NCBI RefSeq assembly: GCF_900109525.1
Contig: NZ_FOAN01000001.1
Coordinates: 558,001 to 622,000 of the forward strand
Direction: 5' to 3'
DNA length: 64,000 nucleotides
Origin: Allobosea lupini
GTDB lineage: Bacteria; Pseudomonadota; Alphaproteobacteria; Rhizobiales; Beijerinckiaceae
This document shows positions 1-64,000 of this stretch, one piece after another. Under the pieces are notes generated by a model. The model had not been told where the DNA came from. It saw only the letters and a program-made list of their open reading frames with translations, and did not search any database. Position 1 is the first letter of the stretch. Each line of letters begins with the position of its first letter. The position numbers and the translations under genes were made by a program.

Positions 1-1933
1 AGAGCAGCACGGGCGCCACCTCGAACAGGATGACGTCGTAGCGCGCCCGCGCCTCGCGCAACATCGCCTCGAACGCCGGATTCGAATAGACGTTCTGGCT
101 GTCGCGCAGGCCGGACGCGCGCCGGACCGTGGCGACCGGGCTCGTTCCCGGACCGCCGGCGTCGCCGACCTGCGGCAGGCACTGGTCGAGCAGCGCCTCG
201 TGCGGAAAGTTCTGGCCGAGCAGCAGGCGCCGGGGCGAGCCGTCCACGACCAGGACCCGCTGACCCATCATCGCCAGCACGCGCGCCATGGCGGAGGCGA
301 CGAAGGACTTGCCCTCCCCCGGCGCCGACGAGGTGATCAGCACGAATTTGGGAGGATTGCTGGCCGGGAACAGCTCGGCCACCATCGAGCGCACCGCCTC
401 CGCGAAGACCAGGCTCTCCAGCCCACCCGGATAATGCTCGAGATTCGGCAGAAGGCCGACGCAATTGGTCCTTGTCTCGGTGGCGAACTCGTTCTCGCTG
501 CGGAAGCCGCGATCGCGCTTCTCCAGCAGGTAGGAGAGTCCTGCCCCGGCCATCAGCCCGCCCGCCATGGCCAGCCCCAGCAGCAGCGACGGCTTGATCG
601 AGCTCGGCAGCGAGGGAATGTCGGCCGGCGCGACGATCTGGGCGATGATCGGCCGCAATTCGCTCACGGCGCTGGCCTGCTGGTGGGCATCCGAAAGCTG
701 CTTCAGGCGGTCGCGTGCCGCCGTCGCTTCAGCCTGCAAGGTGCGCAGCTGTCCTTCCAGACCCCTCGCCTCGATAGACTTGGTCTGCAAGGCGGCGACG
801 CGCTCGCGCAGCGCCGCCTCGGCATTGCGGGCGGCCTGGACGTCGGTCTCGATATTGGCGACGGATTGCGCCAGCTGCTTCTGCAGCCGTTCCTGCACCG
901 CCGTCAGCGACAGCCTCAGCCGCTGCACGGCCGGATGACGCTCGCCCGACACCGCGACCATCTCGTCGAGCGCCCGGCGGGCCTTGCCCTCCTCGTCCAG
1001 CAACTGCTGGACCACTGGCGAACTGCCGAGATCGCTGGTCTGCGGGATGTTCCCGGCTGCAAGCGAGACCCGCGCGCGCTGCAATCGGGTTTCCTCGCCG
1101 AGCCGCGTGGCGGAGACTGTATTGAGCTGGGTCAGCATGTCGCGCAGCTGCTGCTGCTGGATGTCGGCGCCGTCCTGGCCGAGCTCGACGAAGCCGGTCC
1201 GTACCCGGAATGCCTCGATCTCCTTCTCGATCCGTCCCAGATTGGCGCGGGCCTCCTGCGCCTGCGCCCCGTACCACTGGCTGGAGCGCTGGGAGGCGTT
1301 CGCCGTGGCTTCCATCTTCCGGCGCAGATACTCGTTTCCGAAGGTGTTGACGATCAGCGCGGCGCGGTCGGGATCGGTGTCGCGATAGGTCAGCGTGACC
1401 AGATAGGCCTTGGTGTCGTTGCTGACGCCCAGCGACGCGAGCAGCCGCTGGGCGGCGATGTCGCGCTGGGTCGGCTCGGCGGCATCGCCGAAACCGGTGA
1501 GGTCGCGCAACGTCCTGCGCACAGCCGACGGAAAGATCAGTTCGGCCGCCCCCCCGAGAAGGCCGGAGGACTGCGTCCTTGTCTCCTGGTCGAGGCCAAG
1601 GCGCGCCGCGACGGCGCGCGCCGTCGCGAGCGAGCGGATGATCCGCGCCTCGCTTTCGACCAGCGTCGAGGCATCGAGCGCGACGCTGCTCGCCTTGCCG
1701 CCCCCGCCGCTGTCTTCGCGCGTGAAGTCGAATTGCAGCACCAGGTCGGCGGTGTAGCGCTGCGGCGTCACCATCAGATAGAGGGCCGCCATCAACATGA
1801 CCCCGCAGGTCACTGCGGCGATCAGCAATCTGCGGCGCCAGAGCATGGAGAGGAAGTCGAAGGTCACCACATCATAGTGCCTGGCGAGCGTCACAGGCTG
1901 ACGGGGGCCTCGCATATCGCTGAAGAGATCCAT
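1..1933 (-). CDS. Wzc/GumC-like polysaccharide chain-length and tyrosine-kinase-type protein (3' end beyond window)
   Basis: Inner-membrane co-polymerase that sets chain length and links export to polymerisation in Wzx/Wzy polysaccharide systems. The start ATG at 1933-1931 opens MDLFSDMRGPRQ. A first membrane segment lies near residues 34-53, then a long periplasmic coiled-coil region rich in Ala, Arg and Gln, then a second membrane segment near residue 460. A cytoplasmic P-loop (GEGKS, about residue 537), VLVVDGSPR and a YDVILFE stretch follow at the left edge, so the C-terminal tyrosine cluster is not visible. The kinase motifs are imperfect: GEGKSF where Ser/Thr-Thr is usual, DGSPR for the Walker A' DxDxR, and E for D in the Walker B position. 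It is the last visible gene of the minus-strand EPS operon. Family assignment is firm; kinase activity is doubtful. Confidence 0.88.
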   Translation of the reverse strand, partial: MDLFSDMRGPRQPVTLARHYDVVTFDFLSMLWRRRLLIAAVTCGVMLMAALYLMVTPQRYTADLVLQFDFTREDSGGGGKASSVALDASTLVESEARIIRSLATARAVAARLGLDQETRTQSSGLLGGAAELIFPSAVRRTLRDLTGFGDAAEPTQRDIAAQRLLASLGVSNDTKAYLVTLTYRDTDPDRAALIVNTFGNEYLRRKMEATANASQRSSQWYGAQAQEARANLGRIEKEIEAFRVRTGFVELGQDGADIQQQQLRDMLTQLNTVSATRLGEETRLQRARVSLAAGNIPQTSDLGSSPVVQQLLDEEGKARRALDEMVAVSGERHPAVQRLRLSLTAVQERLQKQLAQSVANIETDVQAARNAEAALRERVAALQTKSIEARGLEGQLRTLQAEATAARDRLKQLSDAHQQASAVSELRPIIAQIVAPADIPSLPSSIKPSLLLGLAMAGGLMAGAGLSYLLEKRDRGFRSENEFATETRTNCVGLLPNLEHYPGGLESLVFAEAVRSMVAELFPASNPPKFVLITSSAPGEGKSFVASAMARVLAMMGQRVLVVDGSPRRLLLGQNFPHEALLDQCLPQVGDAGGPGTSPVATVRRASGLRDSQNVYSNPAFEAMLREARARYDVILFEVAPVLL

Positions 1934-2028
1934 GGCCTGATGCCTCGCCTGCGGTTTCACCCGGGGATACCGATCGACCCGGCCGGCGCCTCGCGAGCGA
2001 CCGGCTTCGGCTCAGATCGCCTTGCGTA

Positions 2029-3504
2029 CTATTTCGCGCCGCGCCCGTGCAGAACGGCCGGGACCGTCTGCAGCAGCACGTAGAAATCCAGCCAGAACGA
2101 CCAGTTGTGGATGTAGAAGCTGTCCTGCCGCTTCTGGACCACGAGATCGCCGTCGCTGCGATCCGTGACCTGCCAGAGTCCGGTCAGGCCGGGCGGCACG
2201 CTGGTGCGCAGCGCCTGGAAGGCGGTGTCGAAGCATTGGTTGTGATAGGCCGGGAACGGCCTGGGCCCGACGAGGCTCATCTCGCCGCGCAGGACGTTCC
2301 AGAGCTGCGGCAACTCATCCAGGCTTGTGCGGCGGATGGACTGGCCGATCCTCGGCAGGATCCGGGGGTCGTTCGACAGCTTGAAGAAGCGCTCCCATTC
2401 ATGCCGCGCCGCGCTGTCGGCCTCCAGATGCGCAGCGAGCCGCGCCTCGGCGTCGACGTACATGCTGCGCAGCTTGTAGACCTTGAAGACGTGGCCGTTA
2501 CGGCCGATCCGCGGCTGGGCATAGAAGGCGGGCCCGCTGTCGACCGCCTTCACCGCCAATGCGAGCACCGCGATCACGGGCAGAGCGAGAAGGGCGAGCG
2601 GGATCGCGACGACGAGGTCGAGCACCCGTTTCAGGCGCAGGTTGCGCGGCATGTGGATGGCGCTGCGCAATTCGAGGCCGAGGAGCCCGCCCATCGCCCG
2701 CAATTGGGGATTGAGGACCTGCAGCATCGAGGCGTCATGGACCACGAAGATCTGGCGCAGCGGCAGGCGAGCCAGCCAGTCGGCCTTCTCGACATGGAGA
2801 TCCCCCGAGGCGCAGAGCGCGACCTCGATGCCCGGCGAGATGATGTTGGCCTGGCCGCGGGTGATCACCGGAAGGCCCGCAGTCTCCAAAGCCTCAGTGA
2901 GCACATCGGCCTCCTCGTCGGTGAGGATGGCGACCGGCTTCAGGCCGAGCTCCGGGTGCAAAGCCAGATCGCGCGCCAGGGCGAGGCAGGCCGGCATGGT
3001 CCCGTAGAGCACGGTCGGGGCGGACCAGAGATCGCGCCGCACCAACGCACCACGGACCAGCGCTTCGACATAATAGCCGAGCACGACCGACAATCCGGCG
3101 CCGGCGACCACGAAGCCCCAGAGATGGCTGGCGGGATCATCGACCGCCAGCCAGGTGAGCACCACGGCAGCCGCGACGATGTTGCCGAGCGTGCGCCGGC
3201 GCAAGCGGTCGACCGGCTCGGCCCGATCCGAGCCATAAAGCCTGAAGCCGCCAAGGGCGCCGCACAGCGACAGGGCCCAGACCAGCATCAGGCTCGCCAT
3301 ATTGGTGTCGGTATCGGACGCGGCCATGGCCGCGCCCAACTGAAGCAGTCCCATGACGATGGTCAGCGTGACGAGGTCTCCGACCATCAGAGCGGCAGCG
3401 ACAAGCCGCCGCCGCTCGGCTGGCGTGACATTGGCGCCGAGCGGCCGGCCCGGCTTTGCCATGCCGACCGAGGCGGGCACGACAGTCGTGACTACATCCG
3501 GCAT
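2029..3504 (-). CDS. Exopolysaccharide polyprenyl-phosphate sugar phosphotransferase (initiating transferase)
   Basis: A 491-residue polyisoprenyl-phosphate hexose-1-phosphate transferase of the WcaJ/ExoY/GumD type, which puts the first sugar phosphate on the undecaprenyl carrier. The N-terminal half carries about four membrane helices and a CoA-binding-like domain. The C-terminal catalytic domain begins with a membrane helix near residue 290, followed by the hallmarks FKVYKLRSM, LDELPQLWNVLRGEMS, LVGPRP and PGLTGLWQV. ATG at 3504 follows a GGAG about seven bases upstream. It lies 43 bases downstream of the epimerase gene and 95 bases upstream of the Wzc-like gene, in the same direction, so one transcription unit is likely. 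The sugar used cannot be read from sequence. Confidence 0.95.
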   Translation of the reverse strand: MPDVVTTVVPASVGMAKPGRPLGANVTPAERRRLVAAALMVGDLVTLTIVMGLLQLGAAMAASDTDTNMASLMLVWALSLCGALGGFRLYGSDRAEPVDRLRRRTLGNIVAAAVVLTWLAVDDPASHLWGFVVAGAGLSVVLGYYVEALVRGALVRRDLWSAPTVLYGTMPACLALARDLALHPELGLKPVAILTDEEADVLTEALETAGLPVITRGQANIISPGIEVALCASGDLHVEKADWLARLPLRQIFVVHDASMLQVLNPQLRAMGGLLGLELRSAIHMPRNLRLKRVLDLVVAIPLALLALPVIAVLALAVKAVDSGPAFYAQPRIGRNGHVFKVYKLRSMYVDAEARLAAHLEADSAARHEWERFFKLSNDPRILPRIGQSIRRTSLDELPQLWNVLRGEMSLVGPRPFPAYHNQCFDTAFQALRTSVPPGLTGLWQVTDRSDGDLVVQKRQDSFYIHNWSFWLDFYVLLQTVPAVLHGRGAK

Positions 3505-3547
3505 GACATACTCCAGGGATCTTGCTCGGCCAGGCGGAAAGGCGGCG

Positions 3548-4558
3548 CTATTGCGCCGCGATCGTCGGAATGTGCGCGATGCCGGCCTCGCGCTCGGCCC
3601 GCGCTTTCACCTCGCCCGAGATCCAGGCATAGGTCGGGATCAGCCCCTGGCTGAGATGGATCGACGGTTCCCAGCCGAGGACCTCGCGCAGGCGGTTGTT
3701 GTCGCTGTTGCGACCGCGCACGCCTTGCGGACGATTGGTGTTGAAGCGCTTATGGATCGTCTTTCCGGAGATGCCGGCGATGATGTCGACCAGCCCGCTG
3801 ACATCGACCAGCTCGTCCGTGCCGAGGTTGAGCGGCCCGGAATAGTCAGAGCGCATGATGCGGTAGATGCCCTCGACGCAGTCGTCGATGTACATGAAGG
3901 AGCGGGTCTGCTTGCCGTCGCCCCAGACCTCGATCGTCTCGCCCGACTTCGCCATCGCGACCTTGCGGCAGATGGCAGCCGGCGCCTTCTCCTTGCCGCC
4001 GTCCCAGGTGCCGAGCGGCCCATAGACATTGTGGAAGCGGACCAATCGGGTCTGGAAACCGTAGTCCTGCGTGAAGTATTCGCACAGTTTCTCGGTGTAG
4101 AGCTTTTCCAGCCCGTATCCTGGTTCGGGATCTGCGGGGAAGGCATCGTCCTCCTTCAGCGGCACGACCGAGGGCACATCCTGGAGATATTGCGGATAGA
4201 CACAGGCCGAAGACGAGAACAGGAAGCGCTGGACCTTGGCGTCGTAGGCCGCCTTCAGCATCTGCGCGCTGATCATCGTGTTGTTGAAGGTGATCGAGGC
4301 GTGCGCGCCGGAGATGTAGCCGATACCGCCCATGTCGGCGGCGAGATTGTAGACCTCGTCCATGCCCTGGACCGCCTCGCGGCAATCGTCCATCTCGCGC
4401 AGGTCCAGGATGCGGAACTCGTCCGCCGCGCTGGCTTGATACTCGGGGTCCTTGATGTCGACCCCTCGAACCCAATAGCCGCGATCCTTGAGGTAATTGA
4501 CAAGATGGAAGCCGATAAAGCCGCCAGCACCGGTAACCAGCACAGATTTCTTGGACAT
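3548..4558 (-). CDS. GDP-mannose 3,5-epimerase-like NAD-dependent epimerase
   Basis: A 336-residue extended SDR protein. The Rossmann motif GAGGFIG spans residues 10-16. The active-site series is strikingly like plant GDP-D-mannose 3,5-epimerase: ADMGGIGYIS, SSACVYP with Cys119, YGLEK with Tyr148 and Lys152, RFHNVYGPLGTW, EKAPAAICRK and GVRGRNSDNN. That enzyme turns GDP-D-mannose into GDP-L-galactose or GDP-L-gulose, so L-galactose in the polymer is a reasonable inference. It sits between two glycosyl or sugar transferases in the EPS operon. A 106-base AT-rich gap upstream could hold its own promoter. Other NDP-sugar epimerases are possible, but the conserved Cys makes this assignment unusually good. 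Confidence 0.85.
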   Translation of the reverse strand: MSKKSVLVTGAGGFIGFHLVNYLKDRGYWVRGVDIKDPEYQASAADEFRILDLREMDDCREAVQGMDEVYNLAADMGGIGYISGAHASITFNNTMISAQMLKAAYDAKVQRFLFSSSACVYPQYLQDVPSVVPLKEDDAFPADPEPGYGLEKLYTEKLCEYFTQDYGFQTRLVRFHNVYGPLGTWDGGKEKAPAAICRKVAMAKSGETIEVWGDGKQTRSFMYIDDCVEGIYRIMRSDYSGPLNLGTDELVDVSGLVDIIAGISGKTIHKRFNTNRPQGVRGRNSDNNRLREVLGWEPSIHLSQGLIPTYAWISGEVKARAEREAGIAHIPTIAAQ

Positions 4559-4628
4559 TACTTCGCTCCACTGAAGAATGGAACTCAGTGATAGCGTTTT
4601 TATCTTTTTAAATCAGGTGGTTAAACGG

Positions 4629-4653
4629 AACTATAACCCTTTTGGGACTAGTT
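4629..4653. repeat. Imperfect inverted repeat in AT-rich gap
   Basis: AACTA and CCC arms pair with GGG and TAGTT around a TTTT loop, in the 106-base AT-rich gap between the WecG/TagA-type gene and the epimerase gene. It could be a weak terminator for the upstream gene on the minus strand or a regulator site. The flanking T-run at 4612-4618 lies on the epimerase side. Only the pairing is seen; the role is inferred. Confidence 0.35.
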
Positions 4654-4664
4654 ATCTGTTGGGG

Positions 4665-5462
4665 TTAGATCGACCTCTTCGAGCCAGCAGCGAGCACGGT
4701 CTTCTGCCGGAGCAGTTGCAGACTGGCGCCGAGCATGAAATGCGGTACGATCTTGCCGTAGCGGCGCCAGAGCCGCCGCGGTTCCGAGAGCAGCCTGAAC
4801 AGCCATTCGAGCCCGCGCTTCTGCATCCAGGCCGGGGCCTGGCGCTTGGTGCCGGCGAGGAAATCGAAGGCGGCGCCAACGCCGATCATGACCGGCGCCT
4901 CGATCCGGTCGAGGTGCGCCGCCATCCAGTATTCCTGCTTGGGCGTACTGAGCCCAACCCAGACGATGTCCGGCTTGGCGGCGTTGATCATGCGCACGAT
5001 CTCCTCGTCCTCCTCCGCCGAGGAAGGCCGGAAGGGCGGCGAGAAGGTGCCCACGACGGCGAGCCCGGGAAAGCGCGCGGCGAGACGCTCGCGCAGGCGG
5101 TCGGCAAGGCCGGGCGCGCCGCCGAAATAGTACTGGCGATAGCCCTTCTCGGCCGACAACGCCGTGAGCCGCAGCATCAGGTCCGGGCCGTAGACCCGCT
5201 CGGTCCGGTCATAGCCGAGCTTGCGGGCCATCCAGACCAGCGGCATGCCGTCGGGCGTTGCCATCCCCGCGCGCTCATGGATCGCCATGAGCCTGGGATC
5301 CGACTGGCTCTCGATCACGCCGTGGACGCCGGTGATGCAGACATAGTTCCGATCTTTGCGGGCTATCCAGCCTTCGACCGCGCCGAGGGCGTCCGCCATG
5401 GTGATGGCACTGACGTTGACGCCCATGATGCGGGCGCGGGGAAGCGTGCCGTCCTGCGTCAC
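4665..5462 (-). CDS. WecG/TagA/CpsF-family glycosyltransferase (GT26)
   Basis: A 265-residue membrane-associated glycosyltransferase of the WecG/TagA/CpsF family, which adds a second sugar to a lipid-linked precursor. Visible marks are [13 protein letters not shown] near the start, the acceptor loop TPDGMPLVW near residue 70, YFGGAPG, and the family signature [17 protein letters not shown] followed by [17 protein letters not shown] and WLFRLLSEP. The start is GTG at 5462-5460, overlapping the upstream TGA by four bases (GTGA), so translation is coupled to the decarboxylase gene. It works in the EPS assembly line, probably straight after the initiating transferase. Confidence 0.93.
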
Positions 5463-6445
5463 GAGTTCGCCCTCGCGACCTCGACCCGGCGCACGGGGTC
5501 TTGCATCCTCGACAGCACGCCTTCGAAATAGGAGATTGTCCGCTTCAGCCCGTCCTGCAGGGACACCTTGGGCCGCCAGTGCAGCAGCTCCTGCGCCTTG
5601 CTGATGTCGGGGCAGCGCTGGCGCGGGTCGTCCTGCGGCAGCGGCCTGAACACGATCGGCGAGCGCGAGCCGGTCAGCGAGATGATCAGATCGGCGATCT
5701 CGGCCATGGAGGTCTCGACCGGATTGCCGAGATTGACCGCGCTGTCCAAAGGCTGGGTCACGTTCATCAGCCGCATCAGGCCTTCGACCAGGTCGTCGAC
5801 GAAGCAGAAGGCGCGGGTCTGGCGGCCATCGCCATAGAGCGTGATCGGCTCGTTGCGCAGCGCCTGGACGATGAAGTTGGAGACGACGCGGCCATCCTCC
5901 AGATTCATCCGCGGTCCGTAGGTGTTGAAGATGCGGGCGACGCGGATCTCGACGCCATGGCGCCGCTTGTAGTCGTAGAACAGCGTCTCGGCGCAGCGCT
6001 TGCCTTCATCATAGCAGGCGCGCGGCCCGCTGATGCTGACGAGCCCGCGATAATCCTCGACCTGCGGATGGACGTCCGGGTCTCCGTAGATCTCGCTGGT
6101 CGATGCCTGCAGGATCGGGATGCCGAGCCGCTTGGCCATGCCGAGCATGTTGATCGCGCCGAGGACGCTGGTCTTCGTGGTCTGCACGGGGTCGCGCTGG
6201 TAATGCACCGGCGAGGCCGGACAGGCGAGATTGTAGATCTCGTCGACCTCGAGATAGAGCGGGAAGGTCACATCGTGCCTGAGCGCCTCGAAATTGGGCA
6301 GGCCGAGCAACGCCGTCAGGTTCTCGCGGCGCCCGGTATAGTAGTTGTCGACTGCGATCACCTGGTGCCCCTGGGCGACCAGCCGTTCACAGAGGTGGCA
6401 GCCAACGAAGCCGGCGCCGCCAGTGACGAGGATACGCTTCTGCAT
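5459..6445 (-). CDS. UDP-glucuronate decarboxylase (UDP-xylose synthase)
   Basis: A 328-residue extended SDR enzyme that converts UDP-glucuronate to UDP-xylose. Evidence: the GGAGFVG nucleotide site (residues 9-15), [34 protein letters not shown], the catalytic CYDEGKR (Tyr and Lys), [10 protein letters not shown] and DGRVVSNFI, all standard for UXS proteins. It is the first gene of the minus-strand EPS operon. Its ATG at 6445 faces the divergent export gene across a gap of about 290 bases that must hold both promoters. It implies xylose, or a sugar made from it, in the exported polymer. Confidence 0.93.
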
Positions 6446-6479
6446 GTCTGAGCTCCGCCGGATCGTGCACGGGAGGGAG

Positions 6480-6525
6480 CCAAAAGCTTTGCTGCAAGCG
6501 CCGCCTTCTCAAAGGACGCTTTTGG
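6480..6525. repeat. Inverted repeat in the divergent EPS promoter region
   Basis: CCAAAAGC (6480-6487) and GCTTTTGG (6518-6525) form an exact 8-bp inverted repeat separated by 30 bases. They lie in the gap between the divergent UDP-xylose synthase and export genes. An operator shared by both directions is possible; no recognisable promoter boxes were assigned. Confidence 0.35.
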
Positions 6526-6733
6526 GAGGTGAGCGCCTCGGCGCCAACAAGGAAGGGCTACTCCCAGGCGACGCGAACGGCACCCCCGCCCGAGGATGGC
6601 TGCCGCGCTCGACAATGGGATTAATCCGGTAGCGACACGCCTTGGCCCGAATGCCAATGCGGAAAGTGGCCCTGCCCTGACATCCTGCCGGCATCGCATC
6701 GCCCCTCTGCGGGCAAGACGGTCGGAGCCGGCT

Positions 6734-8065
6734 TTGGGCACGTCAATCCACCCTCGGAAATCTCACCATGCCTCGCGCGCCGTGGCTCTCGCCGCCCCGT
6801 CGGGATGGCATCGGCTCCAGCCGCTCATCCTGGCGCTGGTGGCTTGGACACTCATCCTGGTCGCGACCGTCTCGGCCGCCGAGCGCGAGGCGGCCGAGAC
6901 GCTCTCGATCGGCGACAAGGTCACGATCTCGGTCTTCGGCCAGACGGACCTTTCCGGCGACTTCGTCCTCGACGGCTCCGGCGCGGTCAACATGCCGCTC
7001 GCCGGGCGCATCAAGGTCGCAGGCCTCACGGCGATGGAGGCGGAAGCAAGGATCCGCAGCGGCCTCATGGACGGTTACCTCAAGGATGCCGTGGTCAGCC
7101 TGCGGATCGCCGAGCTGAAGCCGGTCTACATCATGGGCGAGGTGCGCTCGCCGGGAACCTATCCCTTCCGGCACGGGCTCAACATCCTCGCGGCGGTCGC
7201 ATTGGCCGGCGGCTATCGGGTCGGCGACGAGTCGATCGCCGTGCTCAAATCCGAGCTCCTGCTCGCCGACGAGCGCGAGCAGCTGCTCACCGCCTCGCTG
7301 CAGACGCTGACGGCACGCCGCCAGCGCCTCGAAGCCGAGCGCGACGGCGTCAAGCAGCTCGTGGCCGATGCACGAAGCGCAGGCAGCGCCCAGATCCTGG
7401 CCGGCGAGCAGGAGATCCTCGACTTCCAGCGGCGGGCCCGCGAGGGCGAGCGTGACTTGCTGAGCCAGCAGGTCGCGCGGCTCCAGTCCGAAAAGGCCGC
7501 CCTGACCGAGCAAGCCCGACTGGTCGAGAGGCAGGTCGAGCTGACGCGCGAGCAGTCGACCGAATACAACAAGCTGGCGACGACCGGCCATGGCCTGCGC
7601 ACCGTCCAGGTCGAGCGCGAGCGCGACTATGCCCGCACGCAGGGCGAAGCGGCGCGCCTGAGGGCAGAGCTGGCCAAGAGCGAGACGGCGCTCGGCGAGC
7701 TGACGCTGCGGCTGCGTGAGCTCGACACCACCTATATGCGCCGCGTCGTGCTTGAGCTGCAGGACACCCGGCAGAAGATCCTCGAGGTCGAGCGCAGCCT
7801 GCCGACCGCGCGCGAGATCGCCGAAAGCCGGCGCCGCCGGGTGGTGGCGAGCCAGGGCTCCGGCGCCGCAGCGGATTGGGACATCAGGATCACGCGGCAG
7901 GCCGGCCTCGCGCCGGTGACGCTCCATGCGAATTTCGAAACCACCCTTCAACCCGGCGATGTCGTCCAGGTGAACCCGAAGACGCGCGCCGCGGAGAGTT
8001 CCATTCCCGGGGAGGCGGCAAAGACGCCGGTACGCCAGCTTACCGGCCTCGCCAGCCAGCAATGA
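6734..8065 (+). CDS. Polysaccharide export protein (Wza/ExoF-like, SLBB domain)
   Basis: Periplasmic or outer-membrane polysaccharide export protein of the Poly_export/SLBB family. After a hydrophobic signal segment (LILALVAWTLILVATVSAAE) comes the export domain (TLSIGDKVTISVFGQTDLSG, MPLAGRIKVAGLT) and an SLBB-like part (VYIMGEVRSPGTYPF). A long Arg/Glu-rich coiled coil and a short C-terminal region follow, the arrangement seen in ExoF-type proteins. The reading frame is open from 6596, but that far N-terminus is not protein-like. TTG at 6734 has GGAG six bases upstream and places the signal sequence sensibly; GTG at 6782 is the alternative. It stands divergent from the sugar-nucleotide operon and partners the Wzc-like protein. 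Confidence 0.85.
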   Translation: MGTSIHPRKSHHASRAVALAAPSGWHRLQPLILALVAWTLILVATVSAAEREAAETLSIGDKVTISVFGQTDLSGDFVLDGSGAVNMPLAGRIKVAGLTAMEAEARIRSGLMDGYLKDAVVSLRIAELKPVYIMGEVRSPGTYPFRHGLNILAAVALAGGYRVGDESIAVLKSELLLADEREQLLTASLQTLTARRQRLEAERDGVKQLVADARSAGSAQILAGEQEILDFQRRAREGERDLLSQQVARLQSEKAALTEQARLVERQVELTREQSTEYNKLATTGHGLRTVQVERERDYARTQGEAARLRAELAKSETALGELTLRLRELDTTYMRRVVLELQDTRQKILEVERSLPTAREIAESRRRRVVASQGSGAAADWDIRITRQAGLAPVTLHANFETTLQPGDVVQVNPKTRAAESSIPGEAAKTPVRQLTGLASQQ

Positions 8066-8207
8066 CCCCGTCACGGCTCGAGCCGGCCGCGCCGCCATGC
8101 CTGAAAGGGCAGCTGTCGACGACGCCGAGCGCGATCCAGTTCAATGATCGGGCGATCTCGAGGCGAGGGCGAGAGCAAGCCCTCTCCCGGCCAGGACGGA
8201 GGCAGTC

Positions 8208-8642
8208 TTGACGAGTTCGGAGAAGCACAGCCGGGATGATGGCAGCAGCGCACGCACCGCCCCCTTGCTTCCGGCGGTCCGGAACTCCGCCTTCGCGAAG
8301 CACTGGCTCGCTATCGACGAAGGCGGCGCGGAGCTGACCAAGGCCGTGTTCGGTGCACCCGCGCGGCGGGCACCACCCCCGCCAAATCCGAACAAGGCGG
8401 CACAATCCTCGACCTCTTCCACACCCGCCTCGCACAGCGCGCCGGCCCCTTCCCGCCTGCGGGCGACCGTCGCCCTGCTGCTGCTCGTCCTGGCCGTGCT
8501 TTTCGCCACGCCTGCCGCCAGGCTGCTGGGCTTCGCGCCGCGGCCCGAGCGGGCCGGCACCGCCGAGGTCTCGCCGCGCGGCAAGGCGCCGCCCCTGAAA
8601 CCGAGCCCTCGCCCCGAGGCGAAACGCGCCGGCGAGGCCTGA
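8208..8642 (+). CDS. Small single-span membrane protein, function unknown
   Basis: A 144-residue protein I do not recognise. TTG at 8208 is preceded by a strong GGACGGAGG ribosome site with five-base spacing, which makes it a likely real gene. Residues 1-45 are polar, residues 46-82 are rich in Pro, Ala and Ser, one membrane helix (ATVALLLLVLAVLFATPAA) lies near residues 86-104, and a basic Pro-rich tail follows. The stop is three bases before the next ATG, so it is co-translated with the methyltransferase-like gene. A role as an accessory to polymer export or modification is only guilt by association. Confidence 0.6.
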   Translation: MTSSEKHSRDDGSSARTAPLLPAVRNSAFAKHWLAIDEGGAELTKAVFGAPARRAPPPPNPNKAAQSSTSSTPASHSAPAPSRLRATVALLLLVLAVLFATPAARLLGFAPRPERAGTAEVSPRGKAPPLKPSPRPEAKRAGEA

Positions 8643-8645
8643 GCG

Positions 8646-9515
8646 ATGTCCGCCAGCGCCACATGGCAACAGAGCCTGCGCCTGACGGTTCGCACGGCCT
8701 CGGCGCACTGGCCCGGCATCGCCCAGCTTCGCCGGAAGCTCTACGAGGCCCGCTTTCGCGCCGGCCGCTATCACTGCGGCTACAGCGGCAGGTTTGCCGG
8801 CTTCGAGGCGGCCGAGCGCGCCTTGCCGACCGGCTTGTCCGGCTTCGATCATGACGCTATGGCGGACATCGCCCACTACACCACCATGGCCGGCGGAATC
8901 GAGCCGATGCCGGCGACCGAGTACCCCTTGCTGTTCTGGCTGCGCGGCGCGCTCGACGAAGGCGCCCGGACGCTGCTCGATCTCGGTGGCTATGTCGGGC
9001 ACGCCTTCCGCCAATACGATCGGTATCTCGGCTTTCCCGATGACTTCCGCTGGACCGTTTTCGACCTGCCGCACATCACCCGGGCAGGACAGGCGATCGC
9101 CGCACGGCAGCCCACGCCACGCCTGCGCTTCACCAACAGCGTCGACGACGGCTGCGGCATGGAGATCCTGCTCGCGGCGGGTTCGCTGCAATACCTGCCG
9201 GAGAACTATCTGCACGAGCGGCTGAAGGCCTGGCCGAAGCGCCCCCGGCATCTGATCGTCCAGCGCACGCCGCTCCACGCGCGACACTCATTCGTGACGA
9301 TCCAGTCGGTGATCACGCGAACAGGCCAGGTCTCGTTCTGCCCCTACAGCGTTCCGGCGCGCACGGCCTTCATCGATGGCCTGCTCGCGCTCGGCTATGA
9401 GCTCGTGGATTCCTGGGAGAAGCCCCGCAGCCTCGATGTGCCCTTCCATCCGGAATGCCATGTCGAGACCTATTCAGGGCTCTACTTCCGGCTACAGCAT
9501 CCGACCGAAAAGTGA
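8646..9515 (+). CDS. TIGR04325-type putative methyltransferase
   Basis: A 289-residue protein resembling the SAM-dependent methyltransferase family TIGR04325, common in polysaccharide clusters. Visible marks: GYSGRFAGFEAAE near residue 43, the glycine-rich SAM loop LLDLGGYVGHAFRQY (about residue 110), FRWTVFDLPHI, SLQYLPENY and HLIVQRTPLH. The stop codon lies inside a hairpin (9505-9528). It sits between the export gene and the NRPS-PKS genes on the same strand and may methylate the polysaccharide or the peptide. Substrate unknown. Confidence 0.75.
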   Translation: MSASATWQQSLRLTVRTASAHWPGIAQLRRKLYEARFRAGRYHCGYSGRFAGFEAAERALPTGLSGFDHDAMADIAHYTTMAGGIEPMPATEYPLLFWLRGALDEGARTLLDLGGYVGHAFRQYDRYLGFPDDFRWTVFDLPHITRAGQAIAARQPTPRLRFTNSVDDGCGMEILLAAGSLQYLPENYLHERLKAWPKRPRHLIVQRTPLHARHSFVTIQSVITRTGQVSFCPYSVPARTAFIDGLLALGYELVDSWEKPRSLDVPFHPECHVETYSGLYFRLQHPTEK

Positions 9516-9528
9516 GATCCACTTTCGG
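9505..9528. terminator. Hairpin overlapping the methyltransferase stop
   Basis: CCGAAAAGTG pairs with CACTTTCGG around AGATC, with one bulged A, and is followed by GAAAA. It spans the stop codon of the methyltransferase-like gene. It is plausible as a terminator before the NRPS genes. Sequences of this look recur as dispersed elements in Hyphomicrobiales genomes, from memory only. Confidence 0.45.
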
Positions 9529-9555
9529 AAAATCCGACGTGATAACAGAGTGATA

Positions 9556-9593
9556 GATCATCGTGATCGCGTCCATTCGGACGCGCGATGATC
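9556..9593. repeat. Second hairpin of an intergenic repeat-like element
   Basis: GATCATCG and CGCGTCC (9556-9574, interrupted by TGAT) pair with GGACGCG and CGATGATC (9579-9593) around ATTC. With the hairpin at 9505-9528 it makes a two-stem unit just upstream of the NRPS genes. It could be a dispersed intergenic repeat or an attenuator; no coding signal is present here. Confidence 0.4.
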
Positions 9594-9772
9594 CAGGATC
9601 CTGACTTCCCCGCACCACGCCCCCGCATCCACGGCCCTTTCGGGCATGCTTCGCCCGGCTGAGCGCGCTTGGCATGCGTCATCCCCGCCCCGTGCCCCTA
9701 CCCCGTGGGAGAATGGCGTTACTCCACCTGCTCCAATGTTGTCGCGCGGGCTTGGCGCATAGCCTTCCCTGC

Positions 9773-11779
9773 ATGACACAGACCATCGACAGGAAAGCTG
9801 CCCGCCAGGCCCCGCGTCGTAGCCGGCCCCGGGCGTTCGCCGCTCCCGATCTCGCCGGAGTCTCCCGCCCACAAGTCGCCCGGCAGGAAGCGCCACAAAG
9901 CGCGCCAGCCGCGCCGGCGACCCTGGTCGATCTCTTTGCCGCGCAAGTCGCGGCCCGGCCACGCGCCGTCGCCTTGTCCTTCGGCGCGACCCAACTCTCC
10001 TATGCCGACCTCGATGCGCGCGCCGAACGACTGGCCGGGCAGCTGACCATGTTGGGCGCCGGCCCCGGCGCAATGATCGGGCTCTGCCTGCCGCGCTCGC
10101 TCGACCTCATCGTCGCGCTGGTCGCGATCCTGAAGAGCGGAGCCGGCTATCTGCCGCTCGACCCGGCCTATCCGGGCGAGCGCCTCGCCTTCATGGTCGA
10201 GGATGCCAATGCCTTGCTGATAATCGCCTCCGAGCACGCCGACTGGCTGCCGCCCGGCCGGCAACGGATCGATCCGCATCAGGCCGAAGGCTCCAAGGCG
10301 ACCCCTTCGCCGACGCGGCGCGCGGCTGCGGCCAACGATCTCGCCTATGTGATCTACACCTCTGGCTCGACCGGCAAGCCGAAGGGCGTCGCTATCGAAC
10401 ATGCGGCGGTCACACGGCTCTTCAGTGCGACGGATGGCTGGTTCGGCTTCCGGCCCAGCGATGTCTGGACCCTGTTCCACTCCGTCTCGTTCGACTTCTC
10501 GGTCTGGGAGATCTGGGGGGCGCTGCTTCACGGCGGGCGTCTCGTGATCGTGCCGGAGAGCACGACGCGGGACCCCGCCGCTTTTTTGCGGCTACTCGCC
10601 GACGAGGGCGTAACGGTGCTCAACCAGACACCGTCGGCTTTCGCTGCCCTCGACCGCGCCGATCATGACCGCGGCGGACGCGACCAGCTCTCACTGCGGC
10701 TGGTGATCTTCGGCGGCGAAGCGCTCGATCCGCGCCGCCTCGCCGGCTGGTACCAGCGCCGCGGCGAGCATGCCCATCTCGTCAACATGTACGGGATCAC
10801 GGAGACGACGGTGCACGTCACCTATCGTCCGCTCTCCCCCACGGATACGGAACAGCGGTCGAGCCTGATCGGCCGGCCGATCCCGGACCTCAGGCTGCTG
10901 CTGCTCGACGGCGAGACCATGCGCCCGGTGCCGCGCGGCGAGATCGGCGAGATCTTCGTCGCCGGCGCGGGATTGGCTCGTGGCTATCTGAACCGGCCCG
11001 AACTCAACGCTGCGCGCTTCGTGCTGCATCCGGACGAGCCCGGCGCCCGGCTCTACCGCTCGGGCGACCTCGCCCGCCAGGTCGACGAGGACGATTACGA
11101 GTATCTCGGGCGGGCCGACCAGCAGGTGAAGATTCGCGGTTTTCGCGTCGAGCTGGGCGAGATCGAGACAGCGCTGATGGCCCATCCCGGTATCGGGCAG
11201 GCCGCCGTGTTGCTTCGATCCGACGACGGCAACGAACGGCTCGTCGGCTATCTCGTGGCCGATGGCACGGAACGCCCCTCGGCCGCGGCGCTGAAGGCTC
11301 GCCTCGGCGAGACGCTGCCGGCGCATATGGTGCCGGCAGCCTTCGTCTTCGTGCCCGAGATCCCCCTGACCGTGAACGGCAAGCTCGACCGTGCCGCACT
11401 GCCGGCGCCCGGCCGCGCCCGGCCGGAGACGGCCGCGCCCTATGCTGCGCCCCGCAATGCCATGGAGCGGCGGTTCGCCGACGCCGTCGCCGACATCTTC
11501 CAGATCGACATCGTCGGCATCGACGACAATTTCTTCGATCTCGGCGGCAATTCCCTGCTCGTCGCCGAACTGCACCGGCGCCTCGTTCGGGACCTGCCCT
11601 GGTTCGCTCTGGTCGATCTCTACCGCTACCCGAACGTACGGGCGCTGGCCGGCCATCTGACGCCACAGAAGCCCAGCGTGCTCGGCAGCCTCGCGGCGGC
11701 ACGCGAACGCGGCCTGCGCTCGCGCGGCCTGCCCGCATCCTTCGCCGACAGCGCGTCGACAGGCGGTTCGCATGACTGA
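9773..11779 (+). CDS. NRPS initiation module, adenylation-PCP, predicted threonine
   Basis: Stand-alone A-PCP protein that would activate and tether the first amino acid. The A domain has A3 YTSGSTGKPKG from residue 195, A5 YGITE, A7 YRSGDLAR, A8 GRADQQVKIRGFRVELGEIE and A10 NGKLDR. The pocket residues, aligned by eye to GrsA, read D-F-W-N-I-G-M-V-H-K, the textbook threonine code. The PCP signature LGGNS carries the phosphopantetheine Ser594. No condensation domain precedes it, so it should start the chain. The frame is open from 9674; ATGs at 9674, 9713 and 9773 all lack a clear ribosome site, and 9773 is chosen because MTQTIDRKAAR gives a normal N-terminus. It overlaps the next gene by eight bases. 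Confidence 0.92.
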   Translation: MTQTIDRKAARQAPRRSRPRAFAAPDLAGVSRPQVARQEAPQSAPAAPATLVDLFAAQVAARPRAVALSFGATQLSYADLDARAERLAGQLTMLGAGPGAMIGLCLPRSLDLIVALVAILKSGAGYLPLDPAYPGERLAFMVEDANALLIIASEHADWLPPGRQRIDPHQAEGSKATPSPTRRAAAANDLAYVIYTSGSTGKPKGVAIEHAAVTRLFSATDGWFGFRPSDVWTLFHSVSFDFSVWEIWGALLHGGRLVIVPESTTRDPAAFLRLLADEGVTVLNQTPSAFAALDRADHDRGGRDQLSLRLVIFGGEALDPRRLAGWYQRRGEHAHLVNMYGITETTVHVTYRPLSPTDTEQRSSLIGRPIPDLRLLLLDGETMRPVPRGEIGEIFVAGAGLARGYLNRPELNAARFVLHPDEPGARLYRSGDLARQVDEDDYEYLGRADQQVKIRGFRVELGEIETALMAHPGIGQAAVLLRSDDGNERLVGYLVADGTERPSAAALKARLGETLPAHMVPAAFVFVPEIPLTVNGKLDRAALPAPGRARPETAAPYAAPRNAMERRFADAVADIFQIDIVGIDDNFFDLGGNSLLVAELHRRLVRDLPWFALVDLYRYPNVRALAGHLTPQKPSVLGSLAAARERGLRSRGLPASFADSASTGGSHD

Positions 11780-14700
11780 CCACCTTCCCGAGCGCGCCAT
11801 CGCGATCATCGGCCTGGCCGGCCGCTTCCCCGGCGCACCGAATGTCGGCACGCTCTGGCAGAACCTGCTTGATGGCGTGGAGTCGATCACGAGGTTCGAC
11901 CCCGCCGAACTCGAGGACGACTTCGACGCAGCGACGCGCGCGCTCCCGAACTTCGTTGCGGCTAAGCCCGTGCTCGACGGCGTCGACCAGTTCGACGCAC
12001 CCTTCTTCGGCATGATGCCGCGCGAGGCCGCGCTCACCGATCCGCAGCAGCGCCTGCTGCTCGAATGCGCCTGGGAAGCCCTGGAGGATGCCGGCTACGA
12101 CCCCGCAGTGCCCGGCCAGTGCATCGGAGTCTTCGCCGGCGCCACATCCAGCACCTATCTGCTGCAGAACCTGCTGCACGACCGCTCGGCGATCGCCGAC
12201 TACACCTCGGGCTTCCAGATCGGCAACCTGCCGCTGCTGGTCGGCTCGGCTGCGGATTTCACCGCGACGCGGATCGGCTACAAGCTCGGCCTCACCGGCC
12301 CCTGCGTCGCCGTCCAGTCCGCCTGCTCAACCTCCCTGCTCGCCGTCGCCCAGGCCGTGCAGAACCTCCTCTGCCATGGCTGCGACATGGCCCTGGCGGG
12401 CGGCGTCTCGATCACCTTCCCGCAACGGCGCGGCTATCTCGCCCAGGAGGGTGGCATCGTCTCGACGGACGGCCATTGCCGGGCCTTCGACGCCAGCGCC
12501 AGCGGCACGATCTTCGGCAGCGGCGCCGGACTCGTCGTGCTGAAGCGGCTGGAGGATGCGGTCGCCGATCGCGACCAGATCTACGCCGTCATTCGTGGTG
12601 TCGGCGTCAACAATGACGGCGCAGGCAAGGTCGGCTTCACCGCGCCGAGCGTCGACGGCCAGGCCGCGGCGATCGCCATGGCACATGCCGCCGCCGATAT
12701 CGATGCGCGCTCGATCGGCTATGTCGAATGCCACGGCACCGGCACGCCGATGGGCGACCCGATCGAGGTCGCCGGTCTCACCGCCGCCTTCCGGCTGACA
12801 ACAGAGGATCGCGGGTTCTGCGCGCTCGGCTCGATCAAGTCCAATATCGGCCATCTCGACGCCGCCGCCGGTGTGACGGGGCTGATCAAGGCCTCGCTCG
12901 CGGTTAAGAACGGGGTGCTGCCGGCGAGCCTGCACGTCACGCAGCCGAATCCGGCGCTGGAGCTGCCCGACAGCCCGTTCTTCATCGCCGACCACAGGCA
13001 GGAATGGCCCGAACAGCGCGGGCCACGCCGGGCCGGCGTCAGCGCCTTCGGCTTCGGCGGAACCAATGTCCATCTCGTGCTGGAGCAGACCCCGGCGGGC
13101 GAAACCGTGGCGCCAGCCCGCCGCAACCAGCTGCTGACGCTTTCGGCCCGCAGCGCCGCGGCGCTCGGGCAGGCGCGGGACAGGCTGGCGGAGCATATCG
13201 AAGCGCACCCGGAGCAGAGCCTCGCCGACATCGCCTTCACCTTGCAGGCGGGGCGACGGCCCTTCCCGCACCGTCTCGCCGTGGTCGCCGGCGATCACGC
13301 CGAGGCCGCCATTGCCCTGCGCAAGCTGAACACCGAACGCTCTGCCGCAGTGACCGGTGCCGGCGATCTCGTCTTCATGTTTCCCGGCCAGGGCTCGCAA
13401 TACCCGCAGATGGCGCGGGAGCTCTATGCCGGCGAGCCGGTCTTCCGCCGGACCGTCGATCTCTGCTGCGAGCTGCTGAAGCCCGAGCTCGGGCTCGACC
13501 TGCGCAGCCTGCTCTATCCGAGCAATGGCGGCGATCCGGAAAAGCTCTCGGCGACGCTGCTCGCCCAGCCGGCGATCTTCACGGTGGAGTACGCGCTGGC
13601 GCAACTGCTGATGAGCTGGGGGCTGCAGCCCTCCGCCATGATCGGCCACAGCGTCGGCGAGTTCGCTGCCGCCTGCCTCGCCGGCGTGTTCTCGCTCGAA
13701 GACGCCCTCTCGCTCGTCGCCAGGCGCGGCCGGATGATGCAGGAGCTGCCCGGCGGCGCGATGCTGGCCGTGCGCCTGCCCGACGCCGAGATCGCGGCGC
13801 TCGCACGGGACGGCGTCAGCGTGGCGGCGGTCAACGCGCCCGGCATGGGCGTGCTCGCCGGGCCGTTCGAGGCGATCGAGGCGCTTGAGGCCGAGCTCGC
13901 GCACCGCAAGGTGACGCATCGCCGCCTGCAGACCTCGCACGCCTTCCATTCGGCCATGATCGACCCGCTGGTCGCGCCGTTCGCCGAGGCGGTCGCGGCC
14001 ATCCGCCTCAATGCGCCGGAGCTGCCTTACATCTCCGGCGTGACCGGCGATTGGGTCAGCGCCGCACAGACCACCGATCCGTCTTATTGGGCGCGGCACG
14101 CCCGCGAACCCGTGCGCTTTGCCGACGGCATCGCGACGCTGGCGCGTGGCCTCTCGCCCATCCTGCTCGAAGTGGGACCCGGCGCAGCGCTGGCCAGTTT
14201 CGCGTTGCAAGGTGCCGGTGCGGGCCGGGCCGCCATCTCCTGCCTGCCCGATGCGCAGGGCGATGCCGAAGGCATGCTGGCAGCCGCTCTGGGGCGCCTC
14301 TGGACAGCCGGGCTCGCGCCGGACTGGTCAGCCTACCAGGCTGCCGGCAAGCCGAAGCGCGTCTCGCTCCCGACCTATCCGTTCGAACGCAGTCGGCACT
14401 GGGTCGAAGCGCCGGCTGTCTTGGCTACCAGCTCCACGACGGCGCCTGCGGCTGCTTCCGTTCAACCTCATCCCACTCAACCCGAGCAGGAACCGGCCAT
14501 GCCTCCCCATGCTGATACCGACATCCCCCTGGGCCGTTCGGAGCTCGGCGGCCGGGTCGCTGCGATCTTCGAGAACTTGTCGGGGCGACCCTTCGGCGCG
14601 GAGGAGGCCGGCGCGAGCTTCCTCGAGCTCGGCTTCGACTCGCTGCTGCTGACGCAGGCCGCGCAGGGCCTGCAGACGGCCTTCGGCGTCCAGATCCGCT

Positions 14701-17700
14701 TCCGCCAGCTGCTCGACGATCTCCCGAGCGTCGACGACGTCACGCGCCACATTGCCGAGCTTTGCCCGCAGGAAATGGCGAAGCCGGCTGCGATCGTTCA
14801 GACGGCGGCGCCGGTCGCATCTGCGCCTATCGCGTCGGCTCCCATCACCCCCGTAGCCGCGGTCGCCAGCGCGCAGCCGGCCGGTTCTGGCCTGGACGCT
14901 CTGATGCGCGAGCAGCTCGACGTGATGTCGCGCCTGATGGAGCGCCAGCTCCAGACCCTGAGCGGGCAACCCGCAGCGCCGGCCATCGCAGCCGTAACGC
15001 CGGCCTTGCAGCTCTCGCCCGCCCCGCAGCCGCCGGCGGCCGCGCCGTCTAAGCCAGCGTCGGCTTCCCCGGCCGCAAGCGCCGCATCCGGCTCGACTGC
15101 CCGGTTCAAGCCCCTGATCCGCACCGGCAGCGAAACGCTTACCGAAGCCCAGCGGGCGCATATCGCCCGGCTGACCAAGCTTTATGTCGGCAAGACCGCG
15201 ACCTCGAAGCGCCTCGCCGACCAGCACCGGCCGGTCCTGGCCGATCCGCGCACCGTTTCCGGCTTCGCGGCCGACTGGAAGGAGATGGTCTATCCGATCG
15301 TCTCCGCCCGGGCGAAAGGGGCCCGGATCTGGGACGTCGACGGCAACGTCTATATCGACCTCGTCAATGGCTACGGCCAGACCGCCTTCGGCCATGCGCC
15401 GGATTTCGTCGTTGAGGCGGTCCAGGCGCAGCTGAATGACGGCTTCGCGATCGGGCCGCAATCGCCGCTGGCACATGAGGCCTCGACGCTGTTCTGCGAA
15501 CTGACCGGCCATGCCCGGGTCGCCTTCTGCAACACCGGCTCCGAAGCGTTGATGGCGGCGATGCGGGTCGCCCGCACCGTCACCGGCCGGGACAGAATCG
15601 TCGCATTCTCAGGCGCTTATCACGGCCAGTTCGACGAAGTGCTGGTCCGTGGCGTCGGCGAGCAGCACCGCTCGGTGCCGGCGGCTCCGGGCATTCCGGC
15701 CGAGGCCGTCGGACGCATGACCATCCTCGACTACGGCACGGATGAGAGCCTCGCCTGGCTGCGCGAGCACGCGCATGAGCTCGCCGCCGTCCTGGTCGAG
15801 CCGGTACAGAGCCGCCGGCCGGGCTATCTCCCGGTCGCGTTCCTCAAGGAGCTGCGCGCCATCACTGAGCAGGCCGGCACCGCGCTGGTCCTCGACGAGG
15901 TCGTCACCGGCTTCCGCGTCCATCCGGCCGGCGTGCAGGCCCTGCTCGGCATCAAGCCGGACCTCGCGACCTATGGCAAAGTCGTCGGCGGCGGCCTGCC
16001 GGTCGGCCTGCTGGCAGGCACCCCGCGCTTCATGGATGCGCTCGATGGCGGCGCCTGGCGCTTCGGCGACGACAGCGTTCCCGAGGTCGGCGTCACATTC
16101 TTCGCCGGGACCTTCGTCAGGCATCCGCTGGCGCTGGCGGCGACGGTCGCGGTGCTCCGGCACATCAAGGAAAAGGGGCCGGCGCTGACCGACGCCCTTA
16201 CGCAGCGCATGCAGGGCCTCGTCGAGGCGCTGCGGCGCGCCTTCGCCAAGGTCGGCTGGGACGTGCCGATCGAGAGCTATGGCAGTGTCGCCTATTTCGA
16301 GCCCGGCCGCGATCACCGGCTCGGCAGCCTGCTGCACTACCATCTGCGCGCCCGCGGCATCTTCATCCAGGAGCACTATCCCTGCTTCCTTACGACCCAG
16401 CACGGCGAAGCCGAGATCGCGGCGATCATCGCTGCGTTCGAAGACAGCCTCGCTTTGATGCGCCGGGACGGAATGCTGCCTGGAGCCACAGCCGAGAGCC
16501 TGCCGCCGGACATGCCAGCTGCGCCTTCGGAGATCGAGCTTCCGCTGACGGAAGCCCAGACCGAGATCTGGCTGTCGGACCAGACCGGCCCCGAGGCCAG
16601 CGCAGCCTTCAACGAATCCGTCAGCCTGACGCTCGACGGCGATGTCGATGCGCTGCGCCTCGCCGAAACGATCAGGCGGGTCGCCGGCCGGCACGCGATC
16701 CTCAATGCGCGCTTCTCGCCCGATGGCGAGACGATGCAGGTCTCGTCCTCTGGAACGTTCCCTGTCGCGATCAGCGACCTGCGCGGCGAGTCCGACCCGC
16801 AGGCCGCGCTGCAGGCCAGGATCGAAGCCTATGCCAGCCGCCCCTACGATCTCGTGCAAGGGCCAGTGGCCGAAGCCGAAATCATCCGGCTCGGCGAGCG
16901 GAAGCATGTGCTGATCCTGTCGGCGCATCACATCGTCTGCGACGGCTGGTCGACCAATATCCTGCTCGACGAGATCGCAACGGCCTATCGCTCAAACATC
17001 GACGCGCTGCCGGCCGCGATGCCCTTTGCGGACTACGCGACGGAAACCCGGCAAGACCCGCGCACGGAGGAAGCAGCGGCCTACTGGACCAAGATGTTCG
17101 CGGAACTTCCCGCGCCGCTGGAATTGCCGACCGACCGGCCGCGGCAGGCGCCGCGCAGCTTCAATGGCGGCACGCGCACGAGCTTCATCGAGGCCGAGCT
17201 CTATCGCCAGGTGAAGGCGGCGGGTGCAAGGCGCCGGCGGACTCTCTTCGCCACGCTCTTCGCCGGCTTCCAGGTGCTGCTGCTGCGGCTCTCGGGCCAG
17301 CGCGACCTCGTCATCGGCGTACCTGCCGCCGGACAATCGCAGCTCGAAGGCCCCTCACCCGTCGGCCATTGCGTCAATTTCCTGCCGATCCGCGGCGGAA
17401 TCGATCCGGGCGAGCCGTTCAGCGCCCATCTCGACAAGGTCGGACGCCTCGTCCTCGACGCCTACGACCATCAGAGCTTCACACTCGGTGCCCTGTTGAA
17501 GCGGCTGCGCGTCCCGCCGGTCTCCGGGCGATTGCCGCTGGTCGAAGTGCAGTTCAATCTCGAGCGGCTCGCCGGCAATCTCGACTTCGGTCCTGCGATC
17601 AAAGCCAGCGCCGAGCCGAACCCCAAGGCCTTCTCCACCTTCGATCTCTATTTCAACATCGGCGAATCTGATGATGGCCTACGCATCGATTGCTGCTATG

Positions 17701-19736
17701 GCGCCGATCTCTTCGACGCGGCGACGATCGACCGCTGGCTCGGCCATTACCGTACGCTGCTCGCCGCCTTCGTCGCCAATCCCGACATGATCATCGCGGC
17801 GATGCCGCTGATCGAGGGCGACGAGCGCCAGCGCCTCGTCTCCGACATCAACGACACCCAGGTCACGCTCAAGAGCGACGACGGCACGGTCCAGGCCTTC
17901 GAACGCCAGGTCCAGCAGCAGCCCGAGGCGATCGCCGTGTCATGCGGCGACCAGCAGCTCTCCTATGCCGCCCTGAACGCCTGGGCGGACCGGATCGCGG
18001 CAGAGCTGACGGCGCGCGTCGACGCTCCCGAAAGTCGCGTCGGCCTCCTGATCGAGCGCTCGCCGGCGCTTGTCGCCGGCATGCTCGGCGCGCTCAAGGC
18101 CGGCTTCTCCTATGTGCCGCTCGACCCCGTCATGCCGAAGGCGCGCATCCAGCGGATCCTGCGGGATTCCGAGGCGGTCGCGCTCCTGATCGCCGGACCG
18201 CTCGCCCCGGCCCTCGTCGAGGCGGACGAGCACCTCATGCTGATCGATGTCGACCAGACCGCGGCGAATCTCGCCGGGATCCGGACGGCGGCGATCGGCC
18301 CCGACCAGCTCGCCTATGTCATCTACACCTCTGGCTCGACCGGCGCGCCGAAGGGCGTCGAGGTCAGCCATGGCGGGCTGTCGAACCTGCTGCTAGCCAT
18401 GGCACGCGAGCCCGGTTTCTCCAGCTCGGACACGATGCTTGCCGTGACCACGGTGACCTTCGACATCGCCGCGCTGGAATTGCTGCTGCCATTGATCCAG
18501 GGCGGCCGCGTCGCCATCGCGACCGCGGATGAAGCCAAGGACGGCGCCGAATTGCTGGCGCGGCTGCAGCAGAGCGGCGCCAACGTGCTGCAGGCGACGC
18601 CGATGACCTGGCGCCTGCTGCTCGAAGCCGGCTTCCGCTCACGGCCGGGATTCCGCATGCTCTGCGGCGGCGAAGCGCTGCCGCTCGACCTCGCACGCAA
18701 GCTGCTCGAAGGCGGCGGCGAGCTCTGGAACATGTACGGGCCCACCGAGACGACGATCTGGTCCTCGGTCGCCCGCATCCAGCCGGAGGACGAGGTCGTC
18801 ACCATCGGCCTGCCGATCGCCAATACGCAGTTCTACATCGTCGACGGCAACAACGAGCCCGTCGGCGTCGGCATCCCCGGCGAACTGTTGATCGCCGGCG
18901 CAGGCCTGGCGCGTGGCTATGCCAACAATCCCAAGCTCACCGCCAGGAGCTTCATCGCCAACCCGGTCGATCCGGGCACCAGCGCCAGGGCCTACCGCAC
19001 CGGCGACCGTGCCAAATATCTCCCAGACGGCCGTATCGTGCATCTCGGGCGGCTCGACCATCAGGTCAAGCTGCGCGGCTTCCGCATCGAGCCCGGCGAG
19101 ATCGAGGCTGTCCTCGCCCGCAAGGCCGGCATCGTCTCGGCGGTGATCCTGCGCGAGGACGTGCCGGGCGAGCCGCGACTGGTCTGCTACTACGTCATGG
19201 ATACGGACAGTCCGCCGCCGGCCGAATTGCGGGCGGCGCTGGCGCAGGACCTGCCGGACTACATGGTCCCGACCGCCTGGGTCGGCCTGCCGGCCCTGCC
19301 GCTGAACGCGAGCGGCAAGCTCGACCGTGCCGCGCTGCCGGCGCCGGATGCCCAGAGCGCTGCGCCCAAGACCGAAAAGGCGGCAGACAAGGCTGCGCCG
19401 CGAACCCCAGTGGAGGAGACGCTGATCCGGATCTGGAGCGAGGTGCTGCGGCGCGAGGACATCGATGTCGACGACGACCTCTTCGATCTCGGCGCCGATT
19501 CTCTCAGCATCTTCCAGATCACCAGCCGTGCCCGCCGCGAAGGCCTCAAGGTCGCGGCCCGGGATTTCTTCCGGAATCGGACCATCGCCGCCGTCGCAGC
19601 TGCGCTTCCCGATGAGCCCGCCGCAGCAGCAGCCGCGCCTGCCGCGACGTTCTGGAAGCGGCCATGGCGACGCCCGCGCGACGGCGCGCAGCAGCCGAGC
19701 GAGCCGAGCGCCGCCTCGCAGCGCGAGAGAGGGTGA
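11772..19736 (+). CDS. Hybrid PKS-NRPS: KS-AT-ACP-aminotransferase-C-A(Gly)-PCP
   Basis: A 2654-residue megasynthase. KS (about residues 8-430) has Cys185, His321 and His361. AT (about 530-860) has GHSVG with Ser627 and HAFHS at 723-727, which marks malonyl-CoA. The ACP has Ser957. A class III PLP aminotransferase (about 1120-1580) has Lys1403 in YGKVVGGG. The C domain has HHIVCDG (His1719, His1720, Asp1724). The A domain has YTSGSTGAPKG from residue 2185 and pocket D-I-L-Q-L-G-M-I-W-K, a glycine code. The PCP has Ser2577. No ketoreductase lies between AT and ACP, so the beta-keto group should be aminated, as in MycA/ItuA of the iturin family. ATG 11772 follows AGGCGG. It receives the chain from the upstream Thr module and passes it to the C-TE protein. 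Confidence 0.93.
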   Translation: MTDHLPERAIAIIGLAGRFPGAPNVGTLWQNLLDGVESITRFDPAELEDDFDAATRALPNFVAAKPVLDGVDQFDAPFFGMMPREAALTDPQQRLLLECAWEALEDAGYDPAVPGQCIGVFAGATSSTYLLQNLLHDRSAIADYTSGFQIGNLPLLVGSAADFTATRIGYKLGLTGPCVAVQSACSTSLLAVAQAVQNLLCHGCDMALAGGVSITFPQRRGYLAQEGGIVSTDGHCRAFDASASGTIFGSGAGLVVLKRLEDAVADRDQIYAVIRGVGVNNDGAGKVGFTAPSVDGQAAAIAMAHAAADIDARSIGYVECHGTGTPMGDPIEVAGLTAAFRLTTEDRGFCALGSIKSNIGHLDAAAGVTGLIKASLAVKNGVLPASLHVTQPNPALELPDSPFFIADHRQEWPEQRGPRRAGVSAFGFGGTNVHLVLEQTPAGETVAPARRNQLLTLSARSAAALGQARDRLAEHIEAHPEQSLADIAFTLQAGRRPFPHRLAVVAGDHAEAAIALRKLNTERSAAVTGAGDLVFMFPGQGSQYPQMARELYAGEPVFRRTVDLCCELLKPELGLDLRSLLYPSNGGDPEKLSATLLAQPAIFTVEYALAQLLMSWGLQPSAMIGHSVGEFAAACLAGVFSLEDALSLVARRGRMMQELPGGAMLAVRLPDAEIAALARDGVSVAAVNAPGMGVLAGPFEAIEALEAELAHRKVTHRRLQTSHAFHSAMIDPLVAPFAEAVAAIRLNAPELPYISGVTGDWVSAAQTTDPSYWARHAREPVRFADGIATLARGLSPILLEVGPGAALASFALQGAGAGRAAISCLPDAQGDAEGMLAAALGRLWTAGLAPDWSAYQAAGKPKRVSLPTYPFERSRHWVEAPAVLATSSTTAPAAASVQPHPTQPEQEPAMPPHADTDIPLGRSELGGRVAAIFENLSGRPFGAEEAGASFLELGFDSLLLTQAAQGLQTAFGVQIRFRQLLDDLPSVDDVTRHIAELCPQEMAKPAAIVQTAAPVASAPIASAPITPVAAVASAQPAGSGLDALMREQLDVMSRLMERQLQTLSGQPAAPAIAAVTPALQLSPAPQPPAAAPSKPASASPAASAASGSTARFKPLIRTGSETLTEAQRAHIARLTKLYVGKTATSKRLADQHRPVLADPRTVSGFAADWKEMVYPIVSARAKGARIWDVDGNVYIDLVNGYGQTAFGHAPDFVVEAVQAQLNDGFAIGPQSPLAHEASTLFCELTGHARVAFCNTGSEALMAAMRVARTVTGRDRIVAFSGAYHGQFDEVLVRGVGEQHRSVPAAPGIPAEAVGRMTILDYGTDESLAWLREHAHELAAVLVEPVQSRRPGYLPVAFLKELRAITEQAGTALVLDEVVTGFRVHPAGVQALLGIKPDLATYGKVVGGGLPVGLLAGTPRFMDALDGGAWRFGDDSVPEVGVTFFAGTFVRHPLALAATVAVLRHIKEKGPALTDALTQRMQGLVEALRRAFAKVGWDVPIESYGSVAYFEPGRDHRLGSLLHYHLRARGIFIQEHYPCFLTTQHGEAEIAAIIAAFEDSLALMRRDGMLPGATAESLPPDMPAAPSEIELPLTEAQTEIWLSDQTGPEASAAFNESVSLTLDGDVDALRLAETIRRVAGRHAILNARFSPDGETMQVSSSGTFPVAISDLRGESDPQAALQARIEAYASRPYDLVQGPVAEAEIIRLGERKHVLILSAHHIVCDGWSTNILLDEIATAYRSNIDALPAAMPFADYATETRQDPRTEEAAAYWTKMFAELPAPLELPTDRPRQAPRSFNGGTRTSFIEAELYRQVKAAGARRRRTLFATLFAGFQVLLLRLSGQRDLVIGVPAAGQSQLEGPSPVGHCVNFLPIRGGIDPGEPFSAHLDKVGRLVLDAYDHQSFTLGALLKRLRVPPVSGRLPLVEVQFNLERLAGNLDFGPAIKASAEPNPKAFSTFDLYFNIGESDDGLRIDCCYGADLFDAATIDRWLGHYRTLLAAFVANPDMIIAAMPLIEGDERQRLVSDINDTQVTLKSDDGTVQAFERQVQQQPEAIAVSCGDQQLSYAALNAWADRIAAELTARVDAPESRVGLLIERSPALVAGMLGALKAGFSYVPLDPVMPKARIQRILRDSEAVALLIAGPLAPALVEADEHLMLIDVDQTAANLAGIRTAAIGPDQLAYVIYTSGSTGAPKGVEVSHGGLSNLLLAMAREPGFSSSDTMLAVTTVTFDIAALELLLPLIQGGRVAIATADEAKDGAELLARLQQSGANVLQATPMTWRLLLEAGFRSRPGFRMLCGGEALPLDLARKLLEGGGELWNMYGPTETTIWSSVARIQPEDEVVTIGLPIANTQFYIVDGNNEPVGVGIPGELLIAGAGLARGYANNPKLTARSFIANPVDPGTSARAYRTGDRAKYLPDGRIVHLGRLDHQVKLRGFRIEPGEIEAVLARKAGIVSAVILREDVPGEPRLVCYYVMDTDSPPPAELRAALAQDLPDYMVPTAWVGLPALPLNASGKLDRAALPAPDAQSAAPKTEKAADKAAPRTPVEETLIRIWSEVLRREDIDVDDDLFDLGADSLSIFQITSRARREGLKVAARDFFRNRTIAAVAAALPDEPAAAAAAPAATFWKRPWRRPRDGAQQPSEPSAASQRERG

Positions 19737-19742
19737 ACGATC

Positions 19743-21998
19743 ATGGCAAATCAGTTCACCCGCGAACCGGAGCCGCAACTGCGCGAACCGGAGCGCATCG
19801 TGATGACGGCCAGGTGCTCGTCAGCGCAGCAGCGCTATTGGGAGATCGACGCCAGGGATCCCGGCACGCCAGCGCTCAACATCGCCGTGAAATGGCGGAT
19901 CCGCGGGCATCTGGACGCGTCACTGGCGCAGGATGCGTTCCAGGCGATCCTCGATCGCCATGAATCCCTGCGAACGGCGATCCGGCTGGAGGATGGCCGG
20001 CCCGTCCAGGCAATTGCCGAGCATGTTCCTTTCAAGCTGCCGGAGATCGATCTCTCCGGCCTGCCCGAGGCAGGCCGGGCCCGGGAAGCCGACCGCATCG
20101 CCCAGAGCGAAGCCTGCACGCGCTTCGATCTCGGCGAAGCCCCGTTGCTGCGGGCGACGCTGCTACGCAAGAGCCGCGCCGAAGCGGTGATCCTGGTCGT
20201 CGCCCATCACATCGTCAGCGACGGCTGGTCGATGGGCCTCATCGCCAAGGATTTCGTCGCGGCCTATCAGGCGCTGGGCCGCGGCCGCGAGCCGGTCCTC
20301 TCAGAGCTTCCCCTGCAATATTCCGACTTCGCCGAAGGCAGCCAGGACAGCATGGAAGGCGGTGCGCTGGCACGCGAGGAAGCCTATTGGCAAGGCAAGC
20401 TCGCCGATCTGCCAGCCGTCGAGGTGCCGGGCGATCGTCCGCGGCCGGCGACGCGGAGCACGCACGCCGCCTCGCTGTCGCGGCTGCTTCCCCGCCCCCT
20501 GACCACGGGCCTCGCCGATCTGGCGCGGAAGGAAGGCACGACTTTCTTTTCAGTCGCTTACGCCGTTCTCCTGACCCTGCTTCGGCAACGCACCGGCGCG
20601 TCCGACCTCGTGCTGAGCACGCAGATGGCGAACCGGGACGACATCGAGCTTGAAGCGATCGTCGGTCCTTTCGTCAACACGCTCGTACTGCGGACCAAGG
20701 TCTCCGGGGATCAGAGCTTCCTCGACCTGTGCCAAGCGGCGCGTGAGACCTTCGAGGACGCGGTCGATCATCATCAATGGCCGTTCGACAGGCTCACCGA
20801 ACTGCTGCCAAGCCATGGCGACGCCGGCCGGCCGCCGATCTCGATCAACTTCATCGTCCAGCGCGCCTTCATCGGCGAGCTCGCCAACGACAGTTTCCAG
20901 CTTTCGGGGATTCCATCGCCTTTGCCCGGCGCGCTCTATGACCTCAACTTCATCCTGGTCGAGCGCGAGGAAGGCTGGCGCCTGACCTGCGAGTATCATC
21001 TCGACCTCTATGACGAGGCGACTGCCAGCGAGCTGGCGGCGCAGTTCGAGAGCCTGGCGGAGGCGCTCGTCGCCAACCCGGCCGCGAAGCTGCCGCATCC
21101 GGCGCCGACCTCCCTGCCGATCGCATCGCCGCTCTGGCTGCCGGCGACGCCGGCCTTGCCGCCGGTGATCGACGTGACGGGCCTGCGCCGGACCTGGTTG
21201 CAAAAGAGCGGCACGCAGCCGACCTTGTTCGCGCTCAACCACACCGCGCATAATCTCCGCCTGTATCGGCCGCTGGCGCAGGAACTCGGGCCTGATCAGC
21301 CTTTCGCCGCGCTGCAATTGCTTGACCCGCTGGTGAACGGCGCAGCGCCGAGCTCGATCGAACAACTCGCCGCCGCCTATTGCGAAGCGATCATCGCGAC
21401 GGAGCCGAATGGCCGCTATCGGCTTGCGGGCTTCTGCCGCTCCGGCGTGATCACCGTCGAGGTCGCGAAGCAGTTGGTAGCGAGCGGCAGGCAGGTCGAT
21501 CTGGTCATGCTGATCGACTGCTGGGCACCCGGCTACTTCCTGCAGCAGCCCTATGGCGCACGCCTTTGGTTCCGGCTGAAGCGTGCCGGCCGCTTCGCGC
21601 GGCGCTTCTGGCAGGGCGGGCCACGCAGCTTCGTGACGCGCATGTCGTTCTGGCTGCAATCGACCGCCGCCGTCAGGCAGGCGAAGCGACTGATCTTCTG
21701 GCGCCCGGCCGAGGAAGCAGCCGACGAGGCCGATTTCTGGCGGACGACCGACGAGCTCGAGGCGCTGGTCCAGCGCTATGCGTTGCCGAACTATGACGGG
21801 CGCGTCCTGGTTTTCCGGAGCGGGGCGATCCCGGCCGGCTGGCCGCCGGATGCCACCCTCGGCTGGGCGGGGCATCTTGCGCCGGGCACACCCTGCTTCT
21901 CGGTCGACGGCGAAGGCCATGAAGGCGCTTTCTCCGAAGCCGGATCGCGGACCATGGCCGAACGGATTCTCGAGGCCACAGGGCGGAACCGGGGCTGA
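19743..21998 (+). CDS. NRPS termination protein, condensation plus thioesterase with cysteine nucleophile
   Basis: A 751-residue protein with a condensation domain (about residues 20-450; HHIVSDG with His155, His156, Asp160) joined directly to an alpha/beta-hydrolase thioesterase (about 490-750), with no A or PCP domain between. In the thioesterase the usual GxSxG reads GFCRS, so Cys565 replaces serine, and the usual HGxGG oxyanion stretch reads NHTAHN. His726 lies in DGEGHE. The ribosome site GAGAGGG precedes ATG 19743, six bases after the previous stop. The C domain may join the chain to a free amine or another acceptor, or the pair may cyclise and release it. Domain calls are firm; the release chemistry is open. 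Confidence 0.88.
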   Translation: MANQFTREPEPQLREPERIVMTARCSSAQQRYWEIDARDPGTPALNIAVKWRIRGHLDASLAQDAFQAILDRHESLRTAIRLEDGRPVQAIAEHVPFKLPEIDLSGLPEAGRAREADRIAQSEACTRFDLGEAPLLRATLLRKSRAEAVILVVAHHIVSDGWSMGLIAKDFVAAYQALGRGREPVLSELPLQYSDFAEGSQDSMEGGALAREEAYWQGKLADLPAVEVPGDRPRPATRSTHAASLSRLLPRPLTTGLADLARKEGTTFFSVAYAVLLTLLRQRTGASDLVLSTQMANRDDIELEAIVGPFVNTLVLRTKVSGDQSFLDLCQAARETFEDAVDHHQWPFDRLTELLPSHGDAGRPPISINFIVQRAFIGELANDSFQLSGIPSPLPGALYDLNFILVEREEGWRLTCEYHLDLYDEATASELAAQFESLAEALVANPAAKLPHPAPTSLPIASPLWLPATPALPPVIDVTGLRRTWLQKSGTQPTLFALNHTAHNLRLYRPLAQELGPDQPFAALQLLDPLVNGAAPSSIEQLAAAYCEAIIATEPNGRYRLAGFCRSGVITVEVAKQLVASGRQVDLVMLIDCWAPGYFLQQPYGARLWFRLKRAGRFARRFWQGGPRSFVTRMSFWLQSTAAVRQAKRLIFWRPAEEAADEADFWRTTDELEALVQRYALPNYDGRVLVFRSGAIPAGWPPDATLGWAGHLAPGTPCFSVDGEGHEGAFSEAGSRTMAERILEATGRNRG

Positions 21999-22023
21999 TC
22001 GCGGCGCCTTTAGTCGTCGAGGA

Positions 22024-22722
22024 TCAGGGCCGGGCCATCCAGACCGGGGACCAGCCGCGATGGCGCGCGGCCAGCGTGCCGCAATAGCCGGGTGCCGGTT
22101 CCAGATCGGCGAGCTGCCAGAGATCGGCCTCCGCCGGGTCGGATTCCACCGTCAGAAGCCGCGCCCTGAACGGATCGAGCGAGACCTCGAAGCTCGACGG
22201 CGAGCCGTTGAGGCCGACGCCGATCGCCTTCAGGCAGGCCTCCTTGCGCGTCCAGCAGCGGATGAAGGATTCCTCGCGCAGTTCAGGCGTCAGGGCCGCG
22301 AGCATGGCGAACTCCCGCGGCGCGAGACAGCCCGCCAGCAGGTCGGCCGAGACCGGCCTGATCCGCTCGATATCGACGCCGACCGGCATGCCCTCGGCGA
22401 CCGCGACGATCGCGAGCTCGCCGGAATGGCTGAGATTGAACGCGATCGGGCGCCCGCTGTACTCGTTCACGAGGAACGGCTTGCCGAACGCCGTTTCGCC
22501 GAAGCGGAGCCGGGGCGGCGGAATCGGAACGTAGAGCGCCAGGACGCGCCGCAGCCAGTTGCGCGCCACGATGAAGGCGATCCGCGCCTTGGCGTCGTGG
22601 AAGCGGTCGGCACGCGTACGCTCCTCAGCCGAGAGGATTCCGCGCCGTTCAGCCGCCTCCATCGCAGGAAGATCGACCCGGCAGCACCAAAGATGCACTT
22701 GGGAGGGCGGCAGCGGCATCAT
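22024..22722 (-). CDS. Sfp-type 4'-phosphopantetheinyl transferase
   Basis: A 232-residue enzyme that moves phosphopantetheine from CoA onto the carrier domains of the neighbouring NRPS-PKS proteins. The signatures are FNLSHSGELAIVAVA, VGVDIERIRP and WTRKEACLKAIGVGL. The frame stays open further upstream, but the ATG at 22722 overlaps the TGA of the flippase gene (ATGA), and the protein from there has the normal Sfp length. It is convergent with the thioesterase gene, 25 bases apart. The coupling to the flippase suggests that peptide activation and polysaccharide handling are co-regulated. Confidence 0.92.
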   Translation of the reverse strand: MMPLPPSQVHLWCCRVDLPAMEAAERRGILSAEERTRADRFHDAKARIAFIVARNWLRRVLALYVPIPPPRLRFGETAFGKPFLVNEYSGRPIAFNLSHSGELAIVAVAEGMPVGVDIERIRPVSADLLAGCLAPREFAMLAALTPELREESFIRCWTRKEACLKAIGVGLNGSPSSFEVSLDPFRARLLTVESDPAEADLWQLADLEPAPGYCGTLAARHRGWSPVWMARP

Positions 22723-24119
22723 GGCGAGGACGCCGTCATGATGCGGCCGCCGACCGGCCCGGCCGGCGGGCGGGCAAGCAGGCCCGGAATCCGCAGAGCG
22801 AGCATCGTCAGTACGACGAGAGCGGCGAGTTCCGACAGGAGGGTCACCGCGATCAGCCCGGCCACACCGAAGGTCGCCGCGGCCGGATAGACCGCGAGCA
22901 AGCTGAAACAGCCTCCGACAAGCGATGCGATGAAGACGGGCCGCGTGCGCTCCAGCGCCCGGAAGGCGCAGCCGAGGACCAGGCTCGTCAGCGCCATAGG
23001 GAAGGTGAAGGCGTACCAGATGATCACCCAGTCGCATTCGAGGATCTCGCCGCCATAGAGCTGGTGCAGCAACCAAGGGCCGAACAGGCCGAGACCGAGA
23101 ACCGTCGCGCCCCCGGTCAGCCCGGCGAACAGCATCGCGCGACCGAGGGTGCGATGGAGAGCTTGCATGCCCCCCTCGGCAAAGGCCTTCCCGGCCATCG
23201 GCGGCACGATGTTCTCCAGCGCCTCACGCACCACGTTGAGTACGGCGAGCAGGCTCTGCGCCGCCCGGAGCGCGCCGAGCACCTTCGGTCCGAACAGGCC
23301 GGCCGTCACCAGGAGCCCGCTATAGCTCAGCACCCATTGCACCGAGCCGGTCAGGACCAGCCAGCGCGCTGAGCGCCATTGCCGCGCGGTCACGCTGATC
23401 AGAAGCTCCCGGCGCCACAGCAGCGGTCCCGACATGCTCAATCCGCACAGCGTCGAGACGGTGGCGGCACCGGCGACGGCCCATAGCGCATTCGCGACGC
23501 TGATCATCCCCGCCTGCCAGAGGGCTGCGAGCGCGCCGAGCTTGAGGATCTGGTTGATCGCGTCGATCAGCAGGATTCCGGCGGGCCTCCGGCGGGCGAA
23601 CAGGTAACGGCGCAGGAAATCCTGCGTCAGATAGGAGGCCGCAGCCATAGCGCCCGGCAGCGCAGCACCGGCTAGGCCTGAGTCCGCGCCTGCCGCGAGG
23701 ACCAGGGCGGCGAAGATCGCGGCGGTCGCTACGACGACGTAACCGGCCTGATGCAGGAAGACCACGGTGTAGTAGGCCTCGGCCTCAGCCCCCTGCTCTT
23801 TGGTGCCGATACTCATCATCGGGCTGACGATGAGGCCGAGCTGAAGACTCATCGCGAGATAGAGCGCGAGCCAGACCATCGTGTAGACGCCGAAGGCTTC
23901 GAGACCGAGCGCCCGGGCGAGCAGGATGGTCGTCAGGAAGTTGCAGGCGCTCGACAACGCCTGGTCGGTAAAGGACAACGCCGGATCGCGCATTGCCCGC
24001 AGGCGTGCCCATTTGCCCTCGGATACCTTGCCCGGGCTGCGCTGATCTGAGGCGACACTGGCCGGCTCGCGTCGCGCCCGGCCGAAATGCCCACCCATCT
24101 TGCCTGCGCTGAACGTCAT
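22719..24119 (-). CDS. Wzx-like polysaccharide flippase (MATE/PST family)
   Basis: About 466 residues with roughly twelve hydrophobic helices and the sparse polar pattern of lipid-linked oligosaccharide flippases. Examples are LSSACNFLTTILLARALGLEAFGVYTM near the N-terminus and repeated Ala/Gly/Leu-rich spans to the end. It would move the undecaprenyl-linked repeat unit across the inner membrane for the Wzy-type polymerase encoded divergently. ATG at 24119 follows a G-rich ribosome site; ATG at 24137 is also possible. It ends in a four-base overlap with the phosphopantetheinyl transferase start. Confidence 0.88.
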   Translation of the reverse strand: MTFSAGKMGGHFGRARREPASVASDQRSPGKVSEGKWARLRAMRDPALSFTDQALSSACNFLTTILLARALGLEAFGVYTMVWLALYLAMSLQLGLIVSPMMSIGTKEQGAEAEAYYTVVFLHQAGYVVVATAAIFAALVLAAGADSGLAGAALPGAMAAASYLTQDFLRRYLFARRRPAGILLIDAINQILKLGALAALWQAGMISVANALWAVAGAATVSTLCGLSMSGPLLWRRELLISVTARQWRSARWLVLTGSVQWVLSYSGLLVTAGLFGPKVLGALRAAQSLLAVLNVVREALENIVPPMAGKAFAEGGMQALHRTLGRAMLFAGLTGGATVLGLGLFGPWLLHQLYGGEILECDWVIIWYAFTFPMALTSLVLGCAFRALERTRPVFIASLVGGCFSLLAVYPAAATFGVAGLIAVTLLSELAALVVLTMLALRIPGLLARPPAGPVGGRIMTASSP

Positions 24120-24332
24120 CGAGCCCCCGCCGGCCATCGTCGGGCCGCATCTTCTCGGGCCAAGTCTAGCGTCGCCCTCGTCCTGACGGCGCTGGGCATA
24201 GGGACTGCCCAGAAGGAAGGTTGGCCAGTGGTCTCGCCGGCCTGGCTACCTCGGATGCCCAGCCTGCTTCAGCCCGGCCCGGAGTTACGCTGCTCCCGGG
24301 ACGGCAGCCGCCGCGCAGAGCAAGGGTCGACC

Positions 24333-27236
24333 GTGAAGGGAATGCCACGAGCACCGGCCAGCGCCGCAATTGACCGGCGGGCGACCGACCGCTACCTGCC
24401 GATCCTGGCGCTCGGCTTTGCCGGCTATGTCGTCTTCGGCAAGAGCTTCGCCTATCTCGGCCTGCCGCCGCTCTTCGTCGGTGAGATGCTGTTCGCGCTC
24501 GGCCTGCTCGCCTTCCTCGCCTCGGGTTGCACCGCGGCGCTGCTGACCACCGTGCCGGCGCTCAGCGCCGCCCTGCTGATGGGCTGGGTCCTGCTGCGGA
24601 CGCTGCAAGGCATCGGTTCCTACGGGGTCGACGCGTTGCGGGACGGCGCGGTCGCGCTCTATGGCGGTTTCGCCTTCATCGTCGCGGCGCTGATCGTGGA
24701 GCGTCCGATCCGCATCGCGCAGATCATGGGCTATTTTCGCGTCCATGCCCGCGTGCTCATCCCGATCGCGATCGTGTTCTATCTGATCGCGCGCTTCTTC
24801 AATGCCTATATCCCGAAGCTGCCCGGCCAGAATATCGAGATCATCTCGGTGCGCTCCGGCGAACTCGCCGCGCATCTGTGCGGCGCGCTCGTTCTCGTCC
24901 TGGTCGGCCTGTGCAGGGTCAGCCGGACATGGCTCGTCGCCGCGCTCGGCGCGGCCCTGCTCGTGGCCAGCCAGAGCCGCGGCGGCATGCTGGCCCTGCT
25001 GCTTCCCCTGCTTTTGTGCATGGTCCTAACCGGCCAGATTGGTCGCCTCGCCAGCATCACCATGGCCCTCACACTCGTCATGATGGTGGCCTACGCCGCC
25101 GATTTCGAGCTCGCCCTGCCGCGAGGCGAGCGGCCGATCAGCGCGGCCGCCGTGGTCGAGAACCTCGCCAGCGTCGCCGGATCGAGCGACGCCAATAATC
25201 TCGACGGGACCAAGCAATGGCGGCTGAGCTGGTGGCAAGCCATTCGCAACTACACCATCCACGGCCCCTACTTCTGGACCGGCAAGGGCTTCGGCGTGAA
25301 TCTGGCGGAGGCGGACGGCTTCGTCGTCGGCCTCGAACGCGGCGGCCCCATCGTGCGCAGCCCTCACAGCGTACACATGACCTATCTCGCGCGCGGCGGC
25401 GTGCCCGGTCTCGCCCTCTGGCTCCTGGCCATCGGCAGCTGGACGATCGCGCTGCTGCGGGCCGCCCATCTCGCCTGGCGGCGCGGCGACCTCGACTGGG
25501 CGCGCTATTTCGTCTTCCTGGTCTGCTACCTCGCCTCGATCGTCATCGACGCCTCCTTTGACGTCGCGCTCGAGGGACCGATGCTCGGAATCCCCTTCTG
25601 GATCCTGTTCGGGATCGGCTTCGGCTCGCTTATGGTCTACCGCGCCTGGCACATCGTCGCGCCGCCGGTCCGGTTCGGTCGCGCTGCACGCGGCGGCGCG
25701 CACATCGCCGGTGCAGCTCTTCTCGGAGCGATGACATTGCTGGGCAGCTCGCGCTCCGACGCTGCCGAAAATGCGCATTGCCCATCCGGCTCGATCATGG
25801 TTCCGGTCGGCGCATCCATCCAGGCGTTTGTCGACAAGGCCGCGCCGGGCGCCACTTTCTGCATCGCAGCCGGCGTTCATCGAGGCCAGTTGGTCGCGCC
25901 AAAAGATCGACAAACCTTCATCGGTCAGCCCGGCGCCATTCTGAACGGCGCCGAGCTGATCACCGACATCAGCCCGAAAGACACCGTCTGGGTGACCGCC
26001 ATGCCGCAGTTCGGGACCAAGCGGTTCGGCTCCTGCCTGCCCAATCGCGCCCGCTGCAACGATCCGCGACGTTTCTTTCTCGATGGCCAACCGCTGGAGC
26101 CGGTTTCCGACCGTGCCGAACTGCAGCCGGGCCGCGTCTATTCCGATGCAGCAACGGGGCTGAGCTATCTCGCGGACGATCCGCGCGGCCGAACGCTGGA
26201 GCGGGCGCGCCTGCTCTATGCGTTCAACAGCCGGGGCGCGCGCGGTGTCACGGTCAAAGGCCTGATCGTCGAGAAATACGCGACCCCCGCCCAGCAGGGT
26301 GCGATCTTCGGCGACGAGCATCCCCGCGCCACCGACTGGCTGATCGAGGACAACGAGGTCCGCTTCAACAGCGGATCCGGGATCGCGACCGGGGAGAGGA
26401 GCATGGTCCGCCGCAACAAGGTGCACCATAATGGCCAGCTCGGCATCTCGCCCAACGGCAGCGATGTCGTGATCGAAGACAATGAGATCTATGAGAACAA
26501 CATCTACGGCTTCGATGCTGCCTGGGAAGCCGGCGGCGTCAAGGCCGGCAAGGTCGAGCGCCTGACGCTGCGCGGCAACCATGTGCACGACAATTACGGC
26601 TCGGGGCTCTGGTGCGATGTCGACTGCCGCAACGTCCTGTTCGAGAACAATCTCGTCGAGCGCAATTCGGACGCCGGAATCTTCTACGAGATCAGCTTCG
26701 ACGCCATCATCCGCAACAATACGGTTCGCCTGAACGGGACCGGACGTGGCGGCCAGCAGGGCAGCGCCTGGATCTGGGGCGCCGGCATCCAGATCGCGGC
26801 GTCCGAAGGCGTGAGCGTCTACGGCAACAAGGTCACCGTAGCTTCGGGCGGCACCGCCATCGTCATCGTCGACCAGGGCCGTGAGCGGCTCGATCAGCCC
26901 AGACTGAAGGACGGCCAAAAGAAGCTGTTCTATCTGACGGCGCGCAACGCCGTGCACGACAACGAAATCGTCTACGAGGGAAACTCCGGCCTGTCCGGCG
27001 GGGCAAGCGACGTTCCCGCTTCCAATCCGAACTTCAGGATCATCGAAACAGGCGGAAACCGGTTCGACCGCAACACCTATGTGCTGCGCGGACCGACCAA
27101 TGCCCCGCTCTTCATCTGGGGCGGAGAGCCGGTCTCCTACGAACGCTTCCGCGATCTCGGCCAGGAGGCGAACGGCCGGATCATCCGGGCCGACCAGGCG
27201 CCGCCTGCCCAGAACGGCTTAGTCCAGAAGCCCTAG
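24333..27236 (+). CDS. O-antigen ligase/Wzy-like membrane protein fused to a right-handed beta-helix domain
   Basis: A 967-residue protein in one unbroken frame. Residues 1-450 hold about ten to twelve membrane helices and the ligase/polymerase-type loop PHSVHMTYLARGGVPGLALW. A last hydrophobic span near residue 460 leads to a polar C-terminal half (about 477-967) with Cys residues. That half carries many N- and G-rich rungs typical of parallel beta-helix proteins (VIEDNEIYENNIYGF, LRGNHVHDNYGSG, VLFENNLVERNSDAG, IIRNNTVRLNGTG). It probably polymerises or transfers the polymer in the membrane while the periplasmic beta-helix binds, cuts or trims sugar chains. GTG at 24333 has AAGGG six bases upstream and fits the membrane start; the frame is open from 24087. 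Confidence 0.83.
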   Translation: MKGMPRAPASAAIDRRATDRYLPILALGFAGYVVFGKSFAYLGLPPLFVGEMLFALGLLAFLASGCTAALLTTVPALSAALLMGWVLLRTLQGIGSYGVDALRDGAVALYGGFAFIVAALIVERPIRIAQIMGYFRVHARVLIPIAIVFYLIARFFNAYIPKLPGQNIEIISVRSGELAAHLCGALVLVLVGLCRVSRTWLVAALGAALLVASQSRGGMLALLLPLLLCMVLTGQIGRLASITMALTLVMMVAYAADFELALPRGERPISAAAVVENLASVAGSSDANNLDGTKQWRLSWWQAIRNYTIHGPYFWTGKGFGVNLAEADGFVVGLERGGPIVRSPHSVHMTYLARGGVPGLALWLLAIGSWTIALLRAAHLAWRRGDLDWARYFVFLVCYLASIVIDASFDVALEGPMLGIPFWILFGIGFGSLMVYRAWHIVAPPVRFGRAARGGAHIAGAALLGAMTLLGSSRSDAAENAHCPSGSIMVPVGASIQAFVDKAAPGATFCIAAGVHRGQLVAPKDRQTFIGQPGAILNGAELITDISPKDTVWVTAMPQFGTKRFGSCLPNRARCNDPRRFFLDGQPLEPVSDRAELQPGRVYSDAATGLSYLADDPRGRTLERARLLYAFNSRGARGVTVKGLIVEKYATPAQQGAIFGDEHPRATDWLIEDNEVRFNSGSGIATGERSMVRRNKVHHNGQLGISPNGSDVVIEDNEIYENNIYGFDAAWEAGGVKAGKVERLTLRGNHVHDNYGSGLWCDVDCRNVLFENNLVERNSDAGIFYEISFDAIIRNNTVRLNGTGRGGQQGSAWIWGAGIQIAASEGVSVYGNKVTVASGGTAIVIVDQGRERLDQPRLKDGQKKLFYLTARNAVHDNEIVYEGNSGLSGGASDVPASNPNFRIIETGGNRFDRNTYVLRGPTNAPLFIWGGEPVSYERFRDLGQEANGRIIRADQAPPAQNGLVQKP

Positions 27237-27325
27237 CGCTCAGTCGTCGGACCAGGCTGCCGAACGAAGGCCTGGCGCTAGGATTGCGCACGGGAACCGG
27301 TAGATCATCGCGAGGCGAAGAGCTC

Positions 27326-27982
27326 ATGAACATGATTCCGCGCTCGTTCCGCCGCTCCCAGTTCCGCGAAGAACGGTTCAAGACCTATGTCCGCCCGATC
27401 ATCGACGCGGTGATCGAGAAGCGGGGGTCCTGCCGCATCCTCGACCTCGGAGGGGACGCCGATTACTGGCAGTTCGACCTGCCCCCTTCGGGGGTGGAGA
27501 TCTCGCTCCTGAACATCGAAGCCAAGCCCCCTTCGCCCGATCCGCGCTTCCATGTCGTCCAGGGCGACGCGCGCGACGTCAATGCGTTCGGCGACCAGAG
27601 CTTCGACTTCGTCCATTCCAACTCGCTGATCGAGCATGTCGGGCGCTGGGCCGACATGAAGCGCGTCGCAGCCGAGATCAGACGGCTGGCACCGAACTAC
27701 TACGTGCAGACACCGAACTTCTGGTTTCCGCTCGATCCGCACAGCAACGCGCCGATCATGCACTGGCTGCCGCAACCGCTGCAGCGGCGGATGGTGTCGA
27801 GCAAGGCCCGCGGCTTCTACGCGAAGGCGGCCTCCCTCGACCAGGCGATGCAGATCGTCGAAGGCACCACGATGCTTGACCGGGCCCAACTCGCCGAACT
27901 CTTTCCGGACGCGGAGATCCTGACCGAGAACGTCCTGTTCCTGCCGAAATCGCTGATCGCCATCAGGGCTCCCGCAAGGTGA
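27326..27982 (+). CDS. Class I SAM-dependent methyltransferase
   Basis: About 218 residues. The SAM-binding loop CRILDLGGDADYW lies near residue 38, an acidic loop after strand 2 (LLNIEAKPPSPDP), then VVQGDARD and the post-I motif SFDFVHSNSLIEHVG, the usual order in class I methyltransferases of sugar clusters. ATG 27326 (MNMIPRSF) has GAGG and GAAGAG upstream and is preferred to the in-frame ATG at 27284. Its TGA overlaps the GTG start of the following glycosyltransferase. Likely modifies a sugar or lipid-linked intermediate of the EPS; the substrate is unknown. Confidence 0.82.
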   Translation: MNMIPRSFRRSQFREERFKTYVRPIIDAVIEKRGSCRILDLGGDADYWQFDLPPSGVEISLLNIEAKPPSPDPRFHVVQGDARDVNAFGDQSFDFVHSNSLIEHVGRWADMKRVAAEIRRLAPNYYVQTPNFWFPLDPHSNAPIMHWLPQPLQRRMVSSKARGFYAKAASLDQAMQIVEGTTMLDRAQLAELFPDAEILTENVLFLPKSLIAIRAPAR

Positions 27983-28857
27983 GACAGGTGGGCCCCCCCC
28001 GGCCGGATTTCGCATTCCTGGCCCTCGCCAAGGATTGTGCAGCCACGATCCCGCCGTTTCTGGAGCTGCTGCAAACGCTGAGGCGCAGCGGCTCGAGCGT
28101 TGCCGCCTTTGTCGGGGAGAACGGCTCGCGTGACGGAACGCAGGCGTTGCTCGATCAGGCCCAGAGGCGCGGGGAGCTTATCCTCGTCCCGACCGCGTTC
28201 ATGGCAAGCGAGCCGGAGCGGCTGAGGCGGATGGCGCTCGGCCGAGAGCGGCTCAAGAGCGAGCTCGAAGCATCGGGCCTCGAACCCCGTGTCGTCTGCG
28301 TGCTCGACATCGACAACGTCATCGCTGTGCCGCCCTCCATTCCGGCCTTGCTCGCCGCTGCCGCGAAACTGGACCGGCCGGGCGTCTTCGGCGTATCGGC
28401 AAGCTCTCGCCCACACTATTACGATCTCCTAGCCTACGAAGACGAGGACAGGTCCTTCACGACGTTACTTGATGAGCTCGCGATCAGTCGATCAGGGATC
28501 GTGCAATACTACCGCTTCTTCCGCTCACGCATCTATCCGCACCAGCGCGCCCTCACCTCCGATCGCGAGATCTCCTGCGCCTCGACGTTCAACGGCCTGT
28601 GCCTCTATCGCGCCGAGACGTATCGTCTCGGCAGCTATCGTCAGGCAGGCCCCATCATCTGCGAGCATCTCGTCTTCAACCGCCGCCTCGCCGCCCTGAC
28701 CGGCGGAGCGATGCTGATCGACCCCGATCTGGTGCTGCGCACGCCTCGCGATCACGCCGAGCAGAGCTTCCTGCCCTTCGCCTGGCGGCGCTTTCGCAAG
28801 CTGATCTCGCAGCCTCGTCCTCGGCACATCAGCCTGCCGAACCTGCCGGCCGAGTGA
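27979..28857 (+). CDS. GT-A-type glycosyltransferase
   Basis: A 292-residue protein starting at GTG 27979, overlapping the methyltransferase stop by four bases. It shows a glycosyltransferase-like fold start (FAFLALAKDCAATIPPFLELL), GENGSRDGTQALL in place of the classic GSxDGT turn, and the DxD-like VVCVLDIDNV near residue 116, which fits UDP- or GDP-sugar and metal binding. SCASTFNGLCLYR and CEHLVFNRRL resemble acceptor-side motifs of family 2 or related transferases. It closes the plus-strand EPS run, with a hairpin right after the stop codon. The donor is unknown. Confidence 0.72.
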   Translation: MRQVGPPRPDFAFLALAKDCAATIPPFLELLQTLRRSGSSVAAFVGENGSRDGTQALLDQAQRRGELILVPTAFMASEPERLRRMALGRERLKSELEASGLEPRVVCVLDIDNVIAVPPSIPALLAAAAKLDRPGVFGVSASSRPHYYDLLAYEDEDRSFTTLLDELAISRSGIVQYYRFFRSRIYPHQRALTSDREISCASTFNGLCLYRAETYRLGSYRQAGPIICEHLVFNRRLAALTGGAMLIDPDLVLRTPRDHAEQSFLPFAWRRFRKLISQPRPRHISLPNLPAE

Positions 28858-28877
28858 CGCAACGGAATTCTGTTGCG
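28858..28877 (+). terminator. Palindromic hairpin after the glycosyltransferase gene
   Basis: CGCAACGGAA is followed directly by TTCTGTTGCG, a 20-base palindrome with one G-T mismatch (G-U in RNA), starting at the base after the TGA stop. There is no downstream T-run, so it may end or stabilise the transcript rather than act as a classical terminator. Confidence 0.5.
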
Positions 28878-29776
28878 GCCAACATCTTGACAAATGTGAA
28901 CAGCCGTCAACATTGACCCGGCGGCAACCAAGCACGCCGACGGCTTGCGCGACGTTTTCGCCGCGGAATCGTGCGTCTGGGCGCACCGATCACGAAATTA
29001 TTACCAGGACGATGATCTGGCGATCAGCCCTCATTCCTACAGATACGAATCATTTTAGATAAACGAAAATTAGCCATATCTAGTCTGAACTATCATTGAT
29101 TATAGATTCTAAGCTTATTTCCTATCTCCAACAATCACCTACAAATTGTTTGAATCTTATTTCAAATATTAAAATAATATATATATTTGAATAATATTTT
29201 CATATTTCTTTGTCTATTCGTCCCCGCAGGCGGCAACCCCAGCTGTCTAAAATTCGAAACAGAATCGAGGATACAACTTATGTTAGAATTCATAGTTCAA
29301 AGGAGCCGTTTTGGAAATACATCCACGAATCTGGGCAGACAAACGCCGACAATGTGCTATTATCACCCTGAAGATAAGTACCCCAACCTGAGATGGCCTG
29401 TACGATCCGTTCTCTCGACGCCTGACTGACCGCTGCTCTCCTGTATTTTTTATCCGTATATCCACCATAAAAATCCACGCAGAATTTGAGACGAACTGCC
29501 CCAACAGAACCGGTTGTTTCGATATTTTACGGGCCTGGAAATGGATTTCATGTTGTAAACGATAACTCTCTAATACCTCTTGTCTTGAACTCAATTTTGT
29601 TATTTTGCAGAAAATATCATTCGCTAAACGATTTATAGATACAAAAAGAGAAACACACCAAGAAACACGTCTCTGATCCAAGAGATAAGTTTCTGAACTA
29701 TTCCTTCCCGAATCCAATCGGAGAAAGGCTCTTGGTCTAACCTCCCTCGCGGATCAGCAGCCTCGTACAGAGCTGC
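28878..29776. other. AT-rich island without a convincing gene
   Basis: About 900 bases between the EPS run and the signalling genes. From about 28990 to 29740 the sequence is clearly AT-rich, with runs such as AATAATATATATAT near 29174, against a GC-rich surround. The longest frames are 29283-29717 on the minus strand (144 residues) and a 62-residue minus-strand frame ending at 29290. Neither has a domain I recognise, and codon use does not match neighbours. It may be horizontally acquired, a decayed gene, or a large regulatory region for both flanking units. No tRNA or transposase was recognised. Confidence 0.6.
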
Positions 29777-29827
29777 GTGCAAAGAATGATCGCCTGGGGC
29801 GTGTGTCAATTCAGGGGGCTAGCGAGC

Positions 29828-30382
29828 GTGACTCCATCCGTCTCCAATATTTCGCCGAGTATCGGCGCTCTCGAGATCGACTTCGATCATCATGGTCTTT
29901 TCAACGTCTTGGTGGCCGACATGGCCGAGCTGCTGGAAAGCATTGCAGGGGTCGAAGACGCCTGCGCCTATGTCAGCGGCATCGCCGCGCGCCTCGGCAC
30001 CGATATCGAGAAACAGTACAAGACGGCACTCGGTGTCCAGCGTCTCAACCGCGATCAACTGCTCGAGATCCTGATCGACCTGAAAAACCGCGCCGGCGGC
30101 GCATTCTCGATCGTCGAGCAGGACGAGGACAGGGTCGTGTTCAGCAATTGCGCTTGCCCGCTTGGCCGGGCGGCAGCGAACCATCCCTCACTGTGCATGC
30201 TGACATCGAACATCTTCGGCCGCCTGACCGCCAACGCAGTCGGGTACGCCGCGGTCGATCTGGAGGAGACGATTGCCTCGGGGGCGGCTGAATGCCGCGT
30301 GGTCCTCCATCTCAAGCGGATAGAGCCGGGCCCGGGGACGAGGGAATATTACCGAGATGATGCATCTGCAGCTTCGGCATGA
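29828..30382 (+). CDS. MetOD1-like sensor/output domain protein with cysteine cluster
   Basis: A 184-residue soluble protein. The N-terminal part is helical (LFNVLVADMAELLESIAGVE). The C-terminal part carries Cys108, Cys110 and Cys123 in NCACPLG and PSLCMLTSNIFGRL, then GYAAVDLEETIASGAAECRVVLHL, the pattern I associate with the methanogen output domain 1 family seen beside signalling kinases. The cysteines could bind a metal or an iron-sulfur cluster and sense redox state or gas. GTG at 29828 follows a G-run and gives a better N-terminus than the in-frame start at 29777. It overlaps the kinase gene by 26 bases, so the two probably act together. Confidence 0.65.
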   Translation: MTPSVSNISPSIGALEIDFDHHGLFNVLVADMAELLESIAGVEDACAYVSGIAARLGTDIEKQYKTALGVQRLNRDQLLEILIDLKNRAGGAFSIVEQDEDRVVFSNCACPLGRAAANHPSLCMLTSNIFGRLTANAVGYAAVDLEETIASGAAECRVVLHLKRIEPGPGTREYYRDDASAASA

Positions 30383-31538
30383 GCTGGATCTCGAGGTCTA
30401 TCTTGAGCCGTCGGTCATCGCCCTGACCGACGGAAGCATCCGTGCGCTCAATCGCGCCGCCAGCCAGTTGCTTGCCCCCGGCCGAGCAGCCACGTCGCTG
30501 CTCGACATCTGCGCGAGCCGGGTCGATGCCTTGCGGACCTATCTCCTCGCCTGCTCGGGCTCGCGCCAGCCCCTGATCGAAAGGGTCGGCTTCAATGGTC
30601 CCGACGGCCCCGGCGACTACCGCTGCTTCGGCAATGTCCTGATCCCGCGGCGCAAGAGCCAGCCGGCGACGCTCCTCCTGCGGCTCTTCCCCCTGCTCGA
30701 CCCGCGCTTCTCGGCAGCTGCGGAGCGGATGAGACGCTTGACGGCCGAGCGGCAGCGTCGCCTTGCCATGCAGCAATTCGACGAGTTGCGCAGCGACCGC
30801 CTCCGGCTGGTCGAGCAATATTGCTTCGTTGCCGAGGCGCTGCGGATCGTGGAGGCGCGGACGCACCGGCTCGAGGATGAACTCAACCACATCCGAGCCG
30901 ACGAGCGCGCGCGCATAGCACGGGACCTGCACGACCATACCGGGCAGGAGATGGCCCGGGTCCTCATCGAGCTGAGAGCCTTGCAGGAGAGCACGAAGGG
31001 ACTTGCAAGACGGCGCCTCGACGAGATCGTCGAGCATGTCACCGGGGTCGGGCGCAAGATCCATCACGCCGTCGTCAGCGGTCGACCACGCATCGTCGAG
31101 GAACTCGGCTTCAGCCGTGCCATCGAGGCCATGGCGGCGTCGTTCGCAGCGGATGGGCGGCTCCAGCTCTGTTTCAGGAAGAAGGGGGCCGAGCCGGACC
31201 CGATGCCTGCCGTCATCGAGGACACACTCTACCGGGTGGCGCAGGAAGCTCTGACGAACACTCTCAAACATGCACTCTGCGCGCGAAAGCTCGATATCGT
31301 GCTGGACTTCGCGAGGAGTTCGGTCTCGCTCACCATAGCCGATGACGGCATCGGACTTCGAAGTCAGCCCGAGCGGCCGGGCGATGGCCTCCGGACAGGC
31401 ATCGGGCTGCCAGGCATGCGCCAGCGCATGGCGGATGTCGGCGGTACGCTCGGTATCGGGGCCCGCTGCGGCAAGGGCACGATCGTCACCGCGGTCGCTC
31501 CCTTGACCGGCGTCGCGCCGCGGAGCGTCTCCTCGTGA
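30357..31538 (+). CDS. NarL/UhpB-type sensor histidine kinase, soluble
   Basis: A 393-residue kinase without membrane spans. The N-terminus looks like a PAS fold (DLEVYLEPSVIALTDGSIRALNRAA). A coiled coil follows, then the HisKA_3 H-box ERARIARDLHDHTGQ with His192, and an ATPase domain with an N-box (VAQEALTNTLKHA), G1 ADDGIGL and G2 GIGLPGMRQRM. It has no receiver. It overlaps the sensor-like gene upstream and the response regulator downstream (GTGA at 31535-31538), so a complete cytoplasmic two-component module is encoded. Its target regulator is most likely the canonical one immediately downstream. Confidence 0.9.
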   Translation: MMHLQLRHELDLEVYLEPSVIALTDGSIRALNRAASQLLAPGRAATSLLDICASRVDALRTYLLACSGSRQPLIERVGFNGPDGPGDYRCFGNVLIPRRKSQPATLLLRLFPLLDPRFSAAAERMRRLTAERQRRLAMQQFDELRSDRLRLVEQYCFVAEALRIVEARTHRLEDELNHIRADERARIARDLHDHTGQEMARVLIELRALQESTKGLARRRLDEIVEHVTGVGRKIHHAVVSGRPRIVEELGFSRAIEAMAASFAADGRLQLCFRKKGAEPDPMPAVIEDTLYRVAQEALTNTLKHALCARKLDIVLDFARSSVSLTIADDGIGLRSQPERPGDGLRTGIGLPGMRQRMADVGGTLGIGARCGKGTIVTAVAPLTGVAPRSVSS

Positions 31539-32194
31539 CGACGCGGATCATCCTGGTCGACGACCACCCGGTCGTTCTGGCCGGACTGAAGGCTCTCGTG
31601 CTCGGCCTGCCGGATTTCGAGCTGGTGGGACAGGCGAGTTGCGCGGCCGAGGCGCTCGCGCTCGTGCGCGGTCAACGACCGGACCTTGCTGTCCTCGACA
31701 TGGGACTTCCCGGCATGAACGGCCTGACGCTGGCCGAGCGCATCCTCGAAGAACTGCCCGAAACCCTGATCGTCATGCTGACCCATTATGCAGAGCCGAG
31801 CTATGTCCAGAAGGCGCTGCGGGCCGGCATTCGCGGCTACGTCCTCAAGGCATCGGCGAGCGACAAGGTGGCGCAGGCGTTGAGGACGGTCCTGAGCGGC
31901 GGGGTCTATATCGATTCCGAGCTGGAGGATTTTCGCTCGGAATGGATCCGCAAGCTGTGTCCGGCGGCCGGCGTCAGCACGGCGACCGCGAGCGACACAT
32001 TGACCTATCGCGAGATGCAGGTCCTGCGCCTGGCTGCGGTCGGCCACTCCAACAAGGAGATCGCCCGGCGCATCGGCCTCGGCATCAAATCGGTCGAGAC
32101 CTACCGCTACAGGGCCTGCAAGAAGCTGATGCTACACTCGCGTCTCGACATCATCAGATACGGCGCCAGCCATGGCTGGATTCTCGACGTCTGA
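31535..32194 (+). CDS. NarL/FixJ-type response regulator, canonical receiver
   Basis: A 219-residue regulator. The receiver has the acid pair in IILVDDHPVV, the phospho-acceptor Asp in LAVLDMGLPGMNG and a Lys in GYVLKAS. The C-terminal LuxR-type helix-turn-helix has TYREMQVLRLAAVGHSNKEIA and GIKSVETYRYRACKKL. GTG start 31535 overlaps the kinase TGA. It is the obvious partner of the kinase and likely controls the polysaccharide or peptide genes on either side, though no binding site is proven. Confidence 0.93.
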   Translation: MTTRIILVDDHPVVLAGLKALVLGLPDFELVGQASCAAEALALVRGQRPDLAVLDMGLPGMNGLTLAERILEELPETLIVMLTHYAEPSYVQKALRAGIRGYVLKASASDKVAQALRTVLSGGVYIDSELEDFRSEWIRKLCPAAGVSTATASDTLTYREMQVLRLAAVGHSNKEIARRIGLGIKSVETYRYRACKKLMLHSRLDIIRYGASHGWILDV

Positions 32195-32449
32195 CGATAC
32201 TGACTAAGCCGTTGGCGCGTTGAATTGCCAGACCTGCTCCTGTGAGGAGTACTCAGCTTGGCTCGACTGACACAATAATGGCCATGCTCCCGTAACGGCA
32301 TCTCCCGAAGAGCGTCGCGACTTGAACAGCCGTTCCCGCTACGACAGGCCGGGGATAGGGGCCTGCGCTCGGGAACCGCCTTCGAACGGCGGAGCCCGAT
32401 ATTGCGGCCGCGTCCCCACCGAAAAAACGACCAGAGCGGCGGCACGACC

Positions 32450-33130
32450 ATGGCAAGGATTCTCGTTGCCGACGAACATGCGCTCTACCGCACGGGTCTG
32501 CGTACGATCCTGCAGGCCGCGTTGCCGGAGGCCGAACTCCTCGAAGCCGAAGACTTCGACGGCTTGATGCGCAACCTGATGGAAGAACAGCCTATCCATC
32601 TCGTGCTGGTCAGCCTTGGCCTGACGGGATCCAGCGATCCGGCGATCATCTGGGATTTCAAGCGGGCCTCCCCGACGACACGCTACGTCGTCATCTCGGG
32701 CAACGGTACCTTCGACCAGGTCCTCCACTATATTGCGGAGGGCTTCCACGGCTTCATCTCGAAGCTGCAGCGGGACGACGAGATCATCGAGGCGGTTCAG
32801 GAGGTGATCGCCGGCCGCCTCGCGGTGCCACGCGGCCTCACCCCGTTCGGCTCGGCCGCCGAGGCCTACCGCTCTCGCGAGGCGCCGCAGCGCCGGACCA
32901 GCTCGCAGCAGGATCCGTTCGGGCTGACGCGCCGGCAGCGGGATGTCCTCGCACTGCTTGCGGACGGGCTCTCGAACCGGGAGATCGCCCAGGCCCTCCA
33001 TATCGCGGAACCGACGGCCAAGATCCACGTCTCCGCACTGATGCGGACGCTCAACGTCCGCAATCGCACCGAGGCGGCCGTGCTGGCCAAGGATCTGATC
33101 CGCATCCTCAAGACCGATCCGACCGGCTGA
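32450..33130 (+). CDS. LuxR-type regulator with a receiver lacking the phospho-acceptor Asp
   Basis: A 226-residue protein with receiver and LuxR helix-turn-helix layout. The receiver keeps an acid pair (ILVADEH), but the acceptor position in HLVLVSLGLTG is Ser55 where aspartate is expected. The DNA-binding end is normal (GLTRRQRDVLALLADGLSNREIA and LHIAEPTAKIHVSALMRTLNVRNRTEAAV). ATG 32450 (MARILVAD) is chosen over the in-frame start at 32402 because the receiver begins there. It probably works without phosphorylation by the neighbouring kinase. Confidence 0.9.
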   Translation: MARILVADEHALYRTGLRTILQAALPEAELLEAEDFDGLMRNLMEEQPIHLVLVSLGLTGSSDPAIIWDFKRASPTTRYVVISGNGTFDQVLHYIAEGFHGFISKLQRDDEIIEAVQEVIAGRLAVPRGLTPFGSAAEAYRSREAPQRRTSSQQDPFGLTRRQRDVLALLADGLSNREIAQALHIAEPTAKIHVSALMRTLNVRNRTEAAVLAKDLIRILKTDPTG

Positions 33131-33505
33131 AACGGCTCGCGCGGAAAGCGGCCGAGCATCAGCGGCTTCCTCTACGGCAACCTGAAGATAATCCCCCTCC
33201 CGGCTTGCAAGCCAAGCTGGTGAAATCGGACGCTTTGTCGCAGGTCGCGTGTAAGGCTTTTCCTGACGGGATCGTATTTTTCCTGACAAGACGACTACAT
33301 CCGAATGAACTAATTATTAACGATGACATTCAGGGTGCTTGCATCCCTCAGTGTCACTTTGTGGCCGTTTTGGATTAGTCACTGCCTGCTTCATCTCGGA
33401 ATTTCTCAAACAGCGCTACGGAATACCTCCGCTGGTGCGGCTGGGCGACATGTGCCTGGCTGCATCCGCCACCCCAGTTTTGTGTCGAGTAAGAGGGAAG
33501 TACCG
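33131..33505. promoter_or_regulatory. Gene-free regulatory gap with a 10-bp tandem repeat
   Basis: Between two regulator genes. TTTTCCTGAC occurs twice, at 33258-33267 and 33278-33287, with start-to-start spacing of 20 bases, about two helical turns on one face of the helix. An AT-rich stretch (TAATTATTAACG near 33311) follows. It is a likely promoter and activator region for the third LuxR-type gene; no gene was found in the gap. Confidence 0.5.
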
Positions 33506-34258
33506 ATGTCAGACATCATCGAGACCGCTGTACTGAGCGACAATGCCCTTCTGCGCGAAGGCATAACCAAGTTGTTGGATGGCGCTCGCTTCCACGTAAG
33601 CCAGAGAACCACCAGTCTCGACCTGCATCGATACGATAACGGCCAGCAGGCGCCCGATCTTTTCATCGTCGTGATCGACGACATGTCCTGCTCCATCGTC
33701 GGCGACATCAAGCGGCAGTTCAAGAGCGCCAAGATCGTAGCGCTCGCCCTCCGCGGCAGCCGGGAGTTGATGCATCGCGCGATGCAGCTCGGTGCGGTCG
33801 GCTATCTCGTCGAGTCCGTCTCGGCGCAAGATCTCATTACCTCGCTCGAAGTCGTCATCGCCAACGGCGCAGTGTTCCCGCCCGAGCTGCTGTCGCAGCT
33901 CTCCGAGGTCGCGGTCGAGCCGCAGCGCCTGCTGCAGGGCGTGCAGCGCCGGGCTGACGGCTCCCCGTTCCAGGGGCTTTCGGTCCGCGAGGTGAGCATC
34001 CTGGAAGGGCTCATGCTCGGCGAGTCCAACAAGGTGATCGCACGCAAGCTGGAGATCGCCGAAGCCACCGTGAAGGTGCACGTCAAGGCGATCCTTCGGA
34101 AGGTCCGGGTCAGGAACCGTACCCAGGCGGCGATGTGGGCCATGCAGAACGCGGTAACCCGGATTCCGGTCGTCGAAGAGGCCGACACCGCGGAAGCGGC
34201 GCCGATGCCGATGATCCCGGCGAGGCCCGACATGGCTTCCGCTCCTCGGCACGTCTGA
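33506..34258 (+). CDS. LuxR-type regulator with a divergent receiver
   Basis: A 250-residue protein. ATG 33506 follows AGAGGGAAG; the frame is open from 33323. The receiver is irregular: the acid pair reads Ser11-Asp12 (VLSDNALLREG), and where the acceptor Asp is expected the strand reads DLFIVVIDD, so Val56 stands at the normal place and Asp58 or Asp59 only nearby. The LuxR domain is intact (GLSVREVSILEGLMLGESNKVIA, EATVKVHVKAILRKVRVRNRTQA). An Ala/Pro/Met-rich tail ends the protein. It has its own long upstream region and precedes a glycosyltransferase gene by 31 bases. Confidence 0.88.
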   Translation: MSDIIETAVLSDNALLREGITKLLDGARFHVSQRTTSLDLHRYDNGQQAPDLFIVVIDDMSCSIVGDIKRQFKSAKIVALALRGSRELMHRAMQLGAVGYLVESVSAQDLITSLEVVIANGAVFPPELLSQLSEVAVEPQRLLQGVQRRADGSPFQGLSVREVSILEGLMLGESNKVIARKLEIAEATVKVHVKAILRKVRVRNRTQAAMWAMQNAVTRIPVVEEADTAEAAPMPMIPARPDMASAPRHV

Positions 34259-34289
34259 CCGCACCGGCTCCAGCAGCGGAACTGCGCCA

Positions 34290-35102
34290 ATGATCGTGAC
34301 AATCGTGACCCCGACGCTGAACGCCGTCGACTATCTCAAGGAATGCATCGAATCCGCGCGCCGCAATGCGACGCGCGGGATCGAGATCGAGCATGTCATC
34401 GTCGACGGCGGCAGCACCGACGGGACCGTGGAGCTCGCGCGCAGCTACGGGCTGAAGGTGATGCAGGGCAAGGACAGCGGCATCTTCGACGCCATCAACA
34501 AGGGCTCCTTCAATTCCTCCGGCGAATTGCTGGGCTTCCTGGGCGCCGACGATGTGATGCTCCCGGGCGCGGCGGCGGCGGTCGTCGACGCCTACCGCAA
34601 GAGCCGGCGGCGCTGGGTGGTCGGCGCGATCCGATGGATCGATTCGAACGGACATGGCCTCGGCGGGCTCGCGGCGCCTCCGAACTGGATGACGCCGGCG
34701 ATGCTTGTCTGCCTGGGCTGGAATCCGATCATGCACATGGCGACCTACTTCTCCCGGACCTTTTTCGAGGAACTGGGCGGGTTCGATATCGCCTACCGGG
34801 ACGCCGGCGACTACGACATGTTCTGCCGGGCCCTGGCGAAGGAGCCTTACGGCCGGATGACCCAGCCGATCGCCTGCTTCCGACGGACGGGCGTCAACAA
34901 CAGTGCGATCCATGGCAGCCGTACCGCCGCCGAATGCGCGCGGGTCTACGCCCAGCACGGTCCTTCATCGCAGGCGGAACGCCTGTTCTGGCGGGTGCTG
35001 CTGAAGGCCTATTTCAACCTCGGCAATCCCGACTGGATGCTGTCGAAGATGGCCGACACGACGCGTGCGACGCTGAGGCTTCAGCCGAAAGCGCATTTCT
35101 GA
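34290..35102 (+). CDS. Family 2 glycosyltransferase
   Basis: A 270-residue GT2 enzyme. The donor-site motifs are IVTPTLNAVDYLKECIES, EHVIVDGGSTDGTVELA and GFLGADDVMLPGA (the DxD-equivalent). FEELGGFDIAYRDAGDYDMFCR is the usual acceptor and catalytic-base region. No membrane span is needed. It lies in the regulator gene run and probably adds a side sugar to the EPS repeat. The donor sugar cannot be inferred. Confidence 0.92.
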   Translation: MIVTIVTPTLNAVDYLKECIESARRNATRGIEIEHVIVDGGSTDGTVELARSYGLKVMQGKDSGIFDAINKGSFNSSGELLGFLGADDVMLPGAAAAVVDAYRKSRRRWVVGAIRWIDSNGHGLGGLAAPPNWMTPAMLVCLGWNPIMHMATYFSRTFFEELGGFDIAYRDAGDYDMFCRALAKEPYGRMTQPIACFRRTGVNNSAIHGSRTAAECARVYAQHGPSSQAERLFWRVLLKAYFNLGNPDWMLSKMADTTRATLRLQPKAHF

Positions 35103-35190
35103 CCCGCCCGGCCACCGGGCTGCTCAGGCAAGCCACATTCCGACGGGCCATGCCAGTCCGCCGGGGTGTCGGTTGTCCGGCGCTGAAGCG

Positions 35191-35418
35191 TCAGCGCATC
35201 GTGGGCAGACATTGGCGCTGCCCAGGATCGAGATTCCGTCGTCCTTTTGTCAGCAGCAGGACACAGGCGACGAGTGGCCAGATGGCGCAGACCAGAGCGA
35301 CGATGAGGATGTCTTTGGCGGTGAGCCGCTCACGCTCGGCTTCAAGAACCGAATTGAGCGCGATCAGGCTCGCGATCAGCAGATGGGCCGCCGTTAGACT
35401 GACGAATGTGATGACCAT
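35191..35418 (-). CDS. Small two-span membrane protein, function unknown
   Basis: A 75-residue protein with two hydrophobic spans (VITFVSLTAAHLLIASLIAL and ILIVALVCAIWPLVACVLLL) joined by a charged loop. ATG 35418 has GAGAGGCGG about six bases upstream, which supports a real gene. It is convergent with the glycosyltransferase. I do not recognise a family. Confidence 0.55.
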   Translation of the reverse strand: MVITFVSLTAAHLLIASLIALNSVLEAERERLTAKDILIVALVCAIWPLVACVLLLTKGRRNLDPGQRQCLPTMR

Positions 35419-35516
35419 CTGAACCGCCTCTCGGCGAATGGTTTCCGTAGGTCACGCTAGCGCCAACGCAGGCATCGGCAAGGAGGCAGGAAGATATCCC
35501 TGCCGACCATTCGGGA

Positions 35517-35920
35517 CTACCGCAGCGGCCCGACGAACAGCACAGCAACCGCCTCGCGCGCCATAAGCGCAGAAGATATCGCAGTGGCCAATCCCGATCG
35601 CAGCGCGCTCACCCCGACCCGCAGAAACGCATCGCCGTCCATCACGCTCGGAATGTCGAAGGCGACCCATTGCTGCTGTCCGTCGCTCATCCGAGGCGCG
35701 CCTTCGATGATCCTCGGCCGTCGGGCCAAGCCCGATGCTCGGCAAGGCGGAAGGCTGTGCCCTCGGCCCCCACTGCCTGAAGCAGAGCTTGGATCAGGGT
35801 GACCGGTCCGCCATTCCCCCAGCCGAGAGAGCTGAGGGAGGCGTAGACGAGAAGCGTGTCCCCAGGGGCGCGCCCAGCGACAGCAGGTCTTTCCCAAGGC
35901 TTGACACCGTGATTGGCCTT
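35517..35920 (-). pseudogene. Remnant of an aminoglycoside 3-N-acetyltransferase-like gene
   Basis: Two pieces of the AAC(3)-type antibiotic acetyltransferase family lie in different minus-strand frames. The first (about 35755-35880) reads PGDTLLVYASLSSLGW and ALLQAVGAEGT, the family N-terminus. The second (35517-35703) reads GAPRMSDGQQQWVAFDI and DGDAFLRVG, like the family C-terminus. The central catalytic part, roughly 150 residues, is missing and the frame is shifted. It cannot make a working enzyme. The rest of the gap from 35419 to 36064 holds no other gene that I can see. Confidence 0.6.
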
Positions 35921-36064
35921 GCGCTTCTGGCAATGCCTTCTTCTTCGGTCGTCCGGCATCCGGCCAGGCGAGATCCCGCTGCCCTTCGCCATCAGCCCGG
36001 CACCAATCATGCGAGCGCGCATTCGCACAGTCCGGCAATAGCCTGAGCAAGCCGGCGCAACGGC

Positions 36065-36784
36065 TCAGTGCCCTTCGCCGCCCCCGAGATAGGCGGCGAT
36101 GAGTTTTGGATCGTGGATCAAGGTATCTGCCTTGCCCTGCTGGACGATCTCGCCGGTCTCCAGCACATAGCCGTAATCGGCGGTCTCGAGCGCGGCGCGG
36201 GCATTCTGTTCGACCAGCAACACCGAGACGCCGAGCTCGCGCAGGGAGGAGATCGTCCTGAAGATCTCACGCACGATCAGCGGCGCCAGGCCCAGGCTCG
36301 GCTCGTCGAGGATGAGCAGCTTTGGCTTGGCCATCAGGGCGCGGCCCAGCGCCAGCATCTGGCGCTCCCCGCCCGACAGCGTGCCGGCCTTTTGACGCCG
36401 GCGCTCCTGCAGCCGCGGGAAGCGCTGGTAGACTTGCTGCAGGGCCGCATCGACGCCGGAGCGGTCCTTCAGGCTGTACGACCCGAGGATGAGGTTGTCG
36501 GCGACGGACATGTCGGCGAACAGCTCGCGCTTTTCCGGCACGAGACAGATGCCACGCTCGACGCGCTCCTCGACGTCGAGCCCGGTGAGGCTGGAGCCCT
36601 CGAATGTCACCTCTCCTGCCAATGGCAGAAGCCCCATGGTCGCCAGCATCATCGTCGTCTTGCCGGCTCCGTTCGGCCCGATCACCGAGACGATCTGGCC
36701 CGCATCGACATCCAACGAGACGCCGCGCACGGCCTCCACCTTGTCGTAGGAAACGCTGACGTTGCGGAGCGATAGCAGCGCCAT
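36065..36784 (-). CDS. LIV-type ABC transporter ATPase (LivF-like)
   Basis: A 239-residue ATPase with Walker [10 protein letters not shown], signature LSGGERQM, Walker [14 protein letters not shown] and a switch His replaced in VLLVEQNA, as usual for LivF. ATG 36784 shares one base with the stop of the upstream fusion gene (TGATG); the frame continues upstream without a start of the right type. It is the last gene of a minus-strand operon of substrate-binding protein, permease, permease-ATPase and ATPase. Given the catabolic genes nearby, aromatic acids are a more likely cargo than amino acids. Confidence 0.95.
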
Positions 36785-38553
36785 CAGACCGTGCTCCCCA
36801 GATAGGCTTCCTGCACGCGGGCATCGTTGCGGATCGCGGCCGGATCGCCCTCGCAGAGCTTGGTGCCGAAATCCATGACGACGATGCGGTCGACGAGGTT
36901 CATGACGAATTCCATGTCGTGCTCGACCAGCAGGATGGTGACATGCTCGCGGCGCAGATTGGCGAGAAGCTCGGCGAGCTTCTGCTTTTCGTTGCGGCGC
37001 AGGCCAGCTGCCGGCTCGTCGAGGACGAGCAACAGCGGATCGGCGGCCAACGCGCGAGCAATCTCCAGCAGGCGCTGGTTGCCGAGCGGAAGGTTGCCGG
37101 CGAGTTCGAAAGGATTGTCGCCGAGACCGATGCGTTCCAGTTGCCGCATCGCCTCGGCGCGGGCGCTCGCCTCCTCCTGCCGCTCCAGCCGGAAGGCGCC
37201 GGAGATGAGACCGGCCTTGGTTCGCGAATAGGTACCGAGCAGGACGTTGTCGAGCAGCGTCATGCGCGGGCGCAGCTTCACATGCTGGAAGGTGCGGGCG
37301 ATGCCGGCACGCGCGATCTTCGCTTGCGAGAGCCGCTCGATGTTGCGGCCGGCGAAGACGATCTTGCCGCTGTTGCAGGCGAGCGCACCCGTCAGCAGGT
37401 TGAACATCGTGCTCTTGCCGGCGCCATTGGGGCCGATCAGCCCCAGAATCTCGCCGGCGCGGACCTCGAACGAGACCTTGTTGACGGCGATCAGCCCGCC
37501 GAAGCGTCGCTCGGCGCCTTCGACCTGCAGCAGCACCTCGCCCGGCGCCGGCTGCCTGCGCAGCGCCAGGGGCGGCGCAGGCTCCGGGCGCTCCGGTTCC
37601 GGCTGCGGCAGGAACCGCGAGAGAAACGGCACGATGCCCTGACGCGCGCGCTGCAGGAACAGGATGAAGATGCTGGCGAAGACGACGATCTCGAGCTGGC
37701 CCGAGGCGCCCTTGGCGATCATCGGCAAATAGTCCTGCACCGCGTTCTTCAGGAAGATGATGACCGCCGCGCCGACGATGCCGCCGAGCAGGCTGGTCGC
37801 ACCGCCGATCATCGCCATCATCAGGTACTCGATGCCGGCCAGCGGCTCGAATGGTGTCGGGCTGATGAAGCGGCTGAGATGGGCGTAGAGCCAGCCCGAC
37901 AGCGCCGCGAGGAAGGCGGCGATGACGAAAGCGGTGAGATTGACCCAATAGGCGCTGACGCCGAGGCTTTCGACCAGCGTCTTGCCGCCGCGCATGGTGC
38001 GCATGGCCCGGCCGAGGCGCGAGTTCAGCAGGTTGTGCAGCAGGATCAGCACGACCACCACGAACGCCCAGATAAGGTAGTAGATCTGCCAGCCCTCGCT
38101 CAACGCATAGGAGCCGATCGAGATCGGCGGGATGTTGGACAAGCCGTTAAAGCCACCGAGCCCGTCGATATTGCCGAACAGGAAGCCGATCGACAGCCCC
38201 CAGGCGATGGTGCTGAGCGAAAGGAAATGCCCTTGCAGGCGCAGTGTCGCCAATCCGAGCACGGCCGCGACGGTGCAGGTGAGCACGATCGCCAGGATCA
38301 GGCCGAGCCAGGGCGACTGGCCGTTGATCGCCGAGACCCAGGCCGTGGCATAGGCCGCGATGCCGATGAAGGCGGCCTGCCCGAAGGAGATGATGCCGAC
38401 GATGCCGGTGAGCAGGACGAGGCCGATGGCGACGAGCGAGTAGATGCCGACATAGTTCAGCAGCGTGATCGAGAACGGGCTGAGCAGGAAAGGCGCCGCG
38501 GCGAGCGCCAGCACGGCCACGATCTTCACGGTGGCAAGCTGGGCGCGAGTCAT
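36784..38553 (-). CDS. Fused LIV-type permease and ATPase (LivM-LivG)
   Basis: A 589-residue fusion. Residues 1-310 form a LivM permease with about ten helices and the motifs [20 protein letters not shown] and [13 protein letters not shown]-like [21 protein letters not shown] Pro-rich linker lies near residues 320-340. The ATPase (about 345-589) has Walker [11 protein letters not shown], signature [15 protein letters not shown] and Walker [16 protein letters not shown] 38553 overlaps the stop of the LivH-like gene by four bases (ATGA). Fusion forces one-to-one pairing of this permease and ATPase. Confidence 0.95.
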
Positions 38554-39593
38554 TCCTCGACCTCTTCTTCGATATGCGGCGACACGATCGAGCGCCAGAT
38601 CAGGATCGGGATGAGCAGGGAGAAGACGATGACCTCCTTCAGCGCGCTGCTCTCGAAGGAGGCGAAGCTTTCCAGCACGCCGACGAAGATGGCGCCGATA
38701 GCGGTGCCGGGATAACTGGCCAGCCCGCCGATGATCGCGCCGACGAAGGCCTTGAGACCGAGCAGGAAGCCTGAATCGTAGAAGATGGTGTTGACCGGTG
38801 CGACCAGGATGCCGGAGACGCCCGCCATCAGCGAGCCGACGAGATAGGCGATGGTGCCCGACCTTGCCGGGCGGATGCCCATCAGCCGCGCACCGGTGCG
38901 GTTCACGGCCGTGGCGCGCAGGGCCTTGCCGGTCAGGGTGAAGCCGAAGAACAGGTAGAGCAGCCCGCTGAATACGATCGAGGCGATCACGATCAGCAGC
39001 GTCTGGCCGTTGACGTGGACGCCGAACACCGTGAAGGCGGAATCCGTCAGCGGCTGGGTGCGCACCCCCTCCGGCCCGAAGAAGAGCAGGCCGAGCCCGA
39101 CCAGCGCGAAGTGCAGCGCCATCGAGACGATCAGCAAGAGGAGCACGCTCGCATCCGCGATCGGCCGGAAGACGATCCGGTCGAGCAGCGGCGAGATCGG
39201 CATGACGAGCAGCAGCGCCAGCACGATGCGGACCGGCATGGACGGCGCCAGCGGCAGGGCCAACCGCACGAACAGGACGATCAGCACCGGCAAGAGCAGA
39301 TAAAAGGCCAGCGCCTTCGGGATCTGACGCACCCGCCCGCTCCGGCCCAGCGACCAGCACTCGGCCAGCGAGGCCAGCACGGCAAGCACCAGGACGAGAC
39401 CGACCGTTCCCGGGAGATGCCCGGTTTCGAGAGCCGCCAGGGTCAGCGCCGTGAAGGCCGCGATGTCACCGAAGGGGATGAACATCACGCGGGTGACCGT
39501 GAAGATCAGCACCGTCCCGACCGCCACCAGGACATAGATGGCGCCGGTCGCTATTCCGTCGATGGCGAGAATCGCCGCGATATCGCTCGTCAT
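38550..39593 (-). CDS. LIV-type ABC transporter permease (LivH-like)
   Basis: A 347-residue inner-membrane permease with about nine helices. LivH features include the start AIDGIATGAIYVLVAVG, the cytoplasmic coupling loop GKALRATAVNRTGARLMGI and the following GTIAYLVGSLMAGVSGIL, then GLKAFVGAIIGGLASYPGT. It has a longer central region than usual (residues about 75-130). It overlaps the fused permease-ATPase gene by four bases and lies 33 bases after the binding-protein gene. Confidence 0.95.
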   Translation of the reverse strand: MTSDIAAILAIDGIATGAIYVLVAVGTVLIFTVTRVMFIPFGDIAAFTALTLAALETGHLPGTVGLVLVLAVLASLAECWSLGRSGRVRQIPKALAFYLLLPVLIVLFVRLALPLAPSMPVRIVLALLLVMPISPLLDRIVFRPIADASVLLLLIVSMALHFALVGLGLLFFGPEGVRTQPLTDSAFTVFGVHVNGQTLLIVIASIVFSGLLYLFFGFTLTGKALRATAVNRTGARLMGIRPARSGTIAYLVGSLMAGVSGILVAPVNTIFYDSGFLLGLKAFVGAIIGGLASYPGTAIGAIFVGVLESFASFESSALKEVIVFSLLIPILIWRSIVSPHIEEEVEE

Positions 39594-39626
39594 GCCGATG
39601 GTTCTCTATCTTCGCCTGGCCGCGCC

Positions 39627-40778
39627 TCAGGGTGCGTAGGTCCAGGCCCCGTTCTTCAGCTGAACCATCACGAGGCTGCGCTCATCGACACCGTGGGACG
39701 TGCCGGGCTTGAAATTGTAGACGGCATGGACGCCCGGGACTTCCTTGGTCGAGAGCAGGGCGTTGCGCAGCTCCGTGCGAAACTCGGGCGAACCCGGCTG
39801 GGCGGATTTGAGCGCGCGCGGCACCGCGTCGAGCATCACGAGCCAGGCGTCGAACGAGTAGCCCGAGAAGCCGTCGGTCGACGGGACCGCGTTGGCTTTC
39901 AGGAACGCTTCCCGGAAGGAGGCCGAGAGAGCCTTTGAGAAATGGCCGTCCGGGAGCTGATCGGCGACGATGACCGGACCGGTCGAGACCAGGATGCCTT
40001 CAGCCGCCTTGCCGCCGACGCGCACGAAATCCGGATTGACCAGGGCCGTCGTGCCGTAGGTCTTGCCCTTGTAGCCGCGCTCGGCCAGCGCCAGCAGCGG
40101 CAGCGCGCCCTGCGTCGCCGAGCCGCCAATAAGGACGCCGTCCGGACGGGCGGCGACGACCTTGAGGATCTGGCCCGTGACGGAGGTGTCGGTGCGGGCA
40201 TAGCGCTCATTGGTGGCGACCTCGATGTCACCGCGGCTTTCGGCAGCCTTGGCACCATTGTAGACGAGATCACCCCAGGCGTCCGAGAAGCCGATATAGC
40301 CGACCTTCTTGACGCCGTCGCGCTTCATGCGGTCGGCCACCACCTTGACCAGCAGCGGCGCCGGCTGCGGGATCGCGATCGCCCATTGATTGTTCGGGTC
40401 GGCCGTCGGCTGGATCGGCGAGACGGCGATGAAGGGCACCTTCAGCTCGCTGGCGACGGCCGCCATCGCGATGGTCGAGGGCGCGGTCGCGGTCCCGATC
40501 AGAATGTCGACCTTCTCCTCCTCCGCGAGCTTGCGTGCGTTGCGGGTGGCGGCGGACGGATCGGAGGCGTCGTCGAGCTGGATCAGCTTGATCTTCTGGC
40601 CCGCGACTTCGCTGCGATAGGCGAAGGCCGCGGCGATGCCGCGTCCATAGGGAATGCCGATCGAGGAACCCGCCCCGCTCAGCGAAGTGACGAACCCGAC
40701 AGTGATGTCGGCGCGGGCGACGGACGTCATCGCTGCGAGGGCAGCGAACGAAATACAGGCCTTGCCAAAGCGTGACAT
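39627..40778 (-). CDS. LIV-type periplasmic substrate-binding protein
   Basis: A 383-residue Peripla_BP_6 protein. ATG 40778 (MSRFGKACISF) is preceded by GAGGGG at good distance and gives a signal peptide ending ...MTSVARA; the in-frame ATG at 40793 is less likely. The mature part begins DITVGFVTSLSG, with ASDPSAATRNARKL and DILIGTATAPSTIA in the binding cleft. It closely resembles the orphan binding protein at 55326. First gene of the transporter operon; cargo probably an aromatic or aryl-alkanoic acid, by context. Confidence 0.93.
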   Translation of the reverse strand: MSRFGKACISFAALAAMTSVARADITVGFVTSLSGAGSSIGIPYGRGIAAAFAYRSEVAGQKIKLIQLDDASDPSAATRNARKLAEEEKVDILIGTATAPSTIAMAAVASELKVPFIAVSPIQPTADPNNQWAIAIPQPAPLLVKVVADRMKRDGVKKVGYIGFSDAWGDLVYNGAKAAESRGDIEVATNERYARTDTSVTGQILKVVAARPDGVLIGGSATQGALPLLALAERGYKGKTYGTTALVNPDFVRVGGKAAEGILVSTGPVIVADQLPDGHFSKALSASFREAFLKANAVPSTDGFSGYSFDAWLVMLDAVPRALKSAQPGSPEFRTELRNALLSTKEVPGVHAVYNFKPGTSHGVDERSLVMVQLKNGAWTYAP

Positions 40779-40809
40779 CTTATTTCCCCTCACCTGGTTG
40801 ACATCAGTT

Positions 40810-40855
40810 ATCGAAGATCAATAGCAGTATTGAACGCACCTATCATCGAAGATCA
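40810..40855. repeat. 11-bp direct repeat between divergent genes
   Basis: ATCGAAGATCA occurs at 40810-40820 and again at 40845-40855, 35 bases apart start to start, in the 100-base gap between the divergent binding-protein and hydrolase genes. This placement suits an operator for a regulator acting on both directions; the protein that binds is unknown. Confidence 0.5.
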
Positions 40856-40878
40856 TGTGTTTCCGGAATGCATCTCTC

Positions 40879-41688
40879 ATGCCGAAGACTGACCCCATCA
40901 TTGATCGCAACTTCATCGACGTCGACCATGGCCGCATGCACGCCGCGACGTGCGGCACGGGCTTTCCCGTCCTGCTGCTGCACCAGACCCCACGGTCCTG
41001 GGACGAGTATCGCGACGTCCTGCCACTGATCGGCAGACACCGGCGCGCCATCGCGATCGATACGCCGGGCTTCGGCGATTCCAAGCCGCTGCCGGGCGTG
41101 CCGACGATCGAGGACTGGGCGGCGGCTGCCCTGGAGCTCCTGAGCGCCCTGGCTGTCGAGCGTTTCGCGGTCGTCGGCCATCACACCGGTGCCGCGATCG
41201 CAGTCGAGATCGCCGCTCGCGCGCCGGATCGCGTCGCGGCGGCCGTGCTCTCGGCCTGCCCCTTCGTCGACGCGGCCCGCCGAGAGCGCCATGCGAACCA
41301 GCGCGTCATCGACGACGTGACCGAGCGCACCGACGGCAGCCATCTCGCCGAGCTCTGGAACCGCCGCCGTCCGTTCTATCCTGAAAACGACACCGAACTG
41401 CTGCGCCGCTTCATGGCCGACGCCTTGCGCAGCGGGCCGATGGCGGTGGAAGGCCACCGCGTCGTCAATCGCTACCGCATGGAAGATCGGCTCGGCCTGA
41501 TCGCCTGCCCCACATTGGTGCTTGTACCCGAGAATGACCCGAATGCCCGATCCGGCGATGCGGTCGCCGCCGCGATCCGCGCCAGCGTGATGCGCAGCAT
41601 CCCCGGTGCGCAGGTGCCCTTCCCCGACCAGATGCCGGCGATCTTCGCCGAGCAGGTCGATGACTTCCTGCGCGACCATGGCTGCTGA
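40879..41688 (+). CDS. Alpha/beta-fold hydrolase family protein with His in the nucleophile position
   Basis: A 269-residue alpha/beta-hydrolase. LLLHQTPRSWDEY forms the oxyanion region, DTPGFGDSKP follows, and the nucleophile elbow reads VVGHHTGAA, so His102 stands where serine is expected. An acidic residue in VPENDP follows; the C-terminal His is hard to place. ATG at 40879 (MPKTDPIIDRN) is chosen over 40855, which lies inside a direct repeat. It is divergent from the transporter operon and may act on its cargo, or bind rather than cleave. Serine-less members with GHHTG exist, from memory. Confidence 0.8.
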   Translation: MPKTDPIIDRNFIDVDHGRMHAATCGTGFPVLLLHQTPRSWDEYRDVLPLIGRHRRAIAIDTPGFGDSKPLPGVPTIEDWAAAALELLSALAVERFAVVGHHTGAAIAVEIAARAPDRVAAAVLSACPFVDAARRERHANQRVIDDVTERTDGSHLAELWNRRRPFYPENDTELLRRFMADALRSGPMAVEGHRVVNRYRMEDRLGLIACPTLVLVPENDPNARSGDAVAAAIRASVMRSIPGAQVPFPDQMPAIFAEQVDDFLRDHGC

Positions 41689-42049
41689 TCCCGGAAACGG
41701 GACATCTTCCGCAGACAAAGTGAGACTCGCCACGATCGTCTTCTCCGTTCCCCTTCGGCTCGCCTCGCCTCGGAGAGAGCGGCGGGGAGCAATTATTTAA
41801 TGTCCTAACTATTTTTCGAAAATCCGTCAACAGTGACGGCGGCATCATCTCGAGGCGCTGAATGCGGAATGTTGACGCAAAATGAGCACTGAAGCAGTAA
41901 ATCACTAAAGTCTGCGCCGATTTCGTCCGCCCATTCGCGTCAGCCACGCCGCCTGGACAAGGCAAACCACGCTTGACCGCAAAATTCTTCGTGCTTTAAT
42001 TAAATGGGCACAGGCTATGGCGCCCGCACTCCGATGGATCTCGCGGCCC
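41689..42049. promoter_or_regulatory. Gene-free region with two copies of the MarR-type operator motif
   Basis: A gap of about 360 bases. A small hairpin (TCCCG-GAAA-CGGGA, 41689-41702) directly after the hydrolase stop may end transcription. TTATTT-N8-AACTAT at 41793-41812 matches the shared palindrome with one mismatch, and ATTCTT-N8-AATTAA at 41984-42003 matches with two, the latter just ahead of the racemase-like gene. The second is the better placed to control the operon that starts at 42050. Confidence 0.55.
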
Positions 42050-42865
42050 ATGAAGATCTTCTGGCAAAGCTTCGTCGATGCGAGCCTCAACGGGCCCTAT
42101 CTCAGCAAGCTGTCCTCCTATCTGAACGAGATTGCGGCGGCGGGCACAAGCGTCCAAGTCGCCGGGCTGACGCCGCCCGACCGGGATTTCGGCCGGCTCA
42201 GCGAATTGCGCTGTGCCGTCACGGCGATCGACAATGGGCTGAAAGCCGAAGATGACGGCTTCGACGCCTATGTCATGGGCCATTTCCAGGACCCCGGACT
42301 CTACGAGTTGCGCTCGGCCCTTCAGATCCCTGTCGTCGGCACCGGCGAGGCGACATTGCTGGCGGCCTCCCAGCTCGGCCGTCGCCTTGGGCTGGTGACG
42401 ATCGACAAGGTGTTTTCGACCTATCACTACGAGCAGGCCGATCGCTACGGCCTCGGCAGCCGCATCGGCGGCATCGTGGGGCTTGGCTGCAAGCCGGAGG
42501 ATTTCTCGGAGGCCTTCGCCGGCAACGAGAGCGCAAGACTCAGCATGCTCGCCGATTTCACCGTCTGCGCCCAACCTCTGATCGAGGCGGGCTGCGACGT
42601 GCTGGTGCCGGCCGGCGTCCTGCCCGGCTTGCTGCTCTGCTCCGAGCACAATCTCAGAGTCGCCCACGCGCCGGTGGTGAATTGCGCAGCCGTGGCGCTG
42701 AAATCGGCCGAGATGTGGGTCCAGCTCCAGCGTCTTAACGGTACGCAGCCGAGTAGAGGCCCGAGCTTCGCGCTCGCCAGCCGCCGCGCGCGTGACGATT
42801 TCAGCCGCCTTGCCCGACATGGCGGCGCCTCCATCACAACAGCATCGAGCGGGGACCGCCCATGA
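42050..42865 (+). CDS. Asp/Glu/hydantoin racemase-family protein lacking both catalytic cysteines
   Basis: About 271 residues. MKIFWQSFVDASL, FQDPGLYELRSAL, IPVVGTGEA and RLGLVTIDKVF follow the hydantoin/Asp-Glu racemase pattern. The two catalytic cysteines of the family are not visible: the first region reads YVMGHFQDPG (Cys position His) and the second VLVPAGVLPG (Cys position Gly). ATG 42050 matches where family members begin; ATG 42017 is in frame too, with neither having a strong ribosome site. It is the first gene of an operon with the OsmC/Ohr, thiolase-fold and SDR genes and may be a binding or lyase-type relative. Confidence 0.75.
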   Translation: MKIFWQSFVDASLNGPYLSKLSSYLNEIAAAGTSVQVAGLTPPDRDFGRLSELRCAVTAIDNGLKAEDDGFDAYVMGHFQDPGLYELRSALQIPVVGTGEATLLAASQLGRRLGLVTIDKVFSTYHYEQADRYGLGSRIGGIVGLGCKPEDFSEAFAGNESARLSMLADFTVCAQPLIEAGCDVLVPAGVLPGLLLCSEHNLRVAHAPVVNCAAVALKSAEMWVQLQRLNGTQPSRGPSFALASRRARDDFSRLARHGGASITTASSGDRP

Positions 42866-43293
42866 CCATCGTTCCGGACAAGATCCTCTTCGAGGCCGAG
42901 ATGACTGCGACCGGCGGCCGCGAAGGCACGGCGAGCAGCCCCGACGGCGCTTTCGCCCTGTCGCTGTCGCTGCCGAAGGCGCTCGGCGGGCCGGGGGGCG
43001 AAGGAACCAATCCGGAGCAGCTCTTCGCAGCCGGCTATGCCGCCTGCTTCCTGGGCGCGGTCAAGCTCGTCGCCCGCACCAGCAAGGTGCCGCTGACGGA
43101 CGATGCCAGCGTCACCGCCCGGGTCGGCATGGGCCCAGTCGCCACCGGATATGCGCTCGCGGTCGAGCTCAAGGTCTCCCTGCCCGGCCTCGAGCGGACT
43201 CTGGCGCAGGAGATCGTCGAAGGCGCGCATCAGCGCTGCCCCTATTCCAACGCGACGCGCGGCAATGTCCCTGTCGTGCTGACGGTCGTCTGA
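42862..43293 (+). CDS. Ohr/OsmC-family hydroperoxide reductase
   Basis: A 143-residue Ohr-type protein that reduces organic hydroperoxides with dihydrolipoamide-linked thiols. Arg20, Cys62 (GYAACFLGAVK) and Cys126 (HQRCPYSNATRGN) match the catalytic Arg-Cys-Cys set, and NPEQLFAAGYAAC is the family signature. ATG 42862 overlaps the preceding stop by four bases (ATGA). In an aromatic catabolic operon it may protect against peroxides formed by oxygenases; that is inference. Confidence 0.93.
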   Translation: MTIVPDKILFEAEMTATGGREGTASSPDGAFALSLSLPKALGGPGGEGTNPEQLFAAGYAACFLGAVKLVARTSKVPLTDDASVTARVGMGPVATGYALAVELKVSLPGLERTLAQEIVEGAHQRCPYSNATRGNVPVVLTVV

Positions 43294-43294
43294 G

Positions 43295-44479
43295 ATGAGC
43301 GACGCGGCGAGGCTGCGCCGCCCCTATGACGGCGTGGTCGTCGCGGCGCCGGTGACCGTCCCCTATGAGCGCTACTCGATCGAGAGCGCGCAATGGTGGA
43401 TCGGCCGGGCGCTGAAGGCACTGGTCGAGACCTCGGGTCTGGACAAGCGCGCGATCGACGGGCTGGTGATCTCGAGCTTCACGCTGCAGCCCGACTCCGC
43501 GGTCGCGCTGACCCAGCATTTCGGGCTGAGCACGCGCTGGCTCGACACGATCCCGCTCGGCGGCGTCAGCGGCATCGCCGGCCTGCGCAAGGCGGCCCGC
43601 GCCGTCCAGGCCGGCGATGCCGATGTCGTCGCCTGCATCGCCGGCGACACCAACCAGGTCGACACCTTCCGCCGGACGCTGGAGAATTTCTCGCGCTTCG
43701 CCCAGGATGCCGCCTATCCCTATGGCGCAGGCGGCGCCAATGCCAGCTTCGCCCTGATCGCCCGGCACTACATGACGCGCTTCGGTGCGACGCGCGAGGA
43801 TTTCGGCCGGATCGCCGTCTCGCAACGAGCGAATGCGCTGCGCAATCCGCATGCGCTGATGAAGGCTCCGCTGACGCTGGAGCAGTACATGGCGGCGCGG
43901 CCGATCTCCGACCCGATCCATCTGTTCGACTGCGTGATGCCCTGCGCCGGCGCCGAAGCCTTCCTGGTCATGCGCGAGGACATCGCCACCTCGCTGACCC
44001 TGCCGGCAGCGCGGATCGCCGGCACGATCGAGCGCCACAACGCCTTCGCCGACGACGTCGTCCAGACCCGCGGCGGCTGGGCGATGGATGTCGGCGATCT
44101 CTACGGCATGGCCGGCACGGAGCCGGACGATATCGACGTCGTGCTCACCTATGACGATTATCCCTTCGTGGTGATGATGCAGTTCGAGGATCTCGGCTTC
44201 TGCGCCAAGGGCGATGGACCGCGCTTCGTGCGCGAGCACGATTTCACCATCGACGGCGACTTCCCGCACAACACCTCGGGCGGCCAGCTCTCGGTCGGAC
44301 AGGCCGGCGCCGGTGGCGGCTATCTCGGCTTGACCGAGGCGCTGCGGCAGGTTCTCGGTACGGCCGGACCGACCCAGGTCGAGGGCGCGCGCACGGCGCT
44401 GGCCTCCGGCTTCGGCATGATCAACTATGACCGCGGACTGTCGTCCGGCGCCGCGATCCTGATGGGACCATCGGCATGA
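43295..44479 (+). CDS. Thiolase-fold protein (SCP-x/Ltp2-like) without the thiolase cysteine
   Basis: A 394-residue thiolase-superfamily protein. Where thiolases have A-C-A-S-G, this reads PLGGVSGIAGLRKAARAV, so the acylated Cys is absent. The C-terminal part has TYDDYPFVVMMQFEDLGFC and HNTSGGQLSVGQAGAGGGYL. This pattern is that of Ltp2/SCP-x-like proteins, some of which pair with a DUF35 partner to act as aldolases on 3-hydroxyacyl-CoA. It lies one base after the Ohr gene and overlaps the DUF35-containing gene (ATGA), which fits such a complex. A retro-aldol releasing acetyl-CoA is the suggested role. Confidence 0.82.
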   Translation: MSDAARLRRPYDGVVVAAPVTVPYERYSIESAQWWIGRALKALVETSGLDKRAIDGLVISSFTLQPDSAVALTQHFGLSTRWLDTIPLGGVSGIAGLRKAARAVQAGDADVVACIAGDTNQVDTFRRTLENFSRFAQDAAYPYGAGGANASFALIARHYMTRFGATREDFGRIAVSQRANALRNPHALMKAPLTLEQYMAARPISDPIHLFDCVMPCAGAEAFLVMREDIATSLTLPAARIAGTIERHNAFADDVVQTRGGWAMDVGDLYGMAGTEPDDIDVVLTYDDYPFVVMMQFEDLGFCAKGDGPRFVREHDFTIDGDFPHNTSGGQLSVGQAGAGGGYLGLTEALRQVLGTAGPTQVEGARTALASGFGMINYDRGLSSGAAILMGPSA

Positions 44480-45714
44480 CCGAGCCGCTCTCGCCCCCGC
44501 GCAAGCGCAGTCCGCTCAACCGGACGCGGCTTCCCTCGTCGCCACCGGCCGCGCGCAGCCGGACATCGCACGGGCTGACGCGCGCCGCGGCGGAAGGCCG
44601 CTTCGCCCTGCAGAAATGCGCCCATTGCGGCACGTTCTGCTACCCGGCCCGCGATATCTGCCCGCAATGCCTGGCGACGGATTTACCCTTCGTCGACGCC
44701 CCGAACGGCGGCAAGCTCGTCTCGGAGACGACGGTGCGCGTGCCGGCGGATGTCTATTTCCGCGAGCGCGCGCCCTGGCGCATCGGCCTGGTCGAGCTGG
44801 ACTGCGGCCCGATCCTGGTCTGCCATCTCCACGGCGATTGCGTCGAAGGCGAGCGGGTGCGTCTCTCCCTCCAACTGGACAAGGGCGGACAGGCCGTCGC
44901 CTTCGCCAAGCCGCAAGAGGAGACCCCGGCGATGCAGGACGACCGGCAATGGCGGGAACTCACCGCCGATCCGAAATTTCGCCGCATCCTGGTGACGAAC
45001 GGGCGTTCCGCCGTCGGGCTCGCGGCCGTCGATGCCCTGGTGAAGGCCGGGGCGCGCATCGTCCATGTCGGCGTGCCGGATAACTGGAAGCCCTTTCCCG
45101 AGGAAGAGCGGCTGCGCGCCCTGCCCGGCGTCAAGCTCGTGCCGCTCGATCTCGGCGACGAGCGCTCGGTCCGCGACCTCGCCGCCGACATCGGCGGCAA
45201 GACCGACATCCTCGTCAACACTGCCGAGTTCGTGCGGCCGGGCGGGTTGACCGACCGCCAGGGCACCAGCTTTTTCCAGATGGAGCTGGCCGAGACCTAT
45301 ATGGGTCTCGTGCATCTCGCGCAGAGCTTCGGCCCGTCCATGCGCATGCGCGGTGCCGACGGCATCGACAGCGCCGCCGCCTGGGTCAACGTGCTCTCCG
45401 TCTATGCGCTGGCGAACTGGACACCCTTCGGCGCCCATGCCGCTGCGCAGGCCGGATGCCTTTCGCTGTCGCACTGCCTGCGCGCCGAACTGCGCAGCGG
45501 CGGGGTCAAGGTGATGAACGTCTTCACCGGGCCGATCGACGGCGACTGGTTCCAGACCCTGCCGCCGCCGAAAGTCCCGCCCCGCGCCGTCGCAGAGGCG
45601 ATCGTCGCCGGGCTGCGCAACGGGCTGGAAGAGGTGTTCGTCGGCGACGTGGCGCAGGACGTCCGCCGCCGCCTCGAGGCCAATCCGAAGGCGCTCGAAC
45701 GCGAACTGGGCTGA
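44476..45714 (+). CDS. Fusion of DUF35 zinc-ribbon/OB-fold domain and degenerate short-chain dehydrogenase
   Basis: A 412-residue fusion. After a Pro/Arg-rich leader, residues 40-150 hold a rubredoxin-like zinc ribbon (CAHCGTFC then CPQC) and an OB fold, as in ChsH2/DUF35 proteins that support thiolase-fold enzymes. Residues 165-410 resemble an SDR: RILVTNGRSAVGLAAVDAL in place of TGxxxGIG, DILVNTAEFV for NNAG, and AWVNVLSVYA. The catalytic YxxxK is missing (FGAHA), so redox activity is doubtful. ATG 44476 overlaps the thiolase-fold gene by four bases, suggesting a physical complex. Confidence 0.82.
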   Translation: MTEPLSPPRKRSPLNRTRLPSSPPAARSRTSHGLTRAAAEGRFALQKCAHCGTFCYPARDICPQCLATDLPFVDAPNGGKLVSETTVRVPADVYFRERAPWRIGLVELDCGPILVCHLHGDCVEGERVRLSLQLDKGGQAVAFAKPQEETPAMQDDRQWRELTADPKFRRILVTNGRSAVGLAAVDALVKAGARIVHVGVPDNWKPFPEEERLRALPGVKLVPLDLGDERSVRDLAADIGGKTDILVNTAEFVRPGGLTDRQGTSFFQMELAETYMGLVHLAQSFGPSMRMRGADGIDSAAAWVNVLSVYALANWTPFGAHAAAQAGCLSLSHCLRAELRSGGVKVMNVFTGPIDGDWFQTLPPPKVPPRAVAEAIVAGLRNGLEEVFVGDVAQDVRRRLEANPKALERELG

Positions 45715-45745
45715 TCGCCCTTCCCCTCACGACAGGAGCCTCGCC

Positions 45746-46531
45746 ATGGCCGATTTCGACCTCACGACCTTCGCCTCCGCGCTGGCCGACGGCTCGGTGA
45801 AAGTGATCGACCTCACCTTCACGCTCAGCCCGGATTTCCCGGTGATCGTGCTGCCGCCCGAGTTCGGCCAGGCCTCGCCGCTCCGGATCGAGCAGATCTC
45901 GCGCTACGACGCCGCCGGCCCGGCCTGGTACTGGAACAACATCACGCTGAGCGAGCACACCGGCACGCATTTCGACGCGCCGATCCACTGGTTCACCGGC
46001 AAGGACCTGCCCAACAACGCAGTCGACACCCTCCCCGTGCGCGACCTGATCGCGCCGGCCTGCGTCATCGACTGCTCGGCGCAGGCCGCGGCCGATCCGG
46101 ACTTCCTCCTCGGCATCGCCGATGTCGAGGCCTGGGAGGAGCGCCACGGCCGCATTCCCGAGCGCAACTGGGTGCTGCTGCGCACCGACTGGTCGAAGCG
46201 CCAGGGGCGTGACTATGCCAATCTCGGCGAGGGCGGGCCGCATACGCCGGGACCGGACTCGGCGGTCATGCGCTGGCTGGTCGAGGAGCGCGGCATCATC
46301 GGCTTCGGCACCGAGACGATCGGCACCGATGCCGGCCAGGCCGCCCATCTCGACCCGCCCTATCCCGCGCATCATTTCCTTCATGGCGGCGGACGCTACG
46401 GGCTGCAATGCCTGCGCGATCTCGATCTTTTGCCGCCGACTGGAGCGATCATCATCGCGACGCCGCTCAAGATCGTGAACGGCTCGGGCAGCCCGGTGCG
46501 CGTGCTGGCGCTCGTCGGCGCCAACGCCTGA
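45746..46531 (+). CDS. Cyclase-family metal-dependent hydrolase (isatin hydrolase/kynurenine formamidase type)
   Basis: A 261-residue metal hydrolase with the family motif HTGTHFDAPIHW, which binds two Mn or Zn ions, and LRTDWSK and PAHHFLHGGGRYGLQ later. Family members open cyclic amides or formamides: isatin, N-formylkynurenine, arylformamides. ATG 45746 has AGGAG upstream; the gene is 31 bases after the fusion gene and likely in the same operon. With an aryl-keto-acid oxidoreductase and CoA ligases nearby, isatin hydrolysis to isatinate is the favoured reading, not proven. Confidence 0.88.
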   Translation: MADFDLTTFASALADGSVKVIDLTFTLSPDFPVIVLPPEFGQASPLRIEQISRYDAAGPAWYWNNITLSEHTGTHFDAPIHWFTGKDLPNNAVDTLPVRDLIAPACVIDCSAQAAADPDFLLGIADVEAWEERHGRIPERNWVLLRTDWSKRQGRDYANLGEGGPHTPGPDSAVMRWLVEERGIIGFGTETIGTDAGQAAHLDPPYPAHHFLHGGGRYGLQCLRDLDLLPPTGAIIIATPLKIVNGSGSPVRVLALVGANA

Positions 46532-46551
46532 ACCAGCACCCCAGCCGCGCC

Positions 46552-48180
46552 TCAATGCTTGCGCAGCCCGGCCTTGAGAGTGCGCAGGTCGATGGCCGTG
46601 CCCTCGCTCACCGCTTGCGCCGCGAGTTGCTTGATCTCGCCGCGTGCCAGCTTCTTCGTCGCCGAGAGCGGCAGCTCCGAGACGAAGGCCACATAGCCAG
46701 GCAGCTTGTGATAGGCGATCAGGGCCGCGCTCTCCCGCGCGATCCGCTCGGCGAAAGCGGCCTTGTCCGTCGTATCGTCGGGATCGGTGACGATGAAGGC
46801 GAAGACCTCCTCGCCGCGCAGCTCGTCCGGCACCGGCGTCACGGCGGTGGCGCGCACGCCCTCTTGGCGTTGCAAAACCGACTCGACCTCGAGGACGGCG
46901 ATGTTCTCACCGCTGCGGCGCACGATGCTCTTCTTCCGGTCGAAGAAGTAGAGCAGCCCGTCCTCGCCGGCCTGGACGAAGTCGCCGGTATGGAACCAGC
47001 CGCCCTGCCAGGCCTCCTCGGTCGCTGCGGCGTCGTCGAGGTAGCCGCTGAAGAAGCCGGCGCGCGGATCCACCCCGGCCGCCCGGACGAGAAGCTCACC
47101 CGCCTGCCCGGCCGCGACCTCGCCGCCCTGCTCGTCGACGATCCGATACGCCATGCTCGCGGCCGGCTCGCCGATGCAGCGCGCGCCGAAGCCGGGGGGG
47201 ACCTTCGCCGTCGTGGTCGCGGCGGCGCCACCAGTCTCAGTCATCGCCCAGGCATCGACGATGCGGATGCCGAAGCGGTCCTCGAAGGCGGCGCGGTGGC
47301 GCACGTCGACGCCGGGCGCGAAGGCGAAGCGCACCTTATGCCGGCGCTCGTCCGGACTCGGCGGCAATTGCAGCAGGATCGCCGGAATGACTCCCAGGCA
47401 ATGGATGACGGTCGCGCCGCTATCGGCGACGCTCGCCCACCAGCGGCTGGCATGGAAGCGGTCGAGCGGTACGACGGCCCCGCCCTGCACCATCATACCG
47501 ACCGCGCTGCAGCCCAGCGCGTTCATGTGGAACATCGGCAAGGGCGTGAGATTGACCTCGCCCTCAGGCTGGAGCGCGGCGATGCCGCCCTGGCCGTGAT
47601 ACCATTGCGCGACCTGCAGGAAGTAGCGGTTCGACAAGATGCACCCCTTGGGCTTGCCGGTGCTGCCCGAGGTGAAGAGCAGCGCGCATTCGGCCGCAAG
47701 ATCGCCGGCCTGTGCCGTCACCGCCTTGCGGCAATCGGGGACGGGCGCGCCGAGCTCGATCGGCCGGAACCGGGCGAATTCGGGCGCACGGGCGAGCGGC
47801 GCGATGCGGTCTCCCGTCCCGACGGCAAGATCGACATCGGCAAGGGTGAGCTGGAAGGCGAGTTCGTCCGGGCGCAGATCCGGATTGATCGGCACGATCG
47901 CAACGCCGAGCGCATTGAGCGCGAGCCAGTGCACGAAGAACTCCGGCCGGCTATCGAGCAGCAGCGCGACGCGGGCGCCACGGCCATAGCCGGCGCGGGC
48001 GTAAGCGACCCTCGCCGCTTCGACCTGCATTCCGACCGCGCCGTAGCCGAGACGGAAACCCTCGCGCGCATAAGGCAATTGGGCGCTCGCGGGCGCGACG
48101 AGGAAAGGCGCATCCGGTGATCGGAGAGCGGCGCTCTGGAAGGCCTCATGCGGTGACGAGAAGCGGCCAAGAACGTCCAT
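46552..48180 (-). CDS. AMP-dependent acyl/aryl-CoA ligase 1
   Basis: A 542-residue ANL-superfamily ligase. Visible motifs: A3-like LLFTSGSTGKPKGCIL, A5-like DAWAMTETGG, the hinge WFHTGDFVQAGEDGLLYFFDRKKSIVRRSGENI and the C-terminal Lys in SATKKLARGE. It converts a carboxylic acid to its CoA thioester using ATP. ATG 48180 follows GGAGAAAG. Divergent from the second ligase across a gap containing a perfect copy of the shared palindrome (48254-48273). An aryl-alkanoate substrate is inferred from context. Confidence 0.9.
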   Translation of the reverse strand: MDVLGRFSSPHEAFQSAALRSPDAPFLVAPASAQLPYAREGFRLGYGAVGMQVEAARVAYARAGYGRGARVALLLDSRPEFFVHWLALNALGVAIVPINPDLRPDELAFQLTLADVDLAVGTGDRIAPLARAPEFARFRPIELGAPVPDCRKAVTAQAGDLAAECALLFTSGSTGKPKGCILSNRYFLQVAQWYHGQGGIAALQPEGEVNLTPLPMFHMNALGCSAVGMMVQGGAVVPLDRFHASRWWASVADSGATVIHCLGVIPAILLQLPPSPDERRHKVRFAFAPGVDVRHRAAFEDRFGIRIVDAWAMTETGGAAATTTAKVPPGFGARCIGEPAASMAYRIVDEQGGEVAAGQAGELLVRAAGVDPRAGFFSGYLDDAAATEEAWQGGWFHTGDFVQAGEDGLLYFFDRKKSIVRRSGENIAVLEVESVLQRQEGVRATAVTPVPDELRGEEVFAFIVTDPDDTTDKAAFAERIARESAALIAYHKLPGYVAFVSELPLSATKKLARGEIKQLAAQAVSEGTAIDLRTLKAGLRKH

Positions 48181-48253
48181 GAAGCTTTCTCCGTACTGGA
48201 AGCCCCTCTTCTATAAAGCCATCTTGCCTCACGTGCGATAGTCGCTTGCCAAA

Positions 48254-48273
48254 TTACTTCAAGCATGAACTAA
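48254..48273. promoter_or_regulatory. MarR-type operator candidate between divergent CoA ligases
   Basis: TTACTT-N8-AACTAA, perfect inverted half-sites, in the 157-base gap between the divergent ligase genes. The same half-sites occur ahead of the indolepyruvate-type oxidoreductase operon. Likely bound by the MarR protein encoded at 50574, controlling both ligases. Confidence 0.65.
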
Positions 48274-48337
48274 ATTTATGACGAACCGCCGGCTCCGGCA
48301 GCCGCCAAATCGCCTTCGCGAAAGATGGGAGAACCGC

Positions 48338-49954
48338 ATGGGCAGTCTCGATCGCAGCCGCCTGGAACCGATCGATGCGGTGAAGCGGTTTCCCCCGGCG
48401 GAACGCGTGCTGCCGATCCTTCTGCAGCGCCAGGCCGAGCGCTATGGCGATCGCCGCCTCCTCGTCTTCGGCGACACGATCTGGACCTTCGCCGACACCG
48501 CAAGGATCGCCGCAGCCTCGGCGCGAACTCTGGCCGATGCCGGCCTGCGCCATGGCGACCGCGTCGCGATCCTGTGCTCGAACCGGCCGGAATTCCTGCA
48601 AATCTATCTCGGCTGCGCCTGGCTCGGCATCATCACCGTGCCGATCAACTTGGCACTGCGCGGCGGCCAGCTCGAACATGTGCTGCGCAATGCGGGTCCC
48701 TCCCTTCTCGTCGTCGAGGACGCTTCCATCCCGGCGCTCGGCACGATCGACGCAAAGCTGCTGCCCGAAAAGGTCTGGATCGTCGGCAGCGAAGCGCCGT
48801 CGGACGCGCCCGCCCACTGGGCGCGGCTACCGGCACTAGGCGAAGGCATCGCGCCCGGAGCGGTGAAGCCCGGCGACACCGTCGCGATCCTCTACACCTC
48901 CGGCACGACCGGACCTGCCAAGGGCGTCTGCTGCCCGCAGGCGCAGATGTTCTGGTGGGGCGTCTATTCGGCCCGCGCGCTCGACATCCGCGAAGGCGAG
49001 ACCCTGCTGACGACGCTGCCGCTGTTCCATACCAACGCGCTCAACGCCTTCTACCAGGCGATCATCAACGGCTGCACCTATGTGCTCGAGCCGAAGTTCT
49101 CGGCCTCGCGCTTCTGGGATTCGATCCGGCACCACGAGGCGAATGTCGGCTATCTGCTGGGCGCCATGGCGGCGATCCTGCTGGCACAGCCGGAGCGGCC
49201 GCAGGACAGCGAGCACAAGCTGCGCGTCGCGCTCGGCGGCGGCGTGCCGGCCCGCTTCCACGATGTCTTCCTGAAGCGGTTCAACGTGCCGCTGCTCGAC
49301 GGCTACGGCTCCACCGAGACGAATTTCGCCTTCGCCAGCCCGATCCCCTCCGACCATCCCGGCAGCCTTGGCTATCTGGCCGATGGCATCGAAGCGCGCA
49401 TCGTCGACGAGAACGACGCGCCCGTCGCCGACGGTGTCTCGGGCGAATTGCTGCTGCGCCCGACCGAGGCTTATTCCTTCGCCACGGGCTACTACAACAT
49501 GGCCGAGAAGACGGTCGAAGCCTGGCGCAATCTCTGGTTTCACTCAGGTGATCGCGTCGTGCGCGAGCCCGGCGGCCATTACCGCTTCATCGACCGCATC
49601 AAGGACACGATCCGGCGGCGTGGCGAAAACGTCTCCTCCTGGGAGGTCGAGCAGATCCTGCTCGCACATCCCGCGATCGGCGCCTGCGCCGTCTATCCCC
49701 TGCCCTCCGAACTCGGCGAGGACGAGGTCGCGGCAGCGATCCAGTTCGAGCCGGGCGCAGCGCTGACGCCGGAAGAGGTCCTGCGCCATTGCGAGGACAG
49801 GCTCGCTTACTTCGCGTTGCCGCGCTTCCTGACCTTCGTCGAGGCGATGCCGCTGACCGAGAACGGCAAGATCAGCAAGCCGACGCTGCGCCAGAGCGGC
49901 CTGCATCCAAACACCTGGGACCGCGAGAAGTCAGGCTATCAGGTGAAGCGCTGA
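48338..49954 (+). CDS. AMP-dependent acyl/aryl-CoA ligase 2
   Basis: A 538-residue ANL-superfamily ligase, in shape like crotonobetaine/carnitine-CoA ligase. Motifs: ILYTSGTTGPAKGVCCPQ, GYGSTETNFAFA, WFHSGDRVVREPGGHYRFIDRIKDTIRRRGENVSSWE and the C-terminal NGKISKP with the catalytic Lys. ATG 48338 has GGGAG with about seven bases spacing and is chosen over the in-frame ATG at 48278, which would sit on top of the operator. Product: an acyl-CoA for the thiolase-fold complex or related steps. Confidence 0.9.
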   Translation: MGSLDRSRLEPIDAVKRFPPAERVLPILLQRQAERYGDRRLLVFGDTIWTFADTARIAAASARTLADAGLRHGDRVAILCSNRPEFLQIYLGCAWLGIITVPINLALRGGQLEHVLRNAGPSLLVVEDASIPALGTIDAKLLPEKVWIVGSEAPSDAPAHWARLPALGEGIAPGAVKPGDTVAILYTSGTTGPAKGVCCPQAQMFWWGVYSARALDIREGETLLTTLPLFHTNALNAFYQAIINGCTYVLEPKFSASRFWDSIRHHEANVGYLLGAMAAILLAQPERPQDSEHKLRVALGGGVPARFHDVFLKRFNVPLLDGYGSTETNFAFASPIPSDHPGSLGYLADGIEARIVDENDAPVADGVSGELLLRPTEAYSFATGYYNMAEKTVEAWRNLWFHSGDRVVREPGGHYRFIDRIKDTIRRRGENVSSWEVEQILLAHPAIGACAVYPLPSELGEDEVAAAIQFEPGAALTPEEVLRHCEDRLAYFALPRFLTFVEAMPLTENGKISKPTLRQSGLHPNTWDREKSGYQVKR

Positions 49955-49981
49955 GCGGAGAGTGACGACTGCCCTGCCCCC

Positions 49982-50470
49982 TCAACCCGCCGAGCGCATC
50001 GGCTGCTCAGCAGCGCCGCAGCGTTGGCGGTAGGCTTCGAAGGCAGCGCGCAGATCGTCGGGGACCGGAATGGCCTTGTGATCGACCAGCGACGTGACGA
50101 CCGTGACGAAATTCCCCCGCGCGCATTCGACCCCACCCTTGAAGGCGTGCAGCGTCAACGTCACGGAACTGCGGCCGAGCGCCTCGATCGCGACGGCGAC
50201 CTCCAGCGTCTCGCCCATGCGGGCCGGCATCGCGAAATCGGCCGAGGCGTGGGCATAGCCAAGGCCGGTACGACGCGTGCCGATCAGATCGTAATAGGAG
50301 ATGCCGAGCGCCTGCCCGTACCACTCTTCGAGGATGGTATTGAACAGATGGAAATATTGCGGCGTATAGACGATGCCGGCCGGGTCGCAATGGCCGAAAT
50401 GGATCGCAAGGGTTTGGCGCCAGACAGCTGGCGAGAGATCCTCCAACCGCAGGGGAACGAACCGCGACAT
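49982..50470 (-). CDS. Hotdog-fold acyl-CoA thioesterase (4-hydroxybenzoyl-CoA thioesterase family)
   Basis: A 162-residue 4HBT-type thioesterase with the active-site stretch IHFGHCDPAGIVYTPQYF, the Asp acting as nucleophile or base, and EEWYGQALGISYYDL. It would free an aromatic acid from CoA, for example 2-aminobenzoyl-CoA or hydroxybenzoyl-CoA. ATG 50470 (MSRFVPLRL) follows GAGGG; ATG 50482 is inside or next to the operator and less likely. Divergent from the MarR gene and ending 27 bases from the ligase stop. Confidence 0.9.
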   Translation of the reverse strand: MSRFVPLRLEDLSPAVWRQTLAIHFGHCDPAGIVYTPQYFHLFNTILEEWYGQALGISYYDLIGTRRTGLGYAHASADFAMPARMGETLEVAVAIEALGRSSVTLTLHAFKGGVECARGNFVTVVTSLVDHKAIPVPDDLRAAFEAYRQRCGAAEQPMRSAG

Positions 50471-50482
50471 GAGCCCTCGCAT

Positions 50483-50502
50483 TTAGTTAAGGCACTAATT
50501 AA
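50483..50502. promoter_or_regulatory. MarR-type operator candidate at the regulator's own promoter
   Basis: TTAGTT-N8-AATTAA, a palindrome with one half-site base different (G/T at the fourth position), between the divergent thioesterase and marR genes. It suits autoregulation by the MarR protein. Confidence 0.65.
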
Positions 50503-50573
50503 TTCATAGACAGCACCATCGGAGCTGTCGAGCATCAAACGCGCTTCCGGCAAAAAGATTGGTTCCACTGCGC

Positions 50574-51158
50574 ATGTTTTTGCGCGATATCAGCGAAGAC
50601 GGATATGAGGCCTACCGATCGGCCCAAGCTCAAAAGGATTATGCATTGAGCATCCAAGAGGATCTGGACGATCTCCGCCTCGGCGAGCGGTCCGGCGGCG
50701 ATCAGGATCACCGGGGCGAGGTGCGCCTCTGGCTGCGGCTGCTCGCTTGCTCGACCCTGATCGAAGCCGAATTGCGCCGGCAATTCAGGGAGAACTTCAA
50801 CTTCACCTTGCCACGCTTCGACATCCTGGCGCAGCTCGACCGCGAGCCCGGTGGCCTTGTGCAGGGCGAACTATCCAAGAGGCTGATGGTATCGCAGGCC
50901 AATGTCACGCCGATCATCGAGCGCCTGATCGCCGACGGCTTCGTCACCCGCAGCCCCTCCAATCTGGATCGGCGCATCCAGATCATCTGCCTGACGATCG
51001 AAGGCCGGCAGAAATTCCGCCGCATGGCCAAAAAGCACAACGCCTGGCTGGCGGATGCGATGGCTGGCTTCCCCGAGGAGGAAATCGAGGAGATCGGCAA
51101 GAAGCTTGCGTTGCTCAAGCGCACATTGATCGCCAACAGGAGCGAGCCGCAGCGTTAG
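50574..51158 (+). CDS. MarR-family transcriptional regulator
   Basis: About 194 residues. A winged helix-turn-helix of MarR type: LPRFDILAQLDREPGGLVQGELSKRL, then MVSQANVTPIIERLIADGFV and the wing PSNLDRRIQIICLT, flanked by dimerisation helices. The N-terminus is longer than usual. Start uncertain: ATG 50574 chosen, TTG 50559 and later TTG 50646 possible. It probably represses the flanking catabolic genes through the shared palindrome and is released by an aromatic acid or its CoA ester, as for CouR and IacR/IadR-type MarR proteins. Repression and ligand are inferred. Confidence 0.9.
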   Translation: MFLRDISEDGYEAYRSAQAQKDYALSIQEDLDDLRLGERSGGDQDHRGEVRLWLRLLACSTLIEAELRRQFRENFNFTLPRFDILAQLDREPGGLVQGELSKRLMVSQANVTPIIERLIADGFVTRSPSNLDRRIQIICLTIEGRQKFRRMAKKHNAWLADAMAGFPEEEIEEIGKKLALLKRTLIANRSEPQR

Positions 51159-51198
51159 GACATTCCCCCACGAGATCGCCGCCCGCGCTCTATGGCCA

Positions 51199-52758
51199 TC
51201 ACGCCTCAAAGGCGTGCTCCAGCGTCATGAGCGCACCTGCCAATGCCTCGCCCTGCTCGTCGGCCAATGCAGCGGTACGCAGGCGGCGCAGCCAGCCGGC
51301 GCTGTCGGGCTTGCCGACGAGGCCTGGCGCCGCAGCCAGAACACGGTCGAACTTCGACTCGCCGCGCGCATGGGTGTCGGAATAGCCCTTGACCAGCCGC
51401 CGGCAGCCCAGAACCTCAACGGCGAGCGGATAATCCTGCGCGACGATCCGCGTCGCCAGGGTCAGCCACCCCTCGATATGAGCCGTCTCGCGCGCGTGGC
51501 GCAGCAGCTTTCGGCGCGCGGGGCGCAGCGCCGCGACGAGATTGAGCGAGAGGAACCAGCCGACATGACCCGTCTTGACGCGGCGACCGCGATTGACCGC
51601 GCGGTCCAGCAGGCGGACCAGGCCGGGCCTGCCTTCGAGCCAAAGACCAAGCCCTTTCGGCATGGTGCCGATGACCTCCTCCATGCGCGGATGCATGAAC
51701 TCGGTCATGTAGAGCAATTGGTCGTCTCGCTTGCCGATCTCCTTGTCGATGCGCTCGAAACGTGACGCCCGCGTCTTCAGATCGGCGACGCGGATGACAT
51801 CGTCATAGGCCATTGCGACGGCAAGATATTTTGCGGCGGCGGCGGTGAAGGCATGGCCTGCCGCCTCCCCACCATGACGGTGGTCGAGCGCCAGCAGATC
51901 CCGCATCCGATCGAGATATTCGCCGGCATAGGCGACGTCCTGATAATCCGTCAGGCGCTTGACGCCGGCGAACAGCATCGGCCGCACGGTCTGCGGAAAC
52001 TCGCCGTGAATGCGCGCCAGCAATCCGTCGAGCTGCGGCACGCCGACACGCGTCGGGACAGGCGGCGGGACTTCCGCGTCGGGCACAGGAGCGGTCTCGG
52101 CCGGACGCGAGGCCCGCTCGAAGCCGGCTCCGAAGGCGCGCAGGCTTGGCTCGACACCCTTGCCGCCCTCGCGGATGGCGGCTTCGAAGGTCTCGCGCGG
52201 GAACGGCAGCACGCCGGACCCGGCCAATGCGCCGAACATCACGGCCGAGATTACGCTGCCGTTCCGCTCCGCCAGCGCCTGCATGTCGAACTGAATCGCG
52301 CGGCGCGCGGCGAAATCGGAGGCCTCGTAGACCGGCTCGGAGGATGCGATGCCGTCGCCAGGCTTTTCCTTCTCGCTCACGGCCAGGCTGCGATGAGTCG
52401 AGGCGATCAGCGTCGTCCGGTCAGGCGTGACGAGGCCCCGCAGCATGGCGCGGCCGGCTTCCATGAATTCGGCGGCAGCCACGACGTCGACATCGCCCGG
52501 CGTCGGCATCAGCGAGAGAACGGGATGACGCCCGTCGCGCGGCGGCAGCATTTCGACATAGTAGATCGTCGCACCGGTCCGCTGGGCCACGCCTGGCACG
52601 GACGTCGATTGCGCGATCCAGCCGGCGTGTTCGGCTGCGGCAACGATCCAGTCGGTCAGGACACCGCCGCCCTGGCCGCCCATGGCGAGCACGGCGATCG
52701 ACAGGGGGCGGTCGAAGGCTGGCAACCCGGCAGGGCCTACGGGCATCACGGCATTCAC
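51199..52758 (-). CDS. Indolepyruvate ferredoxin oxidoreductase beta-subunit family protein
   Basis: A 519-residue subunit of a 2-oxoacid:ferredoxin oxidoreductase that acts on aryl-pyruvates or aryl-glyoxylates. The N-terminal gamma-type domain begins AVLAMGGQGGGVLTDWI, with SVPGVAQRTGATIYYVEM. The long helical C-terminal part (about residues 230-519) is typical of the aerobic-type proteins. GTG 52758 overlaps the alpha-subunit stop (GTGA); the frame is open upstream but overlaps that gene. Partner of the alpha subunit, giving an aryl-CoA from the keto acid. Confidence 0.9.
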   Translation of the reverse strand: MNAVMPVGPAGLPAFDRPLSIAVLAMGGQGGGVLTDWIVAAAEHAGWIAQSTSVPGVAQRTGATIYYVEMLPPRDGRHPVLSLMPTPGDVDVVAAAEFMEAGRAMLRGLVTPDRTTLIASTHRSLAVSEKEKPGDGIASSEPVYEASDFAARRAIQFDMQALAERNGSVISAVMFGALAGSGVLPFPRETFEAAIREGGKGVEPSLRAFGAGFERASRPAETAPVPDAEVPPPVPTRVGVPQLDGLLARIHGEFPQTVRPMLFAGVKRLTDYQDVAYAGEYLDRMRDLLALDHRHGGEAAGHAFTAAAAKYLAVAMAYDDVIRVADLKTRASRFERIDKEIGKRDDQLLYMTEFMHPRMEEVIGTMPKGLGLWLEGRPGLVRLLDRAVNRGRRVKTGHVGWFLSLNLVAALRPARRKLLRHARETAHIEGWLTLATRIVAQDYPLAVEVLGCRRLVKGYSDTHARGESKFDRVLAAAPGLVGKPDSAGWLRRLRTAALADEQGEALAGALMTLEHAFEA

Positions 52759-54905
52759 GAGAACACCACGCGGCGCGCGTCGCGGCGGCGCTGGAGATAG
52801 CCGATCACGGCGCCGCGCAGCCGCGCCATCCAGCGATCGAGCCGCGTCGGGTTGTAGATGACGTCGGCGCGATAAAAGGACGGGCAGAGCACGGCGGCTT
52901 CCGCCACCTCGCCGCAATTGCCGCAGCCGACACAGTTGTTGTCGATCGCTGCGACGGGATCGTCGCGTAGCGGGTCGTCGAGATGCTTGACCGAGAGCGA
53001 GGGGCAGCCGGAGAGGCGGATGCAGGCATGGTCGCCAGTGCAGATATCCTCGTCCACGCCGAAGCGCTGCTTGACCGAGCGCTTGCCGTCCTTGACCGCC
53101 TTGTTGAACAGCGGCTTCACACGACGCTGCTTGTTCAACATGCATTCGGATGAGGCGATGATGATCTTCGGCCCCTCCTCCTTCGAGGTCAGCGCCGCCT
53201 TCAGCGTGTCGCGCATCTTGGCCACGTCGTAGGTGCGGTCGATCTCGCGCACCCATTTGGCGCCGATGCCGCGCACCGCCCTGGCGATCGGATTGTTGGT
53301 CGAGCGACGGTCGTTGTCGGCGCGCGAGGACATGATGTCCTGCCCGCCGGTCGCCGACGAATAGTAGTTGTCGACGACCATGATGACCTGGTTCTGCTTG
53401 TTGAAGACGGCGTTGCCGACGCCCGACGACAGGCCGTTATGCCAGAAGCCGCCATCGCCCATGATCGAGATCGGCTTCTTTCCAGCCTCGACATTGAAGG
53501 CCGAGGCAGAAGCGGGCCCCAGCCCATAGCCCATCGTCGTGCCCCCGAGATTGAAAGGCGGCAGGATCGAGAAGAGATGGCAGCCGATATCGGCCGAGAT
53601 CTGGTGCGGACCCAGTTCCTTCTCGACGAGCTTCATCGCCGCGAAGATAGGCCGCTCGGGACAGCCAATGCAGAAGCCGGCCGGGCGCGGCGGCACGATC
53701 TCGACCAGTTGCTTGACAGGCTCGGCCGAGACGATGTTGTCGGCACTCGGCAGCGGCGGGCGGTTGCCGAGCAGATGCGGGGCGTTCTGGTCGAGAAATG
53801 CGCCAATGCCCTTGCTCAGCACGGCTGCGGTATAGTCGCCTCCGAGCGGCAGCACATCCTTGCCTGCGAGCTTGGCCGCGATGCCGCGGCGGCGCAGGAC
53901 CGTGCCGATCGCCTGCTCGATATATTCCGGGTGCCCTTCCTCCACGGCCAGCACGGCGCGCTTGTCACGGCAGAAATCGGCGACCTCGTCATCCGCCAGC
54001 GGATAGGTGACGTTGAGGACGTAGAGCGGGATCTTGCTGTCGCCATAGGCGTCGGCCAGGCCGAGATATTGCAGCCCGCGCATCACGGAATTGTACATTC
54101 CGCCCTGCATGACGATGCCGATTTCGCCGGCATCGGGGCCGAAGAACTCATTGAGCCTGCGGCGCTTGATGAAATCGACCGCCGCCGGCCAACGCTGTTC
54201 CAGCTTCTGCCGATCCTGCAGCATCGAGGCCGGCGGCAGCACGATGCGGTTGAGATCGCGCTGCGGATTCTCCAGCGCTTCGCGGATGGTGAAGGCGGGC
54301 TTGCGGTTGTCCTTGGCGACGAACTGGCCGTGGACATGGCAGGCGCGGATGCGGACCTGCAGCATGACCGGCGTGTTGGTGGCTTCGGAGAGCTCGAAAC
54401 CATCCTCGACCGATTTGACGATCGATTCGAGATTAGGACGGGGGTCGAGCAGCCAGAGCTGCGACTTCATCGCGAAAGCGTGGCTGCGCTCCTGAGGGAT
54501 CGACGAGCCTTCGCCGTAATCCTCGCCGAGAATGATCAGCGCGCCGCCGGTCACGCCGCCCGAGGCCAGGTTGGTCAAGGCATCGCTGGCGACATTGGTG
54601 CCGGCCGTCGACTTCCAGGTCACGGCCCCGCGCAGCGGATACATCACCGAGGCCGAGAGCGAAGCGGCGGCGGCCGCTTCCGAGGCCGAGGATTCGAAAT
54701 GGACACCGAGCTCGTCGAGCACGTCCTTGGCGTCGGCCAGCACATCCATCAGATGGGAGATGGGCGAGCCCTGATAGCCGCCGACATAGGAAACGCCGGA
54801 TTGCAGCAGCGCCTTGGTAATGGCGAGGATGCCCTCGCCACGAAAGATCTCGCCCTCGCCGAGGCGCAGATCCTCGACCTCGCGCGCAAATGAGCGTTCC
54901 GCCAT
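52755..54905 (-). CDS. Indolepyruvate ferredoxin oxidoreductase alpha-subunit family protein
   Basis: A 716-residue subunit that decarboxylates an aryl 2-oxoacid with thiamine diphosphate and passes electrons to ferredoxin. The N-terminal part is the pyrimidine-binding domain (SYVGGYQGSPISHLMD); the later TPP domain has CIGCPERP, GDGGFWHNGLSSG and VVDNYYSSATGG. The C-terminus carries ferredoxin-type cysteines in CTGDHACIRLSGCP and CVGCGNCGEVAE. ATG 54905 follows GGAGGG, preferred to 54917. Transcribed towards the beta subunit. With isatinate as substrate it would give 2-aminobenzoyl-CoA; arylpyruvates are the alternative. Confidence 0.92.
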   Translation of the reverse strand: MAERSFAREVEDLRLGEGEIFRGEGILAITKALLQSGVSYVGGYQGSPISHLMDVLADAKDVLDELGVHFESSASEAAAAASLSASVMYPLRGAVTWKSTAGTNVASDALTNLASGGVTGGALIILGEDYGEGSSIPQERSHAFAMKSQLWLLDPRPNLESIVKSVEDGFELSEATNTPVMLQVRIRACHVHGQFVAKDNRKPAFTIREALENPQRDLNRIVLPPASMLQDRQKLEQRWPAAVDFIKRRRLNEFFGPDAGEIGIVMQGGMYNSVMRGLQYLGLADAYGDSKIPLYVLNVTYPLADDEVADFCRDKRAVLAVEEGHPEYIEQAIGTVLRRRGIAAKLAGKDVLPLGGDYTAAVLSKGIGAFLDQNAPHLLGNRPPLPSADNIVSAEPVKQLVEIVPPRPAGFCIGCPERPIFAAMKLVEKELGPHQISADIGCHLFSILPPFNLGGTTMGYGLGPASASAFNVEAGKKPISIMGDGGFWHNGLSSGVGNAVFNKQNQVIMVVDNYYSSATGGQDIMSSRADNDRRSTNNPIARAVRGIGAKWVREIDRTYDVAKMRDTLKAALTSKEEGPKIIIASSECMLNKQRRVKPLFNKAVKDGKRSVKQRFGVDEDICTGDHACIRLSGCPSLSVKHLDDPLRDDPVAAIDNNCVGCGNCGEVAEAAVLCPSFYRADVIYNPTRLDRWMARLRGAVIGYLQRRRDARRVVFS

Positions 54906-55325
54906 CGATCCCTCCACGCCGAGCCGACGGCGGAACCGCTCGATGCACGCCCCTTCCCCTCGGGGCGCTCGAGCCGAACCGCGCGGTCTTCAGGCTCTTC
55001 CGTCAATTACTTTATGCCTTAACTAATTCACGTCAAGCCTGCCGCAGGGCGAGACCCCCGCTCCGGCCATGCTCGCCTCCAAGGCAAAATATTGATATTC
55101 CTCACGATATCCGTTTTGCGCATATTTTCGCAAGAATTACATTTCATCGAAAAACTTGACAGTGATTGTTCAGGCACGGATTGTCCCATCGCGCACGGCC
55201 ACGTCACGCAAACCGCAGGGTCGCAAGTATCCTGCGATCGGACGAGGCCATGCCGCGCAGATGCAGATGGCGTGCCGCGAATGGCGACGCTCCAAACGAT
55301 CACCATCAGCAACAGGGGAATCACG
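54906..55325. promoter_or_regulatory. Divergent promoter region with MarR-type palindrome and other sites
   Basis: About 420 bases between the divergent oxidoreductase and binding-protein genes, without a gene. TTACTT-N8-AACTAA at 55007-55026 repeats the operator seen at 48254. TTGCG-N8-CGCAA at 55116-55133 is an unrelated inverted repeat. TTGACA at 55156-55161 is a good -35 box on the plus strand, but no clear -10 follows at 17 bases. Confidence 0.6.
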
Positions 55326-56483
55326 ATGCGTTACCGGATCTGCGCCGCCGCGACGGCCATCTCGCTCGTACTCGCTGCAACGTCCGCACGGGCGGAGATC
55401 GTGGTCGGCTTCGTCACCGGCCTGAGCGGGCCGATCTCGTCGATCGGCATCCCCAACGCCAAGGGCATCGCTGCGGGCGCAGCCCATAAGAGCGAGGTCG
55501 GCGGCGAAACGATCCGCATCATCCAGCTCGACGACGCCTCCGACCCGACGGCCGCGGTGCGCAATACCCGCAAGCTCGTCGAGCAAGAGAAGGTCGATTT
55601 CCTGATCGGCACCTCGGGCGCCCCCCAGACTGTGGCGATGGCGACCGTCGCCACCGAGCTCAACGTGCCGATGATCGCGATCTCGCCGATCGCGGAGCCG
55701 GCGAAGGGCGATGGCGGCCCCTGGGTCGTGCAGATCCCGCACCCACAGCTGCTGCTGGCGCAAGGCGTCGTCGCGGACATGAAGAAGCGCAACGTCAAGA
55801 CGATCGGCTTCATCGGCTTCAGCGACGCGCTTGGCGACCTGATGTACAATTCGCTGACCGCGGCAGCGCAGGAAGCCGGCATCAAGGTCGTCAACAACGA
55901 GCGCTATGCCCGCACCGACACCTCGGTGATGCCGCAGGTGCTGAAGACGATCGCAGCCCGCCCCGACGCGATCATGGTCGGCGGCACCGCCACGCCGGGC
56001 GCCCTCCCCGTGCTGGCGCTGAGCGAGCGCGGCTACAAGGGTCCGATCTACGGCAATAACGGCATGATCAGCACGGATTTCCTGCGCGTTGCCGGCAAGG
56101 CGGCGGATGGCCTGATCTGCCCGACCGGGCCGGTCGCCGTCGCCGAGCAGCTGCCGGACGACAATCCGATCAAGGCCGTCGCGCTGGCCTATCGAGACGC
56201 TTACGAGAAGGCGAACGGCAGCAAGCCGACGGACGGTTTCTCGGCTTATGCTTTCGACGGCTGGGTCGTGTTCACCGATGCCGCCAGGCGGGCATTGGAG
56301 AGTGGCGCCAAGCCCGGCACGCCCGCCTTCAAGGAGGCGCTGCGCCAGGCGCTGATGTCGAGCAAGGAGGTCGTCGGGACCCACGCCGTCTATAACTTCA
56401 CGCCGCAGAGCAGCTTCGGCGTCGACGACCGCTCGCGCGTTCTGGTGAAGATCGAGCAGGGCGGCTGGAAGCTCCTGCCCTGA
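55326..56483 (+). CDS. Orphan LIV-type substrate-binding protein
   Basis: A 385-residue Peripla_BP_6 protein. ATG 55326 follows AGGGGA and opens a signal peptide ending ATSARA; the mature part begins EIVVGFVTGLSGPI. ASDPTAAVRNTRKLVEQEKVD, NERYARTDTSV and GVDDRSRVLVK align throughout with the binding protein at 39627. No permease or ATPase gene adjoins it, so it probably feeds the transporter at 36-40 kb, widening its cargo range. Cargo, by context, an aromatic acid. Confidence 0.92.
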   Translation: MRYRICAAATAISLVLAATSARAEIVVGFVTGLSGPISSIGIPNAKGIAAGAAHKSEVGGETIRIIQLDDASDPTAAVRNTRKLVEQEKVDFLIGTSGAPQTVAMATVATELNVPMIAISPIAEPAKGDGGPWVVQIPHPQLLLAQGVVADMKKRNVKTIGFIGFSDALGDLMYNSLTAAAQEAGIKVVNNERYARTDTSVMPQVLKTIAARPDAIMVGGTATPGALPVLALSERGYKGPIYGNNGMISTDFLRVAGKAADGLICPTGPVAVAEQLPDDNPIKAVALAYRDAYEKANGSKPTDGFSAYAFDGWVVFTDAARRALESGAKPGTPAFKEALRQALMSSKEVVGTHAVYNFTPQSSFGVDDRSRVLVKIEQGGWKLLP

Positions 56484-56497
56484 CATCCTAGACAGCC

Positions 56498-56520
56498 GCG
56501 CCGGCCTATTTGGCCGGCGC
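56498..56520. terminator. Strong hairpin between convergent genes
   Basis: GCGCCGGCC (56498-56506), loop TATTT and GGCCGGCGC (56512-56520) make a perfect 9-bp stem between the convergent binding-protein and GntR genes, overlapping the GntR stop. It likely works in both directions. The T-run is weak. Confidence 0.7.
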
Positions 56521-57264
56521 GTTCTGCATGTAGGCCTCGACCAAGGTCGACGTCCTGCGGTAATGCGCGGCCAGCAACGCGACCGCTTCATCGCTGCGGC
56601 GCGCCAGTGTCGCCTCCATGATCTCTCGGTGCTCCAGCGCCACGTCGCGGCTGGCGGCGGGATTCTGGCCTGCCAGCGTCGGCAGGCGGTAGCGTTGCGT
56701 TTCGACATAGAGCTGGTCGGCAATGTCGATCAGGCGGCGCGACCGACAGCGGACAATCAGGGCGCGGTGGAAATCCTGGTGCCGCGTCTCGAGCGCGATC
56801 AGCTCGTCATCGCCAATTCCGCCTGCGGCCGCCTTGCGGCGAACCTGCAGATCGAGCGCATGGAAGGCGGCGACGATGCCGGCCTCCCAATCGTCATCGC
56901 CATGGGCGATCGAACGACGCAGCGCCTCGCACTCGATCAGGATGCGCGTCTCGGTCGCGTCCCACATCTCCTCGATCGAAACCGGCGCGACCGAAAAGCC
57001 GCGCAGCGGTGCCGTCGCGACCAGACGCTCCGTCTGGAGCCGGTTCAGCGCCTCGCGCAGCGGTGAGAAACTCAGGCCGTAGCGCTGCTTGAGCAGCTCC
57101 AGCCGCAAGGGCTGGCTCGGCGCGAAGACGCCGGCGACGATATCCTGGCGCAGGCGCCGATAGGCAGCCTCTGCCAAGGTCGCGGCCCCGCCCTGGGAAT
57201 CCAGGATCTCGTCATTCGCCGGCTGTGCCCCGCTTCGCCCCACACGCACCCGGTATCTCCTCAT
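56506..57264 (-). CDS. GntR-family (FadR/FCD-type) transcriptional regulator
   Basis: A 252-residue regulator. N-terminal winged helix: LAEAAYRRLRQDIVAGVFAP, then RYGLSFSPLREALNRLQTERLV. The C-terminal helical FCD domain (residues about 100-240) has HQDFHRALI and the metal or acid-binding His residues in LEHREIMEAT. It is divergent from the gentisate dioxygenase-like gene; a 16-bp palindrome lies between them. Likely repressor of the ring-cleavage and transport genes, relieved by the aromatic substrate. Confidence 0.92.
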   Translation of the reverse strand: MRRYRVRVGRSGAQPANDEILDSQGGAATLAEAAYRRLRQDIVAGVFAPSQPLRLELLKQRYGLSFSPLREALNRLQTERLVATAPLRGFSVAPVSIEEMWDATETRILIECEALRRSIAHGDDDWEAGIVAAFHALDLQVRRKAAAGGIGDDELIALETRHQDFHRALIVRCRSRRLIDIADQLYVETQRYRLPTLAGQNPAASRDVALEHREIMEATLARRSDEAVALLAAHYRRTSTLVEAYMQNAPAK

Positions 57265-57328
57265 TCGTCTAGTCCCTCAGGCTCTACACCAGCAGAGGAT
57301 CTAACGCAAAAATATCTTTCTTTCGAAA

Positions 57329-57344
57329 ATATGACATGCCATAT
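57329..57344. promoter_or_regulatory. GntR-type operator candidate
   Basis: ATATGACA followed by TGCCATAT, a 16-bp palindrome with one mismatched pair, in the 111-base gap between the divergent regulator and dioxygenase genes. AT-rich with a GC centre, as in many FadR-subgroup operators. Confidence 0.55.
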
Positions 57345-57375
57345 AAACCCCATCGTGACCTGAACGGAGGCTCGC

Positions 57376-58500
57376 ATGTCCATTTCCCGAGAGAACCACC
57401 GCGAGGACGTCGCTGGTCGTGCGAACGTCGAAGACACACCTGAGCTGCTGGCCTATTACGATCAGCTCGAACGTCTCGAAGCCGGCGCGCTCTGGACCGT
57501 CGCCAACAAGATCGAGCCCTGGCAGCCGAAATCGAAATCCGAGCCGGTGCTGTGGCGCTATCGCGATCTGCGCGAGCACGTGCTGCGCTCGATCGAGCTG
57601 GTCACGCCGGAAAAGGCCGGGCGGCGGGTGATCTATCTCAACAATCCGGGCCGTCGCGACGTCTCGGCGGCCGTGGGCTGGCTCTATTCCGGCCTTCAGG
57701 TGATGAATCCGGGCGAAGTCGCCTCGGCTCACGCGCATTCAGCCTCGGCGTTGCGCTTCATCATGGAAGGCTCCGGCGCCTACACGATCGTCGACGGCCA
57801 CAAGATGACCCTGGGCGCCAACGACTTCGTGCTGACGCCGAACGGCACGTGGCACGAGCACGGCGTCGCCGCGGACGGCTCGCCTTGCCTTTGGCAGGAC
57901 GGGCTGGACATCCCGCTCGTGAACACCCTCGAGGCCAATTTCTACGCTGTCCATGAGGATCTTCAGCAGGCCGTCGGCTACCCCGTCGACGACGCCACGG
58001 GGACCTGGGGCAATCCGGGCCTGCGCCCCTACGGCACGCAATGGGACAAGCCCTATTCGCCGTTGCTCAAATACGAATGGGCGCCGACCTACGAGGCGCT
58101 GCAGCGCTACGCCAAGGTCACGGACGGCTCCGCCTTCGACGGCATCCTGATGAACTACGTCAATCCGGTGACCGGCGGGCCGGTGATGCAGACGATCGGC
58201 GCATCGATGCAGCTGTTGCGCCCCGGCGAGCGTACGAAGGCCCATCGCCACACCGGCAGCTTCATCTACCAGGCGGCCAAGGGCAAAGGCTACTCGATCA
58301 TCAACGGCAAGCGCTTCGATTGGCAGGAGCGCGACATCTTCTGCGTACCCTCCTGGGCCTGGCACGAGCACGCCAACGCCTCCGACCGGGATGACGCCGT
58401 CCTGTTCTGCTTCAACGACATGCCGGTGATGAACGCGCTTGGCCTCTATCGCGAGGAGGCCTTCGGCGAAAACGGCGGACAACAGCCCCTGGCGGCCTGA
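57376..58500 (+). CDS. Gentisate 1,2-dioxygenase-like cupin enzyme
   Basis: A 374-residue two-cupin Fe(II) dioxygenase. The first cupin has the metal ligands in HAHSASALRFIMEG with a later TWHEHG; the second cupin has KAHRHTGSFIYQAAKGKG and WAWHEHAN. The length is right for gentisate or salicylate 1,2-dioxygenases, which open the ring between the carboxyl and the neighbouring hydroxyl. ATG 57376 has GGAGG at five bases. The next gene encodes a fumarylacetoacetate-hydrolase-type enzyme, as in gentisate operons. Related substrates such as 5-substituted salicylates cannot be excluded. Confidence 0.88.
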   Translation: MSISRENHREDVAGRANVEDTPELLAYYDQLERLEAGALWTVANKIEPWQPKSKSEPVLWRYRDLREHVLRSIELVTPEKAGRRVIYLNNPGRRDVSAAVGWLYSGLQVMNPGEVASAHAHSASALRFIMEGSGAYTIVDGHKMTLGANDFVLTPNGTWHEHGVAADGSPCLWQDGLDIPLVNTLEANFYAVHEDLQQAVGYPVDDATGTWGNPGLRPYGTQWDKPYSPLLKYEWAPTYEALQRYAKVTDGSAFDGILMNYVNPVTGGPVMQTIGASMQLLRPGERTKAHRHTGSFIYQAAKGKGYSIINGKRFDWQERDIFCVPSWAWHEHANASDRDDAVLFCFNDMPVMNALGLYREEAFGENGGQQPLAA

Positions 58501-58512
58501 GGACCTTCAACC

Positions 58513-59424
58513 ATGCGTTTCGTGACCTATCGCAGCGTCGTCGACGCTGCGGCCCGCCTCGGCGTGATCGAGGGTGATCTCGTCGTCGATGTCGAGCAGC
58601 TCGGTGCCAAGGCCGGACTGGGCTTCCCTTCCACCATGCTCGCATTCATCGAGCTCGGGCCGGCCGCCCTGGCCGCCCTGCGCCAGGCGCTCGACGATCA
58701 ACGCGGGCGCTGGCCGGTGGGTGCGGCGTTGCCGCTCGGCAATGTCAAGCTGCTGGCGCCGATCCCGCGCCCGCGCAAGAACATCTTCGGCATCGGCCTG
58801 AACTATGTCGAGCATGTTGCGGAATCGGCCCGCACACTCGACACCTCCAAGGACCTGCCCAAGCAGCCGGTGATCTTCTCGAAGCCGCCGACCTCCGTCA
58901 TCGGGCCGGGCGACGCGATCGAGCACAACCGGGCGATCACCCAGCAGCTCGACTGGGAGGTCGAGCTCGCAGTCGTCATGGGCCGGACCGCCCGGCGCGT
59001 CTCCGAGGCCGACGCCCTCGCCCATGTCTTCGGCTACAGCGTGCTGATCGACGTCAGCGCGCGCGACAACCGCCGCGCCGGACAGTGGATCTATTCGAAG
59101 GGACAGGACACCTACGCGCCCTTCGGGCCCTGCATCGTCACCGCCGACGAGATCGGCGATCCGCATGCCCTCGACCTGTGGCTGACCGTGAACGGGCAGA
59201 TCAAGCAGAAGTCGAACACGCGGCACATGCTCTTCAAGATCCCGACGCTGATCGCCGACATCAGCGCCGCGATGACGCTGGAAGCCGGCGACATCATCGC
59301 CTCGGGCACACCGGACGGCGTCGGGGCCGGCAGGACACCGCAGGAATGGCTCTGGCCGGGCGACATCGTGGAAGCCGGCGTCGACGGCATCGGCACGATC
59401 CGCCACCCAGTCGTCGCGGTCTGA
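58513..59424 (+). CDS. Fumarylacetoacetate hydrolase-family enzyme (fumarylpyruvate/maleylpyruvate hydrolase type)
   Basis: A 303-residue FAH-family hydrolase that cleaves a C-C bond in the ring-opened acid. Motifs: IFGIGLNYVEHVAES, the metal site in WEVELAVVMGR, YSVLIDVSARDN, GQDTYAPFGPCIV and IIASGTPDGVGAGR. It starts 13 bases after the dioxygenase. With that enzyme it forms the gentisate-type route to pyruvate and fumarate or maleate. No maleylpyruvate isomerase was seen, so direct cleavage is possible. Confidence 0.9.
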   Translation: MRFVTYRSVVDAAARLGVIEGDLVVDVEQLGAKAGLGFPSTMLAFIELGPAALAALRQALDDQRGRWPVGAALPLGNVKLLAPIPRPRKNIFGIGLNYVEHVAESARTLDTSKDLPKQPVIFSKPPTSVIGPGDAIEHNRAITQQLDWEVELAVVMGRTARRVSEADALAHVFGYSVLIDVSARDNRRAGQWIYSKGQDTYAPFGPCIVTADEIGDPHALDLWLTVNGQIKQKSNTRHMLFKIPTLIADISAAMTLEAGDIIASGTPDGVGAGRTPQEWLWPGDIVEAGVDGIGTIRHPVVAV

Positions 59425-59475
59425 CGGGTCGAGACGGTTGATCCTATTCCAACAAAACAACAGGGGACGGACTAG

Positions 59476-60663
59476 ATGACAAGGATATCCCTATCGCACC
59501 CGGCCATCGCCGCAGCCTTTCTCGCCGCGACCCTGGCCACGCCGGCCGGCGCCCAGGGCGGCCCGGCGACGCCGACCACGATCGGCTTCATCACCACGCT
59601 CTCTACCCCGGCAGGCTACATCGGAGAGGACATCCGCGACGGCTTCCAGCTTGCCTTGAAGGACGGCACGCTCGGCGGCGTGCCGGTCAAGCTAGAGATC
59701 GAGGACGACAGCCTGAAGCCGGCCAATGCCAAGCAGGCGGCCGATCGCATGGTACAGTCCGGCATCAAGCTCTTCACCGGAGTCAACTTCTCGAACGTGC
59801 TGGCGGCAGTCGTGCCTGGCGTCCTCGAAGCGGGCGGCTTCTATGTCAGCCTCAATCCCGGGCCGTCGGTCTTCGCCGGCGAGAAGTGCAACCGCAACTA
59901 TTTCGTCGCGTCCTACCAGAACGATGCCTTCCACGAGGCGGCAGGCCTGTCCGCCAATCGGCTGGGCTACCAGCGTGTCGTCCTGCTCGCACCGGCCTAT
60001 CAGGCGGGGCGTGACGCGCTCGAAGGGTTCAAGCGAACCTTCAAGGGCGAGATCATCGGCGAAATCTACACGAAGCTCGACCAGACCGACTTCTCGGTCG
60101 AACTTGCGCGCGTGCGTTCGCTGCAGCCCCACGCGATCTACCAGTTCCATCCCGGCGGAGCCGGCATCAACTTCGCCAAGCAATATGCCAATTCCGGCCT
60201 GTCGAAATCCGTGCCGATGCTGATCCCGAGCTTCTCGATGGATGCGCGCATGATCGGCGCCACCGGCGAGGCCGCAGACGGCATCTATGCTTCCGCGGTC
60301 TGGACCACGGAACTCGACAATCCTGCGTCGAAGGCCTTCGTCGAAGCCTTCCGCAAGGCCTATTCGCGCACCCCGACGATGTACGCCCAGCAAGCCTACG
60401 ATACCGCCAACCTCATCGGCAGCGCGCTCAAGGCGGTCAACGGCGACATCGGCAAACAGGCGGAGTTCCGCGACGCCCTGCGAAGGGCGCAGTTCACGGC
60501 GGTACGGGGCAAGTTCTCGCTCGGGCCGAACCAGCACCCGATCCAGGACTACTACCTGACGAAGTTCGCGAAGAACGCCTCCGGCGAGATCGTGCAGACG
60601 ATCATCAGGAAAGTCGCCGAGGACTACGGCGACGCCTACGCCGCGCGCTGCAAGATCGACTGA
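59476..60663 (+). CDS. LIV-type substrate-binding protein of the second transporter
   Basis: A 395-residue binding protein with a signal peptide ending ATPAGAQG. The mature part has TTIGFITTLSTPAGYIGEDI, VPVKLEIEDDSLKPANAKQA and QQAYDTANLIGSAL. ATG 59476 follows AGGGGACGG. It is unlike the pair at 39627 and 55326. First gene of a complete transporter cassette in line with the ring-cleavage genes, so gentisate or a related hydroxybenzoate is the likely cargo. Confidence 0.93.
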   Translation: MTRISLSHPAIAAAFLAATLATPAGAQGGPATPTTIGFITTLSTPAGYIGEDIRDGFQLALKDGTLGGVPVKLEIEDDSLKPANAKQAADRMVQSGIKLFTGVNFSNVLAAVVPGVLEAGGFYVSLNPGPSVFAGEKCNRNYFVASYQNDAFHEAAGLSANRLGYQRVVLLAPAYQAGRDALEGFKRTFKGEIIGEIYTKLDQTDFSVELARVRSLQPHAIYQFHPGGAGINFAKQYANSGLSKSVPMLIPSFSMDARMIGATGEAADGIYASAVWTTELDNPASKAFVEAFRKAYSRTPTMYAQQAYDTANLIGSALKAVNGDIGKQAEFRDALRRAQFTAVRGKFSLGPNQHPIQDYYLTKFAKNASGEIVQTIIRKVAEDYGDAYAARCKID

Positions 60664-60670
60664 CGTCCCG

Positions 60671-60695
60671 CGCCGCCGGCGTTCGAACGGCGGCG
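60671..60695 (+). terminator. Hairpin between binding-protein and permease genes
   Basis: CGCCGCCG pairs with CGGCGGCG around GCGTTCGAA, eight bases after the binding-protein stop and followed by TTCTC. Such hairpins often protect the 5' transcript or partly end transcription so that binding protein exceeds permease. Confidence 0.55.
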
Positions 60696-60724
60696 TTCTC
60701 AATCCATAAAAGGGCGGTCCGGGG

Positions 60725-61639
60725 ATGATCCTCTTGATCGAGCAGGTCCTGAACGGCCTGCAATACGGCGCCATGCTGTTCATGCTGGCGTCCGGCTTGA
60801 CCCTGATCTTCGGGATCATGGGCGTCATCAACCTGACCCACGGCTCCCTCTACATGGTCGGCGCCTATTGCGCTGCCTTTGCGGTGCTGAAGAGCGGGTC
60901 GTTTCTGGTCGGCATCGCCGCCGCCCTGGCCGGCGCCGGGCTCTATGCCGTCGTGCTAGAGCTCGCGGTCGTGCAATGGCTTTATCGCCGCGATCATCTC
61001 TATCAGGTGCTGGCGACGCTCGGGCTGATCCTGTTCACCAACGAGGCGGTGAGCCTGATCTTTGGCCGCCGCCCGCCCCTGATGGACATCCCACCCTTCC
61101 TGCAGGGTTCGGTGGCCGTCCTTCCCGGACTCGATTACCCCCTAATGCGCCTGGCCTTCATCGGCGTCGGCGGCCTCGTCGCCATCGGGCTCTGGCTCCT
61201 CGTCAACCACACACGGCTGGGCATGCTGGTCCGGGCAGGCGCCGACGACCGCGAGATGGTGTCTGCGCTCGGCGTCGACATCCGCCGCCTCTACACGCTG
61301 GTCTTCGGTCTTGGCGGATTGCTCTGCGGACTGGCCGGCGTCATGGCGGCGCCGCTGCTCGCGGTCGAGATCGGCATGGGCGAGAGGGTGCTGATCACCA
61401 CCTTCGTCGTCATCGTCATCGGCGGCGTCGGCTCGATCCGCGGGGCCCTTGTCGGGGCTCTGCTGGTCGGCATGGTCGACGGCCTCGGCCGCGCCTACCT
61501 GCCCCAGGGCCTGCAGATGCTGCTGCCGCCCTCGGTCGCCGATACGCTCAGCGCGGGTCTCGTTTCGGCGAGCATCTACGTCCTGATGGCGATCGTTCTG
61601 CTCGTGAGGCCGCTTGGCCTCCTGCCCGCGCGGAGCTGA
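60725..61639 (+). CDS. LIV-type permease (LivH-like), second transporter
   Basis: A 304-residue permease with eight to nine helices. Family marks: IEQVLNGLQYGAMLFMLASG at the start, GVINLTHGSLYMVGAY, the EAA-type loop GMLVRAGADDREMVSALGV and TTFVVIVIGGVGSIRGALVG. Three bases separate its stop from the LivM-like gene. Confidence 0.95.
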   Translation: MILLIEQVLNGLQYGAMLFMLASGLTLIFGIMGVINLTHGSLYMVGAYCAAFAVLKSGSFLVGIAAALAGAGLYAVVLELAVVQWLYRRDHLYQVLATLGLILFTNEAVSLIFGRRPPLMDIPPFLQGSVAVLPGLDYPLMRLAFIGVGGLVAIGLWLLVNHTRLGMLVRAGADDREMVSALGVDIRRLYTLVFGLGGLLCGLAGVMAAPLLAVEIGMGERVLITTFVVIVIGGVGSIRGALVGALLVGMVDGLGRAYLPQGLQMLLPPSVADTLSAGLVSASIYVLMAIVLLVRPLGLLPARS

Positions 61640-61642
61640 CAG

Positions 61643-62606
61643 ATGCGCCTATCCTTGCGCACGATGGCGATCCTGCTCGGCCTCGCACTCTTCCTGGCCG
61701 TTCCGCCCGCTGCCGATGCGAGCGGCAGCCCGGCCCTGCTCGGCCTTGCGAACCGCATTCTGATCTATGCGATCGCCGCGGTCAGCCTCGACCTGATCAT
61801 CGGCTACGGGGCGATGGTCAGCTTCGGCCACGCCATGTTCTTCGGCCTCGGCGGCTACACGGTCGGGATCGTCGCCCACCACACCTTCGGCGGCGACCCG
61901 CTGCTGGGCTGGGCGGGCACGAACACCGCGCTGATCGTCTGGCCGCTCGCGCTCCTCGTCTGCGCGCTCACCGCCTTGGTGGTCGGCGCGCTGGCGCTGC
62001 GAACGAGCGGCGTCCAGTTCATCATGATCACGCTCGCCTTCGCGCAGATGGTCTTCTTCATCCTGGTCTCGCTGCAGATCTATGGCGGCGACGACGGGCT
62101 GATGCTGGAGCGGCGCAACCAGCTGCCACTGATCGATCTCGCCCGGCCGCAGACCTTCTACTATCTCTGCCTGGCGCTGCTCGTGGCCTGGACGGCAATC
62201 TGCGCCTCGATCGTCAACTCGCGCTTCGGCCTCATTCTCCAGGCGCTGCGCCAGAGCGAGCGGCGCGCCATCAATCTCGGCATCCGCCCCTTCCCGTTCA
62301 GGCTTGCGGCCTTCGTGATCTCCGCCGTCGGAACCGGGCTCGCCGGCGTGCTGTGGGCGAACTACGCGCGTTTCGTCACCCCGGACATGGCCGCCTGGAG
62401 CAAGTCCGGCGAGTTCATGGCGATCGTCGTGCTGGGTGGGCTCGGCACCCTGCTCGGCCCCATCGCCGGCACAGCGGTGTTCATCGCGCTCGAGCAACTC
62501 CTCTCGACCTGGACCGAGCACTGGATGATCGTGATGGGACCGGTCCTGACGCTGGTTGCACTGTTCGGCCGGCGTGGCATCGCCGGCCGCCTGTTCGGAG
62601 GCCGTC

Positions 62607-62614
<8 letters not shown>
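61643..62614 (+). CDS. LIV-type permease (LivM-like), second transporter
   Basis: A 323-residue permease with about ten helices. A hydrophobic start (LRTMAILLGLALFLAV), DLIIGYGAMVSFGHAMFFGLG, LRTSGVQFIMITLAFAQM, the coupling loop LILQALRQSERRAINLGI and GEFMAIVVLGGLGTLLGP are the family pattern. It overlaps the following ATPase gene by eight bases. Confidence 0.95.
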
Positions 62615-63379
<765 letters not shown>

Positions 63380-63386
<7 letters not shown>

Positions 63387-64000
63387 CGATCGAGGCATTG
63401 GAAGCCGGCTATGGACAGAGCCGGGTCCTGTTCGGCCTGTCGATGGTCGCGCGGGCCGGCGAGGTTGTCTCGCTCATCGGCCGAAATGGCATGGGCAAGA
63501 CGACGACAGTGCGCGCCATCATGGGCATGACCCGTCCAACAGGCGGTCGTATCAGCTTCGGAGATCACCCGCTTGCCGGGCTCGCGCCGCACGCGATCGC
63601 GCGGTTGGGACTTGGGCTCGTGCCGGAGGGGCGGCGGATCTTTCCCTCGCTGACGGTCGAGGAGAACCTCGTCGCCACCGCGCGCACCGACACGCGAAAC
63701 AGCAATGCGTGGACGCTCGAGCGGGTCGTGGCGCTCTTCCCGCGCCTCGGCGAGCGTCGCCGGCAGTCTGCGCGGACGCTGTCGGGCGGTGAGCAGCAGA
63801 TGCTGGCGATCGGCCGGGCGCTGATGACGAACCCGCGCCTGCTCATCCTCGACGAGGCGACGGAGGGACTGGCGCCGCTGATCCGCGCCGAAATCTGGCG
63901 CTGCCTCCACCAGCTCAAGCAGGCCGGGCAGACCATCGTCGTCATCGACAAGAACCTCGGCGAGATGGCCGCGCTGGTCGACCGCCACCACATCGTCGAG
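63380..64000 (+). CDS. LIV-type ATPase (LivF-like), second transporter, 3' end beyond window
   Basis: The first 207 residues are present. ATG 63380 follows GGGGAGG. Walker A GRNGMGKTTT (Met in place of the usual Ala), signature LSGGEQQM, Walker B LLILDEATEGLAP with Ala-Thr for Pro-Ser, and VVIDKNLGEM where VEQN is usual. The C-terminal 30 or so residues lie off the right edge. It completes a binding protein-permease-permease-ATPase-ATPase cassette. Confidence 0.93.

Follow-up and report, generated by a model that had tools for sequence, protein, structure and literature searches.

An NRPS-PKS assembly line within an exopolysaccharide locus of Allobosea lupini, with a possible role in polymer decoration

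The window analysed here, a stretch of 64,000 nucleotides from the soil bacterium Allobosea lupini, carries a hybrid NRPS-PKS assembly line embedded in an exopolysaccharide locus. The NRPS-PKS is a member of a widespread family that extends from rhizobia to acidobacteria, and the line probably forms a functional unit with the polysaccharide genes that surround it. We tentatively propose that the block made of a TIGR04325 methyltransferase, the NRPS-PKS/NRPS proteins, a C-TE release protein and a phosphopantetheinyl transferase (PPTase) is the tailoring line of the surrounding Wzx/Wzy-type system. The individual parts are of known kinds; their combination is new.

Results

Domain organisation and predicted chain

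The line is encoded by three open reading frames arranged head to tail on the + strand. The first (9674..11779, +) is an NRPS loading module, A-PCP, with AMP-binding and PP-binding matches in Pfam. The second (11772..19736, +) is a hybrid PKS-NRPS protein, KS-AT-ACP-AMT-C-A-PCP, in which Pfam recognises KS, AT, two PP-binding stretches, Aminotran_3, Condensation and AMP-binding. The third (19743..21998, +), with Condensation and Thioesterase domains, is the C-TE release protein. This is the domain order given in the initial annotation. The start proposed there for the first frame, 9773, is indeed an in-frame ATG but an internal one, the longest frame starting at 9674; inspection by eye shows a strong ribosome-binding site at neither position. 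The TIGR04325 family methyltransferase (8646..9515, +; NCBIfam TIGR04325, 178.8 bits for a cut-off of 80), a recurrent neighbour of such NRPS-PKS genes, lies upstream. The 4'-phosphopantetheinyl transferase, whose start is approximate (22024..22730, -), lies downstream and matches Pfam ACPS as well as, below cut-off, a HetI-like NCBIfam profile. The nucleotide composition of the NRPS-PKS block shows nothing unusual.

By motif presence, the KS has its C/H/H residues and the AT has GHSVG together with HAFHS, the malonyl-type motif pointed out earlier. The three carrier serines and the AMT lysine motif are present, and HHxxxDG occurs in both condensation domains. An obviously inactive assembly line was rejected, every motif checked being present. 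Pfam gives no ketoreductase match in the three frames, in line with the missing ketoreduction step first noticed. The line thus combines a MycA-type AMT placed after an ACP with KS, AT, carrier and PLP-lysine motifs, as in hybrid NRPS-PKS systems with iturin-type β-amination.

The pocket codes of the two A domains, DFWNIGMVHK and DILQLGMIWK, were recovered unchanged from an alignment with 163 A domains from relatives. We take them to be Thr and Gly codes, respectively. The best match of the AMT is the solved aminotransferase domain of MycA (mycosubtilin synthase A; 395 bits, E 5e-117). The second-ranked relative, the glutamate-1-semialdehyde aminomutase family, reaches 182 bits; this wide margin bears out the idea of a β-aminating PLP aminotransferase after the ACP. 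The AMT protein is 97% identical to that of Bosea sp. CRIB-10. Because domain order, codes, malonyl-type AT and MycA-type AMT agree, the chemistry of a Thr-C2(β-NH2)-Gly chain is well supported as a prediction and we consider it very probable. Each step of the product originally suggested, Thr plus a β-aminated C2 unit plus Gly, is backed by domain homology. Since a C domain with an intact motif and a Cys-TE follow the Gly module, Gly is only tentatively the end of the molecule.

The C-TE release protein and the third module

In the release protein, neither Pfam nor a domain scan finds an A domain or a carrier, including between C and TE. Its C motif, HHIVSDGW, is intact. Alignment shows that the TE nucleophile is a cysteine (Cys565, in the context GFCRSG) instead of a serine. 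The TE model (pLDDT 89) has the NRPS/PKS thioesterase fold, with top matches at TM about 0.65; the nearest by fold, 4zxh, 7crn and NocB, are other NRPS/PKS TEs. Counting the window, 66 of 71 aligned TEs have the cysteine; the TE of L078, among these 71, is encoded in a separate frame.

The third module takes several forms in relatives: C-A-P-TE in 10 loci (one of them C-A-A-P-TE), C-P-TE in 31, C-C-P-TE in 6 and C-TE in 20 besides the window, counts that omit loci with no TE in reach, L036 and L085, which have no second C domain, and L078. The second motif His of the last C domain is replaced in 34 of the 70 relatives that have a second C (HQ in 22, HS in 7, HA in 4 and HN in 1); the last C domain therefore need not act in general. 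These forms suggest a third module that is lost progressively across relatives. All 8 Bosea loci L009-L016 have an intact C motif, as does the window, and the TE Cys and a His are retained.

With its cysteine in place of serine, the window TE is like those of SulM (sulfazecin) and ObiF1 (obafluorin). The ObiF1 TE has a Cys nucleophile. The Cys-TE of SulM is known from the release of a small free product, and the Gln-Cys-Asn motif is reported to occur only in SulTE (PMC11298585). That motif is absent from the window TE, where the cysteine is flanked by Phe and Arg. SulM-type β-lactam formation was rejected on this difference (Phe-Cys-Arg versus Gln-Cys-Asn). Cyclisation by the TE is possible.

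The surrounding exopolysaccharide locus

The exopolysaccharide setting described initially was recovered with Pfam and NCBIfam, which found a priming transferase and Wza, Wzc/Wzz, Wzy and sugar-nucleotide genes. At the left window edge, which cuts it, lies a Wzz/Wzc-like chain-length and kinase gene (1..1960, -; Pfam Wzz and CbiA, local Wzc profile) that continues upstream as L095:17768-19960; its matches are above the Pfam cut-offs and that to NCBIfam eps_transp_fam is below cut-off. It is followed by a WbaP-like priming undecaprenyl-phosphate sugar transferase (2029..3504, -; Pfam Bac_transf, 195 bits; NCBIfam EPS_sugtrans above cut-off), an NAD-dependent sugar epimerase (3548..4558, -; Pfam Epimerase), a WecG/TagA/CpsF glycosyltransferase (4665..5462, -; Pfam, 220 bits), a GDP-mannose 4,6-dehydratase-like enzyme (5459..6445, -; Pfam GDP_Man_Dehyd) and a Wza-type polysaccharide export protein (6596..8065, +; Pfam Poly_export and SLBB).

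Beyond the PPTase, a polytopic membrane protein with 7 hydrophobic spans in a simple scan (22719..24137, -) occupies the Wzx position. It has no Pfam match to E 1 and no NCBIfam match to E 1e-6, and is weakly similar to two annotated flippases (E 0.07 and 0.16); the name Wzx is therefore putative. A profile search against solved structures gave no match to E 10, and the structure model is of low confidence (pLDDT 56). Of the Wzx, Wzc and export flanks initially claimed, the Wzc-like and Wza genes are recovered by Pfam, and the flippase is a putative one. Next come a Wzy-type polymerase/ligase fused to a right-handed β-helix (24087..27236, +, start uncertain; Pfam Wzy_C and Beta_helix), a SAM methyltransferase (27284..27982, +; Pfam Methyltransf_11) and a possible family 2 glycosyltransferase (27979..28857, +; weak Pfam Glyco_tranf_2_4 match, E 0.006, below cut-off).

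Other genes were noted on both sides. Just left of the window, ManC, HlyD, an ABC transporter and a β-helix protein stand in a row (L095:9754-17207, -), an arrangement like a type I secretion unit that would export a polysaccharide-modifying enzyme. After the block, the window encodes a MetOD1-domain protein, a histidine kinase and three LuxR-type regulators (29777-34258, +), adjoined by a G+C dip at 28-30 kb. A single 858 aa frame (36784-39360, -) joins branched-chain amino acid ABC permease and ATPase domains.

A widespread family

A scan of genome contigs gave 562 related stretches, the best 80 of which are the relatives considered here. Among them, the Gly-type code (DILQ...) occurs in 64 of 78 assignable second A domains. 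The second code is Thr-type in Bradyrhizobium L042 and L046 and DV(T/A)QI... in L035, L039, L047, L057, L060, L069, L071 and L086 (mostly Reyranella). The first A domain is variable: of 58 assigned, 15 carry DAFWLGGTFK, presumably a Val-like code, and 13 the Thr-type code. Plasmids also carry related lines. At least 80% coverage is reached in 44 plasmid records, with identity below 60% in every record, and the best-covered matches are from Rhizobium, Sinorhizobium, Loktanella, Rhodobacter, Jannaschia and others. The AMT has a patchy distribution in the taxonomic order to which this genome belongs, with at least 10 of 397 genomes positive at E <= 1e-120, own genome included.

Neighbour profiles, each seeded with a few proteins including the window's own and reaching about 4-5 kb past the assembly line in most loci, matched the TIGR04325 methyltransferase in 17 of 80 relative loci and a DegT-type amino-sugar aminotransferase in 11 of 80. 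The latter has no match in the window or just upstream. Individual loci have further neighbours: LuxI- and LuxR-type genes among 18 flanking genes scanned in Labrys (L100/L101), an MbnB/TglH/ChrH-type RiPP enzyme near the NRPS-PKS in Edaphobacter (L098:14618-15565, -), and three TIGR04325 methyltransferase genes near one related NRPS-PKS in Variovorax sp. RA8 (L094).

Among the matches listed by a search of the open-access literature, we recognised no description of the family and no assigned product. Within the same bounds the search found no described pathway with this order in this setting, as had been surmised. The locus is thus one of a broad family rather than the singular arrangement it was first taken for, and no described counterpart was recognised among those literature matches.

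Polysaccharide genes near the line in relatives

Five annotated plasmid relatives have varying sets of sugar transferase, flippase, Wzc, Wza, glycosyltransferase, PPTase and TIGR04325 methyltransferase genes around the NRPS-PKS. For a landmark test, 50 of the 80 relatives were chosen, leaving out mainly short contigs and near-duplicates. Among the matches listed, 31 of 50 genomes have a priming transferase no more than 35 kb from the AMT (2.1 expected). Accepting either a priming transferase or Wza as landmark gives 36 of 50, for an expectation of at most 4.3; the P values of this test treat the genomes as independent, which they are not. By the same measure, only 1 of 17 other NRPS loci, taken as a control from 31 of the 50 genomes, is near a priming transferase, and this sole locus sits about 30 kb from the AMT itself. 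All 31 control genomes have a landmark near the AMT. The control drops condensation domains within 20 kb of the AMT, one of which (in G010) is 13 kb from a priming transferase, and its 17 loci include one, G009 C71, that is part of a second cluster with an AMT. Exactly two condensation domains were found genome-wide (E <= 1e-20) in 19 of the 31 genomes; these bacteria are therefore not rich in such clusters. A chance neighbourhood of the line and the polysaccharide genes was rejected on these counts (36/50 against at most 4.3 expected, and 1/17 in controls).

In the other 14 of 50 genomes, neither landmark is within 35 kb of the AMT among the matches listed. Some of these are on short contigs, while one Reyranella and two Edaphobacter are on contigs longer than 1 Mb. 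One Reyranella and one Edaphobacter locus, both on long contigs, were scanned. In each, the 10 neighbours included a PPTase and a gene resembling PAF-acetylhydrolase; polysaccharide-assembly genes and exporters were absent from them. The line can therefore exist without polysaccharide genes nearby, and polymer attachment could be a general rule only if such genes lie elsewhere in those genomes. In Variovorax (L094), TIGR04325 genes and an RND pump accompany a related NRPS-PKS, and the annotation shows no polysaccharide genes within 15 kb.

Co-occurrence within the genus

The AMT is found at E <= 1e-100 in 15 of 61 genus genomes, the window's included. Close Wza (at least 68% identity) and the Wzy-β-helix fusion (at least 72%) occur in exactly the same 15 genomes. 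Close copies of AMT, Wza and Wzy-β-helix were not reported in the other 46; in some genomes not all first-look candidates were scored by the whole-genome searches, so absence there is not proof. In six of the other genomes the locus is diverged: Wza is 37-40% identical, and Wzy and β-helix match separately as neighbours. Two of these six NRPS-free loci were examined. The backbone genes are present, with epimerase, dehydratase and WecG at 62-71% identity, and none of the called genes matches the NRPS, PPTase or TIGR04325 proteins. The one of the two that was annotated further, the Bosea-group locus L111, has three GNAT (PF13480) genes and one Acyl_transf_3 gene (6781-11770, +, and 14834-16003, -), which are candidates for alternative decorating enzymes.

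An rpoB tree covering 54 of the 61 genomes requires no fewer than 6 changes of the AMT trait. The tree omits 5 genomes without a match and 2 with fragments only, one of the latter (G451) being NRPS-positive. Independent pairs were concordant in 5 of 5 cases (sign test, p 0.06), and with only five pairs the test cannot reach 0.05. The tree label is the AMT; as the presence of Wza/Wzy is identical, the pair test ran the same label twice. The identical distribution over 15 genomes and the repeated changes on the tree indicate that the block is gained or lost as one unit.

Discussion

Domain homology suggests the following course. The PPTase would arm the carriers and the first A domain would load Thr. 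KS and AT would add one malonyl unit without ketoreduction, and the AMT would turn the β-keto group into an amine, giving a 3,4-diamino-5-hydroxyhexanoyl chain that the C domain would join to Gly. The C-TE protein, having no A domain or carrier of its own, may then take the chain from the Gly carrier, and its Cys nucleophile may hand it to an acceptor outside the assembly line. We infer that the chain most likely goes to the lipid-linked sugar repeat, at one of its hydroxyls or amines, prior to export and polymerisation. The resulting polymer would bear small cationic amino-acyl groups. Two points make decoration the likeliest reading: a free metabolite would hardly account for a tie to one particular Wza/Wzy type, and other acyltransferases are encoded in the annotated NRPS-free sister locus. 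A covalent bond between product and polysaccharide is nevertheless a tentative proposal. Evidence that speaks against it includes the 14 genomes with no landmark nearby and the missing DegT-type match in and just upstream of the window.

The line may instead make Thr-C2(NH2)-Gly as a free, secreted molecule, either linear or made cyclic by the Cys-TE, with polysaccharide genes co-travelling through a shared surface lifestyle or co-regulation. Such a product is somewhat doubtful, although it ranks close behind polymer decoration. Relatives without adjacent polysaccharide genes retain the same core. In Variovorax an RND pump stands with a related NRPS-PKS, and at the present locus the product could leave through the ABC transporter and its HlyD partner (L095:11302-14525), encoded about 13 kb upstream of the NRPS. 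A Cys-TE that releases a small free product is also known from SulM (PMC11298585). Against this, the line was never seen apart from its own Wza and Wzy in the 61 genus genomes, and the 10 flanking genes scanned in Reyranella, like the 10 in Edaphobacter, include no small-molecule exporter.

A signal or cofactor that controls polysaccharide production, rather than a component of the polymer, would fit the regulatory genes beyond the block (one histidine kinase, three of LuxR type) and the LuxI- and LuxR-type genes flanking the Labrys locus. It is unlikely, however: no regulator recurs at the loci whose flanks were examined, unsystematically, and a signal would presumably not need to be tied to one Wza/Wzy type. 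Still less probable is a vestigial C-TE protein that acts as a plain hydrolase and releases a linear acid for use by other enzymes. The stepwise decay of the third module in relatives speaks for it, but the window and all 8 close Bosea loci preserve the C motif, the TE Cys and a His are retained, and a Cys nucleophile would be odd for a pure hydrolase.

Decoration of the polymer could extend beyond this locus. It is possible, if more doubtful than for the window itself, that a widespread NRPS-PKS class decorates exopolysaccharides with β,γ-diamino-acyl-glycine, the Cys-TE transferring the chain to a lipid-linked sugar after decay of the third module. The variable first A domain would then give each lineage a chemically distinct polymer. 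A covalent link would mean that modular peptide-polyketide enzymes can write on polysaccharides. It would also provide tunable cationic biopolymers from a new source and make the capsule, rather than the supernatant, worth searching for orphan NRPS products. Should the product be free, the family is still a large one for which we found no assigned product, and its specific predicted molecule is directly testable.

The line resembles MycA and ItuA of mycosubtilin and iturin synthesis in having a β-aminating class III aminotransferase between an ACP and a C-A-PCP module. Iturins start from a fatty acid via an acyl-ligase. Here, unlike in the iturin family proper, the starter is a Thr-type A-PCP, no acyl-ligase starter was encountered and the chain probably ends after Gly. 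With its priming transferase and its Wza, Wzc-like, Wzy-type and sugar-nucleotide genes, the locus is like other Wzx/Wzy-dependent exopolysaccharide loci. It departs from them in containing an NRPS-PKS, a PPTase and a TIGR04325 methyltransferase, and in the fusion of its Wzy-type gene to a β-helix. A carrier-protein assembly line within a polysaccharide locus is also a feature of the rhizobial rkp capsule locus, with its FAS/PKS-like RkpA. RkpA is described as a fatty-acid-like system that lacks A domains and an aminotransferase.
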